Made by a program: the position numbers and the translations under genes. From positions 434,001 to 498,000 of the forward strand of contig NZ_JAOAMV010000001.1 of NCBI RefSeq assembly GCF_025154015.1: a DNA stretch of 64,000 nt. Reading direction: 5' to 3'. This DNA comes from Tsuneonella litorea. Its GTDB lineage: Bacteria > Pseudomonadota > Alphaproteobacteria > Sphingomonadales > Sphingomonadaceae. Shown piece after piece: positions 1 to 64,000 of this stretch. The notes beneath the pieces were generated by a model. That model worked only from the letters and a program-made list of their open reading frames with translations, had not been told where the DNA came from and ran no database searches. Positions within the stretch are counted from its first letter, which is position 1. Every line of letters starts with the position of its first letter.

Positions 1-1483
1 GGAGCAGGAGGTTGAACAGGTTGAGCGCACTGGGCACCGAAGCCAGCACCCGCTCCATCCGGTTGACCGCCTGGTCCGGCTCGGGCGCGGCCGCGAAGCG
101 TTCGAGCAGCACGGGCAACAGCGCCTCGAGCGCGGCGCGCGCCGGCTCGGAACGCAGTGCGCGGATGCGGCCATCACTCCACCCCGCGATCCGCTCCGAC
201 AGCCGCGCGGGATCGGCGAAGCCCAGTTCGCCCAGCCGCCGCTCGAGCGCCTCGCCGCTCGCCGCGACGGTCGTCGCCGCGCCGTCGTCCTCGGCGATAA
301 GGGCATCATAGGCGGCGGCGACCCGCGAAGTGATCGCTTCGAGTTCCGCGACCAGCGCGGCCCCGTCCGGCAGCCCGTCGAGCCGCGCCACCGCGTCGAG
401 ACGGTCGCCGTCGGGCAATGAATGCGTCTGCTGGTCGCCGACCATCTGCAGCCGGTGCTCGATCGTGCGCAGCCGGTCGTAGGCTTCGCCCAGATCGCGC
501 GAATCGTCGGGCGGAACGATGCCCGCCGCGGCGAGCGCATCGAGCGCGGCGCGGGTCCCGCGCAGGCGGAGCGACGGGTCGCGCCCGCCGTGGATCAGCT
601 GGTGCGTCTGCGCGAAGAACTCGATCTCGCGGATGCCCCCGCGCCCCAGCTTGACGTTGAAGCCGGGACCCGGGACCCGCGGTCCGGCGTGGCTCGCGCG
701 GATGCGCGCAGACAGCCGGCGGATGTCGCCGATCGCCCCGAAATCGAGGCTGCGGCGCCAGACGAACGGCCGGATCGCGGCGAGGAACGCCTCGCCCGCG
801 GCCACGTCACCGGCCGCCGCGCGGGCCTTGATGAAGGCCGCGCGCTCCCACGCCAGCGCCGAGCTTTCGTAGTGGGTCAGCGCGGCGTCGACGGGGATCG
901 CCGGGGGGCTGACCTCGCTCGCCGGGCGCAGCCGCAGGTCGACGCGGAACACATACCCTTCGCTCGTCACCTCGCTCAGCAGGCGGACCGCCTCGCGGAC
1001 GTATCGCTGGGCGACCTCGCCCGGCTCGTCGCGTTCGCGCCGGGGTAGCAGCGCGGGATCGTAGAGCAGGATCGGGTCGATGTCCGAACTGTAGTTGAGC
1101 TCGTGCGCGCCGTGCTTGCCGAGCGCGAGCGCGAGCATCCCCGCCGGCTCGGCATCCGCCACCCGCGCGCGCATCACCGAGGCGAGTGCGGCGTCGAGCG
1201 CGCGGTCGGCGAAGTCCGAAAGCTCGCCCATGACGCGGGTCAGGGGAAAGGCCCCCGCGAGATCGCCCACCGCGAGCGCGGTGGCAAGCGCGAGCCGTTC
1301 GCGGCGCAGCGCCACCCCGGCGCCGTCGGCGCCCTCGCCAGCCGCTTTCGCCCAGGCCAGCGCGCCCTCGCCGTCGCCGTCTGCGAGCAGGTCGGCCAGC
1401 GGCTTCTGCCGATCCAGCGCGCGGGCGAGAAACGGTGCGTTCCCGCGCGCCCGAGCGATCGCTGCTGGCCAGTCGGCATCCAT
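1..1483 (-). CDS. glnE: Glutamine synthetase adenylyltransferase/adenylyl-removing enzyme, N-terminal part (runs off left edge)
   Basis: GlnE adds and removes AMP on glutamine synthetase in response to the PII signal, matching nitrogen assimilation to supply. Reading leftward from an ATG at 1483 gives about 494 residues with no stop before the window edge, so only the N-terminal adenylyl-removing half is present; the full enzyme is usually over 900 residues. Residues about 121-136 contain GKHGAHELNYSSDID, the nucleotidyltransferase signature that carries the metal-binding aspartates. GRGGIREIEF, near residue 280, is also typical. An in-frame GTG lies a few codons upstream, so the exact start is not certain. 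The gene is divergent from the agmatine deiminase gene with an 85-bp gap. The forward-strand open frames across it are codon-bias shadows. Confidence 0.93.
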   Translation of the reverse strand, partial: MDADWPAAIARARGNAPFLARALDRQKPLADLLADGDGEGALAWAKAAGEGADGAGVALRRERLALATALAVGDLAGAFPLTRVMGELSDFADRALDAALASVMRARVADAEPAGMLALALGKHGAHELNYSSDIDPILLYDPALLPRRERDEPGEVAQRYVREAVRLLSEVTSEGYVFRVDLRLRPASEVSPPAIPVDAALTHYESSALAWERAAFIKARAAAGDVAAGEAFLAAIRPFVWRRSLDFGAIGDIRRLSARIRASHAGPRVPGPGFNVKLGRGGIREIEFFAQTHQLIHGGRDPSLRLRGTRAALDALAAAGIVPPDDSRDLGEAYDRLRTIEHRLQMVGDQQTHSLPDGDRLDAVARLDGLPDGAALVAELEAITSRVAAAYDALIAEDDGAATTVAASGEALERRLGELGFADPARLSERIAGWSDGRIRALRSEPARAALEALLPVLLERFAAAPEPDQAVNRMERVLASVPSALNLFNLLL

Positions 1484-1568
1484 GGGTGCGAGCACTGCCC
1501 GCGCGGGCCCGCCGGCGCAAGCGGCGCGGGCCTTGCCGCCCGTCGCCGCCTTTGCCAAAGCGCGCGGC

Positions 1569-2558
1569 ATGACCGAAACGGCCACCCCCATGCCGCCCGA
1601 ATGGGCACCCCAGGACTGGCTGTGGATCGGCTTTCCGCACGATGCCGACGAGTGGCCGGACGTGCTCGCCCGTGCGCAGGAGCAGATCGCGGCGTTCGCC
1701 AACGCCGTGGCCGAGAGCGGGCAGGAGGTGCGCCTCCTGGTGCGCGATGCCGCGAACGAGGTGCGGGCGCGGTCGCTGGTGTCGGGCGCGGTCAGGCTCG
1801 ATCGGCGGACCTACGGCGACGTCTGGCTGCGCGACACCGGTCCCCTCGTGCGCGCCGACGGCACCGCGCTGCGATGCGGATTCAACGGCTGGGGCGGCAA
1901 GTACCTGATGGACGGCGACCAGACCGTGGGCGCCGAGCTCGCGCGGGACGCGGGCCTGCCGGTGATCGAGGGAGACTGGATCCTCGAAGGCGGCGCGATC
2001 GACGGCGACGGCACCGGTCTCGTCGCGACCACCGAGCAGTGCCTGCTCAACCCGAACCGCAATCCCGCGCTCTCGCGCGCCGACATCGAAGACCGCCTGC
2101 GTGCCGACCTCGGGTTCGACCGCGTGCTCTGGCTGGGCGACGGCCTCGTCAACGACCACACCGACGGGCACGTCGACAACCTAGCCCGGTTCGTCGGCCC
2201 CAACCGGCTGGCCCTGCCGCGCGCGACCGGTCCCGGCGATCCGAATGCCGCGATCTACGCCGACGCCAAAGCGCGCGCCGAAGCCTTCGGGGTCGAGGTG
2301 GCGGACATCCCCTCGCCCGGGCTCGTGACTCGCGGCGATTTCGTCGAGCCGGCGAGCTACGCGAACTTCGCGATCACCACCGACCTCGTCGTCGTGCCGA
2401 CGTTCGGATCGATCCACGATGCCGACGGCGTGGCCGCGGTCGCGGCACTGTTTCCCGACCGCGCGACGATCGGCCTGCCGGCCGACGCGGTGCTCGCGGG
2501 CGGCGGGGGGTTCCACTGCGCGAGCCAGCAGATGCCGAGGCTGTCCCCGCGGCCTTAA
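1569..2558 (+). CDS. Agmatine deiminase family protein
   Basis: Predicted to hydrolyse agmatine to N-carbamoylputrescine and ammonia in the cytoplasm, a step from arginine toward putrescine. The product is 329 residues. The C-terminal AGGGGFHCASQQMP holds the active-site cysteine at about residue 317, matching the GGGNxHCxTQQ block of the peptidylarginine-deiminase-like family. Other family marks are DxWLRDTGP near residue 85, the GWGGKY stretch, and the EGGAIDGDG block. The ATG at 1569 was chosen because the product then begins just before the MPPEW segment where this family usually starts; the frame stays open further upstream, but only opposite glnE. GGGGFHC departs slightly from the usual GGGNIHC, so a related deiminase substrate is possible. 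Confidence 0.88.
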   Translation: MTETATPMPPEWAPQDWLWIGFPHDADEWPDVLARAQEQIAAFANAVAESGQEVRLLVRDAANEVRARSLVSGAVRLDRRTYGDVWLRDTGPLVRADGTALRCGFNGWGGKYLMDGDQTVGAELARDAGLPVIEGDWILEGGAIDGDGTGLVATTEQCLLNPNRNPALSRADIEDRLRADLGFDRVLWLGDGLVNDHTDGHVDNLARFVGPNRLALPRATGPGDPNAAIYADAKARAEAFGVEVADIPSPGLVTRGDFVEPASYANFAITTDLVVVPTFGSIHDADGVAAVAALFPDRATIGLPADAVLAGGGGFHCASQQMPRLSPRP

Positions 2559-2593
2559 CCCCGAATTAGGGATTGGCGCGCACCCTCCGGTCC

Positions 2594-2716
2594 ATGGCCA
2601 GAGCCATCGCCTATATCAGCACCGCCGAGTCGCCCGCGATCGAGGTGGTCCGCTTCCTTATCGCGACCGCCTGTCCGCTCGCGCTGATCTTCGCCGGACG
2701 CGCGCTGCCGCTCTAG
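2594..2716 (+). CDS. Possible 40-residue hydrophobic protein
   Basis: A short frame of 40 codons plus stop lies between the agmatine deiminase gene and the convergent TauE/SafE gene. The product would have a short polar start (MARAIAYISTAESP) and one hydrophobic segment of about 20 residues ending GRALPL. Its stop codon shares the CTAG tetranucleotide at 2713-2716 with the stop of the opposing gene. No convincing Shine-Dalgarno sequence precedes the ATG. I do not recognise the family, and the frame may be fortuitous. Confidence 0.25.
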   Translation: MARAIAYISTAESPAIEVVRFLIATACPLALIFAGRALPL

Positions 2717-3453
2717 AGAGCCAGCTTGGCGAGCGCGGCCAGCGCCGTCGCGCCCAGCACCACCGCCACGAAGATCCGCCAGGTGCGGTCCGCCACGTGA
2801 CCGAACTTGCGCGCGCCCAGCCCGTTGCCCGCGAGAACGGCGGGAAGCAGCAGCAACGAGAGGACGAGGTAGTTCGGCTCGAGCACCCCGAGTGCCGCTC
2901 CCGAGACGAGACCGATCGTCGATGCGCCGATGAACACCAGCAGCATCGAGGCCTTGGCCACTGCGCGCGGGATATCCCGGCCGACGTAGAAGGGCACGAC
3001 CGGCGGCCCCGGCATCCCGGCGAACCCCGTCAGCAATCCCGAGACCAGCCCCGTCGCGCCGGTATGAAGGTGGCCCGGCATGGCACCCGGTCGCCGCGGC
3101 AGGAGCACTGCGACGAAGGCGGACACCGCGACCAGTGCGATCAGCAGCCGGGCAAACCCAGGCGGCGTGAGCGAGAGCAGCCAGAGTCCCGGTGCGGTGC
3201 CAATCGCCACCCCGGCAATGATCCGCCAGGCCGACCGCTCGGCGTCGCGCAGGGTCACGCGGATGTCGCTCAGCCCGACGAGCACGGAGACACCGTTGGT
3301 CACCAGCACCGCTTCGACGGGCGTCATGGCGAGCGCCAGGACCGGCACGAGCAGGATCGCCATGCCGAATCCGGCGAGCCCGCGGACATAGGCTGCGGCG
3401 AACGCGGCGGCGAAGGCCGCCAGCGCCTGCTCGATCCCGAATCCCGCGATCAC
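2713..3453 (-). CDS. TauE/SafE-family membrane permease
   Basis: A 246-residue polytopic inner-membrane protein with about seven to eight hydrophobic segments and the glycine-rich GLAGFGMAI and GLLTGFAGMPGPPV repeats typical of the TauE/SafE (DUF81) family. Members are thought to export sulfite, sulfonates or other small organic anions. The substrate cannot be read from the sequence. The GTG start at 3453 overlaps the stop of the upstream methyltransferase by 4 bp (GTGA), so the two are translationally coupled, and both follow thrS on the same strand. The C-terminus ends LAALAKLAL. Assignment to the family is firm; substrate is unknown. Confidence 0.85.
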   Translation of the reverse strand: MIAGFGIEQALAAFAAAFAAAYVRGLAGFGMAILLVPVLALAMTPVEAVLVTNGVSVLVGLSDIRVTLRDAERSAWRIIAGVAIGTAPGLWLLSLTPPGFARLLIALVAVSAFVAVLLPRRPGAMPGHLHTGATGLVSGLLTGFAGMPGPPVVPFYVGRDIPRAVAKASMLLVFIGASTIGLVSGAALGVLEPNYLVLSLLLLPAVLAGNGLGARKFGHVADRTWRIFVAVVLGATALAALAKLAL

Positions 3454-4247
3454 GGTGTGGGATCGGGCTCGGCTTCCGGCGAGGCCCTGAGGACGAACAC
3501 GAGTTCCTGCCCGAACCGGTCGAACCGCGCCGCCAGGAACCGCGCGAGCAAACGCACGGGCCACTGCGCGACGCCGCCCCCGCGCAGGTCCACTGGCCGG
3601 CTGTTGCGGACCAAGAAGCTGTCGACCGCGAATCCGAGATGGCCGAAGAACTCGAACAGTTCGCCCGCCGCGTACTCGCGCACGTGGCCCATGTGGCCGG
3701 TATTCTCGAGCTTGCTCCATTCGGCGACAAGCGACGGGCCGCTGCGTCCCTGGACCAGCGCCTTGAGGAAGCTGGGCGCGTAGTAGAAGTTCGGGGTCGT
3801 CAGGTAGAGCAGCGCGTCCTTGCGCATCCGGTCGCGGACGAAGCCCAGGGTCGAGGGCAGATCGATCGGCAGGTGCTCGAAGATTTCCGCCATGCAGATC
3901 ACGTCGTACCGCGCGAGATCGAGCGCCGCGCGCGATTGCGGGTCCTCGATGTCGACCTGAAGTACCTTCACGCCGAGGTCGGCCACCTCGCGCGGGTTGC
4001 GGCCCGGGTCGAGATCGATCGTATCCACCGCAAGGCCCGCCTCCCGCGCGGCGAACTCGAACAGGTAGGGGCGGCCGCCGACGTTGAGGATGCGCCCGCC
4101 CGGCCGCAGGCGGGCGAGGCGTTCGACATCGTCGCAGCACCGGTCGCGGTGGTTCGCCAGGTACCAGGCGTTCGACCCGCCCGACAACCGCTCGAGCCGG
4201 TCGATCGCCGGGTCGAAGCGGGTGGTCGGGTGGACCGTGACAGGCAA
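3450..4247 (-). CDS. Class I SAM-dependent methyltransferase
   Basis: A 265-residue cytoplasmic protein with a Rossmann-type SAM-binding fold. GGRILNVGG, near residue 50, is motif I, followed by an acidic TIDLD block and MAEIFEHL, a methyltransferase-11-like motif with the EHLP signature. The substrate is unknown. The start is a TTG at 4247. It was chosen because AAAGGGG lies 8 nt upstream as a good ribosome-binding site and no ATG or GTG gives a complete domain. It lies 18 bp after thrS and overlaps the TauE/SafE gene by 4 bp, which suggests one transcript. The link to thrS may be only positional. Confidence 0.8.
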   Translation of the reverse strand: MPVTVHPTTRFDPAIDRLERLSGGSNAWYLANHRDRCCDDVERLARLRPGGRILNVGGRPYLFEFAAREAGLAVDTIDLDPGRNPREVADLGVKVLQVDIEDPQSRAALDLARYDVICMAEIFEHLPIDLPSTLGFVRDRMRKDALLYLTTPNFYYAPSFLKALVQGRSGPSLVAEWSKLENTGHMGHVREYAAGELFEFFGHLGFAVDSFLVRNSRPVDLRGGGVAQWPVRLLARFLAARFDRFGQELVFVLRASPEAEPDPTP

Positions 4248-4265
4248 GCCGGCCGCCCCTTTCGC

Positions 4266-6278
4266 TCAGCGCAGGTCCGGCGGAGTGGCCTCGGCCTTCA
4301 GCATCGCGATCGCTTCGGCCAGCGGCATGGCCTTCTGGTGCTGCTCGCCCAGCGTGCGGACCGCGACGGTGCCTTCCTCGGCCTCGCGCTTGCCGACCAC
4401 CAGCAGGTGGGGAACCTTGGCCAGGCTGTGCTCGCGTACCTTGTAGTTGATCTTCTCGTTCCTGAGATCGCTCTCGACCCGGATGCCCGCCGCCTCGAGC
4501 TTCCTTGCCACGTCGCGCGCGTAGTCGTCGGCGTCGGACACGATCGTCGCGACCACCGCCTGGGTCGGCGCGAGCCAGACCGGCAGGCGACCCGCGAAAT
4601 GCTCGATAAGGATGCCGATGAACCGTTCGTAGCTGCCGAAGATCGCGCGGTGGAGCATGACCGGGCGGTGCCGCTCGCCGTCCTCGCCGACGTAGCTCGC
4701 ATCGAGCCGCTCGGGCAGCACGCGGTCGCCCTGGATCGTGCCGACCTGCCAGGTGCGGCCGATCGCGTCGGTCAGGTGCCATTCGAGCTTGGGGGCGTAG
4801 AACGCGCCTTCGCCGGGCAGTTCCTCCCACCCGTAGTCGTCGTTGGCCATCCCGGCCTCGGCCACCGCGTCGCGCAGTTCCTGTTCGGCCTTGTCCCAGT
4901 CGGCCTCGCTGCCGAACCGCTTCTCGGGGCGCAGGGCGAGCTTGACGTGGTAGCTGAAGCCGAAGTCCGAATAGACCGCGTCCGCCAGCCTGCAGAACGC
5001 GCGCACCTCGTCGACCACCTGGGCTTCGGTGCAGAAGATGTGCGCGTCGTCCTGCGTGAACTGGCGCACGCGCATCAGTCCGTGGAGCGCGCCGTGCGGT
5101 TCGTTGCGGTGACAGCAGCCCATCTCGCCAAGCCGGATCGGCAGGTCGCGATAGCTGGTGATGCCCTGCTTGAAGACCAGCACGTGCGCCGGGCAGTTCA
5201 TCGGCTTGATCGCCATCCAGTCGGCGTCGGGCGCGACATGGGGGTTGGCGGGACCGTCGCCGAGCCCGTCAACTTCCGGAACGATATCGGGCACCGCGAA
5301 CATGTTCTCGGCATACTTGCCCCAGTGACCAGACTGCTCCCACTGGTGCACGTCCATCAGCTGCGGGGTCTTGATCTCCCGGTAGCCCGCGGCGTCCATC
5401 CTGCGGCGCATGTAGGCTTCGAGTTCGCGCCAGATCCGGAACCCCTGCGGGTGCCAGAACACGCTGCCGTGCGCCTCTTCCTGCAGGTGGAACAGGTCCA
5501 TCTCGCGCCCGAGCTTGCGGTGGTCGCGCTTGGCCGCCTCCTCGAGCCGGTGGAGGTGCGCGTCGAGCTGCTTCTTGTTCAGCCAGCCGGTGCCGTAGAT
5601 GCGCGTCAGCTGCGCGTTCTTCTGGTCGCCGCGCCAGTATGCCCCGGCAACGCGCATGAGCTTGAACGCCTGCGGGTCGAGCTTGCCGGTGGAGGCAAGG
5701 TGCGGTCCGCGGCACATGTCGAGCCAGTCGTCACCACTGCGATAGACCGTCAGTTTCTCGCCCTCGGGCAGCTCGGCGGCCCATTCGGCCTTGAACGTCT
5801 CGCCCTCGGCCCGCCACTTGTCGATCAGCTGCTGGCGGCTCCACACCTCGCGGGTGAGCGGCTTGTCGGCGCGGATGATCTCGCGCATCCGTTCCTCGAT
5901 CGCGGGCAGGTCGTCCATGCTGAACGGATCGCGGCTCTCGGGCGCCTTGACGTCGTAGTAGAACCCGTCGTCGGTCGCCGGCCCGAAAGTGATCTGCGTG
6001 CCCGGCCAGAGCGACTGGACCGCCTCGGCCAGCACGTGCGCGTAGTCGTGCCGGGCCAGTTCGAGCGCCTCGTCCTCGTCCCGGCTCGTGACCAGCGCGA
6101 GGGTTCCGTCGCGCTCGAGCGGGCGGTTGAGGTCGCGCAGTTCCCCGTCGACCCGCGCCGCCAGCGCCGCCTTGGCAAGGCCGGGCCCGATCGCCGCGGC
6201 GATGTCCGCCGGTGTGGTGCCGGGTTCGACCTCGCGCACCGAACCGTCGGGGAGGCTGATCTTGAGAAGCTCGCTCAT
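4266..6278 (-). CDS. thrS: Threonine--tRNA ligase
   Basis: Charges tRNA-Thr with threonine and edits mischarged Ser-tRNA. The 670-residue product has the full bacterial architecture: a TGS domain (about residues 1-65), an editing domain with the HxxxH zinc-like motif at H77/H81, a class II catalytic core and an anticodon-binding C-terminal domain. The core contains [11 protein letters not shown] with the zinc-ligand cysteine and [19 protein letters not shown] as motif 2. The C-terminal domain contains VRVESD- and KVPHLLVVG-type blocks. Length and order are normal. The ATG at 6278 is followed directly by the TGS domain. About 240 bp of non-coding DNA upstream presumably holds its promoter. Confidence 0.97.
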
Positions 6279-6521
6279 GGGTACCTTCGTCTCGTGTGGC
6301 GCGCCCTTGGCACAAAGGGCACCGCGCCGGAAGGCGTCAGTTGGTTCGCAAGGCTTCGGGAGGATGACGCCGTTCCGCCCGAGCCGTGGTCGGCCCGGGG
6401 GCGGCGGCGGGTCGTGCTAGCGCGCGCTCCACCGCCCCCGGGTGACCGGGGTGGTAGTAGTCGTCGCAGGGGCACGGCCACATCGCATCGCCGCGCGACA
6501 TAGCCGGGAAAGATTACCGTC

Positions 6522-8168
6522 TCAAGTCGTGAACCGGCGGGCGCCGAGGTCCGCGCCCATCCGGTGCGTCCCCGCCAGCGCGGCCGAGCGGCTGCGCACC
6601 CCGTTCGTGAAGCGCCATTCGCAGCTCGCGCGCGCCGGAGTCAGTTCGACCGCCATGTAGCCACGCTGCGCGACGTCGGCCCAGGCGAGTTGCGGGTTCT
6701 TGGCGACCAGCGCGGTGGCGAGGTCGCGGGGCGCGATGTCCCGGAAATAGGCTTCCGCTCCGGGCGAGGTCACCGAATGGCCGGCGAACTCGACCCCCGC
6801 GCCGTCCAGCTCGCACGCCCAGGCATTGTGGCTGTCGCCCGACAGCACGACGAGGTTCGCATCGGCCTCGCGCGCGGCACCCAGCAGCCGGTCGCGCGCG
6901 GCGGGATAACCGTCCCACGCGTCCATGTTGAACGGGATGCCGGCATCCGACGCGGCGCTGAGCGCCGCCATGCGGCCCGAGACCTGCTTGGCGACGGCGG
7001 GATCGAGCTTGAGGTCGATCGCGGTCGGCAGGCGCAGCGAGCCCATCACGACCTGCTGCGCGAGGACCTGCCATTTGCGGCCCGACCGCACCGAATCGGC
7101 CAGCGCCCTTGCCAGCCAATGCTCCTGGCGTTCCCCCATCAGCGTGCGCGAGGGATCGCGCCAGGCGCCGGCGCGGAAAGCCTTGAGTGCCGATTCGATC
7201 CGCTCGGGCGGCAGTCCGCGGGTGATCGCACCGAGGTCGAGCGGCCGGTCGCGCGCGGTGATGCGGGTTTCGATGCGCAGCAGCGTGGCGAGGTCGCCGA
7301 TGTCGTAGCTGTGCCACGGCGCGTCGGACACCGGCAGCCACTCGCTGCGCGCGCGCAGCGCCGCCGCGACGCGGGCCGGCCACGGCCCCTCGGTCTCCGG
7401 TTGGTGGTTTTCCGCACCGCCCTTCCACGCGTCGTTCGCGGTTTCGTGGTCGTCGAAGATCGAGACCATCGGGTAGAGCTGGTGCAGCCGCTGCAGGTCG
7501 GGATCGCGGCGGTAGCTCGCATAGCGCAGGCGATAGTCGGCGAGGTGGACGGTTTCCGTCAGCGGCTCGGGCAACCGTCCGTCAACCCGCTGCCGCTCGG
7601 CCGGATAGGTGTCGTGGTCGTATTCGTAGAAATAGTCGCCGAGATGGACCGCGAGGTCGAACGCGTCGGCGGCGTTCGCGTGGGCGTAGCCGTTGAAATA
7701 GCCGAAGCCGAGGTTCGAACAGCTGAACACCGCCATCCGGAAGCGGTCGGTCCGCCCTTCGGGAAGCGTGCGGGTGCGTCCGATCGACGAGGCGGTGCCG
7801 TCGGGCGCGACGAAGCGGTAGTAATACCAGCGGCCCGGCTCGAGACCCCCCGCCACTGCCTTGGCGCACCAGTCGTGATCCGGGGACGCCTCGACCTCAC
7901 CGCCCGCAAGGACGCGGGCGAACGCGATGGTTTCGGCCATTTCGAAGCGAAGGCGGGTCGGCGCCGAGCCGACGAACCGGGTCCACAGGAGGACCGAGCG
8001 GGCCTGCGGCTCCCCGCTCGCCACGCCGTGCGTGAAACCGCCGCCGACCTGTGCCGAAAGCGGGGCGGCGACCAAACCCGCGGCAAGAAGGCCGCCCTGT
8101 AGCAACCGCCGCCGATCGAGCGACGGGAGCGGGGCGGCGACAGGCGGTTCGGCAGCAGGCGAGTCCAT
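6522..8168 (-). CDS. PhoD-like alkaline phosphatase/phosphodiesterase, Tat-exported
   Basis: A secreted metallophosphoesterase of the PhoD family, expected to release phosphate from phosphodiesters in the periplasm. It has 548 residues from the ATG at 8168; a GTG lies one codon earlier. The N-terminus has a twin-arginine-type segment (DRRRLLQGGLLAAG) followed by a hydrophobic stretch and an alanine-rich cleavage region. PhoD landmarks seen in order are an N-terminal fibronectin-like domain, HLGDYFYEYD, IFDDHETANDAW, and, further on, LSGDSHNAW with GHSVTSPG. These supply the calcium/iron ligands of the family. It is a single gene, divergent from the small-membrane-protein operon. No Pho box was identified with confidence. 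Confidence 0.9.
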   Translation of the reverse strand: MDSPAAEPPVAAPLPSLDRRRLLQGGLLAAGLVAAPLSAQVGGGFTHGVASGEPQARSVLLWTRFVGSAPTRLRFEMAETIAFARVLAGGEVEASPDHDWCAKAVAGGLEPGRWYYYRFVAPDGTASSIGRTRTLPEGRTDRFRMAVFSCSNLGFGYFNGYAHANAADAFDLAVHLGDYFYEYDHDTYPAERQRVDGRLPEPLTETVHLADYRLRYASYRRDPDLQRLHQLYPMVSIFDDHETANDAWKGGAENHQPETEGPWPARVAAALRARSEWLPVSDAPWHSYDIGDLATLLRIETRITARDRPLDLGAITRGLPPERIESALKAFRAGAWRDPSRTLMGERQEHWLARALADSVRSGRKWQVLAQQVVMGSLRLPTAIDLKLDPAVAKQVSGRMAALSAASDAGIPFNMDAWDGYPAARDRLLGAAREADANLVVLSGDSHNAWACELDGAGVEFAGHSVTSPGAEAYFRDIAPRDLATALVAKNPQLAWADVAQRGYMAVELTPARASCEWRFTNGVRSRSAALAGTHRMGADLGARRFTT

Positions 8169-8317
8169 CACCGAAGTGTCCGACGGCCACGGAGCGGCGT
8201 CAATGCACCTCGTGCCGATCGCACGGGCGGCACGAGGTGCGGCCTGGTGGAAAGCGAACTTGACACGGGTCGGCTTTTATGACAAACAACCTTTACATGA
8301 AGAAAAGGGAGTTTGAC

Positions 8318-8503
8318 ATGACACAGATCCACAAGGCGCTCGCACTCGCCGCAGCCATGATCGGCATCGCGCTTCTCGCGGTGATGGGAATCGTGCCCGA
8401 ATGGGTGGGCCAGTACGGGCCGATCACCCTCCTCGCGCTGTTCCCGGGCGCCTGGATCGGGACCGGCCGCGCCTGCAGCCGGGACCGGACGGGCAAGGCG
8501 TGA
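8318..8503 (+). CDS. Small two-helix membrane protein, first gene of XRE operon
   Basis: A 61-residue protein with two hydrophobic segments (ALALAAAMIGIALLAVMG and GPITLLALFPGAWIG) and a basic tail. The ATG at 8318 was preferred because AAGGGA sits 7 nt upstream. In-frame ATGs at 8279 and 8297 would add up to 13 residues. A TTGACA at 8260-8265 may be part of the promoter, though no clean -10 matches it. The stop overlaps the next gene by 4 bp. Small membrane proteins of this kind are often found beside XRE regulators in sphingomonads, but the function is unknown. Confidence 0.7.
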   Translation: MTQIHKALALAAAMIGIALLAVMGIVPEWVGQYGPITLLALFPGAWIGTGRACSRDRTGKA

Positions 8504-9114
8504 AGATGCCGGCCGCCGGCACGCTCCGCGCTTCGCCGGCGCTGTGGGCGGGCCTCGCGTTCGCGGCATTCGGCGCGGACGTCGCGCTTGCCCTCACCGG
8601 GGCAATCGGCAAACCGCTGGCGCTGCTGCTGCTGATCGTGCCGACGGCGCTGCTCTATCGCGCGATGCGCCTCGCCGGCGGATCGGCCGCGGGCGGCGCG
8701 TGCCAGCCCAAGGGCGAAGTGCAGCGCCGCTATGTCCGGCGGGTCATGGCCTTCACCGCCGCCTACCTGCTCGCCTTCGCCCTGCAGGCGCTGGTCGCGG
8801 CGCAGAGCCATCCGCCGGTGCCATTGCGGGCCGCGCTCGGATTGCTGCCGGCGCTTGCGATCCTCGGCGTGTTCTGGGCCATTGGCCGGCTCATCGTGGA
8901 GGAAACCGACGAATTCATGCGGATGCTGGTCGTACGCCAGGTCCTCGTCGCCACCGCGCTGACCTTGAGCGCCGCGACCGTGTGGGGCTTTCTCGAAGCG
9001 GCCGATGCGGTGCCGCACGTCGATGCCTACTGGATCGCGGTGGTCTGGTTCTTCGGCCAGTTCGCGGGCGCTGTCGCCAACCGGGTGACCTACGGCTCGT
9101 GGGGTGCGCTTTGA
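8500..9114 (+). CDS. Four-helix membrane protein of unknown function, second gene of XRE operon
   Basis: A protein of about 204 residues with four to five hydrophobic segments and a charged loop, RRYVRRVM, between the second and third. IVEETDEFMRMLVVRQ in the central cytoplasmic loop is reminiscent of a family often encoded beside XRE regulators. The start is either a GTG at 8500, overlapping the previous stop as GTGA, or an ATG two codons later at 8506. Its own stop overlaps the TTG start of the regulator gene. The tight coupling of all three genes suggests a membrane module controlled by the regulator. I cannot name a substrate or partner. Confidence 0.75.
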   Translation: MKMPAAGTLRASPALWAGLAFAAFGADVALALTGAIGKPLALLLLIVPTALLYRAMRLAGGSAAGGACQPKGEVQRRYVRRVMAFTAAYLLAFALQALVAAQSHPPVPLRAALGLLPALAILGVFWAIGRLIVEETDEFMRMLVVRQVLVATALTLSAATVWGFLEAADAVPHVDAYWIAVVWFFGQFAGAVANRVTYGSWGAL

Positions 9115-9320
9115 AGAATCGCCTCAGGGTCCTGCGCGCGGAACGGGACTGGAGCCAGCAGGAGCTTGCCGACCGGCTTTCGGTTTCCCGGCAGAGCGTG
9201 AACGCGATCGAGACGGGGCGTTACGACCCTTCCCTCCCCCTCGCGTTCCGGATCGCCGACGTGTTCGGACTGGCGATCGAGCAGGTGTTCGAACCCGACC
9301 GGGAGCGGCAGACCGGGTAA
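9111..9320 (+). CDS. XRE-family helix-turn-helix regulator (short)
   Basis: A 69-residue DNA-binding protein made almost only of a Cro/C1-type helix-turn-helix: KNRLRVLRAERDWSQQELAD, then SVSRQSVNAIETGRYDPS, then PLAFRIADVFG and IEQVF. It closely follows the compact regulator layout found in many bacteria, with no ligand domain. The start is a TTG at 9111 that overlaps the preceding stop as TTGA; no ATG could supply the first helix. As the last gene of a three-gene coupled operon with two membrane proteins, it probably autoregulates the operon. An operator was not identified. Confidence 0.88.
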   Translation: MKNRLRVLRAERDWSQQELADRLSVSRQSVNAIETGRYDPSLPLAFRIADVFGLAIEQVFEPDRERQTG

Positions 9321-9364
9321 CCCGGCTTGCCATCCGGGCCGGCCCGCGGGCATGGACGGCCGCC

Positions 9365-10117
9365 ATGGACCTCCCATTGTTCCACGAAATGCCCGATGGT
9401 CGCCGGATCGCCTACCGTTTCACGGCCGGCCGCGCTCCGCCGCTCGTGTTCCTTCCCGGCTACATGTCCGACATGGCGGGCGGCAAGGCGACCGCGCTGT
9501 TCGACTGGGCGAAGCGCGACGGCCGCGCCTGCCTGCTGCTCGACTATTCGGGATGCGGCAAGTCCGACGGCGCATTCGCCGACGGCACGCTGTCGCGCTG
9601 GACCGACGAGGTGGTCGCGCTGGTCGACGCGTTGATCGAGGGGCCGGTCGTCCTCGTGGGATCGTCGATGGGCGGCTGGCTCATGCTGCTGGCGGGCCTG
9701 CGGCTCGGCGACCGGCTTCACGGCCTGATCGGGATCGCCGCGGCGCCCGATTTCACCCAGTGGGGCCGCAGCGCCGACGACGCGGAGAGGCTGGCAGCGG
9801 GCGAGACGGTATTCGATCCCAACCCCTACGGTCCCGAACCGACCCCGATGCACGCGCGCTTCTGGGCCGACGGGCAGGCCAGCCTGCTGCTCGACAAGGC
9901 GATCGCGATCGATTGCCCGGTGCGGCTGATCCACGGGATGCGCGACGACGACGTGCCGTGGGATGTCTCCCGGCGCCTTCTCGAAGCCCTGCGTTCGCGC
10001 GACGTTCACCTGGCGCTGGTCAAGGACGGCGACCACCGGCTGAGCCGGGAGCAGGACATCGCCCTGCTCTTGCGCACCGCCGGATCGCTATCATCTGGAG
10101 TGCCATGCTCGCGCTAG
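9365..10117 (+). CDS. Alpha/beta hydrolase
   Basis: A 250-residue cytoplasmic serine hydrolase with a single alpha/beta-fold domain. VGSSMGGW holds the nucleophile at about Ser101. HGMRDDDVPW supplies the acid and KDGDHRLS the histidine near the C-terminus. LPGYMSDMAGGKA near residue 35 forms the oxyanion region. The closest look is to the ABHD10/BioH-like and palmitoyl-thioesterase-like hydrolases, but the substrate is not evident. The gene overlaps the following TPR gene by 13 bp, which in turn overlaps the LLM oxidoreductase gene, so the three are likely co-transcribed. Confidence 0.85.
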   Translation: MDLPLFHEMPDGRRIAYRFTAGRAPPLVFLPGYMSDMAGGKATALFDWAKRDGRACLLLDYSGCGKSDGAFADGTLSRWTDEVVALVDALIEGPVVLVGSSMGGWLMLLAGLRLGDRLHGLIGIAAAPDFTQWGRSADDAERLAAGETVFDPNPYGPEPTPMHARFWADGQASLLLDKAIAIDCPVRLIHGMRDDDVPWDVSRRLLEALRSRDVHLALVKDGDHRLSREQDIALLLRTAGSLSSGVPCSR

Positions 10118-10935
10118 TCCTTCCCATCATGCTCATGCAGGTCGGCATCGCGCCGACGTCCTCGCCGGTGACCGCGGTGCCGCCCGAGTTGCAGGACCGC
10201 CCCCCGCGCGACACCGTGCGCAATGCAGCCATGCCGGATCGGCCTGCGAGCCGGGCGGCGATCGACCTGTGCCTCGACACCGCGCGCACCGACCCGGCGA
10301 AGGCCCGCTCGTACGCCGAGGAATGGGTGTCGCGCACCGGCGGGCTCCAGCGCGCGGCGGGCCGCCACTGCCTCGGCGTGGCAGCCGGCCACCAGGGCGA
10401 CTGGGCGGCGGCGGCGGCCGCCTTCCTCGCGGCGCGCGACGAGGCGGGCGACGAAGCGGGTTTTAAGGCGCGCATGGGCGCACTCGCGGGCAGCGCGCTG
10501 CTCGCCGGGGGCAGGCCTGCCGAGGCGCTCGCCGCGCTCGACGCGGCGCGGAGCGCGGCGGCTGGCGATGCCGACCTGTCGGGCGCGATCGCGCTGGACC
10601 GGGCCTCGGCGCTCGTCGCGCTGGGCCGCCCGGACGCGGCGGTCGCGGCGCTGGACGAAGCGCGGCGGCTGATCCCCGCCGATGCGCACGCCTGGCTGCT
10701 GTCGGCCACGCTGGCAAGGCGGCTGGGCGACCTCGCGACGGCCCAGCAGCAGATCGAGCGCGCCGCCGCGATCGACCCGCGCGACCCGGCCATCGGGCTC
10801 GAGGCGGGGGTGATCGCCGCGCTAGGCGGCCGCGACGATGCCGCGCGGCAGTCGTTCGCATCGGTCGTCGCCGCGGCGCCCGACAGCCCGCAGGCCGCCG
10901 CAGCGAGAACCTACCTCGCGCAGATCGGCGGATGA
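10105..10935 (+). CDS. TPR-repeat protein with N-terminal signal segment
   Basis: A 276-residue protein with an N-terminal hydrophobic segment ([14 protein letters not shown]) that looks like a signal peptide or anchor. An alanine-rich region built from tetratricopeptide-like helices follows: [42 protein letters not shown] and [21 protein letters not shown]. It most likely lies in the periplasm or is membrane-anchored and acts as a protein-interaction scaffold. The ATG at 10105 lies within the hydrolase gene end, and the stop overlaps the next start as ATGA. No specific partner can be inferred. Confidence 0.8.
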
Positions 10936-11915
10936 TCCCTTTTTCGGTCCTCGACCTCGTGCCGGTGCGCGAAGGCGGCACGCTGGGCGAAGCCTACGCC
11001 GCCACCGCGCGGCTCGCGCAGGTCGCCGAGCGGCAGGGCTACCGACGGTTCTGGATCGCCGAGCATCACACGATGGAAGGGATCGGCGGCGCCGCGGCGT
11101 CTGTCGTGATCGGCCACGTCGGCCATGCCACCAGCACCATCCGCATCGGCTCGGGCGGGATCATGCTGCCCAACCACAACCCGTTCGTGATCGCCGAGCA
11201 GTTCGGGACGCTCGACGCGCTGTTCCCGGGCCGGATCGACCTCGGCCTCGGCCGCGCGCCGGGCGCCGGCCCCGAACTCAGCCGCGCGCTGCGCAAGAAC
11301 CTGCACCAGGCCTCCGAGTTCTTCCCGCAGGACGTGGTCGAGCTGCGGGCGCTGCTGGACGGCGATCCGCAGCTTGGCGTGCAGGCGACTCCCGGCCGCG
11401 GCGCACGGGTCGAGATGTGGATGCTGGGGTCGAGCCTGTTCGGCGCCGACCTCGCGGCCCGGCTCGGGATGCCCTATGCCTTCGCCTCGCACTTCGCGCC
11501 CGATCACCTCGATGCCGCGCTGGCGCTGTACCGCCAGCGGTTTCAGCCGTCCGAGTGGCTCGAGAAACCCCGTGCCATGGCGGCGATGACCGTATTCGCC
11601 GCCGAGACCGACGCCGAGGCGGAGCTGATCGCCTCGAGCCAGCAGCAGAGCTTCGTCGCGCTGCGCACGGGCCGGCCCGGAAAGCTGAAGCCCCCGGTGG
11701 CGAACTACCGCGAGACCCTGCCGCTGCAGGCCCAGTCGCTGCTCGCGCACATCGGCCAAGCGAGCGCGATCGGTTCGCCGGCCCGCGTGCGCGAAGCGAT
11801 CGGCCGTTTCGTCGAGCGGACGGGCGCTGACGAGATCATCGTGTCCGGGGCGACGTTCGACCCGGCCGCGCGCGAGCGGTCGCTCGAACTGACGGTCGAG
11901 GCGCTGGCTGGATAA
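10932..11915 (+). CDS. LLM-class flavin-dependent oxidoreductase (luciferase-like)
   Basis: A 327-residue protein of the bacterial luciferase-like superfamily, using reduced FMN or F420 on an unknown substrate. It has the characteristic opening [12 protein letters not shown], the [10 protein letters not shown] segment, [15 protein letters not shown], and [15 protein letters not shown], which together define the MsnO8/YhbW-like subfamily of group 1 LLM oxidoreductases. The ATG at 10932 overlaps the TPR gene stop by 4 bp. Length is normal. The substrate cannot be deduced from the neighbours. Confidence 0.9.
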
Positions 11916-12000
11916 ACCGCGCAATTCGTGCGTAGTGAGAAAGCGGCGGGCCGTCACGCGGGCTTGCGGGCCTCAACGCATGAGCGTAACGCGCGCCACA

Positions 12001-12028
12001 TTGCTGCGAAAGGCGGCAACAATATAAT
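12001..12028 (+). promoter_or_regulatory. Sigma-70-type promoter for the glutamate dehydrogenase gene
   Basis: A TTGCTG -35 element (12001-12006) and a perfect TATAAT -10 element (12023-12028) are separated by 16 bp. They lie 42 bp before the ATG at 12070, in the only long gap upstream of that gene. The AT-rich -10 stands out strongly from the high-GC surroundings. Confidence 0.6.
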
Positions 12029-12069
12029 AGCGACCCGCGCGCGACCGACGGGTCGACGGAGCACGCAGG

Positions 12070-15000
12070 ATGGCCGCCAAAGTCCGGAATTCCAACCCCG
12101 ATTCCCCGCGCCGCAAGGGTGGAGACGGCGCCTGCGCCGAAACGCTGGCCCAGCGGATGCGCGATTCGCTGCTGCCTGACGACCGTGCGCTGGATTCGAA
12201 GCGACTGACCGAGGCGGCCGGCTTCGTGATCGAGGCGGCGGCGTGCCGCGAACCGGGCGAACCGGTCATCGAGATCGCTTCGGCGAGCGAGGAACGGCGC
12301 TTCATGCGTCTCGCGCTGGTCAACGACGACATGCCGTTCCTGGTCGATTCCATCGCGTCGACAGTTGCCGCGCATGGGCTTTCGATCGACCGGCTGCTGC
12401 ACCCGGTCGTGCCGGTCGAACGCGACGCGAAGGGCAAGCTCGTCGCGCTGCCGGAGGGCAACGCCGCCGCCGGCGCCGCGCGCGAATCGATGATCTACAT
12501 CGAGACCCCGCGCGCCGACGCACGCCAGCGGCGCGAGCTCTTGCGCGACCTGCGGGTCACCCTGGGAGACGTGCGGGCCGCGGTCGCCGACTGGCCGAAG
12601 ATGCGCGAGGCGATCCTCGACGATGCCGCGCGGCTCGCCGACAGCGAGGGCGCCGCGCTGCTGCGCTGGCTCGAGGACGGGATGCTGACCCAGCTCGGCC
12701 ACCTGACCCGCCGGCGCGACGGCAGCCAGGCGGCCATGCTCGGCATCTGCCGCAAGAGCGCGAAGGCAATCCTCGCCGATCCCAGCTACGAGCGCGCCTT
12801 CGCCTGGTTCGACGACAGCGACGGCGGACGCGGCCGGGCGCCGCTGATCGTCAAGGCGAACCGGATGTCGAACGTTCACCGCCGGGTGCCGCTCGACCTG
12901 TTCATCGTGCCCGTCATCGAGGACGGCAAGGTCGCCGCGCTGTCGATTCACGCAGGCGTCTGGACCAGCGCCTCGTTGGCGACCCCGCCCGCCCAGGTGC
13001 CGCGGCTGCGCACCCAGCTGGCCGATCTCAACGCGAAGTTCGGGTTCGACCCGCACGGCCATGCCGGCAAGGCGCTCGTCCACGCGCTGACCGCGTTGCC
13101 GCACGACCTCGTGATCGGGTTCTCCGACGCGGACATCGAGCGCGTCGCGACGACCATGATGAGCCTCGTCGACCGGCCGCGCCCGCGGCTGGCCCTCGTC
13201 GAAGCGCCGCTCAGCCGCCACCTGTTCGCGTTCGTCTGGCTGCCGCGTGACATGCTCTCAACCCAGGTGCGCAATCGCATCGAGGACCTGCTGGAGGAAG
13301 GATCGGGCGCCAAGGCGCTCGACTGGAGCCTGCAGGTCGAAGGCGGCAACCTCGCGATGCTGCGCTACGTGCTCGACTACCGCGAGAGCACCGGCTCGCC
13401 CGACGCCGACGGGATCGAGGCGGCGATCCAGGCGCTGCTGCGCGGCTGGGGCGAAGCGGTCGAAAGCGAACTCGTCGCGAGTGGCGAGGAAGCCTCGCGC
13501 GCGGCGGCACTCGCGGCGCGCTTTGCCGAGAGCTTCCCGACCGCCTACCGCGCCGCCTACGGTCCGGGCGAGGCCGCGCAGGACGTGCGCCGGCTGCGCC
13601 GCCTCGCCGCGCTCGATGCCGAAAGCGACGCCGCGCTGCCGCTGCGCGACGTGCGCCTGTTCCGGATGCCGGGCGACGAGGCGGGACGGCTGCGGCTCAA
13701 GGTCTACCAGATGTCCGGCGCGCTCGCGCTGTCGGACGCCGTGCCCGCGCTCGAGAACTTCGGCTTTCGCGTGCTCGAGGAAGTACCGACCCCGCTCGCC
13801 GCGGGGGAGGACGGGGTCGGCCGCCTCGGGACCATCCACGACTTCACCCTCGAGCTCGGCGAAGGCGACGAGGTCGAGCCGCTGCTCGAGCGCGCGATGC
13901 AGATCGAGGAGGCGGTCGCCGATGTCCTCAACGGCGCGGCCGAGGACGATCCGTTCAACCGGCTGGTGGTCGGCACCGGGCTGTCGGCCCACGAAGCCGA
14001 CTGGCTCAGGGCATTCTACCGCTATCTGCGGCAGACCGGCATGGGCTTCACGATCTACACGGTCGTCGACGCGCTGCGCCGCGCGCCGCAGGTCACGGTC
14101 CCGCTCGTCGCGCTGTTCGCCGCGCGGCACGATCCGGCGTTCCACGGCGACCGGGAAGCGGAAGCGACGAAACATCTCGAGGCGATCCGCCAGGGCCTGA
14201 CGCAGGTGGCGGCGATCAATGACGATCGCCTGCTGCGGCTGTACCAGGAGGCGATCTCGGCGGTGCTGCGGACCAACGCGTTCGCCCCTGCCGCGCGCGA
14301 GGCGCTGGCGCTCAAGTTCGATTCCGCACGCGTCCCGGGCCTCCCCAAGCCGGTGCCATGGCGCGAGATCTTCGTCTATTCGCGCCGGGTGGAGGGCATC
14401 CACCTGCGCGCCGGCCCGATCGCCCGCGGGGGCCTGCGCTGGTCCGATCGCCGCGACGACTTCCGCACCGAAATCCTCGGCCTGATGAAGGCGCAGCGGG
14501 TCAAGAACGCGGTCATCGTACCCACCGGGGCCAAGGGCGGGTTCTATCCCAAGCAGCTTCCGAACCCGGCGCGCGACCGCGAGGGCTGGGCCGCCGAAGG
14601 GCGCGCCAGCTACGAGGTGTTCATCCGCACGCTGCTGTCGATCACCGACAACATCGTCGACGACAGGGTCGTCCACCCGGCCGATGTCGTCATCCACGAT
14701 GGCGAGGATCCCTATTTCGTGGTCGCCGCCGACAAGGGCACCGCAACCTTCTCGGACATCGCCAACGGCATCGCCGAATCGCGCGATTTCTGGCTCGACG
14801 ACGCCTTCGCCAGCGGCGGTTCGAACGGCTACGACCACAAGGCGATGGGGATCACCGCCAAGGGCGCGTGGGTCTCGGTCCAGCGCCATTTCCTCGAAAT
14901 GGGCATCGACGTGCAGACCGATACCACCCGCGTCGTCGGCTGCGGCGACATGTCGGGCGACGTGTTCGGCAACGGAATGCTGCTGTCGAAGGCAATCAAG

Positions 15001-16836
15001 CTGGTCGCGGCGTTCGATCACCGGCACATCTTCCTCGATCCCGATCCCGACCCGGCGGCAAGCTGGAAGGAACGCAAGCGAATGTTCGGCCTCCCCCGGT
15101 CGAGCTGGGAGGACTACGATACCAAGCTGATCAGCAAGGGTGGCGGCGTGTTCGCGCGTTCGCTCAAGCGCATTCCGCTGTCGAAGGAAGTGCGCGCCGC
15201 GCTCGACATCGACCAGGCCGAGATCGAACCCGAGGCGCTGATCTCGGCGATCCTCAAGGCGCCGGTCGACCTCATCTGGTTCGGCGGCATCGGCACCTAC
15301 ATCAAGGCCAGCCACGAGGCGACCGCGCAGGTCGGCGACCCGGCCAACGACGCGCTGCGGGTCGACGCCAGCGAAGTGCGCGCGCGAGTCATCGGCGAAG
15401 GGGCGAACCTCGGCATCACCCAGGCGGGGCGGATCGAGTTCGCGCTGGCCGGCGGCGACGACGGCCAGGGCGGCCGGATCAACACCGACTTCATCGACAA
15501 CTCCGCGGGGGTCGACTGCTCGGACAACGAGGTCAACATCAAGATCGCGCTCGCCGCCGCCAGGCGGGCGGGCAAGCTCGGCGAGGCGAAGCGCGTCAAG
15601 CTGCTCGAATCGATGACCGACGAGGTCGCCGCGCTGGTCCTCGAGGACAACCGGCTGCAGGCGCTCGCGCTGTCGATCGCGCACGCGGGCGGGCCGGAGG
15701 CGGTGGCCGCCCAGCTGAGCCTGATCGAGACGCTCGAGGCGCGCGGCGCGCTCGACCGCAAGACCGAGGGCCTAGCGACCAGCGAGGCGCTGTCGCACCG
15801 GTCCAGCGACGGCCAGGGGCTGACCCGGCCCGAGCTGGCCGTGCTGCTGTCATCGACCAAGCTGGTGCTCCAGGACGCGATCGAGCAATCCTCGCTGCCC
15901 GACGATCCGGCGCTCGACGATCTCCTGCTCGGCTATTTCCCGACCGCAATGCGCAAGGACTTCAAGCGCCAGATCGAAGGCCATCAGCTGCGCCGGGCGA
16001 TCATCGCGACCGCGCTCGCCAACCTCGTGATCAACCGCATGGGCCTGGTCCACGTCTTCGAGCTGTCGGAGGAAGAAGGCGTCGGGCTCGCCGACGTCTG
16101 CGCCTCGTTCGTCTCGGCAGACAAACTCTTCGGCGCGCAGGCGCTGTGGGCCGAACTCGAGACGGCGCAGATGCCGGAAAGCGCGCGGATCTACATGTTC
16201 CGCCACACCGCGGGCGCCTTGCGCAGCCACATGGCCGACCTGATCCGCGCGGGGGCCAGCACCACCCCTCCCAGCAAGATGATCGCCGCGCTCGAGAGCC
16301 GGGTCGGAGAGCTGTCCTCCGCGACAGGGGACCTCCTGCCCGACGCATCGCGCAAGCAGTCCGCTGCGCTGATCGCCGAGTTCGTGGCAATGGGCGCGCC
16401 GCAGAAGCTCGCAGCCAAGGTCGTCCACCTCTACGATCTCGACGGGGCGGTCGGCCTCGCCGCGCTGTCGCAGGCTGCGGAAATCGACGCGCGGGCGCTG
16501 ACCTCGGCCTTCACCGACCTTGGCGACCGCCTCGGCCTCGACTGGGCGCAGGGCGTGGCGGCGATGATGAACCCGTCGGACGTGTGGGAGCGGATGCTCG
16601 TCGCCGGGCTGTCGCGCGACTTCCAGCAGATGCGCCTCGATTTCCTTCGCCGCCTGTCGCGGCGCAAGGGTGCGAAGGACGATCCCGCGGGAGCCGTCGC
16701 AACCTGGGCGGAGGAAAACGGGGCCGCGGTGCGCCAGTTTCGCGGCGTGATCGGGCGCGCGCAGGCACACAGCCCGGTGGCCCCGGCGATGCTCGCGCAG
16801 ATCGCCAGCCAGGCGCGCAACCTGCTCGGCCGGTAG
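12070..16836 (+). CDS. NAD-specific glutamate dehydrogenase, large (180-kDa) type
   Basis: Oxidatively deaminates glutamate to 2-oxoglutarate and ammonia with NAD, mainly as a catabolic route in proteobacteria. At 1588 residues it has the normal length of the L_180 class. It has long N-terminal ACT-like regulatory segments (for example VNDDMPFLVDSIAS near residue 85). The catalytic core starts near residue 780 with GPIARGGLRWSDRRDDFRTE and KAQRVKNAVIVPTGAKGGF, which contain the glutamate-binding and catalytic lysines. GCGDMSGDVFGNGML and GEGANLGITQ form the NAD-binding half. A large C-terminal helical domain follows. A strong promoter lies just upstream. The 800-codon antisense open frames opposite this gene are composition artefacts. 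Confidence 0.96.
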   Translation: MAAKVRNSNPDSPRRKGGDGACAETLAQRMRDSLLPDDRALDSKRLTEAAGFVIEAAACREPGEPVIEIASASEERRFMRLALVNDDMPFLVDSIASTVAAHGLSIDRLLHPVVPVERDAKGKLVALPEGNAAAGAARESMIYIETPRADARQRRELLRDLRVTLGDVRAAVADWPKMREAILDDAARLADSEGAALLRWLEDGMLTQLGHLTRRRDGSQAAMLGICRKSAKAILADPSYERAFAWFDDSDGGRGRAPLIVKANRMSNVHRRVPLDLFIVPVIEDGKVAALSIHAGVWTSASLATPPAQVPRLRTQLADLNAKFGFDPHGHAGKALVHALTALPHDLVIGFSDADIERVATTMMSLVDRPRPRLALVEAPLSRHLFAFVWLPRDMLSTQVRNRIEDLLEEGSGAKALDWSLQVEGGNLAMLRYVLDYRESTGSPDADGIEAAIQALLRGWGEAVESELVASGEEASRAAALAARFAESFPTAYRAAYGPGEAAQDVRRLRRLAALDAESDAALPLRDVRLFRMPGDEAGRLRLKVYQMSGALALSDAVPALENFGFRVLEEVPTPLAAGEDGVGRLGTIHDFTLELGEGDEVEPLLERAMQIEEAVADVLNGAAEDDPFNRLVVGTGLSAHEADWLRAFYRYLRQTGMGFTIYTVVDALRRAPQVTVPLVALFAARHDPAFHGDREAEATKHLEAIRQGLTQVAAINDDRLLRLYQEAISAVLRTNAFAPAAREALALKFDSARVPGLPKPVPWREIFVYSRRVEGIHLRAGPIARGGLRWSDRRDDFRTEILGLMKAQRVKNAVIVPTGAKGGFYPKQLPNPARDREGWAAEGRASYEVFIRTLLSITDNIVDDRVVHPADVVIHDGEDPYFVVAADKGTATFSDIANGIAESRDFWLDDAFASGGSNGYDHKAMGITAKGAWVSVQRHFLEMGIDVQTDTTRVVGCGDMSGDVFGNGMLLSKAIKLVAAFDHRHIFLDPDPDPAASWKERKRMFGLPRSSWEDYDTKLISKGGGVFARSLKRIPLSKEVRAALDIDQAEIEPEALISAILKAPVDLIWFGGIGTYIKASHEATAQVGDPANDALRVDASEVRARVIGEGANLGITQAGRIEFALAGGDDGQGGRINTDFIDNSAGVDCSDNEVNIKIALAAARRAGKLGEAKRVKLLESMTDEVAALVLEDNRLQALALSIAHAGGPEAVAAQLSLIETLEARGALDRKTEGLATSEALSHRSSDGQGLTRPELAVLLSSTKLVLQDAIEQSSLPDDPALDDLLLGYFPTAMRKDFKRQIEGHQLRRAIIATALANLVINRMGLVHVFELSEEEGVGLADVCASFVSADKLFGAQALWAELETAQMPESARIYMFRHTAGALRSHMADLIRAGASTTPPSKMIAALESRVGELSSATGDLLPDASRKQSAALIAEFVAMGAPQKLAAKVVHLYDLDGAVGLAALSQAAEIDARALTSAFTDLGDRLGLDWAQGVAAMMNPSDVWERMLVAGLSRDFQQMRLDFLRRLSRRKGAKDDPAGAVATWAEENGAAVRQFRGVIGRAQAHSPVAPAMLAQIASQARNLLGR

Positions 16837-16881
16837 CTCTCCGCTTGACGCGGGGCGGCCCGCTGGCCAAGTCCCGCGTGC

Positions 16882-18108
16882 ATGGACAGCGCGGATGTCG
16901 TCATCGTCGGATCGGGCCACGGCGGCGCACAGGCGGCGATCGCCTTGCGCCAGCAGGGCTTCGCGGGCTCGATCCTGGTCCTCGGCCGCGATCCCGAACC
17001 GCCTTACGAGCGGCCGCCGCTGTCGAAGGAATACCTCGCCCGCGAAAAGCCGTTCGAACGTATCCTGATCCGCCCGCCCGCCTTCTGGGACGAGCGCGCG
17101 ATCACCTTGCGCCCCGGCGCGGCGGTCGTCGGAATCGATCCGGCCGCGCGCACCGTCAAGCTCGCCGGAGGGGGCGAGGTCGGCTACGGCAAGCTGATCT
17201 GGTCCGCGGGCGGCGATCCGCGGCGGCTGTCGTGTCCCGGAGCGGACCTCGCGGGCATCCACGCGGTGCGCGACAAGGCGGATGCCGACCGGATCATGGC
17301 CGAACTCGACAACGGTGCGAAGCGCGTGGTGGTGGTGGGCGGCGGCTACATCGGGCTCGAGGCGGCGGCCGTGCTCACCAAGCTGGGTTGCCGCGTCACG
17401 CTTGTCGAGGCGCTGCCCCGCGTGCTGGCACGCGTCGCGGGCGAGGCGCTGAGCGCCTTCTACCAGGACTATCACCGCGCCCGCGGAGTCGACCTGCGGC
17501 TCGATGCCGCGGTCGAGCGGATCGAGAGCGAGAACGGGTGGGTCCGCCGGGTCGTGCTGGCCGACGGTGAAACGGTCGACTGCGACATGGTCATCGTCGG
17601 CATCGGGATCGTCCCCGCCGCCGGCCCGCTGATTGCCGCGGGGGCATCGGGTGCCAATGGCGTCGACGTCGACGAATACTGCCGAACCGTCCTTGAGGAC
17701 GTCTACGCGATTGGCGACTGCGCCGCGCACGCCAACCCGTGGGCAGACGGCGCGGTGATCCGGATCGAATCGGTGCAGAACGCGAACGACATGGCGACGA
17801 CGGTCGCCAAGCACATCACCGGGACCGAGGAACCCTACCGCGCCTTCCCGTGGTTCTGGTCGAACCAGTATGACCTCAGGCTGCAGACCGCCGGCCTGTC
17901 GATCGGGCACGACGCGACCGTGGTGCGCGGCGACCCGGCCGAGGCGAAGTTCTCGGTGATCTACCTCAAAGAAGGCCGCGTGATCGCGCTCGACTGCGTC
18001 AACGCGACCAAGGACTACGTTCAGGGCCGCAAGCTGATCGAGGCGCGCGCCGCGCCCGATCCGGCCGCGCTCGCCGATGCCGCGGTGCCGCTCAAGGAGC
18101 TGCTGTAA
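16882..18108 (+). CDS. FAD/NAD-dependent ferredoxin (rubredoxin) reductase-like oxidoreductase
   Basis: A 408-residue flavoprotein of the putidaredoxin/rubredoxin reductase type, passing electrons from NAD(P)H to a small iron-sulfur protein. It has an N-terminal FAD-binding [10 protein letters not shown] at residues 9-18, the [12 protein letters not shown] segment typical of oxygenase-coupled reductases, a second dinucleotide site [10 protein letters not shown] near residue 153, YAIGDCAAH for FAD, and a C-terminal reductase domain ([14 protein letters not shown]). No ferredoxin gene lies in the window. A CYP153-like P450 gene is 3.4 kb downstream and could be a customer, but this is inference. 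Its last 17 bp overlap the convergent queG gene. Confidence 0.88.
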
Positions 18109-19147
18109 GTTCCCCGAGCGCCCAGGCTGCGGCCTCGGCGACCACCGGGTGGGGATCGTCCGCCAGTGCGCGCACCTGCGGAACCAGCGAAAGGTCGCCC
18201 GAATTGCCCGCCGCGACCAGGCAGTTGCGCACGAAGCGATCCCGCCCGATCCGCTTGATCGGGCTGCCCGAGAACAGCGAGCGGAACGCGGCGTCATCCA
18301 GTTGCAGCAGCCCCGCGAGGCTGGGCGCGGCGAGTTCGGCGCGGGGCAGGAACGCCCGGTTCGCGGCCGCCGCATCGGCGAACTTGTTCCACGGGCAGAC
18401 CGCGAGGCAGTCGTCGCAGCCGTAGATACGGTTGCCGATCGCCTTGCGGAATTCGCGCGGGATCGGCCCGGCGTGCTCGATCGTGAGGTAGGAAATGCAC
18501 CGCCGCGCATCGAGCCGGTAGGGCTCGGGGAAGGCGTCGGTGGGGCAGGCGCGCTGGCAGGCGTCGCACGAACCGCACCGGTCGGGGTGCGGCGCATCGG
18601 GCGTGATCTCGAGCGTGGTGTAGATCGCGCCCAGGAACAGCCAGCTCCCGTGCGCGCGGCTGACCAGGTTGGTATGCTTGCCCTGCCAGCCGATCCCCGC
18701 CGCCTCGCCCAGCGGCTTTTCCATCACCGGGGCGGTATCGACGAAGACCTTCACCTCGCTGCCGGGAACCTCGGCGACGAGCCAGCGCGCGAGCCTCTTC
18801 AGCGCCTTCTTGACGGTGTCGTGGTAGTCGCGGCCCTGGGCATAGACCGAAACGCGGCCGCGCTCGGGATGCGCCGCCAGAGCCAGCGGGTCGGCTTCGG
18901 GCGCGTAGCTCATGCCGAGCGCGATCACGCTTTTCGCAGCGGGCCATAACCCCTGCGGCGAAGCGCGCTCGGCCGCGCGGCTTTCCATCCACTCCATCGT
19001 GCCGTGGTGGCCCGCGGCAAGCCACTGGTCGAGCCGGTCGCCGCGGTCGAGCGTGGCCGGCGCGATGCCGACCGCCGCGAATCCCTCGATCCGCGCCCGT
19101 TCGATCAACCGCGCTCGCAAGTCGTCCGGAACCGCCGCGTTAACCAA
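18092..19147 (-). CDS. queG: Epoxyqueuosine reductase
   Basis: Catalyses the last step of queuosine formation in tRNA, reducing epoxyqueuosine with cobalamin and two [4Fe-4S] clusters. The 351-residue product has both ferredoxin-like cysteine clusters, [16 protein letters not shown] and [14 protein letters not shown]. It also has the conserved GHHGTMEWM and AYGRDYH-like ([12 protein letters not shown]) segments and a C-terminal HEAT-like helical part. The start is a TTG at 19147; no ATG or GTG lies in a suitable place, so the start is the weakest part of the call. It converges with the flavoprotein gene with a 17-bp overlap and is divergent from the ABC transporter pair. Confidence 0.95.
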
Positions 19148-19193
19148 GCTTGGGGTTGCTCCCGTTCATGCCGCAGGGTTAACGCCTGCAGCC

Positions 19194-20189
19194 ATGCACG
19201 CTCCGCTAGGCGCAACCGCCGTTCCCGACAACCGACCCCAGACGCAAACGGGCCCGCTCGCGATCGAGGCCCGCGGCCTGGTCAAGCGGTTCGACGGAAC
19301 GATCGCGGTCGACGGGGTCGACCTAATGGTGCCGCAAGGCGCGATCTACGGCGTCCTCGGCCCGAACGGCGCAGGCAAGACGACGACGCTGCGTATGCTG
19401 CTCGGCATCATCGATCCCGACGCGGGCGTCCGCCGGGTGTTTGGCCACGAACGGCCGCACGATATCGCCCGCCTGATCGGCTACCTGCCCGAGGAACGGG
19501 GCCTTTATCCCTCGATGAAGGCATACGAGGCGATCGGTTTCCTGGGCGCGCTGCGCGGGATGACGCTGGCCGACGCCAAGGCCCGCGGGCGGCGGCTGCT
19601 CGAGGAACACGGCCTCGGCCACGCAGCCGAGCGGACGATCCGCCAGCTTTCGAAAGGCATGGCGCAGACGGTCCAGCTGCTCGGCACGCTGGTCCACGAA
19701 CCGCGCCTCGTGGTGCTCGACGAGCCGTTCAGCGGACTCGACGCGCTCAACCAGGGCAAGCTCGAGAAGATGATCCGCGCGCTGGCCGCCAACGGCACGA
19801 CGGTGATCTTCTCGACCCACGTCATCGCCCACGCCGAACGCCTGTGCGAAGGCGTTGCGATCATCGCCGGCGGCCGGGTACCCTACGCCGGCAGCGTCGA
19901 TGCCGCGCGCGACAGGATCCCCGCGCAGGTCCGTCTCGAGACCGAGGCGCGCGACGGCCCGTGGCGCGCCGCGCTGCCCGCCGACGCCCGCGCCGAGGGC
20001 AAGTACTGGATGTTCTCGCTTCCCGAGAGCGGGATCGAGCCGCTGCTGCGCGCGCTGATCGAAGGCGATGCGGGCATCCTTTCGCTGTCGATCGAGCGTG
20101 CGGGCCTGCACGACGCATTCGTCCACATCGCCGGCGAGGCCGCGGCCCGCGCGCTCGAGGAAGCCAGTCCCGCGGAGCAGGCACGATGA
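19194..20189 (+). CDS. ABC-2 type transporter ATP-binding protein (NatA-like)
   Basis: The ATPase subunit of an exporter, 331 residues. It has Walker A GPNGAGKTT near residue 55, a signature segment LSKGMAQTVQ (a variant of LSGGQ), Walker B LVVLDEPFSGLD and the switch histidine in STHV. The C-terminal extension, about 90 residues after the nucleotide-binding domain, resembles the DUF4162 tail of NatA/YhaQ-type proteins. The ATG at 19194 gives a short leader before the domain. The gene overlaps the permease gene by 4 bp (ATGA). NatAB-type systems export sodium or drugs, but the substrate here is unknown. Confidence 0.9.
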   Translation: MHAPLGATAVPDNRPQTQTGPLAIEARGLVKRFDGTIAVDGVDLMVPQGAIYGVLGPNGAGKTTTLRMLLGIIDPDAGVRRVFGHERPHDIARLIGYLPEERGLYPSMKAYEAIGFLGALRGMTLADAKARGRRLLEEHGLGHAAERTIRQLSKGMAQTVQLLGTLVHEPRLVVLDEPFSGLDALNQGKLEKMIRALAANGTTVIFSTHVIAHAERLCEGVAIIAGGRVPYAGSVDAARDRIPAQVRLETEARDGPWRAALPADARAEGKYWMFSLPESGIEPLLRALIEGDAGILSLSIERAGLHDAFVHIAGEAAARALEEASPAEQAR

Positions 20190-21409
20190 CCGCTGACGCC
20201 CCACATACCCCGATGAGCCGCCTGCCGCTGGCCCAGGCCGCGTTCGTCGTCGCGCGGCGCGATTTTTCCGCCATCCTGTTTTCCAAGGCGTTCCTGTTCT
20301 TCCTCCTCGGCCCGGTGTTCTTCGGCCTGGTCCTTATCGGTTCGGCGTCGATCGGCCGGAAGACGGCCGAGAACGCCGAACCGCCCGTTCTCGCGGTGAT
20401 GCTCGCGCCCGAGGCCGCGCGGGCCTTCTCCGCCGCGCACGACCGGCTGCGCGATCGGGTCGACCTGCCGCGGATCGCGATCGTCGAACCTGCCGCCGCG
20501 CCGTCGCCCGCTGCGGTGCTCGGGCAGGCGGACGCGAACTACGGCGCCGTGCTCAGCGGCACGCTTGCCGCCCCGCGCCTGACCGGCACCCGCGAACGGC
20601 TCGAACGCTGGCGGGGACCGGTCGCGCTGATCGCGGCGAACGCGCTCGACGGGCCAGCGGCCTTTCCGCCGGTCACGCTCGCCGAGACCGCGACCAGCCA
20701 GTCGACGCAGAAGCGCGCGCGCGGCGACACCGCCACCGCCGCGCTGACGCTGATGTTCCTCCTGACGATGCTGCTGGCGGGCATGGTGATGTCCAACCTG
20801 GTCGAGGAGAAGGCCAACAAGATCATCGAGATACTCGCCGCGGCGATCCCGATGGACGCGGTCTTCATCGGCAAGCTGTTCGCCATGCTGGGGGTCAGCT
20901 TCGTGGGCATCGCGGTGTGGGGCGGGATAGCGGGCCTCGTCCTTACGCTCGGGGGCGGCGCGCTCCAGCCGCTCGCGCCGCCAGCGGTGGGCTGGCCGCT
21001 CTTCGCGGCGATGTTCTTCGCCTATTTCTCGATGGCCTACCTGCTGATCGGATCGATCTACCTGACGATCGGGGCGATGGCGCCGACCGTGCGCGACGTG
21101 CAGACGCTGTCGCTGCCGGCGACGATGCTGCAGCTCGGGGTGTTCTTTCTTGCGACCTATTCGACCAGCAGCCTCGGCTCGCCGTCGGAGATGGTGGCGC
21201 TCGCCTTCCCGCTGTCGAGCCCCTACGCGATGGTCAGCCGCGCCGCGCAGGAACCCGCACTGTGGCCGCACCTTGCAGCGCTTGCCTGGCAGGCACTGTG
21301 GGTGCTGCTGTTCGTCCGCTTCGGCGCGCGGCTGTTCCGGCGGCGGGTGATGAAGTCGGGCCCCGCCCCGACATCGCGCCGCGGCTTCCTGCGCCGCGCG
21401 CGATCCTGA
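20186..21409 (+). CDS. ABC-2 type transporter permease (NatB-like)
   Basis: A 407-residue inner-membrane subunit paired with the preceding ATPase. It has an N-terminal membrane segment (AFLFFLLGPVFFGLVLIG), a long periplasmic domain of about 150 residues, then five to six more helices. The segment MVMSNLVEEKANKIIEILAAAIP is cut here to its core EEKANKIIEIL, the hallmark of the NatB/YhaP ABC-2 family, in which the motif lies between membrane helices. FRRRVMKSG forms a basic C-terminal tail. The start at 20186 overlaps the ATPase stop. The substrate is unknown. Confidence 0.9.
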   Translation: MTADAPHTPMSRLPLAQAAFVVARRDFSAILFSKAFLFFLLGPVFFGLVLIGSASIGRKTAENAEPPVLAVMLAPEAARAFSAAHDRLRDRVDLPRIAIVEPAAAPSPAAVLGQADANYGAVLSGTLAAPRLTGTRERLERWRGPVALIAANALDGPAAFPPVTLAETATSQSTQKRARGDTATAALTLMFLLTMLLAGMVMSNLVEEKANKIIEILAAAIPMDAVFIGKLFAMLGVSFVGIAVWGGIAGLVLTLGGGALQPLAPPAVGWPLFAAMFFAYFSMAYLLIGSIYLTIGAMAPTVRDVQTLSLPATMLQLGVFFLATYSTSSLGSPSEMVALAFPLSSPYAMVSRAAQEPALWPHLAALAWQALWVLLFVRFGARLFRRRVMKSGPAPTSRRGFLRRARS

Positions 21410-21454
21410 CGCGCCAGGCCGGGCGGCAGGTCGGTCGCATTTAGCAACTGGCTA

Positions 21455-21484
21455 TTGACACCGCGGTAAGTAGGCGCAGGATAA
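21455..21484 (+). promoter_or_regulatory. Candidate promoter for the P450 gene
   Basis: A perfect TTGACA (21455-21460) is followed after 18 bp by GGATAA (21479-21484), about 50 bp before the P450 start. The -35 match is strong and the -10 match is moderate. It lies in a 125-bp gap after the ABC permease gene. Confidence 0.4.
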
Positions 21485-21534
21485 CGCTCGAGGAGAGGCG
21501 GCCCGCCGGGAGTCGCCGGAACAGGAGAGTACCG

Positions 21535-22863
21535 ATGGCGACCCAGCCACTCGAAGCGCCCAAGGAATGGACCACTTCGCCCCGCGCGGTCGACGCGCTC
21601 GAGGAGGCGCTTCGCACGAACCCCCAGGCGCTGCCCGAACACACCGAGAAGTGGGACGTCAGCCGGTCGGACATCTACTACGAGGACCGCTGGCAGCCGA
21701 TCTTCCGCGAAATGCGCGCGGCGGGCGACCTGCACAAGGTCGAACGCTCGCCCTTCGGCCCGCACTGGAACGTCGTCACGCACAAGGCGATCCAGCACAT
21801 CGAGGCGCTGCCCGATCTCTATTCGTCGGCCGACGGGATCACCATCCTCGACCGGCTGACCGACGAGCAGCTTGCCGAGCTCGGCCGCGACCGCTTCGAG
21901 CTGCCGATGTTCATCGCGATGGACCGGCCCAAGCACACGGGCCAGCGCCGCACGGTCGCGCCCAAGTTCACCCCGTCGAACATGGCCGACATGGAAGCCG
22001 AGATCCGCCAGCGCACCGGCGAACTGCTCGACACCCTTCCCCGGCGCGAGGTGTTCGACTGGGTCGACACCGTCTCGATCGAGCTGACCACCGGGATGCT
22101 CGCGATCCTGTTCGACTTCCCGTGGAAGGACCGCCGGCTGCTGACGTTCTGGTCCGACTGGGCGGGCGATACCGAGATCGGCCTGATCCGCGACCTCGAC
22201 CTGCAGCGCCAGGGCATCATCCGCGAGATGGGCGCCTACTTCACCCAGCTGTGGATGGAGCGCGCGCAGAAGGAACCGACACCAGACCTCATCTCGATGA
22301 TGATCCATTCGCCGGCGATGAACCAGATGAGCCCCGAGGAATACATGGGCAACCTCATCCTGCTGATCGTCGGCGGCAACGACACCACCCGCAACACGAT
22401 GAGCGGGATCGTCCACGCGTTCGACAAGTTCCCCGACCAGCGCAAGCTGTTCGAAGACCAGCCCGACCTCATCCCCAACGCGGTGCAGGAATGCATCCGC
22501 TACCAGACCCCGCTGGCGCACATGCGGCGCACCGCGACCGAAGACAGCGAGCTGTTCGGCCAGACGGTCAAGGCGGGCGAGAAGCTGATCCTCTGGTACC
22601 TTTCGGCGAACCGCGACGAAACGGTCTTCGAGAACCCGGACAAGCTCGACATCACCCGCGAGAACGCGCGCCGGCATCTCGCCTTCGGATACGGCATTCA
22701 CCGCTGCGTCGGCGCGCGCCTCGCCGAGCTTCAGCTGCGCGTCCTGCTCGAGGAGATGCACAAGCGGCGGATGCGGGTGCACGTCGCCGGCGACGTCGAG
22801 CGGGTGCGCGCGAACTTCGTCCATGGCTTTCGCAAGCTGGAGGTCGAAGTCACCGAGTTCTGA
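21535..22863 (+). CDS. Cytochrome P450, CYP153-like
   Basis: A 442-residue soluble heme monooxygenase. LIVGGNDTTRNTMSG near residue 280 is the oxygen-binding I-helix. FGYGIHRCVGARLAE carries the heme-ligating cysteine at about residue 391. TPLAHMRRTA and WYLSANRDE match the CYP153 family, which hydroxylates medium-chain alkanes and similar compounds at the terminal carbon. The start is supported by ACAGGAGAG 5 nt upstream. P450s of this class need a ferredoxin and ferredoxin reductase. A candidate reductase is 3.4 kb upstream, and no ferredoxin gene is in view. Exact substrate is inferred only from family. Confidence 0.88.
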   Translation: MATQPLEAPKEWTTSPRAVDALEEALRTNPQALPEHTEKWDVSRSDIYYEDRWQPIFREMRAAGDLHKVERSPFGPHWNVVTHKAIQHIEALPDLYSSADGITILDRLTDEQLAELGRDRFELPMFIAMDRPKHTGQRRTVAPKFTPSNMADMEAEIRQRTGELLDTLPRREVFDWVDTVSIELTTGMLAILFDFPWKDRRLLTFWSDWAGDTEIGLIRDLDLQRQGIIREMGAYFTQLWMERAQKEPTPDLISMMIHSPAMNQMSPEEYMGNLILLIVGGNDTTRNTMSGIVHAFDKFPDQRKLFEDQPDLIPNAVQECIRYQTPLAHMRRTATEDSELFGQTVKAGEKLILWYLSANRDETVFENPDKLDITRENARRHLAFGYGIHRCVGARLAELQLRVLLEEMHKRRMRVHVAGDVERVRANFVHGFRKLEVEVTEF

Positions 22864-22903
22864 CGTTCATGCAGGGCTCGGGCGATCGTGCTATGGTGCC
22901 CGC

Positions 22904-23398
22904 ATGACCATCCCGAACACCCGCCGCTCGTTCATCGCCTGGCTCGGCGCGGGGGCCGCCGTTCCCGTGCTCGCGGCCTGTGGCGGCACCAGTGCCGCGC
23001 AGGCGAAATCGTGGCCCAAGGGCCTCAGCGACGCGCAGTGGAAAGCGAAGCTGACGAAGACGCAGTACTGGATCCTGCGCGAAGCCGGGACCGAGCGCCC
23101 CTTTTCGAGCCCGCTCGACAAGGAGAAACGCAAGGGCACCTTCCTGTGCGCGGGCTGCGCGAACGAACTCTATTCGTCGGCCACGAAATACGACAGCGGC
23201 ACCGGCTGGCCGAGTTTCTGGAAGCCGCTGCCCGGCGCGATCGTGACCGACACCGATTACAAGATCGGCATCCCGCGGACCGAAGTGCTCTGCGCCGACT
23301 GCGGGGGCCACCTGGGCCACGTGTTCAACGACGGGCCGAAGCCGACCGGCAAGCGCTATTGCATGAACGGCGGCGCGATGACCTTCCGCCCGGCCTAG
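22904..23398 (+). CDS. msrB: Peptide-methionine (R)-S-oxide reductase, exported lipoprotein
   Basis: Repairs methionine-R-sulfoxide in oxidised proteins. The 164-residue product has two zinc CxxC pairs (CAGC, CADC), the GTGWPSF substrate loop and the catalytic cysteine in RYCMNG at about residue 153. The N-terminus is unusual for a cytoplasmic MsrB. It has RRSFIAWLGAG, resembling a twin-arginine signal, followed by PVLAAC with a lipobox cysteine at residue 26. The enzyme is therefore probably a periplasmic lipoprotein protecting envelope proteins. The ATG at 22904 is 40 bp after the P450 stop, and a terminator follows. Confidence 0.93.
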   Translation: MTIPNTRRSFIAWLGAGAAVPVLAACGGTSAAQAKSWPKGLSDAQWKAKLTKTQYWILREAGTERPFSSPLDKEKRKGTFLCAGCANELYSSATKYDSGTGWPSFWKPLPGAIVTDTDYKIGIPRTEVLCADCGGHLGHVFNDGPKPTGKRYCMNGGAMTFRPA

Positions 23399-23423
23399 GG
23401 CATCCATCCGACACCATGAAAAA

Positions 23424-23451
23424 GGGCGGCGGAGCCGTAACTCCGCCGCCC
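23424..23451. terminator. Bidirectional intrinsic terminator
   Basis: A perfect 11-bp GC-rich stem (23424-23434 pairing with 23441-23451) with a 6-nt loop. A T-rich run follows on the plus strand and five As precede the stem, which give a U-run for minus-strand transcripts. It lies between convergent msrB and the GlsB/YeaQ gene and can serve both. Confidence 0.85.
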
Positions 23452-23477
23452 GTCTTGTCTTTTGTTGCCCTGGTCGG

Positions 23478-23744
23478 TTAGCGCACCCGTCCCCGCTGGA
23501 CGAGATTGACGATCGCCAGCAAGACGATCGCGCCGACGATGGCGATGATGAAGCCCGTCAGATTGAACGACTGGATCGTGCCCTCGATTCCGAACAGGGC
23601 CGAGGCGAGCCAGTTGCCGATCACGGCGCCGATGATGCCCACGATGATGTTCCACAGGATGCCCATCGAGGCATCACGCGCCATCACCATGCTTGCGAGC
23701 CAGCCGGCGACGCCGCCGACGATAATTGCAATAATCCATCCCAT
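23478..23744 (-). CDS. GlsB/YeaQ/YmgE-family stress-response membrane protein
   Basis: An 88-residue inner-membrane protein with three hydrophobic, glycine-rich segments: GWIIAIIVGGVAGWLASMVM, then NIIVGIIGAVIGNWLAS, then FIIAIVGAIVLLAIVNLV. The order and the GxxxGWLA and GxxGAxxGNWL patterns are those of the transglycosylase-associated protein family, which despite its name consists of small stress-induced membrane proteins of unknown mechanism. An AAGAGGAG ribosome-binding site lies about 10 nt before the ATG. It stands alone, ending at the bidirectional terminator shared with msrB. Confidence 0.9.
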   Translation of the reverse strand: MGWIIAIIVGGVAGWLASMVMARDASMGILWNIIVGIIGAVIGNWLASALFGIEGTIQSFNLTGFIIAIVGAIVLLAIVNLVQRGRVR

Positions 23745-23894
23745 TTTCCCGGCACTCCTCTTGTTGTTGCGCCCGAACTTGCTGTGTACGCCGCTTAAAC
23801 GGTGCGCACGGCAAGGCGTTCCCCGGCCGCGACAAGCCGGAGTTGCGAGGAGTAATCGGGAGGACGGACCTTGTGCCGGCTGGAGCGCGGCGAA

Positions 23895-24194
23895 TCAGTA
23901 CTTGAGCTGGCGTTCGTAGAGGTCGCGGTAATGCTGGATGCGCGTTACCCGCAGCCCCTGCATCCCCGAGCGGTCGACGGCGCGCTGCCAGGAGGCAAAC
24001 TCCTCGAGGGTGAGGCCGTAGCGCTCTAGCACCTCGTCGATGGTCAGCAGCCCGCCGTTGACCGCGGCGACAACCTCGGCCTTGCGGCGCACGACCCAGC
24101 GCTTGGTGTCAGGCGGCGGCAGGTCCTCGATGCCCAGCGGTTCGCCGAGCGGGCCGATAACCTGGGCCGGACGGATTTTCTGGTTTTCGATCAT
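23895..24194 (-). CDS. sciP: CtrA inhibitor SciP (DUF1153)
   Basis: A 99-residue helix-turn-helix protein of the SciP family, which in Caulobacter binds CtrA and blocks activation of CtrA-dependent promoters after division. The characteristic block VIGPLGEPLGIEDLPPPDTKRW is seen in pieces here (PPPDTKRWVVRRKAEVVAA and GGLLTIDEVLERYGLT). EFASWQRAVDRSGMQGLR and TRIQ follow. Length and conservation are normal. The ATG at 24194 overlaps the stop of the upstream small gene by 4 bp (ATGA), so the two are probably coupled. Presence of SciP supports an alphaproteobacterial host with a CtrA cell-cycle circuit. Confidence 0.95.
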   Translation of the reverse strand: MIENQKIRPAQVIGPLGEPLGIEDLPPPDTKRWVVRRKAEVVAAVNGGLLTIDEVLERYGLTLEEFASWQRAVDRSGMQGLRVTRIQHYRDLYERQLKY

Positions 24195-24496
24195 TGCGTT
24201 CCCTGGTCGCCCTCGGCCACGTTTTGCATCGTGGCGGCGGTTATTGCCCCGAGCGGTTTCATGCCCTCTAAACCTTCAAGGTTAACAGTCGGTTCGTCTT
24301 GACCGCCCCGAAGAGCATCGTGGGGCAGTCCGGCCCCCGCGCGCGCGCCGAAGCTGCTGCCCGCGCCTGACGGACGAACGACGAGCGCGCGCAAGTCGCG
24401 GGCGGCCGAAAACCGCGCCGCGAGCTCGCCCCAGTCGAGCGGGCGCAATGCTTCGCCGCTGGTGACGGTGGCCGGAAGGAGGACTGCTTCGAACAT
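24191..24496 (-). CDS. Small hypothetical protein coupled to sciP
   Basis: A protein of 101 residues from the ATG at 24496, or 108 from an ATG at 24517. It begins MFEAVLLPATVTSG, then has RPLDWGELAARFSAARDLRAL, which looks like a short amphipathic helical domain. The tail is low-complexity and ends GDQGTQ. No membrane segment or catalytic motif is visible. AGGGG lies just before the ATG at 24496, with short spacing. The stop overlaps the sciP start, and similar small genes beside sciP appear to exist in related genomes (recollection, not a search). Role unknown; a link to CtrA control is only suggested by position. Confidence 0.65.
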   Translation of the reverse strand: MFEAVLLPATVTSGEALRPLDWGELAARFSAARDLRALVVRPSGAGSSFGARAGAGLPHDALRGGQDEPTVNLEGLEGMKPLGAITAATMQNVAEGDQGTQ

Positions 24497-24636
24497 TCGC
24501 CCCTGATAGGCCCGCATCGGTCAAGAAGCGGTAAAGCGGCGATTTACTCCCGGTTAGGCGCTTGGCGAGCGTGCGGACCCCGCAAAACTGGTATCCGCAG
24601 GCGGGGACGTGTATGGGCCGCGCCCGAGATCCCCGA

Positions 24637-25803
24637 ATGACCGACACCGATACCTTTCCCGCGCTTCTCGCGCCGCCGGCCGCCGCCGCGCTGTTCGATC
24701 TGCCGCGCGCTGCCGACCGCTCCCGCATCGTCGTCGCGATGTCGGGCGGGGTCGATTCGTCGGTCGTCGCCGCGCTGGCCCACGCGAGCGGGGCGGAAGT
24801 GATCGGCGTCACCCTTCAGCTCTACGACTATGGCGCCGCCACCGGCCGCAAGGGCGCCTGCTGCGCGGGCGACGACATTCGCGACGCGCGCGCGGTGGCC
24901 GACCGGCTGGGCATCGCGCATTACGTGTTCGACCACGAAAGCGCCTTTCGCGAAGAGGTCGTCGACCGCTTCGCCGACGATTATCTCGCCGGGCGCACCC
25001 CCGTTCCCTGCATCCGCTGCAACATGGGGCCCAAGTTCACCGACCTCTTGCGCATGGCGCGCGAACTGGGCGCGGACTGCCTCGCCACCGGGCACTACGT
25101 GCGGCGAGCCGCCGGACCGGGCGGGCCCGAACTGCACCGCGCCGCCGACCCGGCGCGCGACCAGTCGTATTTTCTCTACGGCACCACCGAGGCGCAGCTC
25201 GACTACCTGCGTTTTCCGCTCGGCGGGCTGCCCAAGGCCGAGGTCCGCCGGCTCGCCGAGGCGGCGGGGCTGCGCAACGCGGCCAAGCCCGACAGCCAGG
25301 ACATCTGCTTCGTGCCGGACGGGGATTACGCCAAGGTCGTCACGAAGCTGCGGCCCGAAGGCGCGCGGCCGGGCGCGATCGTCCATGCCGCGACCGGCGA
25401 TACGCTGGGCGCGCACAAGGGCGTGATCCACTACACCGTCGGCCAGCGCCGCGGCCTTGAAATCGGCGGCCAGCCCGAACCGCTCTACGTCGTCGGGATC
25501 GATGCCGGGGCGGCCGAAGTGCGGGTGGGGCCGAAGGCGATGCTCGCCGTCGGCGCCGCGCACCTGGTCGAGACGAACCGCATCGGCCCGCTGCCGCAGC
25601 TTCCGCTCGCCGCGAAGGTCAGGAGCCTGGCAAAGCCCGTGCCGGTCACGATCGACGGGCCCTTCGGCGAGGGTGGCGCGGCCACGATCAGGTTCGAGGC
25701 GCCCGAATTCGGTGTCGCCCCGGGTCAGGCGGCGGTAGTCTATGCCGGTGACCGGGTCGTCGGCGGTGGCTGGATCGCCGCGACCGAGCCAGCCCTTCCC
25801 TAG
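24637..25803 (+). CDS. mnmA: tRNA-specific 2-thiouridylase
   Basis: Installs sulfur at U34 of tRNA-Lys, -Glu and -Gln. The 388-residue product has the PP-loop MSGGVDSS at residues 35-42, [12 protein letters not shown] with the catalytic cysteine near residue 128, [15 protein letters not shown], and PDSQDICFV with the second cysteine. Beta-barrel domains follow ([14 protein letters not shown]). The ATG at 24637 gives a leader of typical length; an ATG at 24613 after a purine-rich stretch is an alternative. Its stop codon shares CTAG (25800-25803) with the stop of the convergent DUF2254 gene. Confidence 0.95.
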
Positions 25804-27179
25804 GGACCTGGCACCCGGTCCGCGCGCGAGTGCAGATCGCCTCTGGCGCGCGCGAGGCTTTCCCACGCCTTTTGCAGCTTCGCCGCGGCCCGGGGGTGTC
25901 CCTCGACACGAAAGACCTCTTCCAGGCGCTCGAGCTCCCGGCACAGGACGTCGGTGGGAACGTGGTCGCCGAGTGCGGAGAGCGAGCCCTCCACCGCCCG
26001 CACGAGCTTGTCCTGCATGACGTGCGGCAATTTCGGGAACGCGCGCGCGATGCCCTTTGCCACTTCGGCAAGGCTCTGGTGCTGCATCGATTCGGACGCC
26101 ACGACCATCAGCCCCTCGTACGCGCAGGCCATGTGATCGATCAGCGTGTCGCGATAGATCACCCGCGAGGCGGGATTCCCGCGGACGGCGATAAGGCCCT
26201 CGTCGCCCCACCGGAACAGCAGGTCGTTGAGCGCGTGGACGGCGATCAGCCCTGCTGCGGGGTTCGATTTGGCGGTGGAGATCGACGTCCAGCCCACGTT
26301 GCCCAGCTGGTCCACCCCGAATGTGGGATCCCCCTGCAGCTCGCGGCGCTGGGTGACCCGCAATGCCGCGCGAATGCTGTCCGCCTCGGTCTCGGTCGGG
26401 GGCGGGCCGCCGATCACGCGCGCGATCGGCTGGCCATGGCAAACCGGTGCGCCGAGCGAGCGGTCGATCACGATCGTGCGGTCGGGATGGGCATCGGCGC
26501 AGCGCCGGAGCGCGGCAAAGTCGATCCGCGAGAGGTATCCGTATTGCCGGCTGCGCACGGGATACCCGCCATCAGGACGCTCGTCGACGACCCGGACATC
26601 CTCGAGATCATCGGCTTCGCGTCGGCGCGCCGTGACCGTGGTGTCGTGGATCGTCCCGATGATGGCGGTCGGGCGGGACTGATCGAGCGTGGTATAGATG
26701 AGCGCCACGAGGGCGAGCAGGCAGACGACCGCCAGGATCAGCGACAGGCTCGTCGCCAGGACCGGCACCGAATCCTTCTTCGCCAGGCCCAGGCACGACA
26801 GCACGAACAGCGAAGCGCCCACGAAGAAACCGAAGAACATCTGGTTGGTGCGCCGGCGCATGAACTGGTCGACCACCTGGTTGGTAAGCGCCGCGGAGCT
26901 TTGCTGGACCGCCAGCAGGAGGATCGAGAAAGTGATCGAACTCATCGTCACCAGACTGGTCGCGATGGTCGACATCAGCTGGTTGGCCTGATCGGGATCG
27001 CCGATGAACGAATCGAGGAAGCGGCGCCAGCCGCTCCACGCATCGCCCCGCTTCCCGGCCGCCGCGTCGATCGCGCTCGTTCCCCAGGCGGCGACCAGGA
27101 ACGCCGCAACCATGCCGAACGGCACGGCCAGGAACTCGCTGAAACTGCGGCGGAGGGTGTCGTAGATACTTGTCTTCAT
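25800..27179 (-). CDS. DUF2254 family membrane protein
   Basis: A 459-residue inner-membrane protein. Four predicted helices occupy the first half: [55 protein letters not shown] and [21 protein letters not shown] large soluble C-terminal domain of about 250 residues follows. The spacing and the SSALTNQVV-like segment ([14 protein letters not shown]) match DUF2254, whose function is unknown. The ATG at 27179 was chosen because the reading frame upstream lacks coding character. It is 59 bp downstream of a small membrane-anchored gene on the same strand and meets mnmA tail to tail with shared stop nucleotides. Confidence 0.85.
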
Positions 27180-27238
27180 CGAGCCCGGCAAATCCTTCGA
27201 CGGGATGAACCTGTCTCGATATCGCGGGTTCCCTCGCG

Positions 27239-27571
27239 CTAGTCGTTCCAGCGATCGAGGACGCAGCCGTATCCCGGCTTCAGGCGCGCGGTATCGCTGA
27301 CAATCAGCATCCGCGCCGTGACGCTCTTGTCCTCTTCGTCCTCGGACAGGGTCACCAGTTCCATGCCCGATACCTTGTCCCGGGCGCAGTCGCTCAAGGG
27401 CCGTCCGGCGACGAAGCGGCACGAACACGCCACCCGTGCCCCGTAGGCGGACCCGGCGCGGGCATAGCCGAGCGCCGCCGCGCCGAACGCCAGCCAGAGC
27501 GCGAGCAGCACGACGATCGCCGCCCCGAACCAGACGAGCCGGTTGCTCCGCCTTCCTTTAGCCGTTGCCAA
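27239..27571 (-). CDS. Small single-pass membrane protein, unknown function
   Basis: A 110-residue protein with one N-terminal membrane segment (LVWFGAAIVVLLALWLAFG) and a C-terminal exported domain. The domain contains CSCRF, DCARDK and GYGCVLDRW, that is four cysteines that could form disulfides. The start is a TTG at 27571, supported by AGGGGA exactly 6 nt upstream; further upstream the frame runs into the divergent serine hydrolase gene. I do not recognise the family. Four periplasmic cysteines suggest a disulfide-stabilised domain. It may be co-transcribed with the DUF2254 gene. Confidence 0.65.
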   Translation of the reverse strand: MATAKGRRSNRLVWFGAAIVVLLALWLAFGAAALGYARAGSAYGARVACSCRFVAGRPLSDCARDKVSGMELVTLSEDEEDKSVTARMLIVSDTARLKPGYGCVLDRWND

Positions 27572-27605
27572 CCCGATTCCCCTCGTGCGATTGCGCGCGC
27601 CGTCG

Positions 27606-28727
27606 ATGCGTACCTTGCCGCCCCTTATCGCCGCGCTGGCCCTGCTGCCAGCCCTCGCATCCTGTTCGTCGCACCCGGAGCCCCCGCCACCGCTGACGAA
27701 GGAGGCGCTGGCGGCGGTAAAAGACGATCCCGGCGCCCCGACCGAACAGCTCGCCCGCGAGGTGGACGACCTGTTCAGCAAGGACGATCTCGGCGAAACG
27801 CGGGCGCTTGTGGTGATGCACGGCGGCCGGATCGCGGCGGAACGCTACGCGCCCGGCTATGGCCCCGACACGCGCTTCGTCAGTTGGTCGATGGCCAAGA
27901 CGGTGACCGCGACGATGATCGGGATGCTGATCGCCGATGGCCGGCTGACGCTCGACGAGCCGCCGCCGATCCCGCGCTGGCGGCGACCGGGCGATCCGCG
28001 CGGCGAGATCACCCTGCGCCAGCTGCTGCAGATGCGCAGCGGCCTGCGCCACACCGAATCGGGCGACGTGCCGTATGAATCGAGCGAAGTGCGGATGCTT
28101 TTACTCGACGGGCGCGACGACATGGCGACTTTCGCCGAAAGCCAGCCGCTCGAGGCCGAACCGGGCGCGAAGTTCGAATATTCGAGCAACACCACGGTAA
28201 TCCTTGCCGACATCGCCACGCGCGCGCTGACCGCCAGCACCGATCCCGACACGCGCCGGGCGGCGGTCGCCGATTACCTGCACACCCGGCTGTTCGGGCC
28301 GCTCGGGATGACCTCGATCGTCCCCGAGTTCGACCGGTCCGGCACGCTGATCGGCGGCAGCCTGATGCACGCCACCGCGCGCGACTGGGCGCGCTTCGGC
28401 GAGTTCCTGCGCAACAAGGGCAGCTATCGCGGCACGCAGATCGTCCCCCGACGCTGGATCGAGTTCATGATCACGCCCTCGCCGCGGCGCGGCAATTACG
28501 GAGCGCAGACCTGGCTCAACCGCGACCCCCCGGAAGGTGACGATCCGTTGTTCGCGAACCGCGGGCCGAAAAACCTGTTCGCGATGATCGGACACATGGG
28601 CCAGTACGTGCTGGTCGCGCCCGATCGGAAGCTGACCGTGGTTCGCCTGGGCCATTCCGACGCCGACGAGCGCCGCGCGCTCATGCCGCAGCTCGCCGAC
28701 GTCGTCGCGCTCTATCCGGGCAGGTAA
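27606..28727 (+). CDS. Serine hydrolase, beta-lactamase/penicillin-binding fold lipoprotein
   Basis: A 373-residue exported lipoprotein. The signal peptide MRTLPPLIAALALLPALASC ends in a lipobox with cysteine 20. The class C beta-lactamase-like domain has the SxxK motif SMAK (Ser95, Lys98), a YSSN tyrosine motif in place of YxN, and an HMGQ segment near the C-terminus where HxG is expected. LLQMRSGL is typical of the EstB/PBP4* group. It probably acts as an esterase or peptidase in the periplasm rather than as a true beta-lactamase. It is divergent from the small cysteine-containing gene with only 34 bp between starts, and its end overlaps the PhzF gene by 16 bp. Confidence 0.87.
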   Translation: MRTLPPLIAALALLPALASCSSHPEPPPPLTKEALAAVKDDPGAPTEQLAREVDDLFSKDDLGETRALVVMHGGRIAAERYAPGYGPDTRFVSWSMAKTVTATMIGMLIADGRLTLDEPPPIPRWRRPGDPRGEITLRQLLQMRSGLRHTESGDVPYESSEVRMLLLDGRDDMATFAESQPLEAEPGAKFEYSSNTTVILADIATRALTASTDPDTRRAAVADYLHTRLFGPLGMTSIVPEFDRSGTLIGGSLMHATARDWARFGEFLRNKGSYRGTQIVPRRWIEFMITPSPRRGNYGAQTWLNRDPPEGDDPLFANRGPKNLFAMIGHMGQYVLVAPDRKLTVVRLGHSDADERRALMPQLADVVALYPGR

Positions 28728-29488
28728 AGCACGCCTTCGGCCACCGTCACGCAGCCGCCCGCGAGCCAGACCCGGTCCCCGTCGAGCCGGCACGCCAGAT
28801 CGCCGCCGCGCGCCGAGGCCTGGTGCGCGGTGAGCCGGTCGCGCCCCAGTCGCGCCGCCCAGAACGGCGCCAGCGCCGCGTGGGCCGAGCCGGTCACCGC
28901 ATCCTCCCGCGCCCCCGGCCCGCCGACGAACACCCGGCTGACGACGTCAGTCTCCCAGCCGCGGGCGGTACAGATGAACTGGTCGTCGCGCCCCGCGGCG
29001 AGCGCGGCCAGATCGGGGGCGAGGGCGCGGACCTGCGCTTCGTCGTCGAACAGGCAGATGACGTGGCGGCTCGCGCTCGCGCGGACCTCTTGCGGGTCGG
29101 CGCCGAGCAGCGCGCCCACATCGGATCGCGCGGCCGGCCGGGTGGGAACGGCCGGGAGGGCGAGTGCATGGCCCGCCCCTTCGCGGCGTACCTCGACAAC
29201 GCTGCCCGAGACGCTGCGAAAGGCAACCGCCTCGCCCCCTTCGCGCGCCAGCACGACGTGCCCCGCCGCCAGCGCGCCGTGTCCGCACAGGGCGATCTCG
29301 GCGCCGGGCGAGAACCAGCGGATCGTGCGATCCGGCGTGACGAAGGCAGTCGCCGGCAACCCGATTTCTTCGGCAAGTGCCTGCAGGCGGGCGGCGTCGG
29401 ACAGGTCATCGAGCAGCACGACCGCCGCCGGATTGCCGGCGAATGGCCGTCTGGCAAAGGCATCGACGTGCCAGTAGCGCAGCGTCAC
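28712..29488 (-). CDS. PhzF-family isomerase
   Basis: A 258-residue protein of the PhzF/diaminopimelate epimerase-like fold. It opens with RYWHVDAFARRPFAGNPAAVV, seen here as DAFARRPFAGNPAAV, the family signature. LCGHGALAAGHV follows, and FVGGPGAREDAVTGSAHAAL is in the second half. GNPA near residue 20 is followed about 25 residues later by the acidic EEIGLPATAFV helix, which contains the catalytic glutamate position of PhzF. Phenazine genes are absent, so the role is a general isomerase. The GTG at 29488 overlaps the upstream transporter stop by 4 bp. Confidence 0.88.
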   Translation of the reverse strand: MTLRYWHVDAFARRPFAGNPAAVVLLDDLSDAARLQALAEEIGLPATAFVTPDRTIRWFSPGAEIALCGHGALAAGHVVLAREGGEAVAFRSVSGSVVEVRREGAGHALALPAVPTRPAARSDVGALLGADPQEVRASASRHVICLFDDEAQVRALAPDLAALAAGRDDQFICTARGWETDVVSRVFVGGPGAREDAVTGSAHAALAPFWAARLGRDRLTAHQASARGGDLACRLDGDRVWLAGGCVTVAEGVLYLPG

Positions 29489-30435
29489 GGCGCCGAATCG
29501 AGCCGCGAGAACTGGTCCTCCTCGACAAGCGGGTTGCCAGGCTCGTCGACATGGCCGGCCGGGTCGATATGGATCAGCAGCTCGACCCCAGGGAACCGGC
29601 GGCACAGGTCCTTCTCGACCTTGTCGATTACGTCGTGCGCCTCGCCGACGGTCATCTCGGCGGGCAGGTCGACGTGGAACTGGACGAAGTCGTGTGCGCC
29701 GGCCGACCGCGTGCGCAGATCGTGCAGGTTCGACAGCTCCGGGTGCTCGGCCGCAGCGGCGACGAAGGCGAGCCGCTTGTCCTCGGGCCACTCGCGGTCG
29801 AGCAGCTGGTCGACCGCCTCGCTCGCCGCGCGCCACGCGCCGAAGAGGAGCCAGAACGCGATCCCCAGCCCGAACAGCGGGTCTGCCGCCGCGAAGCCGA
29901 GGTACTGGTCGAGCACGAGCGCGGCGATGACCGACAGGTTGAGAAAGAGGTCGGAACGGTAGTGCAGGTTGTCGGTTTGGATCGCGATGCTGCCGGTGCG
30001 GCGGATGACGTGCCGCTGCCAGGCGAGCAGCGCGAAGGTGGCAAGGATCGCGACGCCGGAAACGAGGATGCCGTCACCCGCTGCCGCGGTGTCCGCTCCG
30101 CCCGCGAGTAGGCGCCCCGTCGCGCGAAAGGCGATCGCCGCGGCCGAGATCGCGATGAGCATGACCTGGAAGATCGCTGCCAGCGCCTCGCCCTTGCCGT
30201 GGCCCCACCGATGCTCGGCATCGGCGGGCTGCGCGGCCCACCACACGCCCCACAGCGTCACCAGGCTGGCGATCAGGTCGAGCGCGGTGTCGGCGAGACT
30301 GCCGAGCATCGCGGTCGATCCCGTGCGCCAGGTCGCCCAGCCCTTGAGCACGCCGAGAAACAGCGCCATCGTGATCGAGGCCAGCGCGGCGCTGCGGGTG
30401 AGCCTGGCGCGGGTCTCGCTTGCCTCGCGCGTCAC
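29485..30435 (-). CDS. Cation diffusion facilitator family metal transporter
   Basis: A 316-residue inner-membrane CDF protein, expected to export zinc, iron or related divalent metals using the proton gradient. It has six helices. [12 protein letters not shown] in helix 2 and [13 protein letters not shown] in helix 5 carry the paired Asp/His metal site of the FieF type. [13 protein letters not shown] between helices 2 and 3 is the family signature. The C-terminal cytoplasmic ferredoxin-like domain has [11 protein letters not shown] and LIHIDPAGH. The GTG at 30435 overlaps the pdxH stop by 4 bp. Confidence 0.9.
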
Positions 30436-31040
30436 GGATAGAGCAGCGTGCTGGTCCAGCCGCCCCCCTGCGTGCGGGTAAACCGCCGCCGGTCGTGCAG
30501 CCGGTTGGGTCGGTCGAGCCAGAACTCGATTTCCGCCGGCGCCAGGGTGAACCCGGTCCAGTAGGGCGGCCGGGGCACCTCGCCCGCAGCCTTGCAGGCG
30601 TCCTCGATCGCCTCGACCCGGTCGAGGTAGGTCTGCCGGTCGTCGAGCGGGCGCGACTGGTCGCTGGCCGCCGATCCGACCTGGCTGACGAAGGCGCGCG
30701 AGTGGAAATAGGCATCCGCCGCTTCGGGCGAGACTTCGGTCAGCGGCCCCTCGATGCGAACCTGCCGCCGCAGGCTCTTCCAGTGAAACAGCAGCGCGGC
30801 CCGCGGATTGGCGAGGATTTCCGCGCCCTTGCGGCTCTGCGCGTTGGTGTAGAAGGTGAAACCGTCGGGTCCCCACTCCTTGAGCAGGACCATCCGCACC
30901 GAGGGCGCGCCATCGGGGGTGGCGGTGGCGAGCGCCATGGCGTTCGAATCGTTCGGTTCGCTTGCCCGCGCCTCGGCGAACCAGGCCCCGAACAGGCCCA
31001 GCGGGTCGCTGTCGGGCAGCTCGGATTGCGCGTCGCTCAT
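30432..31040 (-). CDS. pdxH: Pyridoxamine 5'-phosphate oxidase
   Basis: Oxidises pyridoxine and pyridoxamine phosphates to pyridoxal phosphate using FMN. The 202-residue protein has the family blocks: [53 protein letters not shown], and [18 protein letters not shown] near the C-terminus, ending LYP. Length is normal. The ATG at 31040 is followed at once by the conserved N-terminal region. It heads an overlapping three-gene run with the CDF transporter and the PhzF-like gene. A tandem 9-bp repeat lies 28-45 bp upstream of the start. Confidence 0.96.
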
Positions 31041-31067
31041 CGCCCCGATGCCCTTCCGCACGCAGGG

Positions 31068-31085
31068 CCTGTCACACCTGTCACA
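31068..31085. repeat. Two tandem copies of CCTGTCACA between pdxH and the dnaJ-like gene
   Basis: CCTGTCACA occurs twice in direct succession, in the divergent control region of pdxH and the J-protein gene. A further GTGTCACC lies at 31223-31230. The spacing (9 bp) is close to one helical turn, so it could be a binding site for a regulator, but no factor can be named. Confidence 0.35.
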
Positions 31086-31219
31086 CAGTCCTGGCGCAAA
31101 ACAGCGCGGCACGCCCGGAGGGCGGTCTTGCGGGGCGGAGATAGATCGATGGCAAGGGACATGGCCCGCTCCTAACCTGCCCGCCCGGTGTAGGAAAGTC
31201 TCGCCGCTTGCAGGAGACG

Positions 31220-31243
31220 GGCGTGTCACCTAGCTAACACGCC
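31220..31243 (+). promoter_or_regulatory. Inverted repeat abutting the J-protein start codon
   Basis: GGCGTGT (31220-31226) and ACACGCC (31237-31243) form a perfect 7-bp inverted repeat with a 10-nt loop that ends one base before the ATG at 31244. The only good ribosome-binding site, AGGAG at 31212-31216, lies upstream of the hairpin, too far from the ATG unless the hairpin forms. Confidence 0.4.
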
Positions 31244-32236
31244 ATGGCCGATCCCTATGCAACCCTTGGCGTCCCCAAATCCGCGAGCGAGAAGGACATC
31301 AAGTCCGCCTATCGCAAGCTCGCCAAGGAGCTTCACCCCGATCGCAACAAGGACAACCCCAAGGCGGCGGAGCGGTTTTCCGAGGTCACCCGCGCCTATG
31401 ACCTCCTCTCCGACGCCCAGAAGCGCGCCGCCTACGACCGCGGCGAGATCGACGCCGAGGGCAACCCGGCCAATCCGTTCGCGGGGATGGGCCGCGGGGG
31501 CGGTTTCGGTGGCGGCGGCTTCCGGCCCGAAGACCTGCGCGGCCAGAACCCGTTCGGCGGCGGCGGATTCGGCGGCGAGGCCGACGGGGTCGATCTTGGC
31601 GACCTGTTCGAAGGGCTGTTCGGCGGCGGCGGCGCGCGGTCCGCGCGCGGCGGGATGGGCGGCGGGCCGTTTGGCGGGGGCTTCTCGGGCCAGCAGCGCC
31701 GGCCGCCTCCCCCGCAGAAAGGCGGCGACATCGCCTACAAGCTGCGCGTGCCGTTCGTCGACGCGGCGACCCGCAAGGACCAGCGCATCACGCTGGCCGA
31801 CGGCAAGACGATCGACCTCAAGCTGCCCGCCGGGCTCGAGGACGGGACCCAGATGCGGCTGAAAGGCAAGGGCCAGCACGGACCGGGCGGCGCCGGCGAC
31901 GGAATCGTCACGATCTCGGTCGACCGCCACCCGTTCTTCCGGCGCGAGGGCCAGGACGTGCGGCTCGACCTGCCGATCACGCTCGCCGAGGCGGTCTGCG
32001 GCGGCAAGGTCAAGGTGCCCACGGTCGACGGCCCGGTCATGCTGACGATCAAGCCGGGAACCAGTGGCGGGACGGTGATGCGCCTCGGCGGAAAGGGCTT
32101 CTCGAGGAAGGACGGCAAGCGCGGCGACCAGCTCGTCACCCTCGAGATCGACCTGCCCGATGACGTTACGGAACTGGCCAAGCGGCTCGAAGGTTGGCAG
32201 GACGACCGCAACCCGCGGGGCAAGCTCGGCGTCTAG
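31244..32236 (+). CDS. DnaJ-like (class B/CbpA type) co-chaperone
   Basis: A 330-residue J-protein that would recruit DnaK to substrates. The J domain is at residues 3-68, with the HPD motif at 31-33. A glycine/phenylalanine-rich linker follows to about residue 165, with many GGG and GGFGG runs. Two C-terminal beta domains come next (DIAYKLRVPFVDA and DVRLDLPITLAEA). The cysteine-rich zinc domain of DnaJ itself is absent, so it is of the CbpA/class B type. An inverted repeat sits between its ribosome-binding site and its ATG. It is followed by yihY and fabI on the same strand. Confidence 0.93.
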   Translation: MADPYATLGVPKSASEKDIKSAYRKLAKELHPDRNKDNPKAAERFSEVTRAYDLLSDAQKRAAYDRGEIDAEGNPANPFAGMGRGGGFGGGGFRPEDLRGQNPFGGGGFGGEADGVDLGDLFEGLFGGGGARSARGGMGGGPFGGGFSGQQRRPPPPQKGGDIAYKLRVPFVDAATRKDQRITLADGKTIDLKLPAGLEDGTQMRLKGKGQHGPGGAGDGIVTISVDRHPFFRREGQDVRLDLPITLAEAVCGGKVKVPTVDGPVMLTIKPGTSGGTVMRLGGKGFSRKDGKRGDQLVTLEIDLPDDVTELAKRLEGWQDDRNPRGKLGV

Positions 32237-32281
32237 CCCTGTCCGGCGCTGCAGGCGGCCCGGCAGACACGAAAGGGGTGC

Positions 32282-33334
32282 ATGAGCGACCATATCGTCC
32301 CGGAGGTGCCCGAGCGCGAGCTGCATACGCTCTCGCCCGAGGAACGCCGCAAGGACGCGCTCGAGCACCGGCCGGGCTTCCGCAGCCAGGTCATCAGCCG
32401 GGTCGGTCCCGGAACCAAGGCGTGGGAAGTCGCCAAGCGGGTGGCGGTGGGGGCCTACAACGACGGCTTCATCCACGCCGGCAACCTGGCCTACATGGCG
32501 ATCATCGCGATCTTCCCGTTCTTCATCCTCGGCGCGGCGGTGTTCAGCTTCATCGGTGACGAGGGCGAGCGCGCGGCGAGCGTCAACGCGGTGCTCTATG
32601 CCCTGCCGCCCATGGTCGGCAACGTGATCGAGCCGGTCGCCCGCAACGTGGTCGAGGCGCGCACCGGCTGGGTGCTTTGGCTCGGCGGGCTCGTCGGCCT
32701 GTGGACCGTGTCGAGCCTGGTCGAGACGATCCGCGACATCCTGCGCCGCGCCTACGGCACCCCGGCGACGCACGCGTTCTGGAAATACCGGCTGTGGTCG
32801 GCCGGCATCATCTTCGGCGCGGTCGTCCTGCTCATGCTCAGCCTGCTCGCGCAGGTCGTCATCGGCGCCGCACAGGAGGTGATCGACGCCTACCTCCCCC
32901 AGCTCAGCAACGCGATCGGCGAACTGCGGCTGTCGCGCATCGTTCCGGCCATGGGCCTGTTCGGCTCGCTGTACCTCCTGTTCTACACGCTGACCCCCAA
33001 GGCCTACCGCGAGCGGCGCTATCCCAAGTGGCCGGGCGCACTGGCGACGGCGCTGTGGTGGCTCGCGGTCACCGCCGCGCTGCCCCCGGCGATTCGCAGG
33101 TTCTTCAGCTACGACCTGACCTACGGCAGCCTCGCCGGGATCATGATCGCGCTTTTCTTTTTCTACCTCGTCGGACTAGGGATGGTGATCGGGGCCGAGC
33201 TCAATGCCGCGCTCGCCGAGACGCCGGAAGAGGCCGAGAATCGGATCGGTCAGGGCGACGACCGGCGGCGGGCGGCGGCGCGGTCGCGCGAGGACATCGA
33301 GGCGCAGAAGGCCGAGTACGAGGGAATCGAATGA
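32282..33334 (+). CDS. YihY/virulence factor BrkB family membrane protein
   Basis: A 350-residue inner-membrane protein with about six helices: NLAYMAIIAIFPFFILGAAV, GWVLWLGGLVGLWTVSS, LWSAGIIFGAVVLLMLSLL and three more. It has the family features: a conserved N-terminal amphipathic region (GAYNDGFIHAGNLAYM), TLTPKAYRERRYP before helix 5, and a charged C-terminal tail. BrkB was once linked to serum resistance and later annotated as ribonuclease BN in error; the true function is unknown. AAAGGGG gives a strong ribosome-binding site before the ATG. Its stop overlaps the fabI start by 4 bp. Confidence 0.88.
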   Translation: MSDHIVPEVPERELHTLSPEERRKDALEHRPGFRSQVISRVGPGTKAWEVAKRVAVGAYNDGFIHAGNLAYMAIIAIFPFFILGAAVFSFIGDEGERAASVNAVLYALPPMVGNVIEPVARNVVEARTGWVLWLGGLVGLWTVSSLVETIRDILRRAYGTPATHAFWKYRLWSAGIIFGAVVLLMLSLLAQVVIGAAQEVIDAYLPQLSNAIGELRLSRIVPAMGLFGSLYLLFYTLTPKAYRERRYPKWPGALATALWWLAVTAALPPAIRRFFSYDLTYGSLAGIMIALFFFYLVGLGMVIGAELNAALAETPEEAENRIGQGDDRRRAAARSREDIEAQKAEYEGIE

Positions 33335-34134
33335 ACAAGCTGATGGCGGGTAAGCGCGGGCTGATCATGGGCCTGGCGAACGACAAGTCGCTGGCCTGGG
33401 GCATCGCGAAGAAGCTGCGCGAGCACGGTGCGGAGCTCGCGTTCTCGTACCAGGGCGAGGCGCTGGGCAAGCGGGTGATTCCGCTCGCCGAGCAGCTGGG
33501 CAGCGACTTCTGCTTCGAATGCGACGTGTCGGACATGGCCGCGCTCGATGCGGCGTTCGAGCGGCTCAAGGAACGCTGGGACACGCTCGATTTCGTGGTC
33601 CACGCGATCGGGTTTTCCGACAAGAACGAGCTGCGCGGGAAATACCTCGACACCAGCCTCGACAACTTCCTGATGACGATGAACATTTCCGCCTACAGCC
33701 TCGTCGCGGTGGCCAAGCGGGCGTCCGCCATGATGTCGGCGGGCGGATCGATCCTGACCCTGAGCTATTATGGCGCGGAAAAGGTCGTCCCGCACTACAA
33801 CGTCATGGGCGTCGCCAAGGCTGCGCTGGAAACGAGCGTGCAGTACCTCGCCAACGATCTCGGCCCCGCCGGCATCCGCGTGAACGCGATCAGCGCAGGA
33901 CCGATCAAGACGCTGGCGGCGAGCGGGATCGGCGACTTCCGCTACATCCTCAAGTGGAACGAGCTCAATGCGCCGCTGCGCCGCAACGTGACGATCGACG
34001 ACGTCGGCGGGTCGGGCCTCTACTTCCTGTCCGACCTGTCCAGCGGGGTGACCGGCGAGGTCCACCACGTGGACGCGGGCTACCACGTCGTCGGCATGAA
34101 GCAGGAAGACGCGCCCGACATCGCGCTGGGGTGA
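33331..34134 (+). CDS. fabI: Enoyl-[acyl-carrier-protein] reductase (NADH)
   Basis: Catalyses the last reduction of fatty-acid elongation and is the target of triclosan. The 267-residue SDR protein has GLANDKSLAWGIA for nucleotide binding. The active-site pair is Tyr-x6-Lys in PHYNVMGVAKA, preceded by the second tyrosine in SYYGAEK. SAGPIKTLAASGI and the C-terminal GEVHHVDAGYHVVGM follow. Length and motifs are normal for an alphaproteobacterial FabI. The ATG at 33331 overlaps the yihY stop. It ends the core-genome part of the window; a 600-bp stretch without clear genes follows. Confidence 0.97.
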   Translation: MNKLMAGKRGLIMGLANDKSLAWGIAKKLREHGAELAFSYQGEALGKRVIPLAEQLGSDFCFECDVSDMAALDAAFERLKERWDTLDFVVHAIGFSDKNELRGKYLDTSLDNFLMTMNISAYSLVAVAKRASAMMSAGGSILTLSYYGAEKVVPHYNVMGVAKAALETSVQYLANDLGPAGIRVNAISAGPIKTLAASGIGDFRYILKWNELNAPLRRNVTIDDVGGSGLYFLSDLSSGVTGEVHHVDAGYHVVGMKQEDAPDIALG

Positions 34135-34733
34135 AGGCCCGTCTGATTTGAAGCGGTCCGAACCCCGATAGTGTCGGATCCTGACAGGCGCAGTACGAGT
34201 ACGGCGACGCCCGGCGCGGCCCGTGCAAAGAACTCCTGAGGGCACCCCGCCTTCGTACCGAGCATCGCATGATGCTTCGCCGAGAAAGAGCGATCCCTCG
34301 GAAAAACGTCACCTCGGAAGGGGAAACCCACGCGCGGTCTCCTGGTCAAAGGGAACGCGAAGGCGGGAAGCACTGCAAGAAGCAAACTGAAAGAGGCGCG
34401 CTGATTGCAAGGTGAGCGGGGCCCCATGACGCCCTTATGCGCTCGACCACGAAGAGATGCGGCATGTCGCGCTGCGGGTCGATCAGCGCCCCGTGAGCGA
34501 TGGGAAGCGGGGGTATTGGCCGGTTCTAGCAAGCGCGACTCCGCTCGGTCGAGGCTCCAGGAAAGTGCCGGATCGACAAGGGCTCCCCATCGTTGCTATA
34601 GCGGGGGGGGGCGTTTGCGGATATTTCTTATGTTCAACCCCGTGCACTGTAGGATTCTCAGCAAAATTGGCGTCGCTAACAGCGTCGACGGGACTTCCGG
34701 GACAGTCTTCAGGTTGCTTGAGGACGCCGGGGC
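34135..34733. other. 600-bp stretch without a convincing gene between fabI and the two-gene unit
   Basis: No frame on either strand shows a recognisable domain. Base composition falls toward its right end. A weak minus-strand frame in 34250-34450 has a hydrophobic segment but no start, motif or flanking signal that supports it; it may be a remnant. A candidate promoter (TCGACA at 34573-34578, TATAGC at 34597-34602, 18-bp spacing) precedes a run of nine Gs and the gene at 34734. No tRNA-like or att-like sequence was seen. Confidence 0.5.
34603..34611 (+). repeat. Run of nine guanines
   Basis: A G9 homopolymer lies just after a candidate -10 element and 122 bp before the start of the two-gene unit. 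Homopolymers of this length can vary by slippage. Here it would alter a leader or promoter spacing rather than a known coding frame. Confidence 0.4.
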
Positions 34734-35387
34734 ATGAGCCGACGAGAACCGGAAGCTAGAGACGCGTCGCCCGCGAGGCGTCGCCGTCGCAGGACGTCGA
34801 GCGTTGTGGCGAGCGGCGACAGCGATGCCCTCGGTGATGATGCCGACGGACCCGCACTCTATGGGGAGTCGGGCCCGCGAGTATGGGGCATCAAAGGCGA
34901 AAACCTTCGAGACATGCTTCTTGACTTGGCATCTGCTAGTATCGGAGGCGATATTGGCGGTCAGTTTATGGCAATTTCCAGTATAAAGGAAATGCTGGAC
35001 GATCTTGAGCCGGAAAATGCCATAGAGGCTCTACTGTTATCTCAAATGATGACAACATGCATGACTTCACTTCGACTGATAGCCAATGCGCAGGAGCCTG
35101 GTCGTCCTCTCGAGCGCTTTGAGAAGGTTATGAATCAAGCGCTGAAGTTGCAGAATCTGTTTTTGCGTCAACTCGATGCTTGGGAAAAGTTGCGGGGCAA
35201 AGGCAAGGAACAGAAGATCACGGTCGAGCACGTAACTGTCGGCTCTGGCGGTCAGGCGATCGTGGGTCACGTGCAGACCAGCATGCCAGTTGCTGAAACG
35301 CCCTTGACGCCCGACCAAAGCGCGCGGGGGCGCGGAAGCGCTCGCGATTCCGAATCGCCAGCTCGGCGTACGCGCGGGAAGAGCTAG
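34734..35387 (+). CDS. Uncharacterised protein with GGQAIVG motif, first gene of two-gene unit
   Basis: A 217-residue soluble protein of unknown function. Residues 1-45 are basic and serine/arginine-rich (RRRRRRTSS). The middle (about 55-150) is helical: GIKGENLRDMLLDLASASIG, then EMLDDLEPENAIEALLLSQM, then RFEKVMNQALKLQNLFLRQLD. The region near 160-180 reads QKITVEHVTVGSGGQAIVGHV, and the tail is low complexity. From memory, proteins ending with a VEHVxVxxGGQAIVGxV segment followed by an HGG-type gene occur as a pair in other alphaproteobacteria, without known role. Codon use is clearly less GC-rich than in neighbours, suggesting transfer. GAGGA precedes the ATG by 9 nt. Confidence 0.75.
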   Translation: MSRREPEARDASPARRRRRRTSSVVASGDSDALGDDADGPALYGESGPRVWGIKGENLRDMLLDLASASIGGDIGGQFMAISSIKEMLDDLEPENAIEALLLSQMMTTCMTSLRLIANAQEPGRPLERFEKVMNQALKLQNLFLRQLDAWEKLRGKGKEQKITVEHVTVGSGGQAIVGHVQTSMPVAETPLTPDQSARGRGSARDSESPARRTRGKS

Positions 35388-35390
35388 CCG

Positions 35391-35657
35391 GTGACATCGT
35401 ATCACGTCCGCAACACCCAAGGAATGAAGGCGGCGCCGAGGTGCGGGGCGAAGACCCGGCGAGGCACTCCGTGCCAGTCGCCGGCGGTCTCGGGAAAAGC
35501 CCGCTGTCGGATGCACGGCGGTGCGAAGGGGTCGGGAGCGCCTCGTGGCAATCAGAACGCCTATATTCACGGCGCATATTCTCGGGAAGCCCGGGAGTGG
35601 GATCGCGCGTTCGCGGAGATGCATCGTAAGCTGAAGGACGCGCTTCGCTCATTCTAA
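35391..35657 (+). CDS. Small Cys/His/Gly-rich HGG-motif protein, second gene of two-gene unit
   Basis: An 88-residue protein starting at a GTG 3 nt after the previous stop, with GGAAGAG as ribosome-binding site; an ATG at 35424 is possible. CGAKTRRGTPCQSPAV, then CRMHGG, arranges three cysteines and a histidine like a small metal-binding knuckle. GAKGSGAPRGNQNAYIHGAYS follows, given here as GSGAPRGNQNA and HGAYS. A basic and acidic helix (REWDRAFAEMHRKLKDALR) ends the protein. The CxxKTRxGxPCxxPA...CRMHGGxxxGAPxGNxNAxxHG layout recurs in many alphaproteobacterial hypothetical proteins (recollection). A nucleic-acid-binding role is a guess from the charge and cysteines. Confidence 0.78.
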   Translation: MTSYHVRNTQGMKAAPRCGAKTRRGTPCQSPAVSGKARCRMHGGAKGSGAPRGNQNAYIHGAYSREAREWDRAFAEMHRKLKDALRSF

Positions 35658-35957
35658 TCTGTGACGAAGCAGGCCGCGAACGGTGACCGGTCCGGCGTCA
35701 GCCTTCGATCGTCGGCAGAGCTGGAAATCAATAAAGGATACGCTCTCCTCGCTGGGATACTAGTGCAAACGCGCCCCTTTCGAACGCCGCGGGCTCCATG
35801 CCAAGCGGACGAAAGTGCACGGCGGCACCAAGATCATGCCGTAGACGGACACAGCTCGCTTGCGACAAAGGGTTGGCCAGCGGCTGGGCGATGCAGTATT
35901 GGCGCCTCAGATGAGGCGTCCGACCGTGGGCGCTTGACCGATAACCGTGCGCAGATC
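35658..35957. other. 300-bp leader before the beta-helix protein
   Basis: The reading frame of the following gene stays open back to a GTG at 35661, but its predicted first 99 residues have no recognisable fold and little coding character. I treat this stretch as leader DNA. It is somewhat less GC-rich than the core genome. No promoter match is convincing. Confidence 0.4.
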
Positions 35958-37562
35958 GTGATCGATAAAGCTAATGGGGAGTTGCCGGGAGAACCTGGAC
36001 CCTCGGTCGCCCGCGGGATTGACCGGCGTGCAATCGTTTCCGGAGCGGCAGGTCTGGCTGTGGGAGCATCCCTTGGTGCGACCGCTGTTGGGGGACAAGC
36101 TCAGGTGCCAGTGCACCCCGCAGATATCGCCACGCTCTCGGTGCACGATTTCGGGGCAAAAGGAGACGGTAAGGCCGCCGACGGGGACGCGATCCGCGCT
36201 GCACTCGCCGCTGCGGACGCGCTTGACTATCGAGAGAAGCGAATAGTCTTCCCCGCGGGCGAGTACCGCATCGACAAAATCGACCTCACCGGTACGCGGG
36301 GTATTGTCTTCGTTGCCGAAGGCACGGTGCAACTCGCAGGAACCGGTGGCGCATTCATAGTGGGATCTGAGCGTCACGCCCGTGAAGGCGACGACGGCTC
36401 GGTTTACAATTTTCGCATGGAGGGAAGCCAGTGGCTCATCGCTCCTGAACCGGGTGCGGAATACCGCCATGCTATGCAGCTTTACGGCCTCGTCCAATCG
36501 AGCCTCAGCAATATCTCGGTCTCGGGCGAGTTCGGACGAGGGGAATTCGAACGGGTCGCGGTCACCATCGACCGGAGCTGGGCGAACCGCTTCGAAGGCT
36601 TGGCGGTCGCATGTCCCGGCCTACCCGGACCGGGCCGCAAAAGCATCGCGATCCGATGCGAAATCGACAACGTAAACGTCAATACGTTCAACAGCTGTCG
36701 CATCGTCGGGATCATCGGCAAGCCGGACCTGGCAGGCACCATTGGGATGGTCGTCAACGGTTCCGCCAACCGTGTGGTGAACTGCGATGTGTCGGCGGTC
36801 GAGATCGGAATCGAGCTCGTGGCAGCGCGCGGCTGCATGTTGATGGGAAACTACCACGAAGCCGTGCAACGATGCGTCGTCGCCCGGCGCGGCAACTCGC
36901 GCGGTTGCACCATCGTTGGGGGTTTCTACGCAGTAGCTCCAGATGGCGTGGCCCTCAGTCTGGGCTCGAGCCAGTCGACGACAATCATGGGCGGCTGGTA
37001 CCGCGGCACCGGCGGCGGCACGTTCATTGACAGAGGCGATGCTTGCTATGGCCTCTCGGTGATCGAACCCGTGCTCGAGGACGTGGGCACGACGTACCGC
37101 GGCATTGAGCGCGGAGCGCTAACCCCAGGGGCCGCGGCGACCCGGATAAGTGCGGCCGGCGTGGTTTTCCCCGAACCGGAAGTTCGCTCGGATCACTCCC
37201 GCACGCTCGACGATTACAATGAAGGCGTCTTTGCGCCCCGTGGCGACGGCTTCGCGTTCGTCGACGGGTCAGCCGCCTTCACCAAGATTGGCAATATCGT
37301 GCACCTGCGATTTCGCATCGCCTTTCCGCCCAGCGGGTCGCGGCGAGAAGCGGCGCTGGTCGGCCTGCCGTTCGCCGCCGCCGACGGCGAAGGCGCCGGG
37401 GTCGTGCTTGGCGACCAGCGAAATCCGAACGGAAACGCGATCGCGGTGCGCGGCAATCGACTGGTGGTGATCGATCCGCGCACGGGCAAGGCGCGCGCCA
37501 ACGCCGAGGTGGCGGGCGACATGTATTCCGGCGTGGCGACGTATGCGGTGGCGGGTCGATAG
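35958..37562 (+). CDS. Tat-exported right-handed beta-helix protein, probable polysaccharide lyase/depolymerase
   Basis: About 534 residues from a GTG at 35958, the last start before the signal. The N-terminus has GIDRRAIVSGAAGLAVGASL, a twin-arginine-like signal. TLSVHDFGAKGDGKAADGDA then opens a pectate-lyase-3 (PF12708-like) domain, with IVFPAGEYRID. Many short beta-helix coils follow, such as NSCRIVGIIG, NRVVNCDVSAV and GCTIVGGFYAV. The C-terminal 110 residues (FAFVDGSAAFTKIGNIVHLRF and later beta strands) resemble the beta-sandwich tail of phage tailspikes. It most likely trims or degrades the exopolysaccharide made by the adjacent cluster. Start position is uncertain. It converges with the first asnB gene across 7 bp. 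Confidence 0.78.
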   Translation: MIDKANGELPGEPGPSVARGIDRRAIVSGAAGLAVGASLGATAVGGQAQVPVHPADIATLSVHDFGAKGDGKAADGDAIRAALAAADALDYREKRIVFPAGEYRIDKIDLTGTRGIVFVAEGTVQLAGTGGAFIVGSERHAREGDDGSVYNFRMEGSQWLIAPEPGAEYRHAMQLYGLVQSSLSNISVSGEFGRGEFERVAVTIDRSWANRFEGLAVACPGLPGPGRKSIAIRCEIDNVNVNTFNSCRIVGIIGKPDLAGTIGMVVNGSANRVVNCDVSAVEIGIELVAARGCMLMGNYHEAVQRCVVARRGNSRGCTIVGGFYAVAPDGVALSLGSSQSTTIMGGWYRGTGGGTFIDRGDACYGLSVIEPVLEDVGTTYRGIERGALTPGAAATRISAAGVVFPEPEVRSDHSRTLDDYNEGVFAPRGDGFAFVDGSAAFTKIGNIVHLRFRIAFPPSGSRREAALVGLPFAAADGEGAGVVLGDQRNPNGNAIAVRGNRLVVIDPRTGKARANAEVAGDMYSGVATYAVAGR

Positions 37563-37569
37563 GTTCGTT

Positions 37570-39447
37570 TCAGGCGAAGCGACGGCACCACAATTCTATC
37601 AGGACGAGGCCAAGCAACGGATAGGCCGCGTCGATCCGCCCGGCAAAATGATCGTCGCGCAACGCGGTGACCTTCGCCGGATCGAACAGGCCGCGCGCGG
37701 CAACGAGTTCGCTGGCGGTGAGATCGCCGATAGTATCGCGCATGGGTCCCAGCAGCCAACTGCGTAGCGGCACGCCGAACCCCGTTTTCGGTCGGTAGAT
37801 CACGTCATGCGGCAGGTGAGGCTCCATCGCCTTGCGCAGCGCCCATTTGGTCTTGCCGCCGCGAAGCTTGAATTCGGTTGGCATGGCGGCTGCGAATTCC
37901 ATCAGTACCGGGTCAAGGAACGGCACGCGAATCTCGACGCTCGCAGCCATGCCGGTCTTGTCGGTGTAATTCAGGTTGTGGTCGCGCAGGAAGAACTCCT
38001 GCTCCAGCCGAAGCATCCGTTCGATCGGGTTGCCCTCGGTCCGCGCCAATGCGTGGGAGAACGGCGCGATCACCGCGCCCGGATCGACGTCTGCCTCGAG
38101 CAGGTTCGCGGCCCTATCCGCCGGCAGCCATTCGAAGGCGCGCAAGAGGCGCTCCTCGCGACTGCCTTGGATTGCCGAGAGCGCCTTGCGCATCCGTCGC
38201 AGCGCTTCGCTATTCGACGGTATTGCGCTTGCCACGCTAAGCGCCAACCTGCGCAAGCCGCCGGGAACGGTCCCGACACCTTCGTCATGTGCGGCGATGG
38301 AATGGCGGCGATATCCGGTAAACACGTCGTCGCCGCCAGCCCCCCCGAGCAGCACCTTGATTCCGAGATCGCGTGCGGCACTGGATATGAAATAGTTCGC
38401 CAACGCCGCCGGATCCGCTTGCGGCTCGTCGAGCATGTCGACGAGCAGGGGCAGGTCGCGAACGAGACCTGGATCGACCGCGACCTCGTGGAGATCGACG
38501 CCGAGATGTTTTGCGGCGGTGCGAGCGAACGGCAGATCGGCCACCATCTCCCCGGCCGCGCGCACGTCCGCGTCGTAGCGGATGGTGAAGCAGCGCAGCG
38601 GCCGCTCGACCTGACGTCTGGCGAAATGAACGATCGAAGTCGAATCGAGGCCCCCGGACAGGAACGCACCGATTTCGACGTCGGCCAACATCTGCCGATC
38701 GACAGCCGCGCCGAGTTCGCGGTAGGTGCCGGACACCGCCTCGTCCGCCGACATCGCTCGCGGCTCATAGGCCGGCAAGCTGTAGAAGCGTCCTTCGCCC
38801 TTCGCCCGTCCGACAGCATCAAACCGCCGCCACACGCCTGCCGGATGCTTGCGAACGTCGGCGAACATCGTGCGCTCGCCGGGCGAATACAGGTAAGTAA
38901 GGTACGCTGCGGCCGCGACCGGGTCGAGCGCAGAGGTAAATCCATCGAGTTCGCGCAGGGCCTTGAGCTCGGAAGCGAACGCGAGGCCGCCCTCGGCCCG
39001 CCGCCAGCAATAGAGCGGCTTGACCCCCACCCCGTCGCGCACGAGCACCAGGGAGCGTTCGCGCCGGTCCCATATCGCGAGCGCGAAGATGCCATTGAGG
39101 CGGGAAAGGCAATCCACGCCGTCGCGCGCGTACAATTCGAGCAGGGTCTCGCTGTCGCTGCTGCCCTTGAATGAATAACCGGGAAGGTACTGCGCGCGCA
39201 GTTCCCGGTGATTGTATATCTCGCCGTTGAAGACCATCGCAAATCGACCCGAGCCGTCGAGCATGGGTTGCTGCCCGGCATCGGTCAGGTCGAGGACCGA
39301 GAGCCTTCGATGAACCAGCGAAAGGGGGCCGTCGTGCCACGCGCCCTCGTCGTCCGGGCCCCGGCGCTGGAGCGCGCAGAGCAACGCTGCGCGATCAACC
39401 GCAACGCGGTCTTCGTTGAAACCCAACGTACCGGCGATGCCGCACAT
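37570..39447 (-). CDS. asnB: Asparagine synthase (glutamine-hydrolysing)-like amidotransferase, copy 1
   Basis: A 625-residue two-domain protein. Met-Cys2-Gly opens the class II glutaminase domain (MCGIAGTLG, RRGPDDEG, VFNGEIYNH). The synthetase domain has the ATP PP-loop LSGGLDST near residue 264, then GGAGGDDVFTGYRRH and TGFGVPLRSWL. By family it moves the glutamine amide nitrogen to an ATP-activated carboxylate, either aspartate or a sugar acid. It lies inside the exopolysaccharide locus together with two more AsnB genes, so amidation of a uronic-acid unit is plausible. It follows the lipoprotein and sugar-transferase genes on the same strand, 6 bp after the lipoprotein stop. Confidence 0.9.
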   Translation of the reverse strand: MCGIAGTLGFNEDRVAVDRAALLCALQRRGPDDEGAWHDGPLSLVHRRLSVLDLTDAGQQPMLDGSGRFAMVFNGEIYNHRELRAQYLPGYSFKGSSDSETLLELYARDGVDCLSRLNGIFALAIWDRRERSLVLVRDGVGVKPLYCWRRAEGGLAFASELKALRELDGFTSALDPVAAAAYLTYLYSPGERTMFADVRKHPAGVWRRFDAVGRAKGEGRFYSLPAYEPRAMSADEAVSGTYRELGAAVDRQMLADVEIGAFLSGGLDSTSIVHFARRQVERPLRCFTIRYDADVRAAGEMVADLPFARTAAKHLGVDLHEVAVDPGLVRDLPLLVDMLDEPQADPAALANYFISSAARDLGIKVLLGGAGGDDVFTGYRRHSIAAHDEGVGTVPGGLRRLALSVASAIPSNSEALRRMRKALSAIQGSREERLLRAFEWLPADRAANLLEADVDPGAVIAPFSHALARTEGNPIERMLRLEQEFFLRDHNLNYTDKTGMAASVEIRVPFLDPVLMEFAAAMPTEFKLRGGKTKWALRKAMEPHLPHDVIYRPKTGFGVPLRSWLLGPMRDTIGDLTASELVAARGLFDPAKVTALRDDHFAGRIDAAYPLLGLVLIELWCRRFA

Positions 39448-39453
39448 TCGCGG

Positions 39454-40014
39454 TCAGCCGCCCTGCGGTTCTTGTAGCGTCTCGCTCGAACCCTCGTCGC
39501 GCATCCTTGTCGGCGCGGCGGGCGAGGTCTGAGCGGGTTGGGCCAGTTGGCGGAGGCAGGCCATTGCGAGCTTTGCCTGCTGGCTGTCCCCCACGTCCTC
39601 GCTCCGGCGTGTTTCGAGGGCACGCGAAATGGCCACAGGCGCATTCCCGCCGTCGAGTGCACGGGCGCGGTAGATCTTGATTGCCTTGTCGAGGCTAGCG
39701 TTCTGGTCGGCGTTCGTCATACCACCTTCTCGCATGCGTTGGCCAAGCCATTCCAGCGAGACCACGCACGATACCGAGAGCTGGAACGGGTCAGTGATCG
39801 CCTGCACTGCGCCATTGTTGCCCAGCGACAGCATTCGGGCGGCCCGCATTTCCGCCTCGCTTACCGGACTGTCGGCGCCGAGGATGTCCGCCGCGGTCCG
39901 CGACTCGGCCGGCCTGGAGCATCCTCCGATAGCAATGGCGGTAGCGGCGATCGCGGATAGAGCCGCAGTGCGCAGGGTCGCGTCGAAGTCCTTGACGTGG
40001 GGGACAGTGCTCAT
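39454..40014 (-). CDS. Putative lipoprotein of exopolysaccharide locus
   Basis: A 186-residue protein. A short polar start leads into a hydrophobic stretch (LSAIAATAIAIGGC) with a lipobox cysteine near residue 32. The remainder is soluble and mostly helical, with CVVSLEWLGQRMREGG and LDKAIKIYRARA segments and a proline-rich, acidic end. I do not recognise the family. Its ATG overlaps the stop of the sugar-transferase gene by 4 bp, so it belongs to the same transcript. An accessory role in polymer assembly at the envelope is likely from context only. Confidence 0.7.
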   Translation of the reverse strand: MSTVPHVKDFDATLRTAALSAIAATAIAIGGCSRPAESRTAADILGADSPVSEAEMRAARMLSLGNNGAVQAITDPFQLSVSCVVSLEWLGQRMREGGMTNADQNASLDKAIKIYRARALDGGNAPVAISRALETRRSEDVGDSQQAKLAMACLRQLAQPAQTSPAAPTRMRDEGSSETLQEPQGG

Positions 40015-41267
40015 TTCGAGCCAAACCCGGTTAGAATGATGCGCGCGGTGCGCAAGACGATGAGGATGTCGAGCCATGCCGAGAAATATTTCACGTAGTA
40101 GAAATCGTATTGGAGCTTGTGATCGATGTCTTCCAGATCGGTCACGTGCCCCTGGTTGACCTGTGCCCATCCAGTCAGCCCAGGGCGCACGATGTGGCGA
40201 TAGGAATAGAACGGCAATTCCCGTTCGTACCATTCAGCAAGTGGGATCGCTTCGGGACGCGGCCCTATAAAGCTCATCTCGCCCTTGAGGATATTCAGGA
40301 TCTGGGGGAGCTCGTCGATCCGGTACCGGCGGATGAAGCTGCCGAAGCGTGTGATGCGAACGTCGTTGGCGGCGGTCATCGCACTTGCCGCCGAACCGTC
40401 AAGCTCCTCGTCAGCCGATGCGGGGCGCATCGAGCGGAACTTGTAGATGGTGAACGGCTTGCCGCCGAGGCCTATCCGTTTCTGGCGATAGAGCACATCG
40501 CGGCCATCCTGCAGCTTGATGACCAAGGCCACGATTACGAGGAAGGGCAGCAGGATGGGCAGGAGTAACGCCGCTGCCACCCGATCGACCACCCACTTGA
40601 TTTCCTTATAGGCCTGGTCGGGGATCAGGGAGCCCAGGGTGTTCTCGGAAAGGTGCTCGATCTTCACCTTGCCCGCGATCGATTCCTGCAACAGTTTGTA
40701 GTGATACACCGGTATACCGCGCAGCGCTGCGCTGGCCAGGATCCTCTCCCATTCCGCCGGCAGATTGGCCCGAAGATCGGCAACAACGCTGGCACGGGGA
40801 TCGGACGGCAAGCCCGGCCGCTCCATCATCACCAGAGTGACGCCATCGATATCGCCGAGGCTCGCCGCCTCCCCGATCGGAACGACGTGGAAGTTGTTGC
40901 GCGGTGTGGAGGCAAAGAGGTCTTTCCGCACCACCATCAGGACAGCGGTTGCGATCAGGCTGTATGCGAGCAGCCCGACACTATAGGGAATGCGAAACAG
41001 GAGAAGCGCCCCCGCAATGATGGCAAATCCGGCAAAAACGGCCGGAATCCCCTGATTGCCTTGCCGCGTCCCGGGAAAGGAAAACAATTGCCGGGTAATG
41101 TATAGGCCCAGAAACAGGGCGATGCTCGAGGCGATGGTGGTGTTCAACGCGGACGTGTCGCGAATGAACACAAGATCTCGCGCGAAATAGAGCAAGACGA
41201 GTGGCAGCCCGCAGACCACAGACCACCCGATCAGGTAGCGCGCGAGAAAGTGCAGGATACGATTCAT
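40011..41267 (-). CDS. Polyprenyl-phosphate sugar-1-phosphate transferase (WcaJ/WbaP-like)
   Basis: Starts repeat-unit assembly by moving a sugar-1-phosphate onto undecaprenyl phosphate in the inner membrane. The 418-residue product has four N-terminal helices, a Rossmann-like middle region (CoA-binding-like) and a further helix near residue 230. The bacterial sugar-transferase domain then carries YRQKRIGLGGKPFTIYKFRSM, seen as QKRIGLGGKPF and YKFRSM, RRYRIDELPQILNILKGEMS in pieces, GPRPE and RPGLTGWAQVNQG. The ATG at 41267 was preferred over a TTG ten codons earlier. It is the first gene of the leftward operon with the lipoprotein and asnB genes. Confidence 0.9.
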   Translation of the reverse strand: MNRILHFLARYLIGWSVVCGLPLVLLYFARDLVFIRDTSALNTTIASSIALFLGLYITRQLFSFPGTRQGNQGIPAVFAGFAIIAGALLLFRIPYSVGLLAYSLIATAVLMVVRKDLFASTPRNNFHVVPIGEAASLGDIDGVTLVMMERPGLPSDPRASVVADLRANLPAEWERILASAALRGIPVYHYKLLQESIAGKVKIEHLSENTLGSLIPDQAYKEIKWVVDRVAAALLLPILLPFLVIVALVIKLQDGRDVLYRQKRIGLGGKPFTIYKFRSMRPASADEELDGSAASAMTAANDVRITRFGSFIRRYRIDELPQILNILKGEMSFIGPRPEAIPLAEWYERELPFYSYRHIVRPGLTGWAQVNQGHVTDLEDIDHKLQYDFYYVKYFSAWLDILIVLRTARIILTGFGSK

Positions 41268-41413
41268 TGATGGACCCGAGGACTGTCTGGGAAACAAGAT
41301 GCCGGACGCCGCGGTCGGCGAAAGCTATCGAAAAGTCGAATTCGCAATGGACGCCCATAGGGTCGAGCCTGCGCAGAATCAATTGCATACGGAACCAGCG
41401 TGGCGCCCTCGTA

Positions 41414-41442
41414 TTGCAAACGGGGAAGTGCTGCACTATCGG
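41414..41442 (+). promoter_or_regulatory. Candidate promoter for the rightward exopolysaccharide genes
   Basis: TTGCAA (41414-41419) and TATCGG (41437-41442) with a 17-bp spacer lie 31 bp before the ATG at 41473, in the 205-bp gap between divergent biosynthesis operons. Both elements are imperfect. Confidence 0.35.
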
Positions 41443-41472
41443 CCCACGTCCAGCGCGGCCAAGTAGGAAACA

Positions 41473-42876
41473 ATGCAAGCAAACCGCAGGAAGCGGGTCC
41501 GCGCCAAGCACGGGTTCGCCAATTATATGCGTTGGGATCTGGCCACCAACGCGAAGGCGCGCTTTGTCGTCTGCTGCACATTCGCCGCCGCGGTATTCCT
41601 GATGGGTGGCGGTTCGCGAGCAGACATCGCGTCCCTCGTGCTCTTACGCCCGCTCGCGGTATTCGTCGCCGCCTACGCGCTGATTGTCGCTCAGCCCGGC
41701 CAACTGCGCGCGATACGCGTTCCACTGGTATTGTTGCTATCGCTCGCCGCGCTGATGGCGGTTCAGCTCATCCCATTACCGCAGGACTGGTGGGCAGACC
41801 TGCCTGGCAGGGAGGTCTACGCGCGGATTCAGGCGGATGCCGGTCTTGGCGACGTGGCGAGACCCCTTACCCTCTCACCTGCGCGCACGCTCAATGCGCT
41901 CTTCTCGCTGACGGTGCCGCTCGCCACTCTTTGCATCGTCGCGGTACAGTCGAGCCAGAATCATCGCCGGCTGCTTTTCGCTATCGCCATCGGCGGGGCG
42001 ATGGCGGTTGTGTGGGCCGCGGCGCAGATCGCTGGTCCTCCGCATGGCCCGCTCTACACTTATGCACAAACCAACCACGGCTTTCCGGTTGGCCCCTTTG
42101 CCAACCGCAACCATCTGGCGCTGCTCCTCGCGATCGAGATCGTCCTGATCGGCTACATCAGTCGGCGGCTGATCCTTGAGGGAGCGATGCGGCCGTTCTA
42201 CGCGACGATCCTGGGCGCGAGTTCGCTCGTGGTGGTGGCGCTGGTGCTTGTCGCCGGTTCCCGCGCCGGCCTGGCTCTGGCAATCGTCGCCGCCCCGATC
42301 GCGGTGTGGCTATCATGGGCAGCCTACAAGCATTCGGGGGGCGAACCGGGACGCAAGGTCAAGATCGGCCTCGCCGTCGTGGCCCTTGCAGCTGTCTTGA
42401 TGATCATCGCGCTGGTAATCTACAACTCGCAGGCCGCGTCGATTGAACGACTAGCAGAAAACGGTGCTCGCGTCGATGTGCGGACCGAGCGGTGGCCGAT
42501 CGTGCTCGAGATGTTGCGCCAGCACTGGCTCTTGGGCATCGGGTTCGGCGCTTTCCAGGGCGCTTTCCAAGGCTTCGAAACCAGCGCGATCCTGACGCCG
42601 TTCGTGTTCAATCAGGCCCATAACGACTGGTTGCAGTTCCCGCTCGAAGGCGGATTGCCCGGAGCGGTGCTTCTGGCGATTGCGCTTGCATGGACAGCGA
42701 GCCGGTCGGCGAATGTCGTACTAGCGATCCGGCAACGATTTGATGGGGTGCGACTAGTGGCCGTCGCGATCCTCCTGCTCACGGCGCTTGCCAGCATCGT
42801 GGACTATCCGTTGCGGACCCCCATCATCATGTTCATCTGCGGTATATCTTTGGCCCTTCTGGCCCAACGCGATTAG
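41473..42876 (+). CDS. O-antigen ligase/Wzy-family polymerase-like membrane protein
   Basis: A 467-residue inner-membrane protein with about 10-12 helices and a large periplasmic loop. The Wzy_C (O-antigen ligase family) marks are visible: GPFANRNHLALLLA, VAGSRAGLALA, the loop with ENGARVDVRTERWP, and AHNDWLQFPLEGG. Members either join repeat units (polymerase) or ligate polymer to an acceptor. In a capsule-type locus with Wza and Wzc, polymerisation is the more probable role. TAGGAAA serves as ribosome-binding site. A second polytopic candidate polymerase lies at 47204, so the division of labour is open. Confidence 0.85.
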   Translation: MQANRRKRVRAKHGFANYMRWDLATNAKARFVVCCTFAAAVFLMGGGSRADIASLVLLRPLAVFVAAYALIVAQPGQLRAIRVPLVLLLSLAALMAVQLIPLPQDWWADLPGREVYARIQADAGLGDVARPLTLSPARTLNALFSLTVPLATLCIVAVQSSQNHRRLLFAIAIGGAMAVVWAAAQIAGPPHGPLYTYAQTNHGFPVGPFANRNHLALLLAIEIVLIGYISRRLILEGAMRPFYATILGASSLVVVALVLVAGSRAGLALAIVAAPIAVWLSWAAYKHSGGEPGRKVKIGLAVVALAAVLMIIALVIYNSQAASIERLAENGARVDVRTERWPIVLEMLRQHWLLGIGFGAFQGAFQGFETSAILTPFVFNQAHNDWLQFPLEGGLPGAVLLAIALAWTASRSANVVLAIRQRFDGVRLVAVAILLLTALASIVDYPLRTPIIMFICGISLALLAQRD

Positions 42877-42994
42877 GCGAATTTCGATTTACAAATCAGT
42901 ATCTTACGGGGAGGCCGGAACCGGAGGGCGATTTGGTTTACTTGGTCTGCACAATCGCTTACTGCTCACCCAAACCTCGTGAGGAAATTCGGTT

Positions 42995-43705
42995 TTGACT
43001 AAGGCTTTCCGGTTGATGGCGCTCGCGCTCGCTGCATTCGTCAGTGCATGTGCCAGCCCGCAGATCGGTACTGATTCCGGCCTGCAGCTGGTTCAGCAAT
43101 CTGCATTGCCCGCGCCCACACGCGAGGACGTAACCGCAGCGGAACGTCCCTACCTTGTCGGCCCGTTCGACAAGTTGAAAATCGACGTGTTCGGAGCCGA
43201 TGAGCTCGACGACAAGGAATTCCAGATCGATGCCAGCGGGCGTCTTTCCTTCCCGTTCGTTGGAACCGTCGAGGCAGGTGGGCTGACCCCCCAGGAGATA
43301 TCCGACCTGCTTGCATCGCGCCTGCGGGGGCGGATTATCCGCGATCCGCAAGTCACCGTGAACCTGATGGAATCGGTGAGCCAGCTGGTGACGGTCGAAG
43401 GCGCAGTCGGCCAGCCCGGCCGTTATCCGGTGATCGGAAAGATGACCCTGCTTCGAGCGATCGCTACCGCCAAGGGAACCACCGACGTCGCAAAAACCGA
43501 TTCAGTGCTCATTTTCCGCGAGGTCGGAGGGCAACGCTATGCCGGCGCTTACAACCTCAAAGCTATCCGCCAGGGCAATTACCCCGACCCCGAGGTCTAC
43601 GCCAACGACGTGGTGGTGGTCGGCGATTCGGCCGCCAGGAAGCTATTCCGCGACCTCTCGCCGCTGCTCGTTTCGCCTTTGGTCGTCTTGCTACAAAGTA
43701 TCTGA
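42995..43705 (+). CDS. Polysaccharide export outer-membrane lipoprotein (Wza-like)
   Basis: A 236-residue lipoprotein that would form the outer-membrane exit channel. The start is a TTG at 42995 with GAGGAA 8 nt upstream. The signal LMALALAAFVSAC has a lipobox cysteine near residue 19. The poly-export domain follows (YLVGPFDKLKIDVFGADEL, DASGRLSFPFVGTVEAGG, RIIRDPQVTVNLME). One SLBB-like domain comes next (VTVEGAVGQPGRYPVIGKMTLLRAIA in part). It is shorter than E. coli Wza, as is common in sphingomonads. The Wzc-like gene starts 3 bp after its stop. Confidence 0.92.
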   Translation: MTKAFRLMALALAAFVSACASPQIGTDSGLQLVQQSALPAPTREDVTAAERPYLVGPFDKLKIDVFGADELDDKEFQIDASGRLSFPFVGTVEAGGLTPQEISDLLASRLRGRIIRDPQVTVNLMESVSQLVTVEGAVGQPGRYPVIGKMTLLRAIATAKGTTDVAKTDSVLIFREVGGQRYAGAYNLKAIRQGNYPDPEVYANDVVVVGDSAARKLFRDLSPLLVSPLVVLLQSI

Positions 43706-43708
43706 TCA

Positions 43709-45907
43709 ATGACTGACCTCATAGCTTTTCCGGCCGCCAATCCCTTGGGTCTCTCCGACACCGGAGCGAGTGGCCCCAAGGGCGCGGGAGAAACCCCCGC
43801 GATCGAGCGCGTATGGCTGGCACTCAATAAATACCGTATCGATTTTGCGGTCATCGTCGTTCTGGCGCTGTTGGGGGCTTTGTTGATCACCTTGATCTCC
43901 ACCCCGAAGTACACGGCAACTTCGCGGATCGAGATCAGCCGCCAGCAGGATCGCGTCACCAATGTGGAGGGCCTCCAGCCCGATACGGCGGGACAGGATC
44001 TGGAATTCTACCAGACCCAGTACTCACTACTCGAGGCACGCTCACTGGCCGAACGGGTGATGCGCGCCGAACGTCTCGCTTCCGATGATGCCTTCTTCGC
44101 GGCGAGCGGGGTCGATCTCGACGGCGAATTTAGCAGCGCGGGCAGTCGTTCGCAGCGCGAGCAACTCGCAGTGGACTTGCTGATGCGCAACGTCAGTGTC
44201 GAGCCGGTGCGCAACTCGGCACTCGTCGATCTTCGATATACCAGTTCCGATCCGCAGATGTCGGCGCGGATCGCGAACGCGTGGGTTGCGCAGTTCGTCG
44301 AGGCGAAACTTGCCCGCCGCTTCGACTCAACCTCGGACGCACGCGAGTTCCTGACCAATCGGCTGGCTGAACTGCGTCAGAAGCTCGAACAATCCGAGCG
44401 AGACCTGGTCAATTATGCGGCCCAGAAGGGCATTCTTCCGATCGAAACAACCATCGATGCTTCCGGCCGCACAATCGGGCAGCGCACGATCGCGGCGGAT
44501 AAACTCCAGGGCATCAGCGAGGCGCTGGCGAAGGCGACCACCGAACGCATCGAGGCCCAGGCCCGGCTCGGCGGGAGCGGTGCGGCAAACGAGAGTGGAA
44601 ACGCGGGTGGGGCGGCACTTCCGGGCCTGCGGACGCGCAGGGCGGAAGTGGCATCGGAATATGCCAAGCTGAGCGCCCAGTTCGAGGATGGCTATCCGCC
44701 GGTCCAAGCCCTGCGCTCGCAGATGCGCTCGCTCGACGAGGCCATCGCGCGCGAAGAGCGGCGTGTCGGCAGCGGCACCCGGGAGGCATATGACCAAGCT
44801 GTGAAGCGCGAGCGCGAACTTCTCACCCAAGCCAACACGCTGGAAGCGAACCTCTTCCAGCAACGGTCCGATTCAATCCAGTACAACATCTATCAACGCG
44901 AGGTTGACACCAACCGCGAGCTCTACGACGGCCTGCTCCAACGCTACAAGGAAATCGGCGTCGCTGGCGTTGGTTCGAGTAACGTGGCGATCGTGGATCG
45001 CGCCACCGTGCCTGAGGGCCCTTCGAGCCCGAACATGCGCCTCAACTTGGCGCTGGCGGTGATCTTCGGCCTCGCTGCAGCTATGTCGTACGTCTTCATT
45101 CGCGAGCAAATCGACCAGAGCATCTCCGATCCGGCCGACGTTTCGGGTGTGCTCGGCTTGTCCTTGCTGGGCCTCGTGCCGCGCTCGGAAGAAGAGAACG
45201 CCTTCGAGGCGCTTGCTGACCGCAAGTCGGAACTTTCGGAAGCTTACTCCTCGATTGCCACGAGCCTGTCGTTCCTGACGGATCACGGCATTCCGCGCTC
45301 GATGATGTTCACCAGCACGGTTGCAAACGAAGGCAAGAGCACGTCTGTCTACGCTTTGGCGGAGATCATCGCGCGGCTCGGGCGCAGCGTGGTGATCGTC
45401 GACGCGGATATGCGCAACCCGACCGCGCACATCTTCTATGAGGTGGCCAACCAGAAGGGTCTGAGCAATTACCTTTCGGGCAATTCCGATCTGAGCGACC
45501 TCATCGCGCCGACCAAGGGCGGGCGTGTCTCGGTTTTGCCGGCCGGACCGACCCCTCCCAGTACTCTCGAGCTATTGAGCAGTGAGCGCATGCGGACGAT
45601 CGTGCGCGAACTCGCCTCGCGCTTCGACCATGTGCTGGTCGACAGCCCGCCGATTCTCGGCCTGGCCGACGCGCCGCTGATTTCTCGCGTGGTCGAAGGT
45701 GCGGTGCTTGCGGTGGAGGCGGACAACCTCAAGGCGCGACGGATCAAGGACGGCATCGTCCGACTGGAATCGGCGCAGACGCACATTTTCGGCGCTATCC
45801 TGACCAAGGTCGATCGGCGCAGTCCGGTCTATGGCTATGGTTATGGTTATGGTTACGGCAGCGACCAGAACGACCCCTTCAAGTATGGATCTTCGGCGTC
45901 GGGCTGA
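43709..45907 (+). CDS. Polysaccharide co-polymerase and tyrosine autokinase (Wzc-like)
   Basis: A 732-residue inner-membrane protein that controls chain length and couples export by tyrosine phosphorylation cycles. The Wzz domain has a first helix near residue 50 (FAVIVVLALLGALLITL) and a periplasmic coiled-coil region (about 200-400) with VREL-like repeats. A second helix near 450 follows. The cytoplasmic BY-kinase domain has Walker A (TVANEGKSTS, about residue 540), Walker A' VVIVDADMRNP and Walker B VLVDSPPILG. The C-terminus ends in a tyrosine cluster, five consecutive YG units then SDQNDPFKYG, the autophosphorylation site. No cognate phosphatase gene is in view. Confidence 0.94.
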   Translation: MTDLIAFPAANPLGLSDTGASGPKGAGETPAIERVWLALNKYRIDFAVIVVLALLGALLITLISTPKYTATSRIEISRQQDRVTNVEGLQPDTAGQDLEFYQTQYSLLEARSLAERVMRAERLASDDAFFAASGVDLDGEFSSAGSRSQREQLAVDLLMRNVSVEPVRNSALVDLRYTSSDPQMSARIANAWVAQFVEAKLARRFDSTSDAREFLTNRLAELRQKLEQSERDLVNYAAQKGILPIETTIDASGRTIGQRTIAADKLQGISEALAKATTERIEAQARLGGSGAANESGNAGGAALPGLRTRRAEVASEYAKLSAQFEDGYPPVQALRSQMRSLDEAIAREERRVGSGTREAYDQAVKRERELLTQANTLEANLFQQRSDSIQYNIYQREVDTNRELYDGLLQRYKEIGVAGVGSSNVAIVDRATVPEGPSSPNMRLNLALAVIFGLAAAMSYVFIREQIDQSISDPADVSGVLGLSLLGLVPRSEEENAFEALADRKSELSEAYSSIATSLSFLTDHGIPRSMMFTSTVANEGKSTSVYALAEIIARLGRSVVIVDADMRNPTAHIFYEVANQKGLSNYLSGNSDLSDLIAPTKGGRVSVLPAGPTPPSTLELLSSERMRTIVRELASRFDHVLVDSPPILGLADAPLISRVVEGAVLAVEADNLKARRIKDGIVRLESAQTHIFGAILTKVDRRSPVYGYGYGYGYGSDQNDPFKYGSSASG
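45830..45859 (+). repeat. Five hexanucleotide repeats encoding the tyrosine cluster of Wzc-like kinase
   Basis: Five TATGGN/TACGGN hexamers in a row encode Tyr-Gly five times. The middle copies are identical (TATGGT), so slippage could add or remove YG units in frame. Confidence 0.7.
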
Positions 45908-45935
45908 TCGATCGCGAAACTTGCAAAAGTCCGTT

Positions 45936-47165
45936 ATGCGGAAGCCGCTTCAAATAATCGGGGTATTCGCCGCTGCGCTCGTGCTTGCGTCAGCGAGCGG
46001 GTCTGCCGCCACGTCGAGCGTGCTTGCCAGCCGGTCGCCGGCGAGCGCCGTGAAGCTTCCGATCGTCGACGCCAATGCCTATGCCGCCTTGGCGATCGAT
46101 AGCCTCAACACGCCATATGGCACGAAAGGCGAAACCGGCGGATCCACGATGGAAGCGCTGGCCGCCCGCGCGTTTCTTAGCGAACCGACCAACAGCAAGG
46201 CGGTCAGCGCGCTCGCCCTCTCACGTCAACTCGCAGGCGACCAGCTGGCGGCGCGGACTCTGTACGCCGATGCCCTGCTGCTGTCTCCCAGGGAGAAGAT
46301 CGCCAATCTCGCCCTGATCGAAGACGCCAGCAATAATGGCAGGATCGGGTTTATCCTCCAGCGGTACAACGTATTGCTCCGAACGGGGGGCATGACATCC
46401 GAGGCGCTGCTCGACGTTATGCTCACATCCCTTCGTGAACGCGCGATCCTGCCGCATATCGAGACGATACTCGTCGACGATCCCCCGTGGGTCCGGTCGT
46501 TCTGGATCAAGGCGGCGGTAAACGACGCAGCGATCGCCAACGTGGGACGGTTGCGCTTGAGACTGCTGGAAAGTGGTAAGGCGAACCCCGCGGAGAACGA
46601 TGCCGACATCATCGCCCGTCTGGTTGGAGCGGGACATTACGACATCGCTTCGGCCATCTTCAACAAAGTTAGCGGAAGCCGGCGCTCCGGCGCGAACGTG
46701 CTTCGGAATGGGCAGTTTGAGCGCGCACCCGTCTTGCCACCGTTCGACTGGGCAACGTATTCCGACGCACGCTATGGCGCCGAAGTGGACGAGGGCTCGG
46801 GGGCACTGATCATCTATACCGAAAGTCCGGCGGACAATCTGGTCGCCCGGCAGTTGGTGACACTGCCTGCGGGCGTATATTCTGTGCGCGGACAGTTTCC
46901 TGATCCGCGGAACGCTGCCGGGACTTCATTGTCCCTCCGGCTTCGCTGTGCGTCTGGCGGCGCAAGCGCAGGCGCCACGAGCTCGGCCAAGATCGGGAGC
47001 ACCGCTACGTCCATAGATTTTGCAGGCGGCTGCAAGTTCGCCTGGGTCGAACTTTGGGCACGGAGGGATACCGCCCCATCCGGTTACGCCACCGACATCG
47101 CTCTCGAAAGTCTCACGCTGGTTCCCGCGAAGCGGACTGCTGCTCCCTCGCCCAGGACGCGGTGA
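45936..47165 (+). CDS. Exported helical-repeat protein with C-terminal beta-sandwich, EPS-locus specific
   Basis: A 409-residue secreted or periplasmic protein. The signal peptide is QIIGVFAAALVLASASGSAA. Residues about 60-250 are helical repeats of TPR-like type (ALALSRQLAGDQLAARTLYADALLLSP, given as QLAARTLYADALLLSP). The C-terminal 150 residues start with NVLRNGQFERAPVLPPFDW, the opening typical of carbohydrate-binding jelly-roll domains. YSVRGQFPDP and cysteine pairs follow. It lies between the Wzc-like and polymerase genes. A role in binding or organising the nascent polymer in the periplasm is inferred. The TTG at 45921 is an alternative start. Confidence 0.75.
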   Translation: MRKPLQIIGVFAAALVLASASGSAATSSVLASRSPASAVKLPIVDANAYAALAIDSLNTPYGTKGETGGSTMEALAARAFLSEPTNSKAVSALALSRQLAGDQLAARTLYADALLLSPREKIANLALIEDASNNGRIGFILQRYNVLLRTGGMTSEALLDVMLTSLRERAILPHIETILVDDPPWVRSFWIKAAVNDAAIANVGRLRLRLLESGKANPAENDADIIARLVGAGHYDIASAIFNKVSGSRRSGANVLRNGQFERAPVLPPFDWATYSDARYGAEVDEGSGALIIYTESPADNLVARQLVTLPAGVYSVRGQFPDPRNAAGTSLSLRLRCASGGASAGATSSAKIGSTATSIDFAGGCKFAWVELWARRDTAPSGYATDIALESLTLVPAKRTAAPSPRTR

Positions 47166-47203
47166 TGGCTTTCTGTCTTCGCAGTCCGGCCAGCTAGCAG
47201 ACG

Positions 47204-48640
47204 ATGGCTAGCAGCCCCCACCTGGCGTCTCGTTCGGGCACTGCGCAAGGGTCGGCGCGATCGGTCGTCTCGCTGACCACTGTCCTTCTGTTCGCCTCCG
47301 GCGCTGCAGCGCAGGTCTGGCTCTATGCCTCGATTCTGCCGCTATTATTCATTCTGCTGATTTCCGGGCCAATTCTCCTGTTTCTGTTGGTTCGCGGCGA
47401 CGGGCTTGCTGCCGAATTTTCGATTTTCACCCGCATGCTCGCGGTGGGCACGTTTGCCGCCGCTATCTCGGCTTATTATGCGATCGTCCTGTTCGATCCC
47501 TACCAGATCGCGTCCGACGCCTCCTCGTTCTACGAGCTTTCCAGCCAAGCAGGACCGGCACGATCGATCCAGGACCTGCAGACCATAACCGAGGGCGCCG
47601 GGGCCGTGGTGCTCTGGTCGCAGTTTTACGATCTTGCCAGCATCCTTGGTTTTCCCCGATTGCCGTACATCGGGATTTCAATGAACGTTTTGATGGTGGC
47701 GATGGGATCGGTCTCCTGCCTGAGGAGCGCGCGCGCGCTTTACGGAGACGATAAGTACCGTTTTCGCCGGCTCGAACTGTTCTTCTCGTTCAGCGGGATT
47801 CTTTGGCTGTTCGCCGGCATCCACATCCGCGATAGCGTGATCTTTCTGGCGGTCGCCGTCCTGACCCACGTCTGGGTCAGCTATCTTTCCCGTCTCGAGA
47901 AAAGCAAGTTGCTCCCGGCTCTGATCGTCACCGGCATTCTTATGCCGGCGCTCCAGCTTCTCCGGAATGAATTCTTCTATGTCCCGCTACTAGTGTCCGG
48001 GATGGGGCTCTTTGCCTTGAATTTCTCTCGGGGCCGCGGTGACAGGCGATTCATCATGCTGTTATCGATGCTGCTGGGGGTCGCATTGCTTATCGTGGGA
48101 GTGGTCGTTTTCGGCTCCCAGATCGAGCAGCTCTTCCTGCTTGGTCGGGAAACATATGGCACATTGTCACTCGAGGAAGCCCGCTCCGGCTCGCTCGGCG
48201 TCTCGCTGATCATTGACCAGATCTTGCCCGTCAGGCTGGCCCTGGGCATTCCCTACCTGCTTTATTTCCCCATTCCGTTCTGGGTAGGTTTCTACGACAC
48301 GAGCGCCGTCCAGCTGTTCAAGTCGGTCAATGCGCTGTCGTTCTATGTCGTGTCCGGGTTCGCGCTCGCGGGGATCGTCCGGATCGCCCTGTCACGCCAG
48401 CTGCGTAGCCCGGCTTTCGTTTTCGTCTCGCTGACCCCTCTGGTGCTGGCCGCGGCCATCGCACTGACGAGTCTGGAGACCCGCCATCTCGGCGCCTTCG
48501 TGTCCTTCTTTTTCCTGGTCGGGCTGGTGCCAGATCTGAGGAATCTGGCTGATTTGCGGCTGACGCGCCTTGCGCTCATCGCGGTAGTGGCCACCCTGGC
48601 GCTCGTTCACCTGGCCTGGTTCGCCCTGCGCTATGCCTGA
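47204..48640 (+). CDS. Polytopic membrane protein, candidate polysaccharide polymerase
   Basis: A 478-residue inner-membrane protein with about 11-12 helices. No family signature is certain. GIHIRDSVIFLAVAVL in the middle resembles the HxRD segment seen in several Wzy polymerases of exopolysaccharide loci. Large loops between helices (about residues 110-150 and 300-330) are typical of Wzy. It overlaps the downstream glycosyltransferase gene by 8 bp. If it is the true Wzy, the Wzy_C protein at 41473 may act as a ligase. Assignment rests on topology and position. Confidence 0.6.
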   Translation: MASSPHLASRSGTAQGSARSVVSLTTVLLFASGAAAQVWLYASILPLLFILLISGPILLFLLVRGDGLAAEFSIFTRMLAVGTFAAAISAYYAIVLFDPYQIASDASSFYELSSQAGPARSIQDLQTITEGAGAVVLWSQFYDLASILGFPRLPYIGISMNVLMVAMGSVSCLRSARALYGDDKYRFRRLELFFSFSGILWLFAGIHIRDSVIFLAVAVLTHVWVSYLSRLEKSKLLPALIVTGILMPALQLLRNEFFYVPLLVSGMGLFALNFSRGRGDRRFIMLLSMLLGVALLIVGVVVFGSQIEQLFLLGRETYGTLSLEEARSGSLGVSLIIDQILPVRLALGIPYLLYFPIPFWVGFYDTSAVQLFKSVNALSFYVVSGFALAGIVRIALSRQLRSPAFVFVSLTPLVLAAAIALTSLETRHLGAFVSFFFLVGLVPDLRNLADLRLTRLALIAVVATLALVHLAWFALRYA

Positions 48641-49838
48641 CGCTGGTCAACCCTCCCCCGCACGGCAACAGCGCACTATCCTGATGTTCATCGACGGTCT
48701 GGGATCGGGCGGGGCGCAGAAGCAGTTCGTTTCCCTGGCGGCGGGGCTGTCGGGAAGGGGCCACCGGGTAACCGTCGTGGTATATAACGATCTCGATCAC
48801 TTCGCTCCCGAGCTCAAGAAAGTCGGGATCAATATCGTGCGATTGGCCAAGCCGTTCCGCTGGTCGCCGAAGCCGATACTCGAGCTTGCCCGCCTCTATC
48901 GCCGGATGGATGCCGACGCGGTCGTCGCCTTTCTTCGTTCGCCAGCCGCCAAAGCCGAAATGGCCCGCATCCTTGACCCGCAGATGCGCGTGGTGGTTGC
49001 TGAACGTTCGATCTACGACGACGGTCCGCTTCCGCTGGGCCTTCGGCTGACACAAAGCATGCATCGTCTCGCGGAATACGTCACAGTCAATTCGCGCTGC
49101 CAGCATCTGCGCATGCAAGAGCAACTGCCGAGCCTCGCGAAGCGCCTGGTCACGATCAACAACGCGGTCAATCTGCCGCCCGATGCCGTCGAAATCAGCG
49201 AGGCTATTGTCGACGCACCGCGCGTGTTGGCGATATCCAGTCTCATGCCATACAAGAACAGCGTGCTGCTGGCCCATGCGTTGGCCCACCTACGCGACGC
49301 CTTCGGCATAGAAGCGAAAGTATCGTGGCTTGGCGAGACCTTCGGGCATATGAAGGATTATGGTGCGTACCGCGAAACTTGCGCCGCGATAGCCGTGCTT
49401 GGCCTGGCAGATCAGTGGACCTGGTTGGGGGTCCGCGGCGACGTCGATGACGTGATCGCCCGCCATGATGTGCTCGTCCACCCCTCAGGCATCGAAGGTA
49501 TGTCAAATGCGGTGACGGAAGCGATGGCAATGGGATTGCCGGTGATCGCAGGGCGGATATCGGATCATCCGGATATCATCGAGAACACGGGCGCCGGCTT
49601 GCTTTTCCCGACATTCGACGCGGAATCGATCGCCGAGACCATCGCCCTTTTTTGCCGGATGGATCGGGCATCGCGCCAGGCAATGGGCGATGCGGGCCGC
49701 CGGACGATAGCCGAACGGTTCACCGAGGATGGCCTGGTCGATCGCTACGAGCGCGTGCTCGACGCTGCCATCGACGGCACCCCGCTGCGCTTGGACAGCG
49801 CGACCAATCCAGCGGAAGGACGCCCATGTGCGGTCTGA
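48633..49838 (+). CDS. Family 4-type glycosyltransferase, EPS locus
   Basis: A 401-residue GT-B-fold enzyme that adds a sugar to the lipid-linked repeat. FIDGLGSGGAQKQFVSLA is the N-terminal acceptor-domain glycine-rich loop. The nucleotide-sugar half has AISSLMPYKNSVLLAHALA in part, GVRGDVDDVIARHDVLVHPS, and GMSNAVTEAMAMGLPVIA, with the E-x7-E catalytic/donor motif. It starts inside the end of the polymerase gene and overlaps the second asnB gene by 13 bp, so it is co-transcribed with them. Donor and acceptor sugars are unknown. Confidence 0.9.
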   Translation: MPDAGQPSPARQQRTILMFIDGLGSGGAQKQFVSLAAGLSGRGHRVTVVVYNDLDHFAPELKKVGINIVRLAKPFRWSPKPILELARLYRRMDADAVVAFLRSPAAKAEMARILDPQMRVVVAERSIYDDGPLPLGLRLTQSMHRLAEYVTVNSRCQHLRMQEQLPSLAKRLVTINNAVNLPPDAVEISEAIVDAPRVLAISSLMPYKNSVLLAHALAHLRDAFGIEAKVSWLGETFGHMKDYGAYRETCAAIAVLGLADQWTWLGVRGDVDDVIARHDVLVHPSGIEGMSNAVTEAMAMGLPVIAGRISDHPDIIENTGAGLLFPTFDAESIAETIALFCRMDRASRQAMGDAGRRTIAERFTEDGLVDRYERVLDAAIDGTPLRLDSATNPAEGRPCAV

Positions 49839-51727
49839 CCGGATTCTGGGCACCGGACGCCCGGCGCGAAGAAGACAGCGCCATCCTTCACCAGATGGTC
49901 GCCGCAATCCGCTCGCGCGGACCCGACGCCAAAGGGATCTGGACGGATCCGGTCGCCGGGATCGCCCTCGGCCATCGTCGGCTCTCGGTGCTCGAGCTGT
50001 CGGATGCCGGTGCGCAGCCGATGATCTCGAGCTCCGGGCGCTTCGCGCTCGTCTTCAACGGCGAAATCTACAACCATCTGAACCTGCGCGAGCGGATGAA
50101 CGGGGGCAGTTCCGACTTTCGCGGCCATTCCGATACCGAGACGCTGCTCGCGGGATTCGAGCGCTGGGGTCTCACCGAAACCCTGGCTCGCAGCACCGGC
50201 ATGTTCGCGCTCGCCTGCTGGGACCGTTGGGACCGCGCACTCTATCTCGCGCGCGACCGCATGGGAGAGAAGCCGCTTTATTACGGATGGCAAGGAGTGG
50301 ACGCGGACCGGGCCCTGCTGTTCGGATCGGAATTGAAGGCCATCGTCCGCCATCCGGCTTTCGAAGCACGGATCGATCGCGCGAGCGTGACTGCCTATTT
50401 CGCGCGCCTCTGCGTTCCAAGCCTTCGCAGCATCTGGGCGGGCATTAACAAGGTCGCGCCGGGCACGGTGCTGCGCATCGGAGAGAATGGCGAAAGCCGG
50501 AGCGAGACATACTGGGATCTCGGCGATGTGATCGCGGAAGGTGTCGCCAACCGGGTGGAAAACCCGCGCGAGGCCATCGAACTCGTCCACGACCGCCTAG
50601 CCGCCGCGGTCCGCAGTCAGTTGATATCGGATGTGCCGCTGGGCGCCTTCCTCTCGGGAGGGATCGACAGTTCGCTGATCGTTGCTCTGATGCAGCAAGC
50701 GTCCGGTGGAACCGCGCGAACGTTCTCGATCGGGTTCGAAGAGGCCGCGTTCAACGAGGCCGATCACGCGCGCGCGGTGGCGGAACACCTGCAGACGGAT
50801 CATCGCGAACTCGTCGTGACCGCCGAGGATGCGCGCGCGGTGATCCCCGACCTGCCGCGAATCTACGACGAACCCTTCGCCGACTCTTCGCAAGTTCCCA
50901 CCTTCCTCGTTTCGCAGTTCGCCCGCGGCCATGTGACCGTCGCACTCTCGGGAGACGGCGCGGACGAGCTCTTTGGCGGTTATACGCGCTACGCCTCGGC
51001 GCTCGCCGCCTGGCGGCGGATCGAGGTCATTCCCGCGGCGCTGCGCCAGCCATGGCAGGCTCTCGCGCAGGCAATGCCGGCCTGGCTCGACCGGGCGATG
51101 GCGATCGCCGGGGCGCCTAACATCGCCAACTTCTATGGCCGAATGACCGACCAAGCGCTCGGGCGGCTAGCGACGCGGCCAGGTGACGGCGTCGCCCTGG
51201 ATCACCCCGGCCTGTCGCCGGTCGAACATCTCATGGCGCAAGACCAGCTTGGCTACCTGCCCGACGACGTCCTGGTGAAAGTCGACCGCGCGGCAATGGC
51301 GGTCAGCCTGGAGACCCGCGTGCCATTTCTCGATGCGCAGGTCGTTGCAGCGAGTTGGCGGCTGGCGAGCAATCTCAAGCATCGTCCGACAGACGGCGGC
51401 TTCGTCGGCAAATGGGTCCTGCGGCAGATTCTCGATCTCTACGTGCCCCGCGCTATCATCGAGCGCCCCAAGCAGGGCTTCGGCGTTCCCATCGCAGCGT
51501 GGTTGCGCGGGCCCTTGCGCGAGTGGGCGGACGATCTGCTCGCTGAAGACGCTCTGCGCCGCTCCGGGTTGGTCGACGCGGCGCGGGTCGCGACGCTGTG
51601 GAAGCGTCATCGCTCTGGACGAGCCGATCATGCAGAACTGCTTTGGGCGGTCTTGATGCTCGAAGCGTGGGTCGATCAACGCGATGACGTCGGAACCGGA
51701 CTGGGTGATGCGCGATGTGTGGCCTAG
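49826..51727 (+). CDS. asnB: Asparagine synthase (glutamine-hydrolysing)-like amidotransferase, copy 2
   Basis: A 633-residue protein with an intact glutaminase domain (MCGLTGF, RSRGPDAKG, VFNGEIYNH) and an intact synthetase domain (SGGIDSSLIVALM near residue 277, SGDGADELFGGY, KQGFGVPIAAWL). GGAAGGA-like AGCGGAAGGA precedes the ATG at 49826. It differs from copy 1 in much of its middle and C-terminal region, so the three copies look like old paralogs. Overlaps with the glycosyltransferase gene before it and the third copy after it (13 bp each) place it firmly in the biosynthetic operon. Sugar-acid amidation is the leading guess. Confidence 0.92.
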   Translation: MCGLTGFWAPDARREEDSAILHQMVAAIRSRGPDAKGIWTDPVAGIALGHRRLSVLELSDAGAQPMISSSGRFALVFNGEIYNHLNLRERMNGGSSDFRGHSDTETLLAGFERWGLTETLARSTGMFALACWDRWDRALYLARDRMGEKPLYYGWQGVDADRALLFGSELKAIVRHPAFEARIDRASVTAYFARLCVPSLRSIWAGINKVAPGTVLRIGENGESRSETYWDLGDVIAEGVANRVENPREAIELVHDRLAAAVRSQLISDVPLGAFLSGGIDSSLIVALMQQASGGTARTFSIGFEEAAFNEADHARAVAEHLQTDHRELVVTAEDARAVIPDLPRIYDEPFADSSQVPTFLVSQFARGHVTVALSGDGADELFGGYTRYASALAAWRRIEVIPAALRQPWQALAQAMPAWLDRAMAIAGAPNIANFYGRMTDQALGRLATRPGDGVALDHPGLSPVEHLMAQDQLGYLPDDVLVKVDRAAMAVSLETRVPFLDAQVVAASWRLASNLKHRPTDGGFVGKWVLRQILDLYVPRAIIERPKQGFGVPIAAWLRGPLREWADDLLAEDALRRSGLVDAARVATLWKRHRSGRADHAELLWAVLMLEAWVDQRDDVGTGLGDARCVA

Positions 51728-53622
51728 CGGGTTTCGTCGGCGGGCACCTGGGGCAAGACCCCAGCGACTTGCGTGCGCGGCTGGAAGCTGCCGCGGACGT
51801 GCTCGAGCATCGCGGTCCGAACGATGGCGACTGGTGGCTCGGCTCCGATTGCGGGCTCGCCCACCGGCGGCTGGCCATCCTGGACCCGTCGCCGCGCGGG
51901 CGCCAGCCGATGGTGTCGAAATCGGGTCGCTTCGTCATCGCCTACAACGGCGAAATCTATAATTTTCGCGAACTGGCGCGGGAATTCTCGATCGAGGCCG
52001 AAAGTGGCAGCGACACGGAGATCCTGCTGGAAGCCTTCGAGCGGTTCGGACCCGCAATCCTGCCGCGGTTGAACGGAATATTCGCTTTTGCGATCATCGA
52101 CACGAAGGAGCGGGTGGCTTGGCTTGCGCGGGACCGCCTCGGGGTCAAGCCGTTGTACCTCGCCGAGCGCGAGGGCTGCCTCTTGTTCGGCTCCGAGATC
52201 AAGGCGATCTTTGCGCTCGCCCCCAAGATGGACAGGGAGCTGGCGCTCGCTTCGCTTCACGAGTGGGCATGGTACGGCAACGCGCTCGGCGGGCGAACGA
52301 TGTTCGAGGGGATCGAGGAAATCGAGCCTGCCGGCGTGGTTCGCCATGACCTGGCCACCGGGAAGACCGAGCGCAGCGTCTTCTGGTCGATCGTCGGCCA
52401 GCGCGAGAAGTCGCCCGACCTTGGCGAGCTCTCCGATGACGACCTCGCCCAAAAGGTAGCGCAAGCACTGGAAAAGTCGGTTGAGCGCCAGTTGGTAAGC
52501 GACGTCCCCGTCGGCATCTTCCTGTCGGGCGGGATCGATTCGTCCGCGATCACGGCCTTCGCTTCCCGCCATTACCCGGACCGGCTGGAAACCTTCAGCG
52601 TCGCTTTCGATTACGATCGGGACGGCAGCGAACTGGCGCGTGCGCGTTCGGTGGCCGAAACGTTCGGCACCAGGCACCACGAAATTGACGTCGCCGTGTC
52701 CGAAAACCTCGACGCCATCGAGCATCTCGTCGCCAGCCACGACCTGCCGTTTTCGGACGCGGCGAACATCCCGCTGATGCTGCTGAGCGAACGAGTTTCA
52801 GGGACTCACAAGGTAATCCTGCAGGGCGACGGCGGCGACGAGCTGTTCGGCGGTTACAGTCGCTATCGGACCGTGCCTCGGCTCGGCCGGTGGAAGGGCG
52901 TCGCGATGCTTGCCCGTCCCTTTGCGGCGCTGCTCCCTGATACCGTGCGCTGTGGCAGGGCGCGGCGCTATGTCGAGGCTCTTGGCGCCGCCGATCCAGC
53001 CGAGCTCGTCGCGTTGTTGCTGACGGTCGAGCGTCGATCGAAACCGCCCACCGCGATTTTCGGAAACGAGGTGCAGCGGTTGATCGCGGACGACAATCCG
53101 TTCGCGCGCTATCGCGAGGTCATGGCCCGTTTCGCTCACCTGCCGCTGGCCGATCGCCTGTTCTTTACCGACATGTCGATCATCTTGCCCGACATCTTCC
53201 TGCCCAAGGTCGACCGGTCGACGATGGCCCGCGGGATCGAGGTGCGGGTACCGTTTCTCGATAACGACCTCGCCGATCTCAGCATCGCCATTCCCGCAGC
53301 TCGAAAGATACCCGGTGGCGAGCCGAAGGGATTGCTCAAGCGCGCACTCGCCGGGATCGTGCCCGACGACGTTCTCTATGGACCGAAGCGCGGGTTCGGC
53401 GTGCCGTTCGGCAATTGGGTGGCGGGTCCGCTGGCCGAGGGGATGGATACGGCAGTGGCGGCCGCCAACGTTCGGATCCCGGGCCTGCTCGCCACTGACT
53501 ACATCGCACGTTTGCGCGAGGAGCACCGCGCGGGCCGTTCGGACAATGGCTTCATTCTGTGGAAGGCGTTCAACCTCGCGTTGTGGGTCGATCGCTTCGG
53601 CGTGACGATGCCAGGCCGATGA
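51715..53622 (+). CDS. asnB: Asparagine synthase (glutamine-hydrolysing)-like amidotransferase, copy 3
   Basis: A 635-residue amidotransferase. MCGLAGFVGG with the nucleophile Cys2, EHRGPNDGDWW and AYNGEIYNFREL form the glutaminase domain. SGGIDSSAITAFA near residue 270, QGDGGDELFGGYSRY and KRGFGVPFGNWV form the synthetase domain. Both domains appear functional. It is directly downstream of copy 2 with a 13-bp overlap and overlaps the next glycosyltransferase by 4 bp. Two consecutive AsnB genes in one operon suggest two distinct carboxylates, or two positions, being amidated. Confidence 0.92.
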   Translation: MCGLAGFVGGHLGQDPSDLRARLEAAADVLEHRGPNDGDWWLGSDCGLAHRRLAILDPSPRGRQPMVSKSGRFVIAYNGEIYNFRELAREFSIEAESGSDTEILLEAFERFGPAILPRLNGIFAFAIIDTKERVAWLARDRLGVKPLYLAEREGCLLFGSEIKAIFALAPKMDRELALASLHEWAWYGNALGGRTMFEGIEEIEPAGVVRHDLATGKTERSVFWSIVGQREKSPDLGELSDDDLAQKVAQALEKSVERQLVSDVPVGIFLSGGIDSSAITAFASRHYPDRLETFSVAFDYDRDGSELARARSVAETFGTRHHEIDVAVSENLDAIEHLVASHDLPFSDAANIPLMLLSERVSGTHKVILQGDGGDELFGGYSRYRTVPRLGRWKGVAMLARPFAALLPDTVRCGRARRYVEALGAADPAELVALLLTVERRSKPPTAIFGNEVQRLIADDNPFARYREVMARFAHLPLADRLFFTDMSIILPDIFLPKVDRSTMARGIEVRVPFLDNDLADLSIAIPAARKIPGGEPKGLLKRALAGIVPDDVLYGPKRGFGVPFGNWVAGPLAEGMDTAVAAANVRIPGLLATDYIARLREEHRAGRSDNGFILWKAFNLALWVDRFGVTMPGR

Positions 53623-54707
53623 AGGTGATTTTCACGGGGCCCGACCCGCGCTCGGCAAACCGTGCGCACGCGGGAGGCCAATTGACGGCGACGACCGGCT
53701 TTGCCCGCTTTGCCGAAGAGCGCGGGATCGAGATCGAATGGGTCGATACCCTGCAATCCAATTTTCCCGTGCCTTCGCTGAGCAGTCGGATCTTGCGTGC
53801 CGCAGGCAGGCTGGTGCGCTTCACCGGACTGGCGTTGCGGAGCGAGGCTGACGGGGCGATCCTGTTCGCTGGAGCGGGAATGAGCTTCGTCGAGCGATCG
53901 CTCATGGCCCTTGTCGCCCGGATCGCGGGCGTGCCCGTCCTGTTGATGATCCGCGACGGCAATTTCCGCCTCGCTTACGATCGTTCGGTTGCGTTCCGGC
54001 GCTTCGTGCGCCTCATGCTTTCAGTGCCCGACCGGGTCGGCGTACAGGGCGACAGCTGGCGCCCATTGCTGCGCGATGCGGGCGTGCCTTCCGAGCGCGT
54101 CGTGGTGGTCCCCAATTGGCTTGACCGTCCCCCGCTATCCCCCGCCCGCCCCCCGTCCAGCGGAGACCTGCGACTGGTGTTCGTCGGCTGGCTGACGGCG
54201 GGGAAGGGCGTGCCCGAGCTTCTCGGAGCGATGCGCATCCTTGGCGAGCGCAATGTCACGGCGAAGCTCACGATCGTTGGCGGCGGCGACCTGCTCGAGG
54301 AATGCCGCGCGCAAGCGGACGCGCCCGAAGCCAGGGGATCGATCGAAGTCACCGGCTGGCTTTCAGCCGACGAGGTGGGTGCGGTCCTGGCTCGATCCGA
54401 TGTCCTCGTCCTACCGTCGCATGCGGAGGGGTTCCCCAACGTGGTCATGGAAGCACTGTCGTACGGGTTGCCCGTTATCGCCACGCCTGTCGGCGCGGTG
54501 CCCGACAGCGTCATCGACGGTCGGAACGGCGCAATAATCACGGTAGGCGATGCGCAGGCCATTGCCGCAGCCGTCGAGCGCTACGTTGCCGATCGCTCGA
54601 TGGTCCAGGTACAGTCAAAACACGCGCTCGAGGCGGCGCGCAGCCTTCACGATCTGTCCGTCAATTGCGGCAAGTTGATTGCAGCACTCGGCCTCGAAGC
54701 GGACTAA
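53619..54707 (+). CDS. Family 4-type glycosyltransferase, EPS locus, second copy
   Basis: A 362-residue GT-B glycosyltransferase. The N-terminal segment has HAGGQLTATTGFARFA. The C-terminal half has LVFVGWLTAGKGVPELLGA, the GGGDLLEECRA donor loop, VTGWLSADEVGAVLARSDVLVLPSHAEGFPNVVMEAL in pieces (LVLPSHAEGFPNVVMEAL), and PVIATPVGAVPD. The acidic E-x7-E pair is present. The ATG overlaps the preceding asnB stop as ATGA. It is the last gene of the rightward operon and converges with the aminotransferase gene over a 19-bp gap in which no clear terminator is visible. Confidence 0.9.
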   Translation: MKVIFTGPDPRSANRAHAGGQLTATTGFARFAEERGIEIEWVDTLQSNFPVPSLSSRILRAAGRLVRFTGLALRSEADGAILFAGAGMSFVERSLMALVARIAGVPVLLMIRDGNFRLAYDRSVAFRRFVRLMLSVPDRVGVQGDSWRPLLRDAGVPSERVVVVPNWLDRPPLSPARPPSSGDLRLVFVGWLTAGKGVPELLGAMRILGERNVTAKLTIVGGGDLLEECRAQADAPEARGSIEVTGWLSADEVGAVLARSDVLVLPSHAEGFPNVVMEALSYGLPVIATPVGAVPDSVIDGRNGAIITVGDAQAIAAAVERYVADRSMVQVQSKHALEAARSLHDLSVNCGKLIAALGLEAD

Positions 54708-54726
54708 CTCGCGCGGAGCGGCGAAC

Positions 54727-55875
54727 TCAGCTCCCCAACGCGCGTCGCAGGCAATCGATGACACGATCCTGATCATCTTCGGTGAGATCGGCACTCATCG
54801 GTAGGCTCATCACGCCTGCGGCAAAGGCGTCGGCAACCGGTGTATCCGCGTCAGGTGCCCATTTGCTGTACGCCGGCTGGCTTCCCAGCGGCATCGGATA
54901 ATGGACCGCCGTGGGGATCCCGGCCGCCGCGAAATACTCCTGGACCGCTGCCCGGTCCTTCAACAGGACCGTATACTGGGCATACACCGAAGAAGTCGAC
55001 GGGCCGATTTCAAGCACCGCGACAGGCGCATCGAGCTCTGCCAGGTTGCTTCCCTTGGTCAACGCGACCGCGCCGGGCACTTTCTGCAGGATCTCTTCGG
55101 AATAGCGTCGGCCGATCCGCTCTCGCTGTCCCACTTCCCACTCGAAACGTGGCCATTTCGCCAGGATCACAGCGCACTGGATGGAATCCATGCGCCCCCC
55201 GATGCCTATGCGCGTGTGAATGTAACGCTCTGATTGACCATGGACGCGAATTTCCCGCGCGGCCTGGGCAAGGTCGTCGTCATCCGTGAAGAAGGCCCCG
55301 CCGTCGCCATAGCAACCGAGCGGCTTCGACGGGAAGAAACTGGTGCAGCCGATGGTCGAAAGGCCGCAACTCCGACGCCCCTTGTACGTCGCGCCGAAGC
55401 TTTGTGCTGCGTCCTCGATAACCGGCAGGTTATGACGCGCCGCAATAGCATTGATCGCATCCATGTCGGGAACCTGGCCGTACAGGCTAACCGGCATGAT
55501 CGCCTTCGTCCGGGACGTGATCTTCGCCTCGATCGATGCAGGATCGATATTGGCCGTGTTCGGCTCGACATCCGCGAAAACTGGCGTGGCGCCGGTCAGG
55601 ACGATTACCTCGCCGGACGCCACGAACGTGAAGGCACTGGTGATCACCTCATCCCCGGGCCCGATTCCGAGCGCCATGAGGGCGACAAGCAATGCGTCCG
55701 TGCCGCTTGCCATCGCGACGCCGTGCTTGGTCCCGACATACCGTTCAAGGACCTGCTCCATTTCCGTTACTTCTGGCCCCAGGATGTATTGGCCATGGCC
55801 GAGGACCGCCGCGATGCGCTTGTCGATGTCGGCGCGAATTGCGGCTTGCTGGGTCTTGAGGTCGATAAATTGCAT
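54727..55875 (-). CDS. DegT/DnrJ/EryC1/StrS sugar 3-aminotransferase (WbpE/WlbC-like)
   Basis: A 382-residue PLP enzyme. MQFIDLKTQQAAI, GHGQYILGPEV, AIMPVSLYGQ, PVIEDAAQSFGA, SFFPSKPLGCYGDGGA (PLP-binding lysine at about 184) and VSVYAQYT-like (SSVYAQYTVLL) follow the WbpE/WlbC proteins closely. Those put the 3-amino group on UDP-2-acetamido-2-deoxy-3-keto-glucuronate in B-band O-antigen synthesis. The ATG at 55875 has AAGGAA 5 nt upstream. It sits at the end of the leftward sugar-nucleotide block, after the Wzx gene. An alternative substrate (TDP- or UDP-3-keto sugar) is possible. Confidence 0.88.
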   Translation of the reverse strand: MQFIDLKTQQAAIRADIDKRIAAVLGHGQYILGPEVTEMEQVLERYVGTKHGVAMASGTDALLVALMALGIGPGDEVITSAFTFVASGEVIVLTGATPVFADVEPNTANIDPASIEAKITSRTKAIMPVSLYGQVPDMDAINAIAARHNLPVIEDAAQSFGATYKGRRSCGLSTIGCTSFFPSKPLGCYGDGGAFFTDDDDLAQAAREIRVHGQSERYIHTRIGIGGRMDSIQCAVILAKWPRFEWEVGQRERIGRRYSEEILQKVPGAVALTKGSNLAELDAPVAVLEIGPSTSSVYAQYTVLLKDRAAVQEYFAAAGIPTAVHYPMPLGSQPAYSKWAPDADTPVADAFAAGVMSLPMSADLTEDDQDRVIDCLRRALGS

Positions 55876-56176
55876 AACAGTTCCTTGCGGCTTCTCCGTC
55901 CATGGCGGGACGGTCGGCTTCGTAGATCGGATAGAGGCGGCGGTATCGTCGCGTGCCAAGCACGGCTTTCAATGACGAGCACCTGCTAAGGTCGGTATCG
56001 AGTATCATCCTTGCTAGAGCGGAACATCGGGCGCGCCGGCGAACCACGGCCAGTGGCCGCGGCTTTTCGCACGCGCAGACTCGCTGGGCGAGAAGCCGAT
56101 CTTCGTTCCCGGGTCAAGTGCCCCGATAGACGTCGCGCAGAACCCGCATTGCCCGCTCCCGCCACCGACCGGGCTC
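55876..56176. other. 300-bp gap between Wzx and the aminotransferase gene
   Basis: No gene is evident on either strand. It probably holds a promoter for the leftward aminotransferase gene (see 55944-55972). GC content is high and no repeat or hairpin stands out. Confidence 0.5.
55944..55972 (-). promoter_or_regulatory. Candidate promoter for the leftward aminotransferase gene
   Basis: Read leftward, TTGAAA (55972-55967) and ACGATA (55949-55944) are 17 bp apart, about 70 bp before the start at 55875. Both are moderate matches to the vegetative consensus. Confidence 0.3.
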
Positions 56177-57637
56177 CTACGGTCGAGCGGATCCCGCTGC
56201 TTCGTCTTCTGAGCGGCGCAGGGCTGCGACCAGGTTCAAGGGCTGAAGAAGTCCGGAAAGCATGATGCCGATGAGGAAAAGCAGCGCAAGGGCGGCCTTT
56301 GCCGCGACAGTCCAGAGAGAAGGCAAGGCGCTTGTCTGGAGCCAGAGCCCTGCTGCTGACGCGAGCAGGAACAGCGCAACGGCCGAGACGAGCCGCATCC
56401 AGCGCAGTTCCAGCCGATAGAGCTTTTGGCTCACCGCGATCCACAGTCCGATAAACAACATCGACGACAACAGGGTAGCCCAGGCTGCGCCTGCCAAGCC
56501 CGCCGCGTGTATCAGCAGCCAGGTCAAGGCCACGGTGGCAAGGGCGGTCACTGCAAAGATGTAGAGCTGAAGCCGCATGCGCTTGGTGATCGCTATGCCC
56601 GGAAAGAACACATGGCTCTGGCTAAGCAAGGTCGCGGGGGCGAGAAACATGATTAGCGGAGCCGCTGCAAAATAGCGAGGCTCCACCGCAACGGCCAGTA
56701 TTTCCCAGGAAAAGAGGCCGAGCATCAGGCAGCAAAGCAGCGCCAGGGCCAGAAATTCTTCTGCCAGCCGGCCCAGTTTGCGGGGCGTGTCCGGTTCGCG
56801 ATAATGCGCGTAGATCAGCGGCGTGAGCGCCGTTTGGAGGCCAATTACCAGCAGCGTGATCACGCCGGCAACGCGCGCTGCCACGCCGAACAGGCCGACC
56901 GCATCGAGACCTTCAATACTATTCAGCAGCAGCCGGTTGCTGTTCAGCGTGAGAAAGGTAGCCAGTCCCGCTGGAACGAGCGGCAGCGAGAACGTGAGCA
57001 TTTGCCGGAGCAGTGTCCTGTCGAACAACGGCCCGAGCCTTTCCCTCATGAGATAAAGGCCGAGTGCCGCCGCCATCGCCGACCCGATGAACTGGCCCCA
57101 CAAAACGCCCAGCAACTCCATGCCCAGCCCCAGGCCGAGCAGAACCGCAAGCAGAAGCGACACGGCTGAGTAAACGATGCTCACGATAGCATATGCGGTG
57201 CTTCGGAGCTCGAATCGGAGCAGGTTCTGGGCCAGGTAAAAGAGACCCGTGGCGGCAATCCCGGCAAACCCGACCCGCAGCGCGCCGGTCATATCCGATC
57301 CTCCGAACAGCCGTTCGGCGATTGGCTCCGCCACCGCAAAGGCAACAGCCGTAGCCGCGGCATAGCCACCGGCTGTAAACCACAGGGCCGTGCTGGCCAG
57401 GCGGCGCCTGTCGGCCACGCTGTCGGCATCGCCATAGAAGCGTGCGACGGCCTGGTTGACCTCCATCGGCACGATCAACGCACCGAGCACGCCGAGGACC
57501 ATGATCATGTCGAGCGCGCCGTATTCCTGGGGCGCGAGCATGCGCGTGAAGACCGGCACGATGATGATCGAAAGCCCGCGCGAAAGGATCGCCGAGGCTC
57601 CATAGATCATGGTGTCACGGAAAAGGGCCTTGATCAT
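56177..57637 (-). CDS. Oligosaccharide flippase (Wzx-like)
   Basis: A 486-residue membrane protein of the polysaccharide transporter/MOP superfamily with 12-14 helices. It flips lipid-linked repeat units to the periplasmic face. The N-terminus (DTMIYGASAILSRGLSIIIVPVFTRMLAP in part: YGASAILSRGLSIIIVP, FTRMLAPQEYG) is the classic Wzx opening. The remainder alternates hydrophobic helices with short basic loops. The ATG is at 57637. It is transcribed leftward after the DegT gene, from which it is separated by about 120 bp. Together with the polymerase candidates and Wzc it defines a Wzx/Wzy-type pathway. Confidence 0.9.
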   Translation of the reverse strand: MIKALFRDTMIYGASAILSRGLSIIIVPVFTRMLAPQEYGALDMIMVLGVLGALIVPMEVNQAVARFYGDADSVADRRRLASTALWFTAGGYAAATAVAFAVAEPIAERLFGGSDMTGALRVGFAGIAATGLFYLAQNLLRFELRSTAYAIVSIVYSAVSLLLAVLLGLGLGMELLGVLWGQFIGSAMAAALGLYLMRERLGPLFDRTLLRQMLTFSLPLVPAGLATFLTLNSNRLLLNSIEGLDAVGLFGVAARVAGVITLLVIGLQTALTPLIYAHYREPDTPRKLGRLAEEFLALALLCCLMLGLFSWEILAVAVEPRYFAAAPLIMFLAPATLLSQSHVFFPGIAITKRMRLQLYIFAVTALATVALTWLLIHAAGLAGAAWATLLSSMLFIGLWIAVSQKLYRLELRWMRLVSAVALFLLASAAGLWLQTSALPSLWTVAAKAALALLFLIGIMLSGLLQPLNLVAALRRSEDEAAGSARP

Positions 57638-57760
57638 CGAGCGGCGTAGTTGCTGTCGGCGCGAACCCCCATTTCAGGCAGCTCCAGAATTGGTCGCACG
57701 CGACGCGGGGCGCTTTCGCTGATGCCCCTGTTGGTCAGTTCAGCGCGGCGGGCCACTCGG

Positions 57761-58846
57761 TTAGCCGGCAATCCGGGTCACGGCGGAAAGCACCCGCTCT
57801 ACATCCATACCGCCGTAGCACGGGAAGGTGATGGTTTCCTGTTGAAGCCGCTGGGCCACCGGCTGCACGTCGTTGTGGCGCCGGCGGTAGAAAGAGGTGC
57901 CGCTAAGGCAGTACGTGCCGATAGTGGTCTCGATCCCCTCGTCTCGAAGGGCCGCAATCAGCGCATCGCGTTGAAAGCGAGGCGGCACTCGAAAAACAAG
58001 CGATTGGACGTTCGAGACCGCGTCATCGCCGAACTCCTGTGGTCGAAACCCGAGCGAACCGATTTCCTCTACGAATGCGTCGCGGATCGCTTGCCTCTCG
58101 GCGATGATCTCGTCGAGCTTCCTGAGTTGCGCGCGGCCCAGGATTGCTTGCGCTTCAGAAAGGCGGAAATTATATCCGTAATCGGTGAAGTCGAGCCCGT
58201 ATCCCAGCGCGCCCGAGGCGCCATGGCCAAGCTTTACGTCGAACCATTCGACCCAATCCGGATTGTCGAACGTGACGGCGCCGCCTTCGCCCGTGTTGAG
58301 CAGTTTCCGCGGGTGAAAGCTGAAGCAGGTAAGATCGGCGATCGCGCCGCAGCGAACCCCATGTTCGCTGCTGCCGATCGCGCACGCGGCGTCCTCGATC
58401 AGAGGCAGTCCTCGCGCGCGGCAGATTTCCCGTATCGCATGGATCCCCGTGGGGTTGCCGAACGCGTCGACGAACATCACCGCCTTGGTGGCGGGCGTGA
58501 GCGCTCGCTCAAGCGCTTCGGGCGTCATGTTGTAGTGATCCGGCGACACGTCGGCGAAGACCGGCTTTGCGCCCACATCAACGATCACGTTGGCGGAGGC
58601 CGGGAAGGAAAAGTCGGAGACCACCACCTCGTCTCCGGGGCCGATCCCGAGGGAGCGCAGGCAAACCCATAACGCAGTCGTCGCCGACGTGACGGTATAG
58701 ACGTGCCGCGCGCCGGTATATTCTCCGATTTCGCTGCGCAGCGCCTCCACGTTCTTGCCGCGCGTGAACACGCCGCTTTCGAACATGGCCCGCAGCTCGG
58801 GCTCGACTTCCTCGAAGGAGATGGAAGGACGGATGAGGTGGATCAT
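57761..58846 (-). CDS. DegT/DnrJ/EryC1/StrS aminotransferase, second type
   Basis: A 361-residue PLP-dependent sugar aminotransferase. IHLIRPSISFEEVE, TSATTALWVCLRSLGIGPGDEVVV (in part), PLIEDAACAIGSSEHG and SFHPRKLLNTGEGGA (lysine near 181) are family marks. It is clearly distinct from the WbpE-like enzyme at 54727. It overlaps the upstream SDR dehydratase-like gene by 4 bp, so it most likely uses a 4-keto-6-deoxy sugar nucleotide made by that enzyme and gives a 4-amino sugar. Exact product is unknown. Confidence 0.87.
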   Translation of the reverse strand: MIHLIRPSISFEEVEPELRAMFESGVFTRGKNVEALRSEIGEYTGARHVYTVTSATTALWVCLRSLGIGPGDEVVVSDFSFPASANVIVDVGAKPVFADVSPDHYNMTPEALERALTPATKAVMFVDAFGNPTGIHAIREICRARGLPLIEDAACAIGSSEHGVRCGAIADLTCFSFHPRKLLNTGEGGAVTFDNPDWVEWFDVKLGHGASGALGYGLDFTDYGYNFRLSEAQAILGRAQLRKLDEIIAERQAIRDAFVEEIGSLGFRPQEFGDDAVSNVQSLVFRVPPRFQRDALIAALRDEGIETTIGTYCLSGTSFYRRRHNDVQPVAQRLQQETITFPCYGGMDVERVLSAVTRIAG

Positions 58847-59817
58847 TGGCCCGCGCCTTCCCAACGCGACCGATACCAGTCAAGGGTCGTGGCGAGTCCT
58901 TCAGGGAACGGCGTTAATTGGAAATCGATCAGGCGCCGGACCTTCTCGTTGCTCGCGTTGTGACACATCACGTCTGCAGCACGGGCATCGCGGCCGATCA
59001 TCTGCCCCTGAAAGCCAAGATACCTGCTTATCTGTCCGATGAGGTCCTCGATCGCTATCTGGTTGTCGGTCGAGATATTCACGTTGTCCCCTGCCGGCAT
59101 GCGCTCGAACAGTTTGACGACTGCATCGACCGTATCCGCGACATAGATAAAGTCCCGGCTCTGCCGGCCGGTACCATGCACCTCTGGAGCGCCACCCTGA
59201 TGGATACGCCAGGCGGTGATCGGAATAACGCCTGCGAGCATGCCGCGGTGATTTTGGCGCGGCCCGTAATTGTTGAAGGGCCGCACGATGATCGAATCGA
59301 GATCGAACATGCGAGCATAGCTCTCCACCGCCAAGTCGGCCGCTGCCTTTCCGGCAGCATACGTCGTAGTGGGATTGCGCGGATGGTTCTCGTCCATCGG
59401 CTCGTACACCGCCGTGCCGTAAACTTCGCTCGTCGAAAAGTGGCAGAGTGTCTTGAAGGCGCCACGTCGCTGCAATTCCAGCAGATTCAGCACGCCTGTC
59501 ACGTTGGTCGAGAACGCGTTTGACGGATTGAGGAACGAGTAGTTCAGGGCCTTGGTGGCGCAGTTGAACACGCTGTCGATCGAGTGCCTCTCAAAAACAT
59601 AATCGAGCGCACTCGAGATCTCTATGTCGTCGCGATAGAATGCAAGCTTCCCGCTGGCGGTGGCTTGATCCAGATTGGCCTCGTCGCCGACGAACAGGCT
59701 GTCGATCACGACGACCTGTTCTGCGCCTTCCTGGATCAGCCTGTCGACAAGATGACTGCCGATGAAGCCGGCGCCACCGGTGACGAGAATTGTCTGCCCC
59801 GCGAGCTTCCTGTTCAT
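58843..59817 (-). CDS. NAD-dependent SDR sugar-nucleotide dehydratase/epimerase (LegB-like)
   Basis: A 324-residue extended SDR enzyme. TGGAGFIGSHLVDRL binds NAD. FSTSEVYGTAVYEPMDENHP and the YAAGK active-site tyrosine/lysine follow, then RPFNNYGPRQNHRG. The segment EVYGTAxYxPxDExHP recalls the LegB-type UDP-GlcNAc 4,6-dehydratases. A decarboxylase or epimerase activity cannot be excluded. The ATG at 59817 overlaps the stop of the Gfo/Idh oxidoreductase gene by 4 bp, and its stop overlaps the DegT start by 4 bp. These three are therefore a tight enzymatic block. Confidence 0.85.
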   Translation of the reverse strand: MNRKLAGQTILVTGGAGFIGSHLVDRLIQEGAEQVVVIDSLFVGDEANLDQATASGKLAFYRDDIEISSALDYVFERHSIDSVFNCATKALNYSFLNPSNAFSTNVTGVLNLLELQRRGAFKTLCHFSTSEVYGTAVYEPMDENHPRNPTTTYAAGKAAADLAVESYARMFDLDSIIVRPFNNYGPRQNHRGMLAGVIPITAWRIHQGGAPEVHGTGRQSRDFIYVADTVDAVVKLFERMPAGDNVNISTDNQIAIEDLIGQISRYLGFQGQMIGRDARAADVMCHNASNEKVRRLIDFQLTPFPEGLATTLDWYRSRWEGAGQ

Positions 59818-60776
59818 TCGCCGTCTCTCAGCACGTCGGCGGCAATCGCGTCGGCGATCACCAGACTCTCCACGCCGTCCCGAATGTTTGGAACGACCGA
59901 GGTCGCCTCGCCGCGCGCCAGCTGAATGAATGCCTGAAGCTCGCTGAGCAAGGCTTCTTGCAGACCGATTGTTACCGCTTCCTGTTGGGATGCGATGGAG
60001 TAGGAGCCGCCCGATTGCTGGAGGACCGATTGCCGATGGATCACGATTTCCTTCCGCAGCAAATCGCATTCGACGAAACGATCTTCGCAGGTAGCCTGCA
60101 CCAGGCGCATCTTCTTTTCGGTGATGCGACTGGCTTGTAGCCGTGAAAACCGGCCGTTCGCGTGTCGCAGCTGGGCCGAGGCGAATTCGATCAACTCGCC
60201 GCGGCGTACCCCGTGCGCAGAAACCGCTTCCACGGGCCCATTGAGGTAAAGAGCCAAGTCGATGTCGTGGATCATCAGGTCCATGATCACGTCAACGTCG
60301 GTGATCCGCGCGCTCAGCTTGTTCGTGCGCGTAAAGTCGATGCTGATCACCCGTTCCGCGTTTTGCAGAACGCGGTGCAACGCCGCTATCGCGGGATTGA
60401 AGCGCTCGATGAAACCAACTTGAAGCAAAACGCCAGATTCGCTGACGATTCGCTCCACCCGCCGCGCCGCTTCCACCGAGTGCGCCAATGGCTTTTCGAC
60501 AAAAAGCGCGCGTACTCTTCCCACGAAACGCTCCACATAGCTCGCGTGAGTGGACGTCGGCGTGCAGATGATCAACGCGTCGACCTCCTCCAGGGAGGGC
60601 TCGATGTCATCGACGGCCCGCACGCCATGTTCTGCGGCTACCGTTCGGGCATGGCTGCCGTCGCTGTCGTATACGAACGAGATGTTCGCCCCGCGAAGCA
60701 TGGAAAGGACGCGCAAATGATTGCGTCCCATCTGCCCCAAGCCAAGCAGGCCTATCCGAACCTCAGGACCTTCCAT
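59814..60776 (-). CDS. Gfo/Idh/MocA-family sugar dehydrogenase
   Basis: A 320-residue NAD-dependent oxidoreductase. GLLGLGQMGRNHLRVLSML is the dinucleotide fold. CTPTSTHASYVERFV and FVEKPLAHSVEAARR hold the catalytic lysine, and MIHDIDLALYLNGP the MIHDID motif. It looks more like the GnnA/UDP-GlcNAc 3-dehydrogenase type than P. aeruginosa WbpB. In this operon it would form the 3-keto intermediate for the WbpE-like aminotransferase. The ATG at 60776 lies 14 bp inside the acetyltransferase gene end. Confidence 0.85.
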   Translation of the reverse strand: MEGPEVRIGLLGLGQMGRNHLRVLSMLRGANISFVYDSDGSHARTVAAEHGVRAVDDIEPSLEEVDALIICTPTSTHASYVERFVGRVRALFVEKPLAHSVEAARRVERIVSESGVLLQVGFIERFNPAIAALHRVLQNAERVISIDFTRTNKLSARITDVDVIMDLMIHDIDLALYLNGPVEAVSAHGVRRGELIEFASAQLRHANGRFSRLQASRITEKKMRLVQATCEDRFVECDLLRKEIVIHRQSVLQQSGGSYSIASQQEAVTIGLQEALLSELQAFIQLARGEATSVVPNIRDGVESLVIADAIAADVLRDGE

Positions 60777-61272
60777 TAAGCTTCTCAATCTGATTGCCGT
60801 CCCTGTCGATGCGTGCGTAGGGTCGGGCGGGATTGCCCATAACGAGCGTGAAGGGCGGCACATCCTTCGTGACGACGCTCCCGGCGGCCACCATTGCGAA
60901 CTCGCCGATCGTTATGCCGCATACGATGGTGGCATTGGCGCCGATGCTCGCGCCATTGTCGATGCGCGTGGGCGTGACCACCCAGTCGGTGTTGAACGCT
61001 CGCGGCACGCGATCGTTGGTAAAGGTTGCGTAGGGACCGATGAAGACGTCGTCCCCAAGTACGACACCGTTGTAGAGGGAGGCGCCGTTCTGGACCTTGC
61101 AGCGGCTGCCGATGTGAACCCCATGGTCCACATAGACGTCCTTGGACAGAATGCAGTCGGGCCCGACTTGCGCATTCTCCCGTACCTGGACGTTTATCCA
61201 GATCCGCGAACCCGATCCGATCGTCGCCCGCGGATCGACGGATGCACTGGCATGAATGAAGATGTCGCTCAC
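60763..61272 (-). CDS. Sugar N-acetyltransferase, hexapeptide left-handed beta-helix (WbpD/WlbB-like)
   Basis: A 169-residue acetyltransferase. Hexapeptide turns run through the sequence (HASASVDPRATIGSGSRIW, VHIGSRCKVQNGASLYNGV, GPYATFTNDRVPRA, GASIGANATIVCGITIGEFAMV in pieces). DVPPFTLVMGNPARPYARI ends the domain as in WbpD/WlbB/QdtC, which acetylate the 3-amino group of UDP- or TDP-3-amino sugars. The start is a GTG at 61272. It is the first gene of the leftward block, so the order acetyltransferase, dehydrogenase, dehydratase, aminotransferase, flippase, aminotransferase is read from one strand. Confidence 0.88.
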   Translation of the reverse strand: MSDIFIHASASVDPRATIGSGSRIWINVQVRENAQVGPDCILSKDVYVDHGVHIGSRCKVQNGASLYNGVVLGDDVFIGPYATFTNDRVPRAFNTDWVVTPTRIDNGASIGANATIVCGITIGEFAMVAAGSVVTKDVPPFTLVMGNPARPYARIDRDGNQIEKLNGRS

Positions 61273-61694
61273 GACGACGGGCCTGCCGTGTCCAAGGTCG
61301 GTAGCCGCCTTACGGGCACCTTATCGAAGTTCTTCATAAAGCTCTTAAGTCCCATTCGTGACAGCTGCCCCCGGCTGCCGGCGGAGGTGCGTCGCAGGAT
61401 CGCCGCGACGGGGCAGCGTTAATGTCAGGAACCTTTCGGAAATCAAGCTGGAACCAACCTGCCGCCGCTTTCCGGTGCCCGCCCGCCGGACCGCGTACAA
61501 TCTCTTCGCATTAATCGGACTGCCCCGATCCGCTCAGCGAGCGCGACCCAATGCAAGGCGCAGACAGGGCGTAACGCACAACTCGTTGCACCGGGCTTTT
61601 TTGCATCCTCGGGTCCCCTATCTGGGTGACTCAGGGGTTTGGCGACTGTAGTGGCGGGCATGATGGCATCCCCCCTTCTTCGTCCGGAACAGCC
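61273..61694. other. 420-bp divergent control region
   Basis: The region between the leftward acetyltransferase and the rightward 2-epimerase holds no clear gene. AT-richer patches near 61300-61350 and 61495-61515 (including TACAAT) could be promoter elements for either direction, but no pair with good spacing was settled. Both flanking genes use GTG starts. Confidence 0.45.
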
Positions 61695-62840
61695 GTGCTG
61701 ATCGATATCATCGCTGGTGCGCGACCCAATTTCGTCAAGATCGCGCCGATCATCGCGGCGATCCAAGCCCGCGCGAATGCGGGTGAGGACATTCGGTTTC
61801 GCCTGATCCACACCGGCCAGCATTACGATCCCCGGCTGTCCGGGATGTTCTTCGATCAGCTCGCGATCCCGCAGCCCGACCACAATCTCGAGGTCGGCTC
61901 CGGTACGCAGGCCGAACAGACCGGCGCGATCATGCAGCGGTACGAAGCAGTGCTGATGGATTATCGCCCCGACCTCTGCCTCGTCGTCGGCGATGTCACC
62001 AGCACGATGGCCTGCGCGATAACAGCGCAGAAAATGCATGTGGCCGTCGGTCACGTCGAGGGTGGGATCCGTTCAGGCGATTGGACGATGCCGGAAGAGA
62101 TCAATCGCCTGGCGACCGATGCCGTTACGGACTGGTTCTTCACCACCTCCAAGACCGCCGGTGAAGCCCTGCGCCAGTCGGGAGTACCCGAGGCGGCGAT
62201 CCATTTCGTCGGCAACACGATGATCGATACCCTGCTCACCAATCGGTCGAGGTTCAAGCGGCCGGAATGCTGGGACGCGCTCGACCTTACCGACGGAAAC
62301 TTCATCGTTGTGACCATGCATCGTCCGGCCAACGTCGACCAAGCCGACGAGCTGGCGGAGTTCGTCCGAATCATCGCCGATCATGCGCGAGGACTTCCGG
62401 TGGTGTTCCCGGTCCATCCACGAACCGCGAAGACGCTGGAAAAACTTGGCGAGCTTCCTGGCAACCTTCATTGCATCGAGCCCCTCTCCTACCTCGAATT
62501 CAACTTTCTCGTCGAACGCGCACGCATCGTGATCACCGACAGCGGGGGGATCACCGAGGAAGCAACGGTTCTGGGAGTGCCCTGCATGACACTGCGCGAC
62601 ACCACGGAGCGCCCGGAAACGGTCACGATGGGCACCAACGAACTCGTCGGGACCGATCCGGCCGTGGTCCCCGCGTGGCTCGATCGATTGTTCAAGGGCG
62701 AATGGAAGCAGGGCAACGTGCCACCCCTGTGGGACGGCAAGGCGGCCGAGCGGATCGTCGACATCCTACTGGACCTGCCCGACCGCCGATCCATCGGGCG
62801 GCCGGGTTCTTCGCTTCGACCATCCGCGCCGCCGCGCTAA
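61695..62840 (+). CDS. UDP-N-acetylglucosamine 2-epimerase family enzyme (WecB/WbpI-like)
   Basis: A 381-residue non-hydrolysing 2-epimerase. IAGARPNFVKIAPII, IHTGQHYDPRLSGMFF, HVEGGIRSGDWTMPEEINR, VVTMHRPANVD and TDSGGITEEATVLGVPCMTLRDTTERPET (in parts) match WecB and WbpI. The enzyme would convert UDP-GlcNAc (or its 2,3-diacetamido-uronic derivative) to the manno form. GTG at 61695 is followed at once by the conserved first strand; a GTG at 61626 in frame is less likely. With the WbpE-, WbpD- and dehydrogenase-like genes it suggests a diacetamido-mannuronate pathway, but a WbpA dehydrogenase is not in the window. Confidence 0.9.
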   Translation: MLIDIIAGARPNFVKIAPIIAAIQARANAGEDIRFRLIHTGQHYDPRLSGMFFDQLAIPQPDHNLEVGSGTQAEQTGAIMQRYEAVLMDYRPDLCLVVGDVTSTMACAITAQKMHVAVGHVEGGIRSGDWTMPEEINRLATDAVTDWFFTTSKTAGEALRQSGVPEAAIHFVGNTMIDTLLTNRSRFKRPECWDALDLTDGNFIVVTMHRPANVDQADELAEFVRIIADHARGLPVVFPVHPRTAKTLEKLGELPGNLHCIEPLSYLEFNFLVERARIVITDSGGITEEATVLGVPCMTLRDTTERPETVTMGTNELVGTDPAVVPAWLDRLFKGEWKQGNVPPLWDGKAAERIVDILLDLPDRRSIGRPGSSLRPSAPPR

Positions 62841-63053
62841 TAGGGTTTGAAACCGCGGAGGGGCTGTCTAAGAGGCCGTGGCCTAACGTGAGAGCCGGAA
62901 CACAGTGAAACCATTGGCGTTGGATCCGGTCGTTTGCGGTCGCTCTTGTGCGCGGCAAATCGAAGCCACCCAGACCCATGCCCGCGACGCCACAAGAACC
63001 GACGCGAATTTGTTCGGGGTGGAAGCCAGGCGGATTAACCAGTCGGGGTGAAC

Positions 63054-63560
63054 ATGCTCGAACTCCTAGCAGCTTTCTGGAAAGACAGGCGCGATCAGGT
63101 CGACGCGCAGTTCGCGCGTACTCTGCCTTTCGGCGACTATGTCGTCGATCGCTGGGATAAAGCCGCGAGACTGGGGTTCGGCAAAGGCACGTCAATCTAC
63201 GACACCGCGCATGTATTCGGGGATGTCTCGGTAGGCCGGAACACGTGGATTGGGCCGTTTACAATTCTCGACGGCTCTGGCGGGCTCACCATCGGTGAAA
63301 ATTGTGCGATTTCCGCCGGAGTCCAGATCTACACGCACGATACGGTCGAATGGGCAACCAGCGGCGGCAAGGCTGCCCCGGTGCGCGCCCCGACGCGAAT
63401 AGGTGACAACTGCTACATCGGTCCGAACACGGTCGTCGCGAAGGGCGTGACTATCGGCGATGGAGCTGTTGTGGGAGCCAACTCTTTGGTACTCAATGAC
63501 ATTGCCGCGGGCGCTCGCGTGGGGGGCTCGCCGACTCGATCGTTGACCCGTAACGCATAA
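63054..63560 (+). CDS. Hexapeptide-repeat acyltransferase, EPS locus
   Basis: A 168-residue protein with a short helical start ([20 protein letters not shown]) followed by left-handed beta-helix repeats: [70 protein letters not shown] (in parts). The end GGSPTRSL is typical. It would O- or N-acetylate (or otherwise acylate) a sugar of the repeat. The ATG at 63054 with GGGG 5 nt upstream is preferred to the GTG two codons earlier. It is less GC-rich than upstream genes and directly precedes the partial gene at the edge. Confidence 0.85.
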
Positions 63561-63568
63561 CCGTGGAC

Positions 63569-64000
63569 ATGACCCGCGCCTGCCGGATAGCCCTCATCGG
63601 CAACATGAACAACAGCAACTTCGCGCTGTTGCGATACCTCCGCGATTTGGGGGCCGACGCATATCTGTTCCTTTATAACAACGAGCTGTGTCATTTTTTG
63701 CCTCAGTTGGACACGACGCGCTGGGAAAAATGGCGCTCCTACATACACCAATTACCTGTTTCCAATGGCGGACTAGATGGCATGTTCGGAAGCCTTGCGG
63801 GAGTGAACGAGGCGCTCAAAGGTTTCGACGCGTTCCTGGGCAACGGAATAGCACCCGTACTCTTTTGGCGCATGAAAAAGCGGCTCGATGTCTTCGTACC
63901 CTATGGGGAGGGTGTGGAACACATCGCGGAATTCGTACCGAACTGGAAACGTCCGGTCTCAGCAACCTTCCGGTGGACACGGAAGAAAATGATGGAACGG
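63569..64000 (+). CDS. Partial protein at right edge, possible glycosyltransferase
   Basis: At least 144 residues reading off the window end, from the ATG at 63569; a GTG at 63563 is in frame. The opening RIALIGNMNNSNFALLRYLRDLGADAYL is seen as IALIGNMNNSNFALLRYL, which resembles the N-terminal Rossmann segment of GT-B glycosyltransferases. The stretch with GMFGSLAGVNEALKGFDAFLG is also compatible. No donor-domain motif is reached. It has a lower GC content than the core genome and follows the acyltransferase by 8 bp. Confidence 0.6.
   Translation, partial: MTRACRIALIGNMNNSNFALLRYLRDLGADAYLFLYNNELCHFLPQLDTTRWEKWRSYIHQLPVSNGGLDGMFGSLAGVNEALKGFDAFLGNGIAPVLFWRMKKRLDVFVPYGEGVEHIAEFVPNWKRPVSATFRWTRKKMMER

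Follow-up and report, generated by a model that had tools for sequence, protein, structure and literature searches.

A gene pair with a small-terminase-like member in alphaproteobacterial mobile elements and at an exopolysaccharide locus of Tsuneonella litorea

Among the closest described systems, PICIs sometimes carry terS (PMC6092414), and PICMIs are sought with a search model of integrase, AlpA, and DUF3987, the corresponding paper reporting no terS in the passages considered (PMC10803314). The gene pair described here, P1-HGG, lies in a stretch of 64,000 nucleotides from T. litorea (contig NZ_JAOAMV010000001.1, positions 434,001 to 498,000; hereafter the window), and its relatives are likewise found in compact elements with an integrase and a primase or DUF3987 protein, some of which also possess an HTH_17 (AlpA-type) gene. 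However, the hosts of the pair differ from those of PICIs and PICMIs, and around the window copy the element genes are all absent.

A second comparison is offered by phage small terminases (TerS) of the HGG type, namely phrog_9231, phrog_1889, and the proteins preceding Terminase_6N, which have a Cys/His and GAPxGNxNA head in common with HGG. These phage proteins are mostly ~150-250 aa long and are encoded ahead of a large terminase, whereas HGG of the window comprises 88 aa, comes after P1, and is not adjacent to a large terminase gene, the next gene being pectate-lyase-like. Furthermore, HGG passes the curated cut-off of the NCBIfam model NF041373 (HGGxSTG domain-containing protein) with 47.1 bits against 29, over all 38 positions (1-38); this model describes a domain without function and is silent on P1 and on the pairing. 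Finally, type II toxin-antitoxin and other two-gene units consist of two small, translationally close genes, as does the pair, which however matches no such family and contains a phage-packaging-type domain instead of a toxin or antitoxin.

The gene pair and its family

Two adjacent, linked genes 3 bp apart had been described in the first-pass annotation, and both ORFs are indeed intact on the + strand (Table 1), with 3 bp separating the P1 stop codon (35385-35387) from the GTG of HGG (35391). This GTG start is credible because it yields the N-terminus common to relatives, M-x-x-x-H-x-R-N-T in most of the 12 aligned. The sequence VEHVTVGSGGQAIVGHV, previously taken as the end of P1, is present in the protein but is not its C-terminus, as 37 residues come after it.

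Table 1. Features of the window around the P1-HGG pair
Feature	Position	Strand	Description
fabI	33331..34134	+	267 aa by congener ORF; left flank common to congeners; identified by sequence and in the first-pass annotation rather than by family scan
Pair-bearing segment, fabI to pectate-lyase-like gene	34135..35940		absent there in G008; right edge approximate
P1	34734..35387	+	217-aa helical protein; V-x-H-V-x-V-x-x-GGQAIVG stretch (residues 164-178); no named family
HGG	35391..35657	+	88 aa; NF041373; C18/C28/C39/H42; GAPRGNQNA; GTG start
Pectate-lyase-like ORF (PF12708), right flank	35661..37562	+	family match
Exopolysaccharide (EPS) locus right of pair	37570..63560		polysaccharide-export and glycan-biosynthesis-like genes, read by sequence

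The pair had also been placed in a pocket of shifted composition. The shift is real and P1 is its extreme, but it is not confined to the pair: GC content amounts to ~58-67 % per kb from around fabI through the EPS side to the window end, so that a drop specific to the pair was rejected, the GC3 of P1 alone being extreme. With a GC3 of 0.587, P1 is the lowest among the predicted genes of at least 100 aa (heuristic gene calls), for which the median is 0.865 on the left (27 genes) and 0.753 on the EPS side (20 genes, minimum 0.642); HGG, too short for this list, has a GC3 of 0.708, within the EPS-side range. No Rfam family was detected in 33900-36200, and promoter- or terminator-like sites in 34100-36100 did not exceed those of shuffled sequence.

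Scanning public genomes for DNA encoding the V-x-H-V...GGQA stretch yielded at least 117 stretches, and six further stretches came from viral contigs, close relatives of the pair being rare in phage collections. Together, these 123 loci constitute our discovery set, in which 114 gave a P1 ORF by the expression used (L038 and L135, with identical P1, are both counted). Among the matches listed, an HGG ORF lies directly downstream of P1 on the same strand in 100 of the 114, and 6 of the 14 P1 ORFs without HGG have no more than 300 nt of sequence remaining; the homologues thus do occur together, and their pairing is a property of the family and not due to chance. If ORFs are taken from the first possible start, HGG overlaps P1 in 87 of the 100 pairs, in 18 of these by exactly 4 nt. 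All 100 HGG ORFs fall into one single-linkage BLAST cluster. P1 also matched ten plasmid records, and in three of the six that were opened, from Microvirga, Sulfitobacter, and Methylobacterium, an annotated HGGxSTG gene directly follows P1.

The hosts, among the matches listed, are mainly Alphaproteobacteria, where the pair had already been said to recur, as well as Acidobacteriota, Thermodesulfobacteriota, Chlamydiota, and further groups, many being represented by metagenome bins. P1 is sparse: 11 genomes out of 385 in the class contain it, as do 4 of 98 relatives (the window's own genome is included in both). In a tree of 113 P1 cores from the matches listed, good support was obtained for 43 of 109 inner branches, and the window P1 forms a long, unplaced branch. 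A literature search, most subscription papers being outside its scope, returned no match for HGGxSTG or GGQAIVG, and the pair may therefore have been described elsewhere.

HGG, phage small terminases and the helical partner P1

HGG had been regarded as lacking any known identity, a view that no longer holds, as it contains the NF041373 domain and is a relative of the phage small-terminase head; nor is it a known housekeeping zinc protein. Its Cys/His segment was rightly recognized as being of metal-binding type. Cys18, Cys28, Cys39, and His42 do not vary across an alignment of 76 relatives (window included). Among these 76 relatives, phrog_9231 is matched by 33 and phrog_1889 by 28, each bearing the name terminase small subunit, while the commonest match is phrog_3678 (39 of 76), which has no assigned function. 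We further scanned viral contigs for the HGG motif, obtaining 58 stretches, of which 54 possess an HGG ORF by the expression used; 20 of these 54 were left out of the test, as 14 of the stretches contain no large ORF after HGG and in 6 the next such ORF is more than 1 kb away. In 32 of the 34 tested, the large ORF directly after the viral HGG protein matches Terminase_6N. A profile comparison of HGG with 46 such phage proteins gave a probability of 99.8 % (E 1.6e-27, 54 columns), although part of this similarity arises by construction because the phage rows were chosen by the HGG motif; for the same reason, it is the position beside a large terminase that counts as independent evidence. Judged from these sequence comparisons, HGG and the zinc-knuckle/GAPxGNxNA head of phage TerS are homologues, and in the window HGG consists of this head followed by a C-terminal helix. 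It probably binds metal as well as DNA. The predicted structure of the window HGG has a mean pLDDT of 82.8 and no significant match in the PDB (best E 1.3), and no solved relative of HGG was found by sequence.

P1, on the other hand, matched nothing in Pfam, NCBIfam, PHROGs, or PADLOC, and family scans of its aligned relatives gave scattered weak matches only. Neither P1 nor HGG hit a PADLOC family at E up to 1, and P1 had no match in 50,697 phage records. Its model (mean pLDDT 73.3) places the helices within residues 47-154 and shows the conserved GGQAIVG stretch as coil with moderate confidence. A fold search gave nothing significant (best E 0.88 in the PDB and 0.13 in BFVD), and no solved relative was found by sequence; as modelled, P1 is helical and corresponds to no known fold. 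A profile comparison with the phage proteins showed no similarity (0.2 %) and thus gave no support to P1 as a piece of TerS by sequence, although in function P1 might still correspond to the oligomerisation and large-terminase-contacting part. Because the two genes co-occur, P1 is presumably the partner of HGG, and the two proteins may be in direct contact. P1 represents a widespread protein family that none of the four searched libraries contains, and its partner bears a recognizable viral packaging domain. As a side observation, a viral contig (L036:3817-7878) contains a 1353-aa ORF with a tail-spike-like start and a P1 domain end in frame, reflecting either a fusion or a missing stop codon.

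We propose that P1-HGG is a split, TerS-like, two-gene DNA-recognition module of small mobile elements, which has been stranded in the window, and to this explanation we assign an even chance. Here, HGG would act as the stand-alone zinc-knuckle, DNA-contacting head of phage TerS, and P1 as a helical partner, probably contributing an oligomerisation or adaptor part missing from the short HGG. Within the tRNA-integrated integrase-primase-helicase elements, which resemble phage satellites, the pair would most likely mark element DNA for packaging or divert the packaging machinery of a helper phage, a role suggested by the homology to TerS and by the analogy to PICIs, which sometimes carry terS (PMC6092414). 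Against this proposal stand the missing similarity of P1 to TerS or to any fold, the lack of an assigned function for the PHROG most often matched by HGG relatives, the scarcity of close relatives in phage collections, and a window copy devoid of recombinase, tRNA, and att-like repeat. If the pair is a split TerS, many satellite-like elements of Alphaproteobacteria and other phyla would have escaped recognition, and the DNA-marking step in their packaging would become directly testable.

Mobile elements and recombinase units carrying the pair

The pair is encountered in tRNA-integrated integrase-primase-helicase elements, in a unit of P1, HGG, a helix-turn-helix (HTH) gene and a tyrosine recombinase, and as orphans. 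Within the 114 mostly incomplete stretches, and among the matches listed, an integrase-type cluster is present in 27, usually 4-6 ORFs ahead of P1. A DUF3987-type cluster, found in 26, precedes P1 in every case and is encoded on its strand. For an independent survey, 12 aligned HGG proteins from the lineage of the window served as query. Matches were obtained in 59 of the 396 genomes representing the order and in 31 of the 385 representing the class, and we fetched 40 regions: all 10 matches of at least 100 bits outside the window's own genome and 30 of those below. P1 was detected beside HGG in 34 of the 40. An integrase- or DUF3987-type homologue is present in 25 of the 30 lower-scoring regions versus 3 of the 10 high-scoring ones, and a tRNA gene in 25 of 30 versus 3 of the 9 high-scoring regions scanned. 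Exact copies of the tRNA end (14-40 nt) bracket a segment of 5.3-15.6 kb with the pair in 9 of 26 tRNA loci (copies of 12-13 nt in 3 of the 26 were not counted, and 14 have none), and an integrase homologue lies within the bracketed segment in 8 of the 9, and just outside it in L259. The element L249, for instance, reads repeat (429), integrase, MmeI-type enzyme, CHC2/Toprim primase, DUF3987, P1, HGG, and tRNA-Ser repeat (10772). The MmeI-type (type IIG) restriction enzyme (L249:3238-6036) is cargo of this tRNA-Ser-integrated element, which ends in P1-HGG.

These contexts bear on the idea of a chromosomal host unit that acts as a toxin-antitoxin system, in stress, or in EPS regulation, which would suit the tight coupling of its genes, the small DNA-binding-type protein, and the location at the edge of an EPS locus. 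However, no toxin, antitoxin, or regulator family was matched, lower-scoring relatives mostly reside in integrase elements without EPS homologues, and the presence of the pair is sporadic, which renders a host unit very unlikely; the stress-linked function put forward initially found no support.

In the second lineage, P1 and HGG are followed by the HTH gene on the other strand and the tyrosine recombinase, an order found in L010, L014, L016, L042, L049, L089, and L143, and in L233 and L234 of the survey; the recombinase of L233 belongs to PF00589, and L010 is a pair-recombinase unit on contig 28 of the window's own genome. L014 and L049 have in common a block of 2.7 kb (75 % identical) that reaches from ~160 nt upstream of P1 past the recombinase, its left end marking a true loss of similarity and its right end the end of the L049 stretch. 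Direct repeats of at least 11 nt around the unit were absent in six loci (with only 170 nt on one side in L234). The recombinase family is wider than the pair, as none of seven recombinase regions contains P1 and one has a weak HGG match; in two of the seven (L363 and L367), recombinase and HTH gene occur in EPS loci without P1 (L363:8368-10348 and L367:9532-10672), being of the type found in the pair units. In L363, a neighbouring protein with an STGPRTPEGK...NAVKHG stretch may substitute for HGG. In addition, a HerA-like defence-type gene (PADLOC) is located at L010:15906-17498, ~2 kb past the pair-recombinase unit.

The exopolysaccharide locus and the window copy

EPS homologues are present in 5 of the 12 discovery loci with an HGG of at least 100 bits versus 2 of 83 below (p 2.5e-4, among the matches listed). 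Since L048 matches only the asparagine-synthase queries, which are not EPS-specific, these queries were removed, leaving 4 of 12 versus 2 of 83 (p 0.002, again among the matches listed). The EPS link had been spotted in the discovery set before being tested, and 8 of its 12 high-scoring loci are rows of the scoring alignment (L042, L048, L049, L064, L089, L100, L143, and L157), some of them picked for the recombinase and none for EPS genes. In the independent survey, the counts were 4 of 10 versus 1 of 30 (p 0.01), with the same result without asparagine-synthase queries. The lineage of recombinase-type and orphan pairs is therefore enriched in EPS loci. The six high-scoring survey loci without EPS homologues are L235, L236, and L239-L242, two of these contigs being only 4 and 7 kb long. 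As 20 of the 27 EPS queries stem from the window, so that the query set mostly represents its own locus, the true rates may be higher: L157 of the discovery set, although scored as a miss, is closely followed by a UDP-sugar dehydrogenase gene. A pooled p for both sets was not used because L248 and L258 appear to repeat L062 and L060, nor was a count for a hand-chosen lineage (7 of 13 versus 1 of 99), which included L014, a source of EPS queries. An EPS-linked lineage would connect recombinase and packaging-type proteins to loci shaping phage adsorption. Within the window EPS locus, three asparagine-synthase-like ORFs were recognized by sequence (37570-39447, 49652-51727, and 51715-53622).

Such an association might reflect an anti-phage device, in which an orphan TerS-like complex beside a surface-sugar locus binds phage DNA or the large terminase and jams packaging. 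The homology of HGG to TerS and the EPS enrichment are in line with this, as is the type IIG restriction enzyme in one relative element (L249), but neither protein has a PADLOC match and orphan copies also occur outside EPS loci (L236, L239, L241, and L242), and we regard the device as improbable. A bolder reading, rather doubtful at present, regards P1-HGG with HTH gene and tyrosine recombinase as a mobile unit not described before, which prefers EPS loci of Alphaproteobacteria and is built round a split TerS; it would drive the exchange of surface-polysaccharide genes or guard the cell by jamming phage packaging, the window copy being a domesticated remnant that still works.

In the window, the pair stands as an orphan within a segment of ~1.8 kb that separates fabI from the EPS locus. 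The HGG of this copy ranks with those nearest to the recombinase lineage (65 % to L143, 62 % to L157, and 57 % to L049). The window contains no homologue of the recombinase, integrase, DUF3987-type, or recombinase-lineage HTH proteins and no tRNA, and no att-like repeat surrounds the pair; of the mobile function proposed at first, mobility applies to the family, whereas the window copy lacks a recombinase homologue, a tRNA, and a clear repeat boundary. A stretch beside fabI that matches the L042 recombinase (E 5.9e-5) lacks the catalytic stretch and was not counted as an integrase remnant.

In G008, of the same genus, fabI is directly followed by pectate-lyase-like, asparagine-synthase-like, and further EPS genes, and the pair is missing. 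Because homology to G008 begins at residue 120 of the pectate-lyase-like ORF, the true start of this gene is probably near 35940, and the right edge of the pair-bearing segment is approximate owing to this uncertain start. No convincing match to the pair was found beside fabI in 10 congeners (best E 0.002), for which 1.5 kb on each side of fabI was read in all 10 and 9-11 kb downstream in five. G731, from another genus of the same family, has a pair between fabI and Wza/Wzc-type genes, where a 571-aa ORF is present in addition. Between the P1 proteins of G731 and the window, identity amounts to 41 % over 98 aa, against 87-92 % for fabI over two stretches, so that the pair may either have reached a hot spot more than once or be an old inheritance that changed fast. 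In G641, HGG is found in an EPS locus after a P1-like ORF without the GGQAIVG stretch.

Possibly, though we hold this only tentatively, the window pair is an inactive relic of a decayed mobile element, left as debris where a hot spot borders the EPS locus. Its orphan state in a window without recombinase, the long P1 branch, and the congeners without the pair beside fabI are consistent with decay, and L123, which has a truncated recombinase directly after HGG in an EPS locus (L123:5291-5786), indicates that P1-HGG-recombinase units do decay. Conversely, both window ORFs are intact with the invariant P1 and HGG residues kept, and G731 has a pair at the corresponding place in another genus. The split TerS-like module proposed above, which in its unit with HTH gene and recombinase would turn up in EPS loci, best accommodates the window copy as an orphan of the recombinase-type lineage, probably left stranded at the fabI-EPS boundary; any present activity or role of this copy is presumptive.

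Near orphan or recombinase-type pairs we also observed an ADP-ribosylglycohydrolase/phosphatase protein (L241:4483-6015, L234:4834-6084, L239:5722-7263, and L174:3912-4757; called by Pfam scan for L241 and by eye for the other loci), which likewise occurs downstream of fabI in the congener G006.
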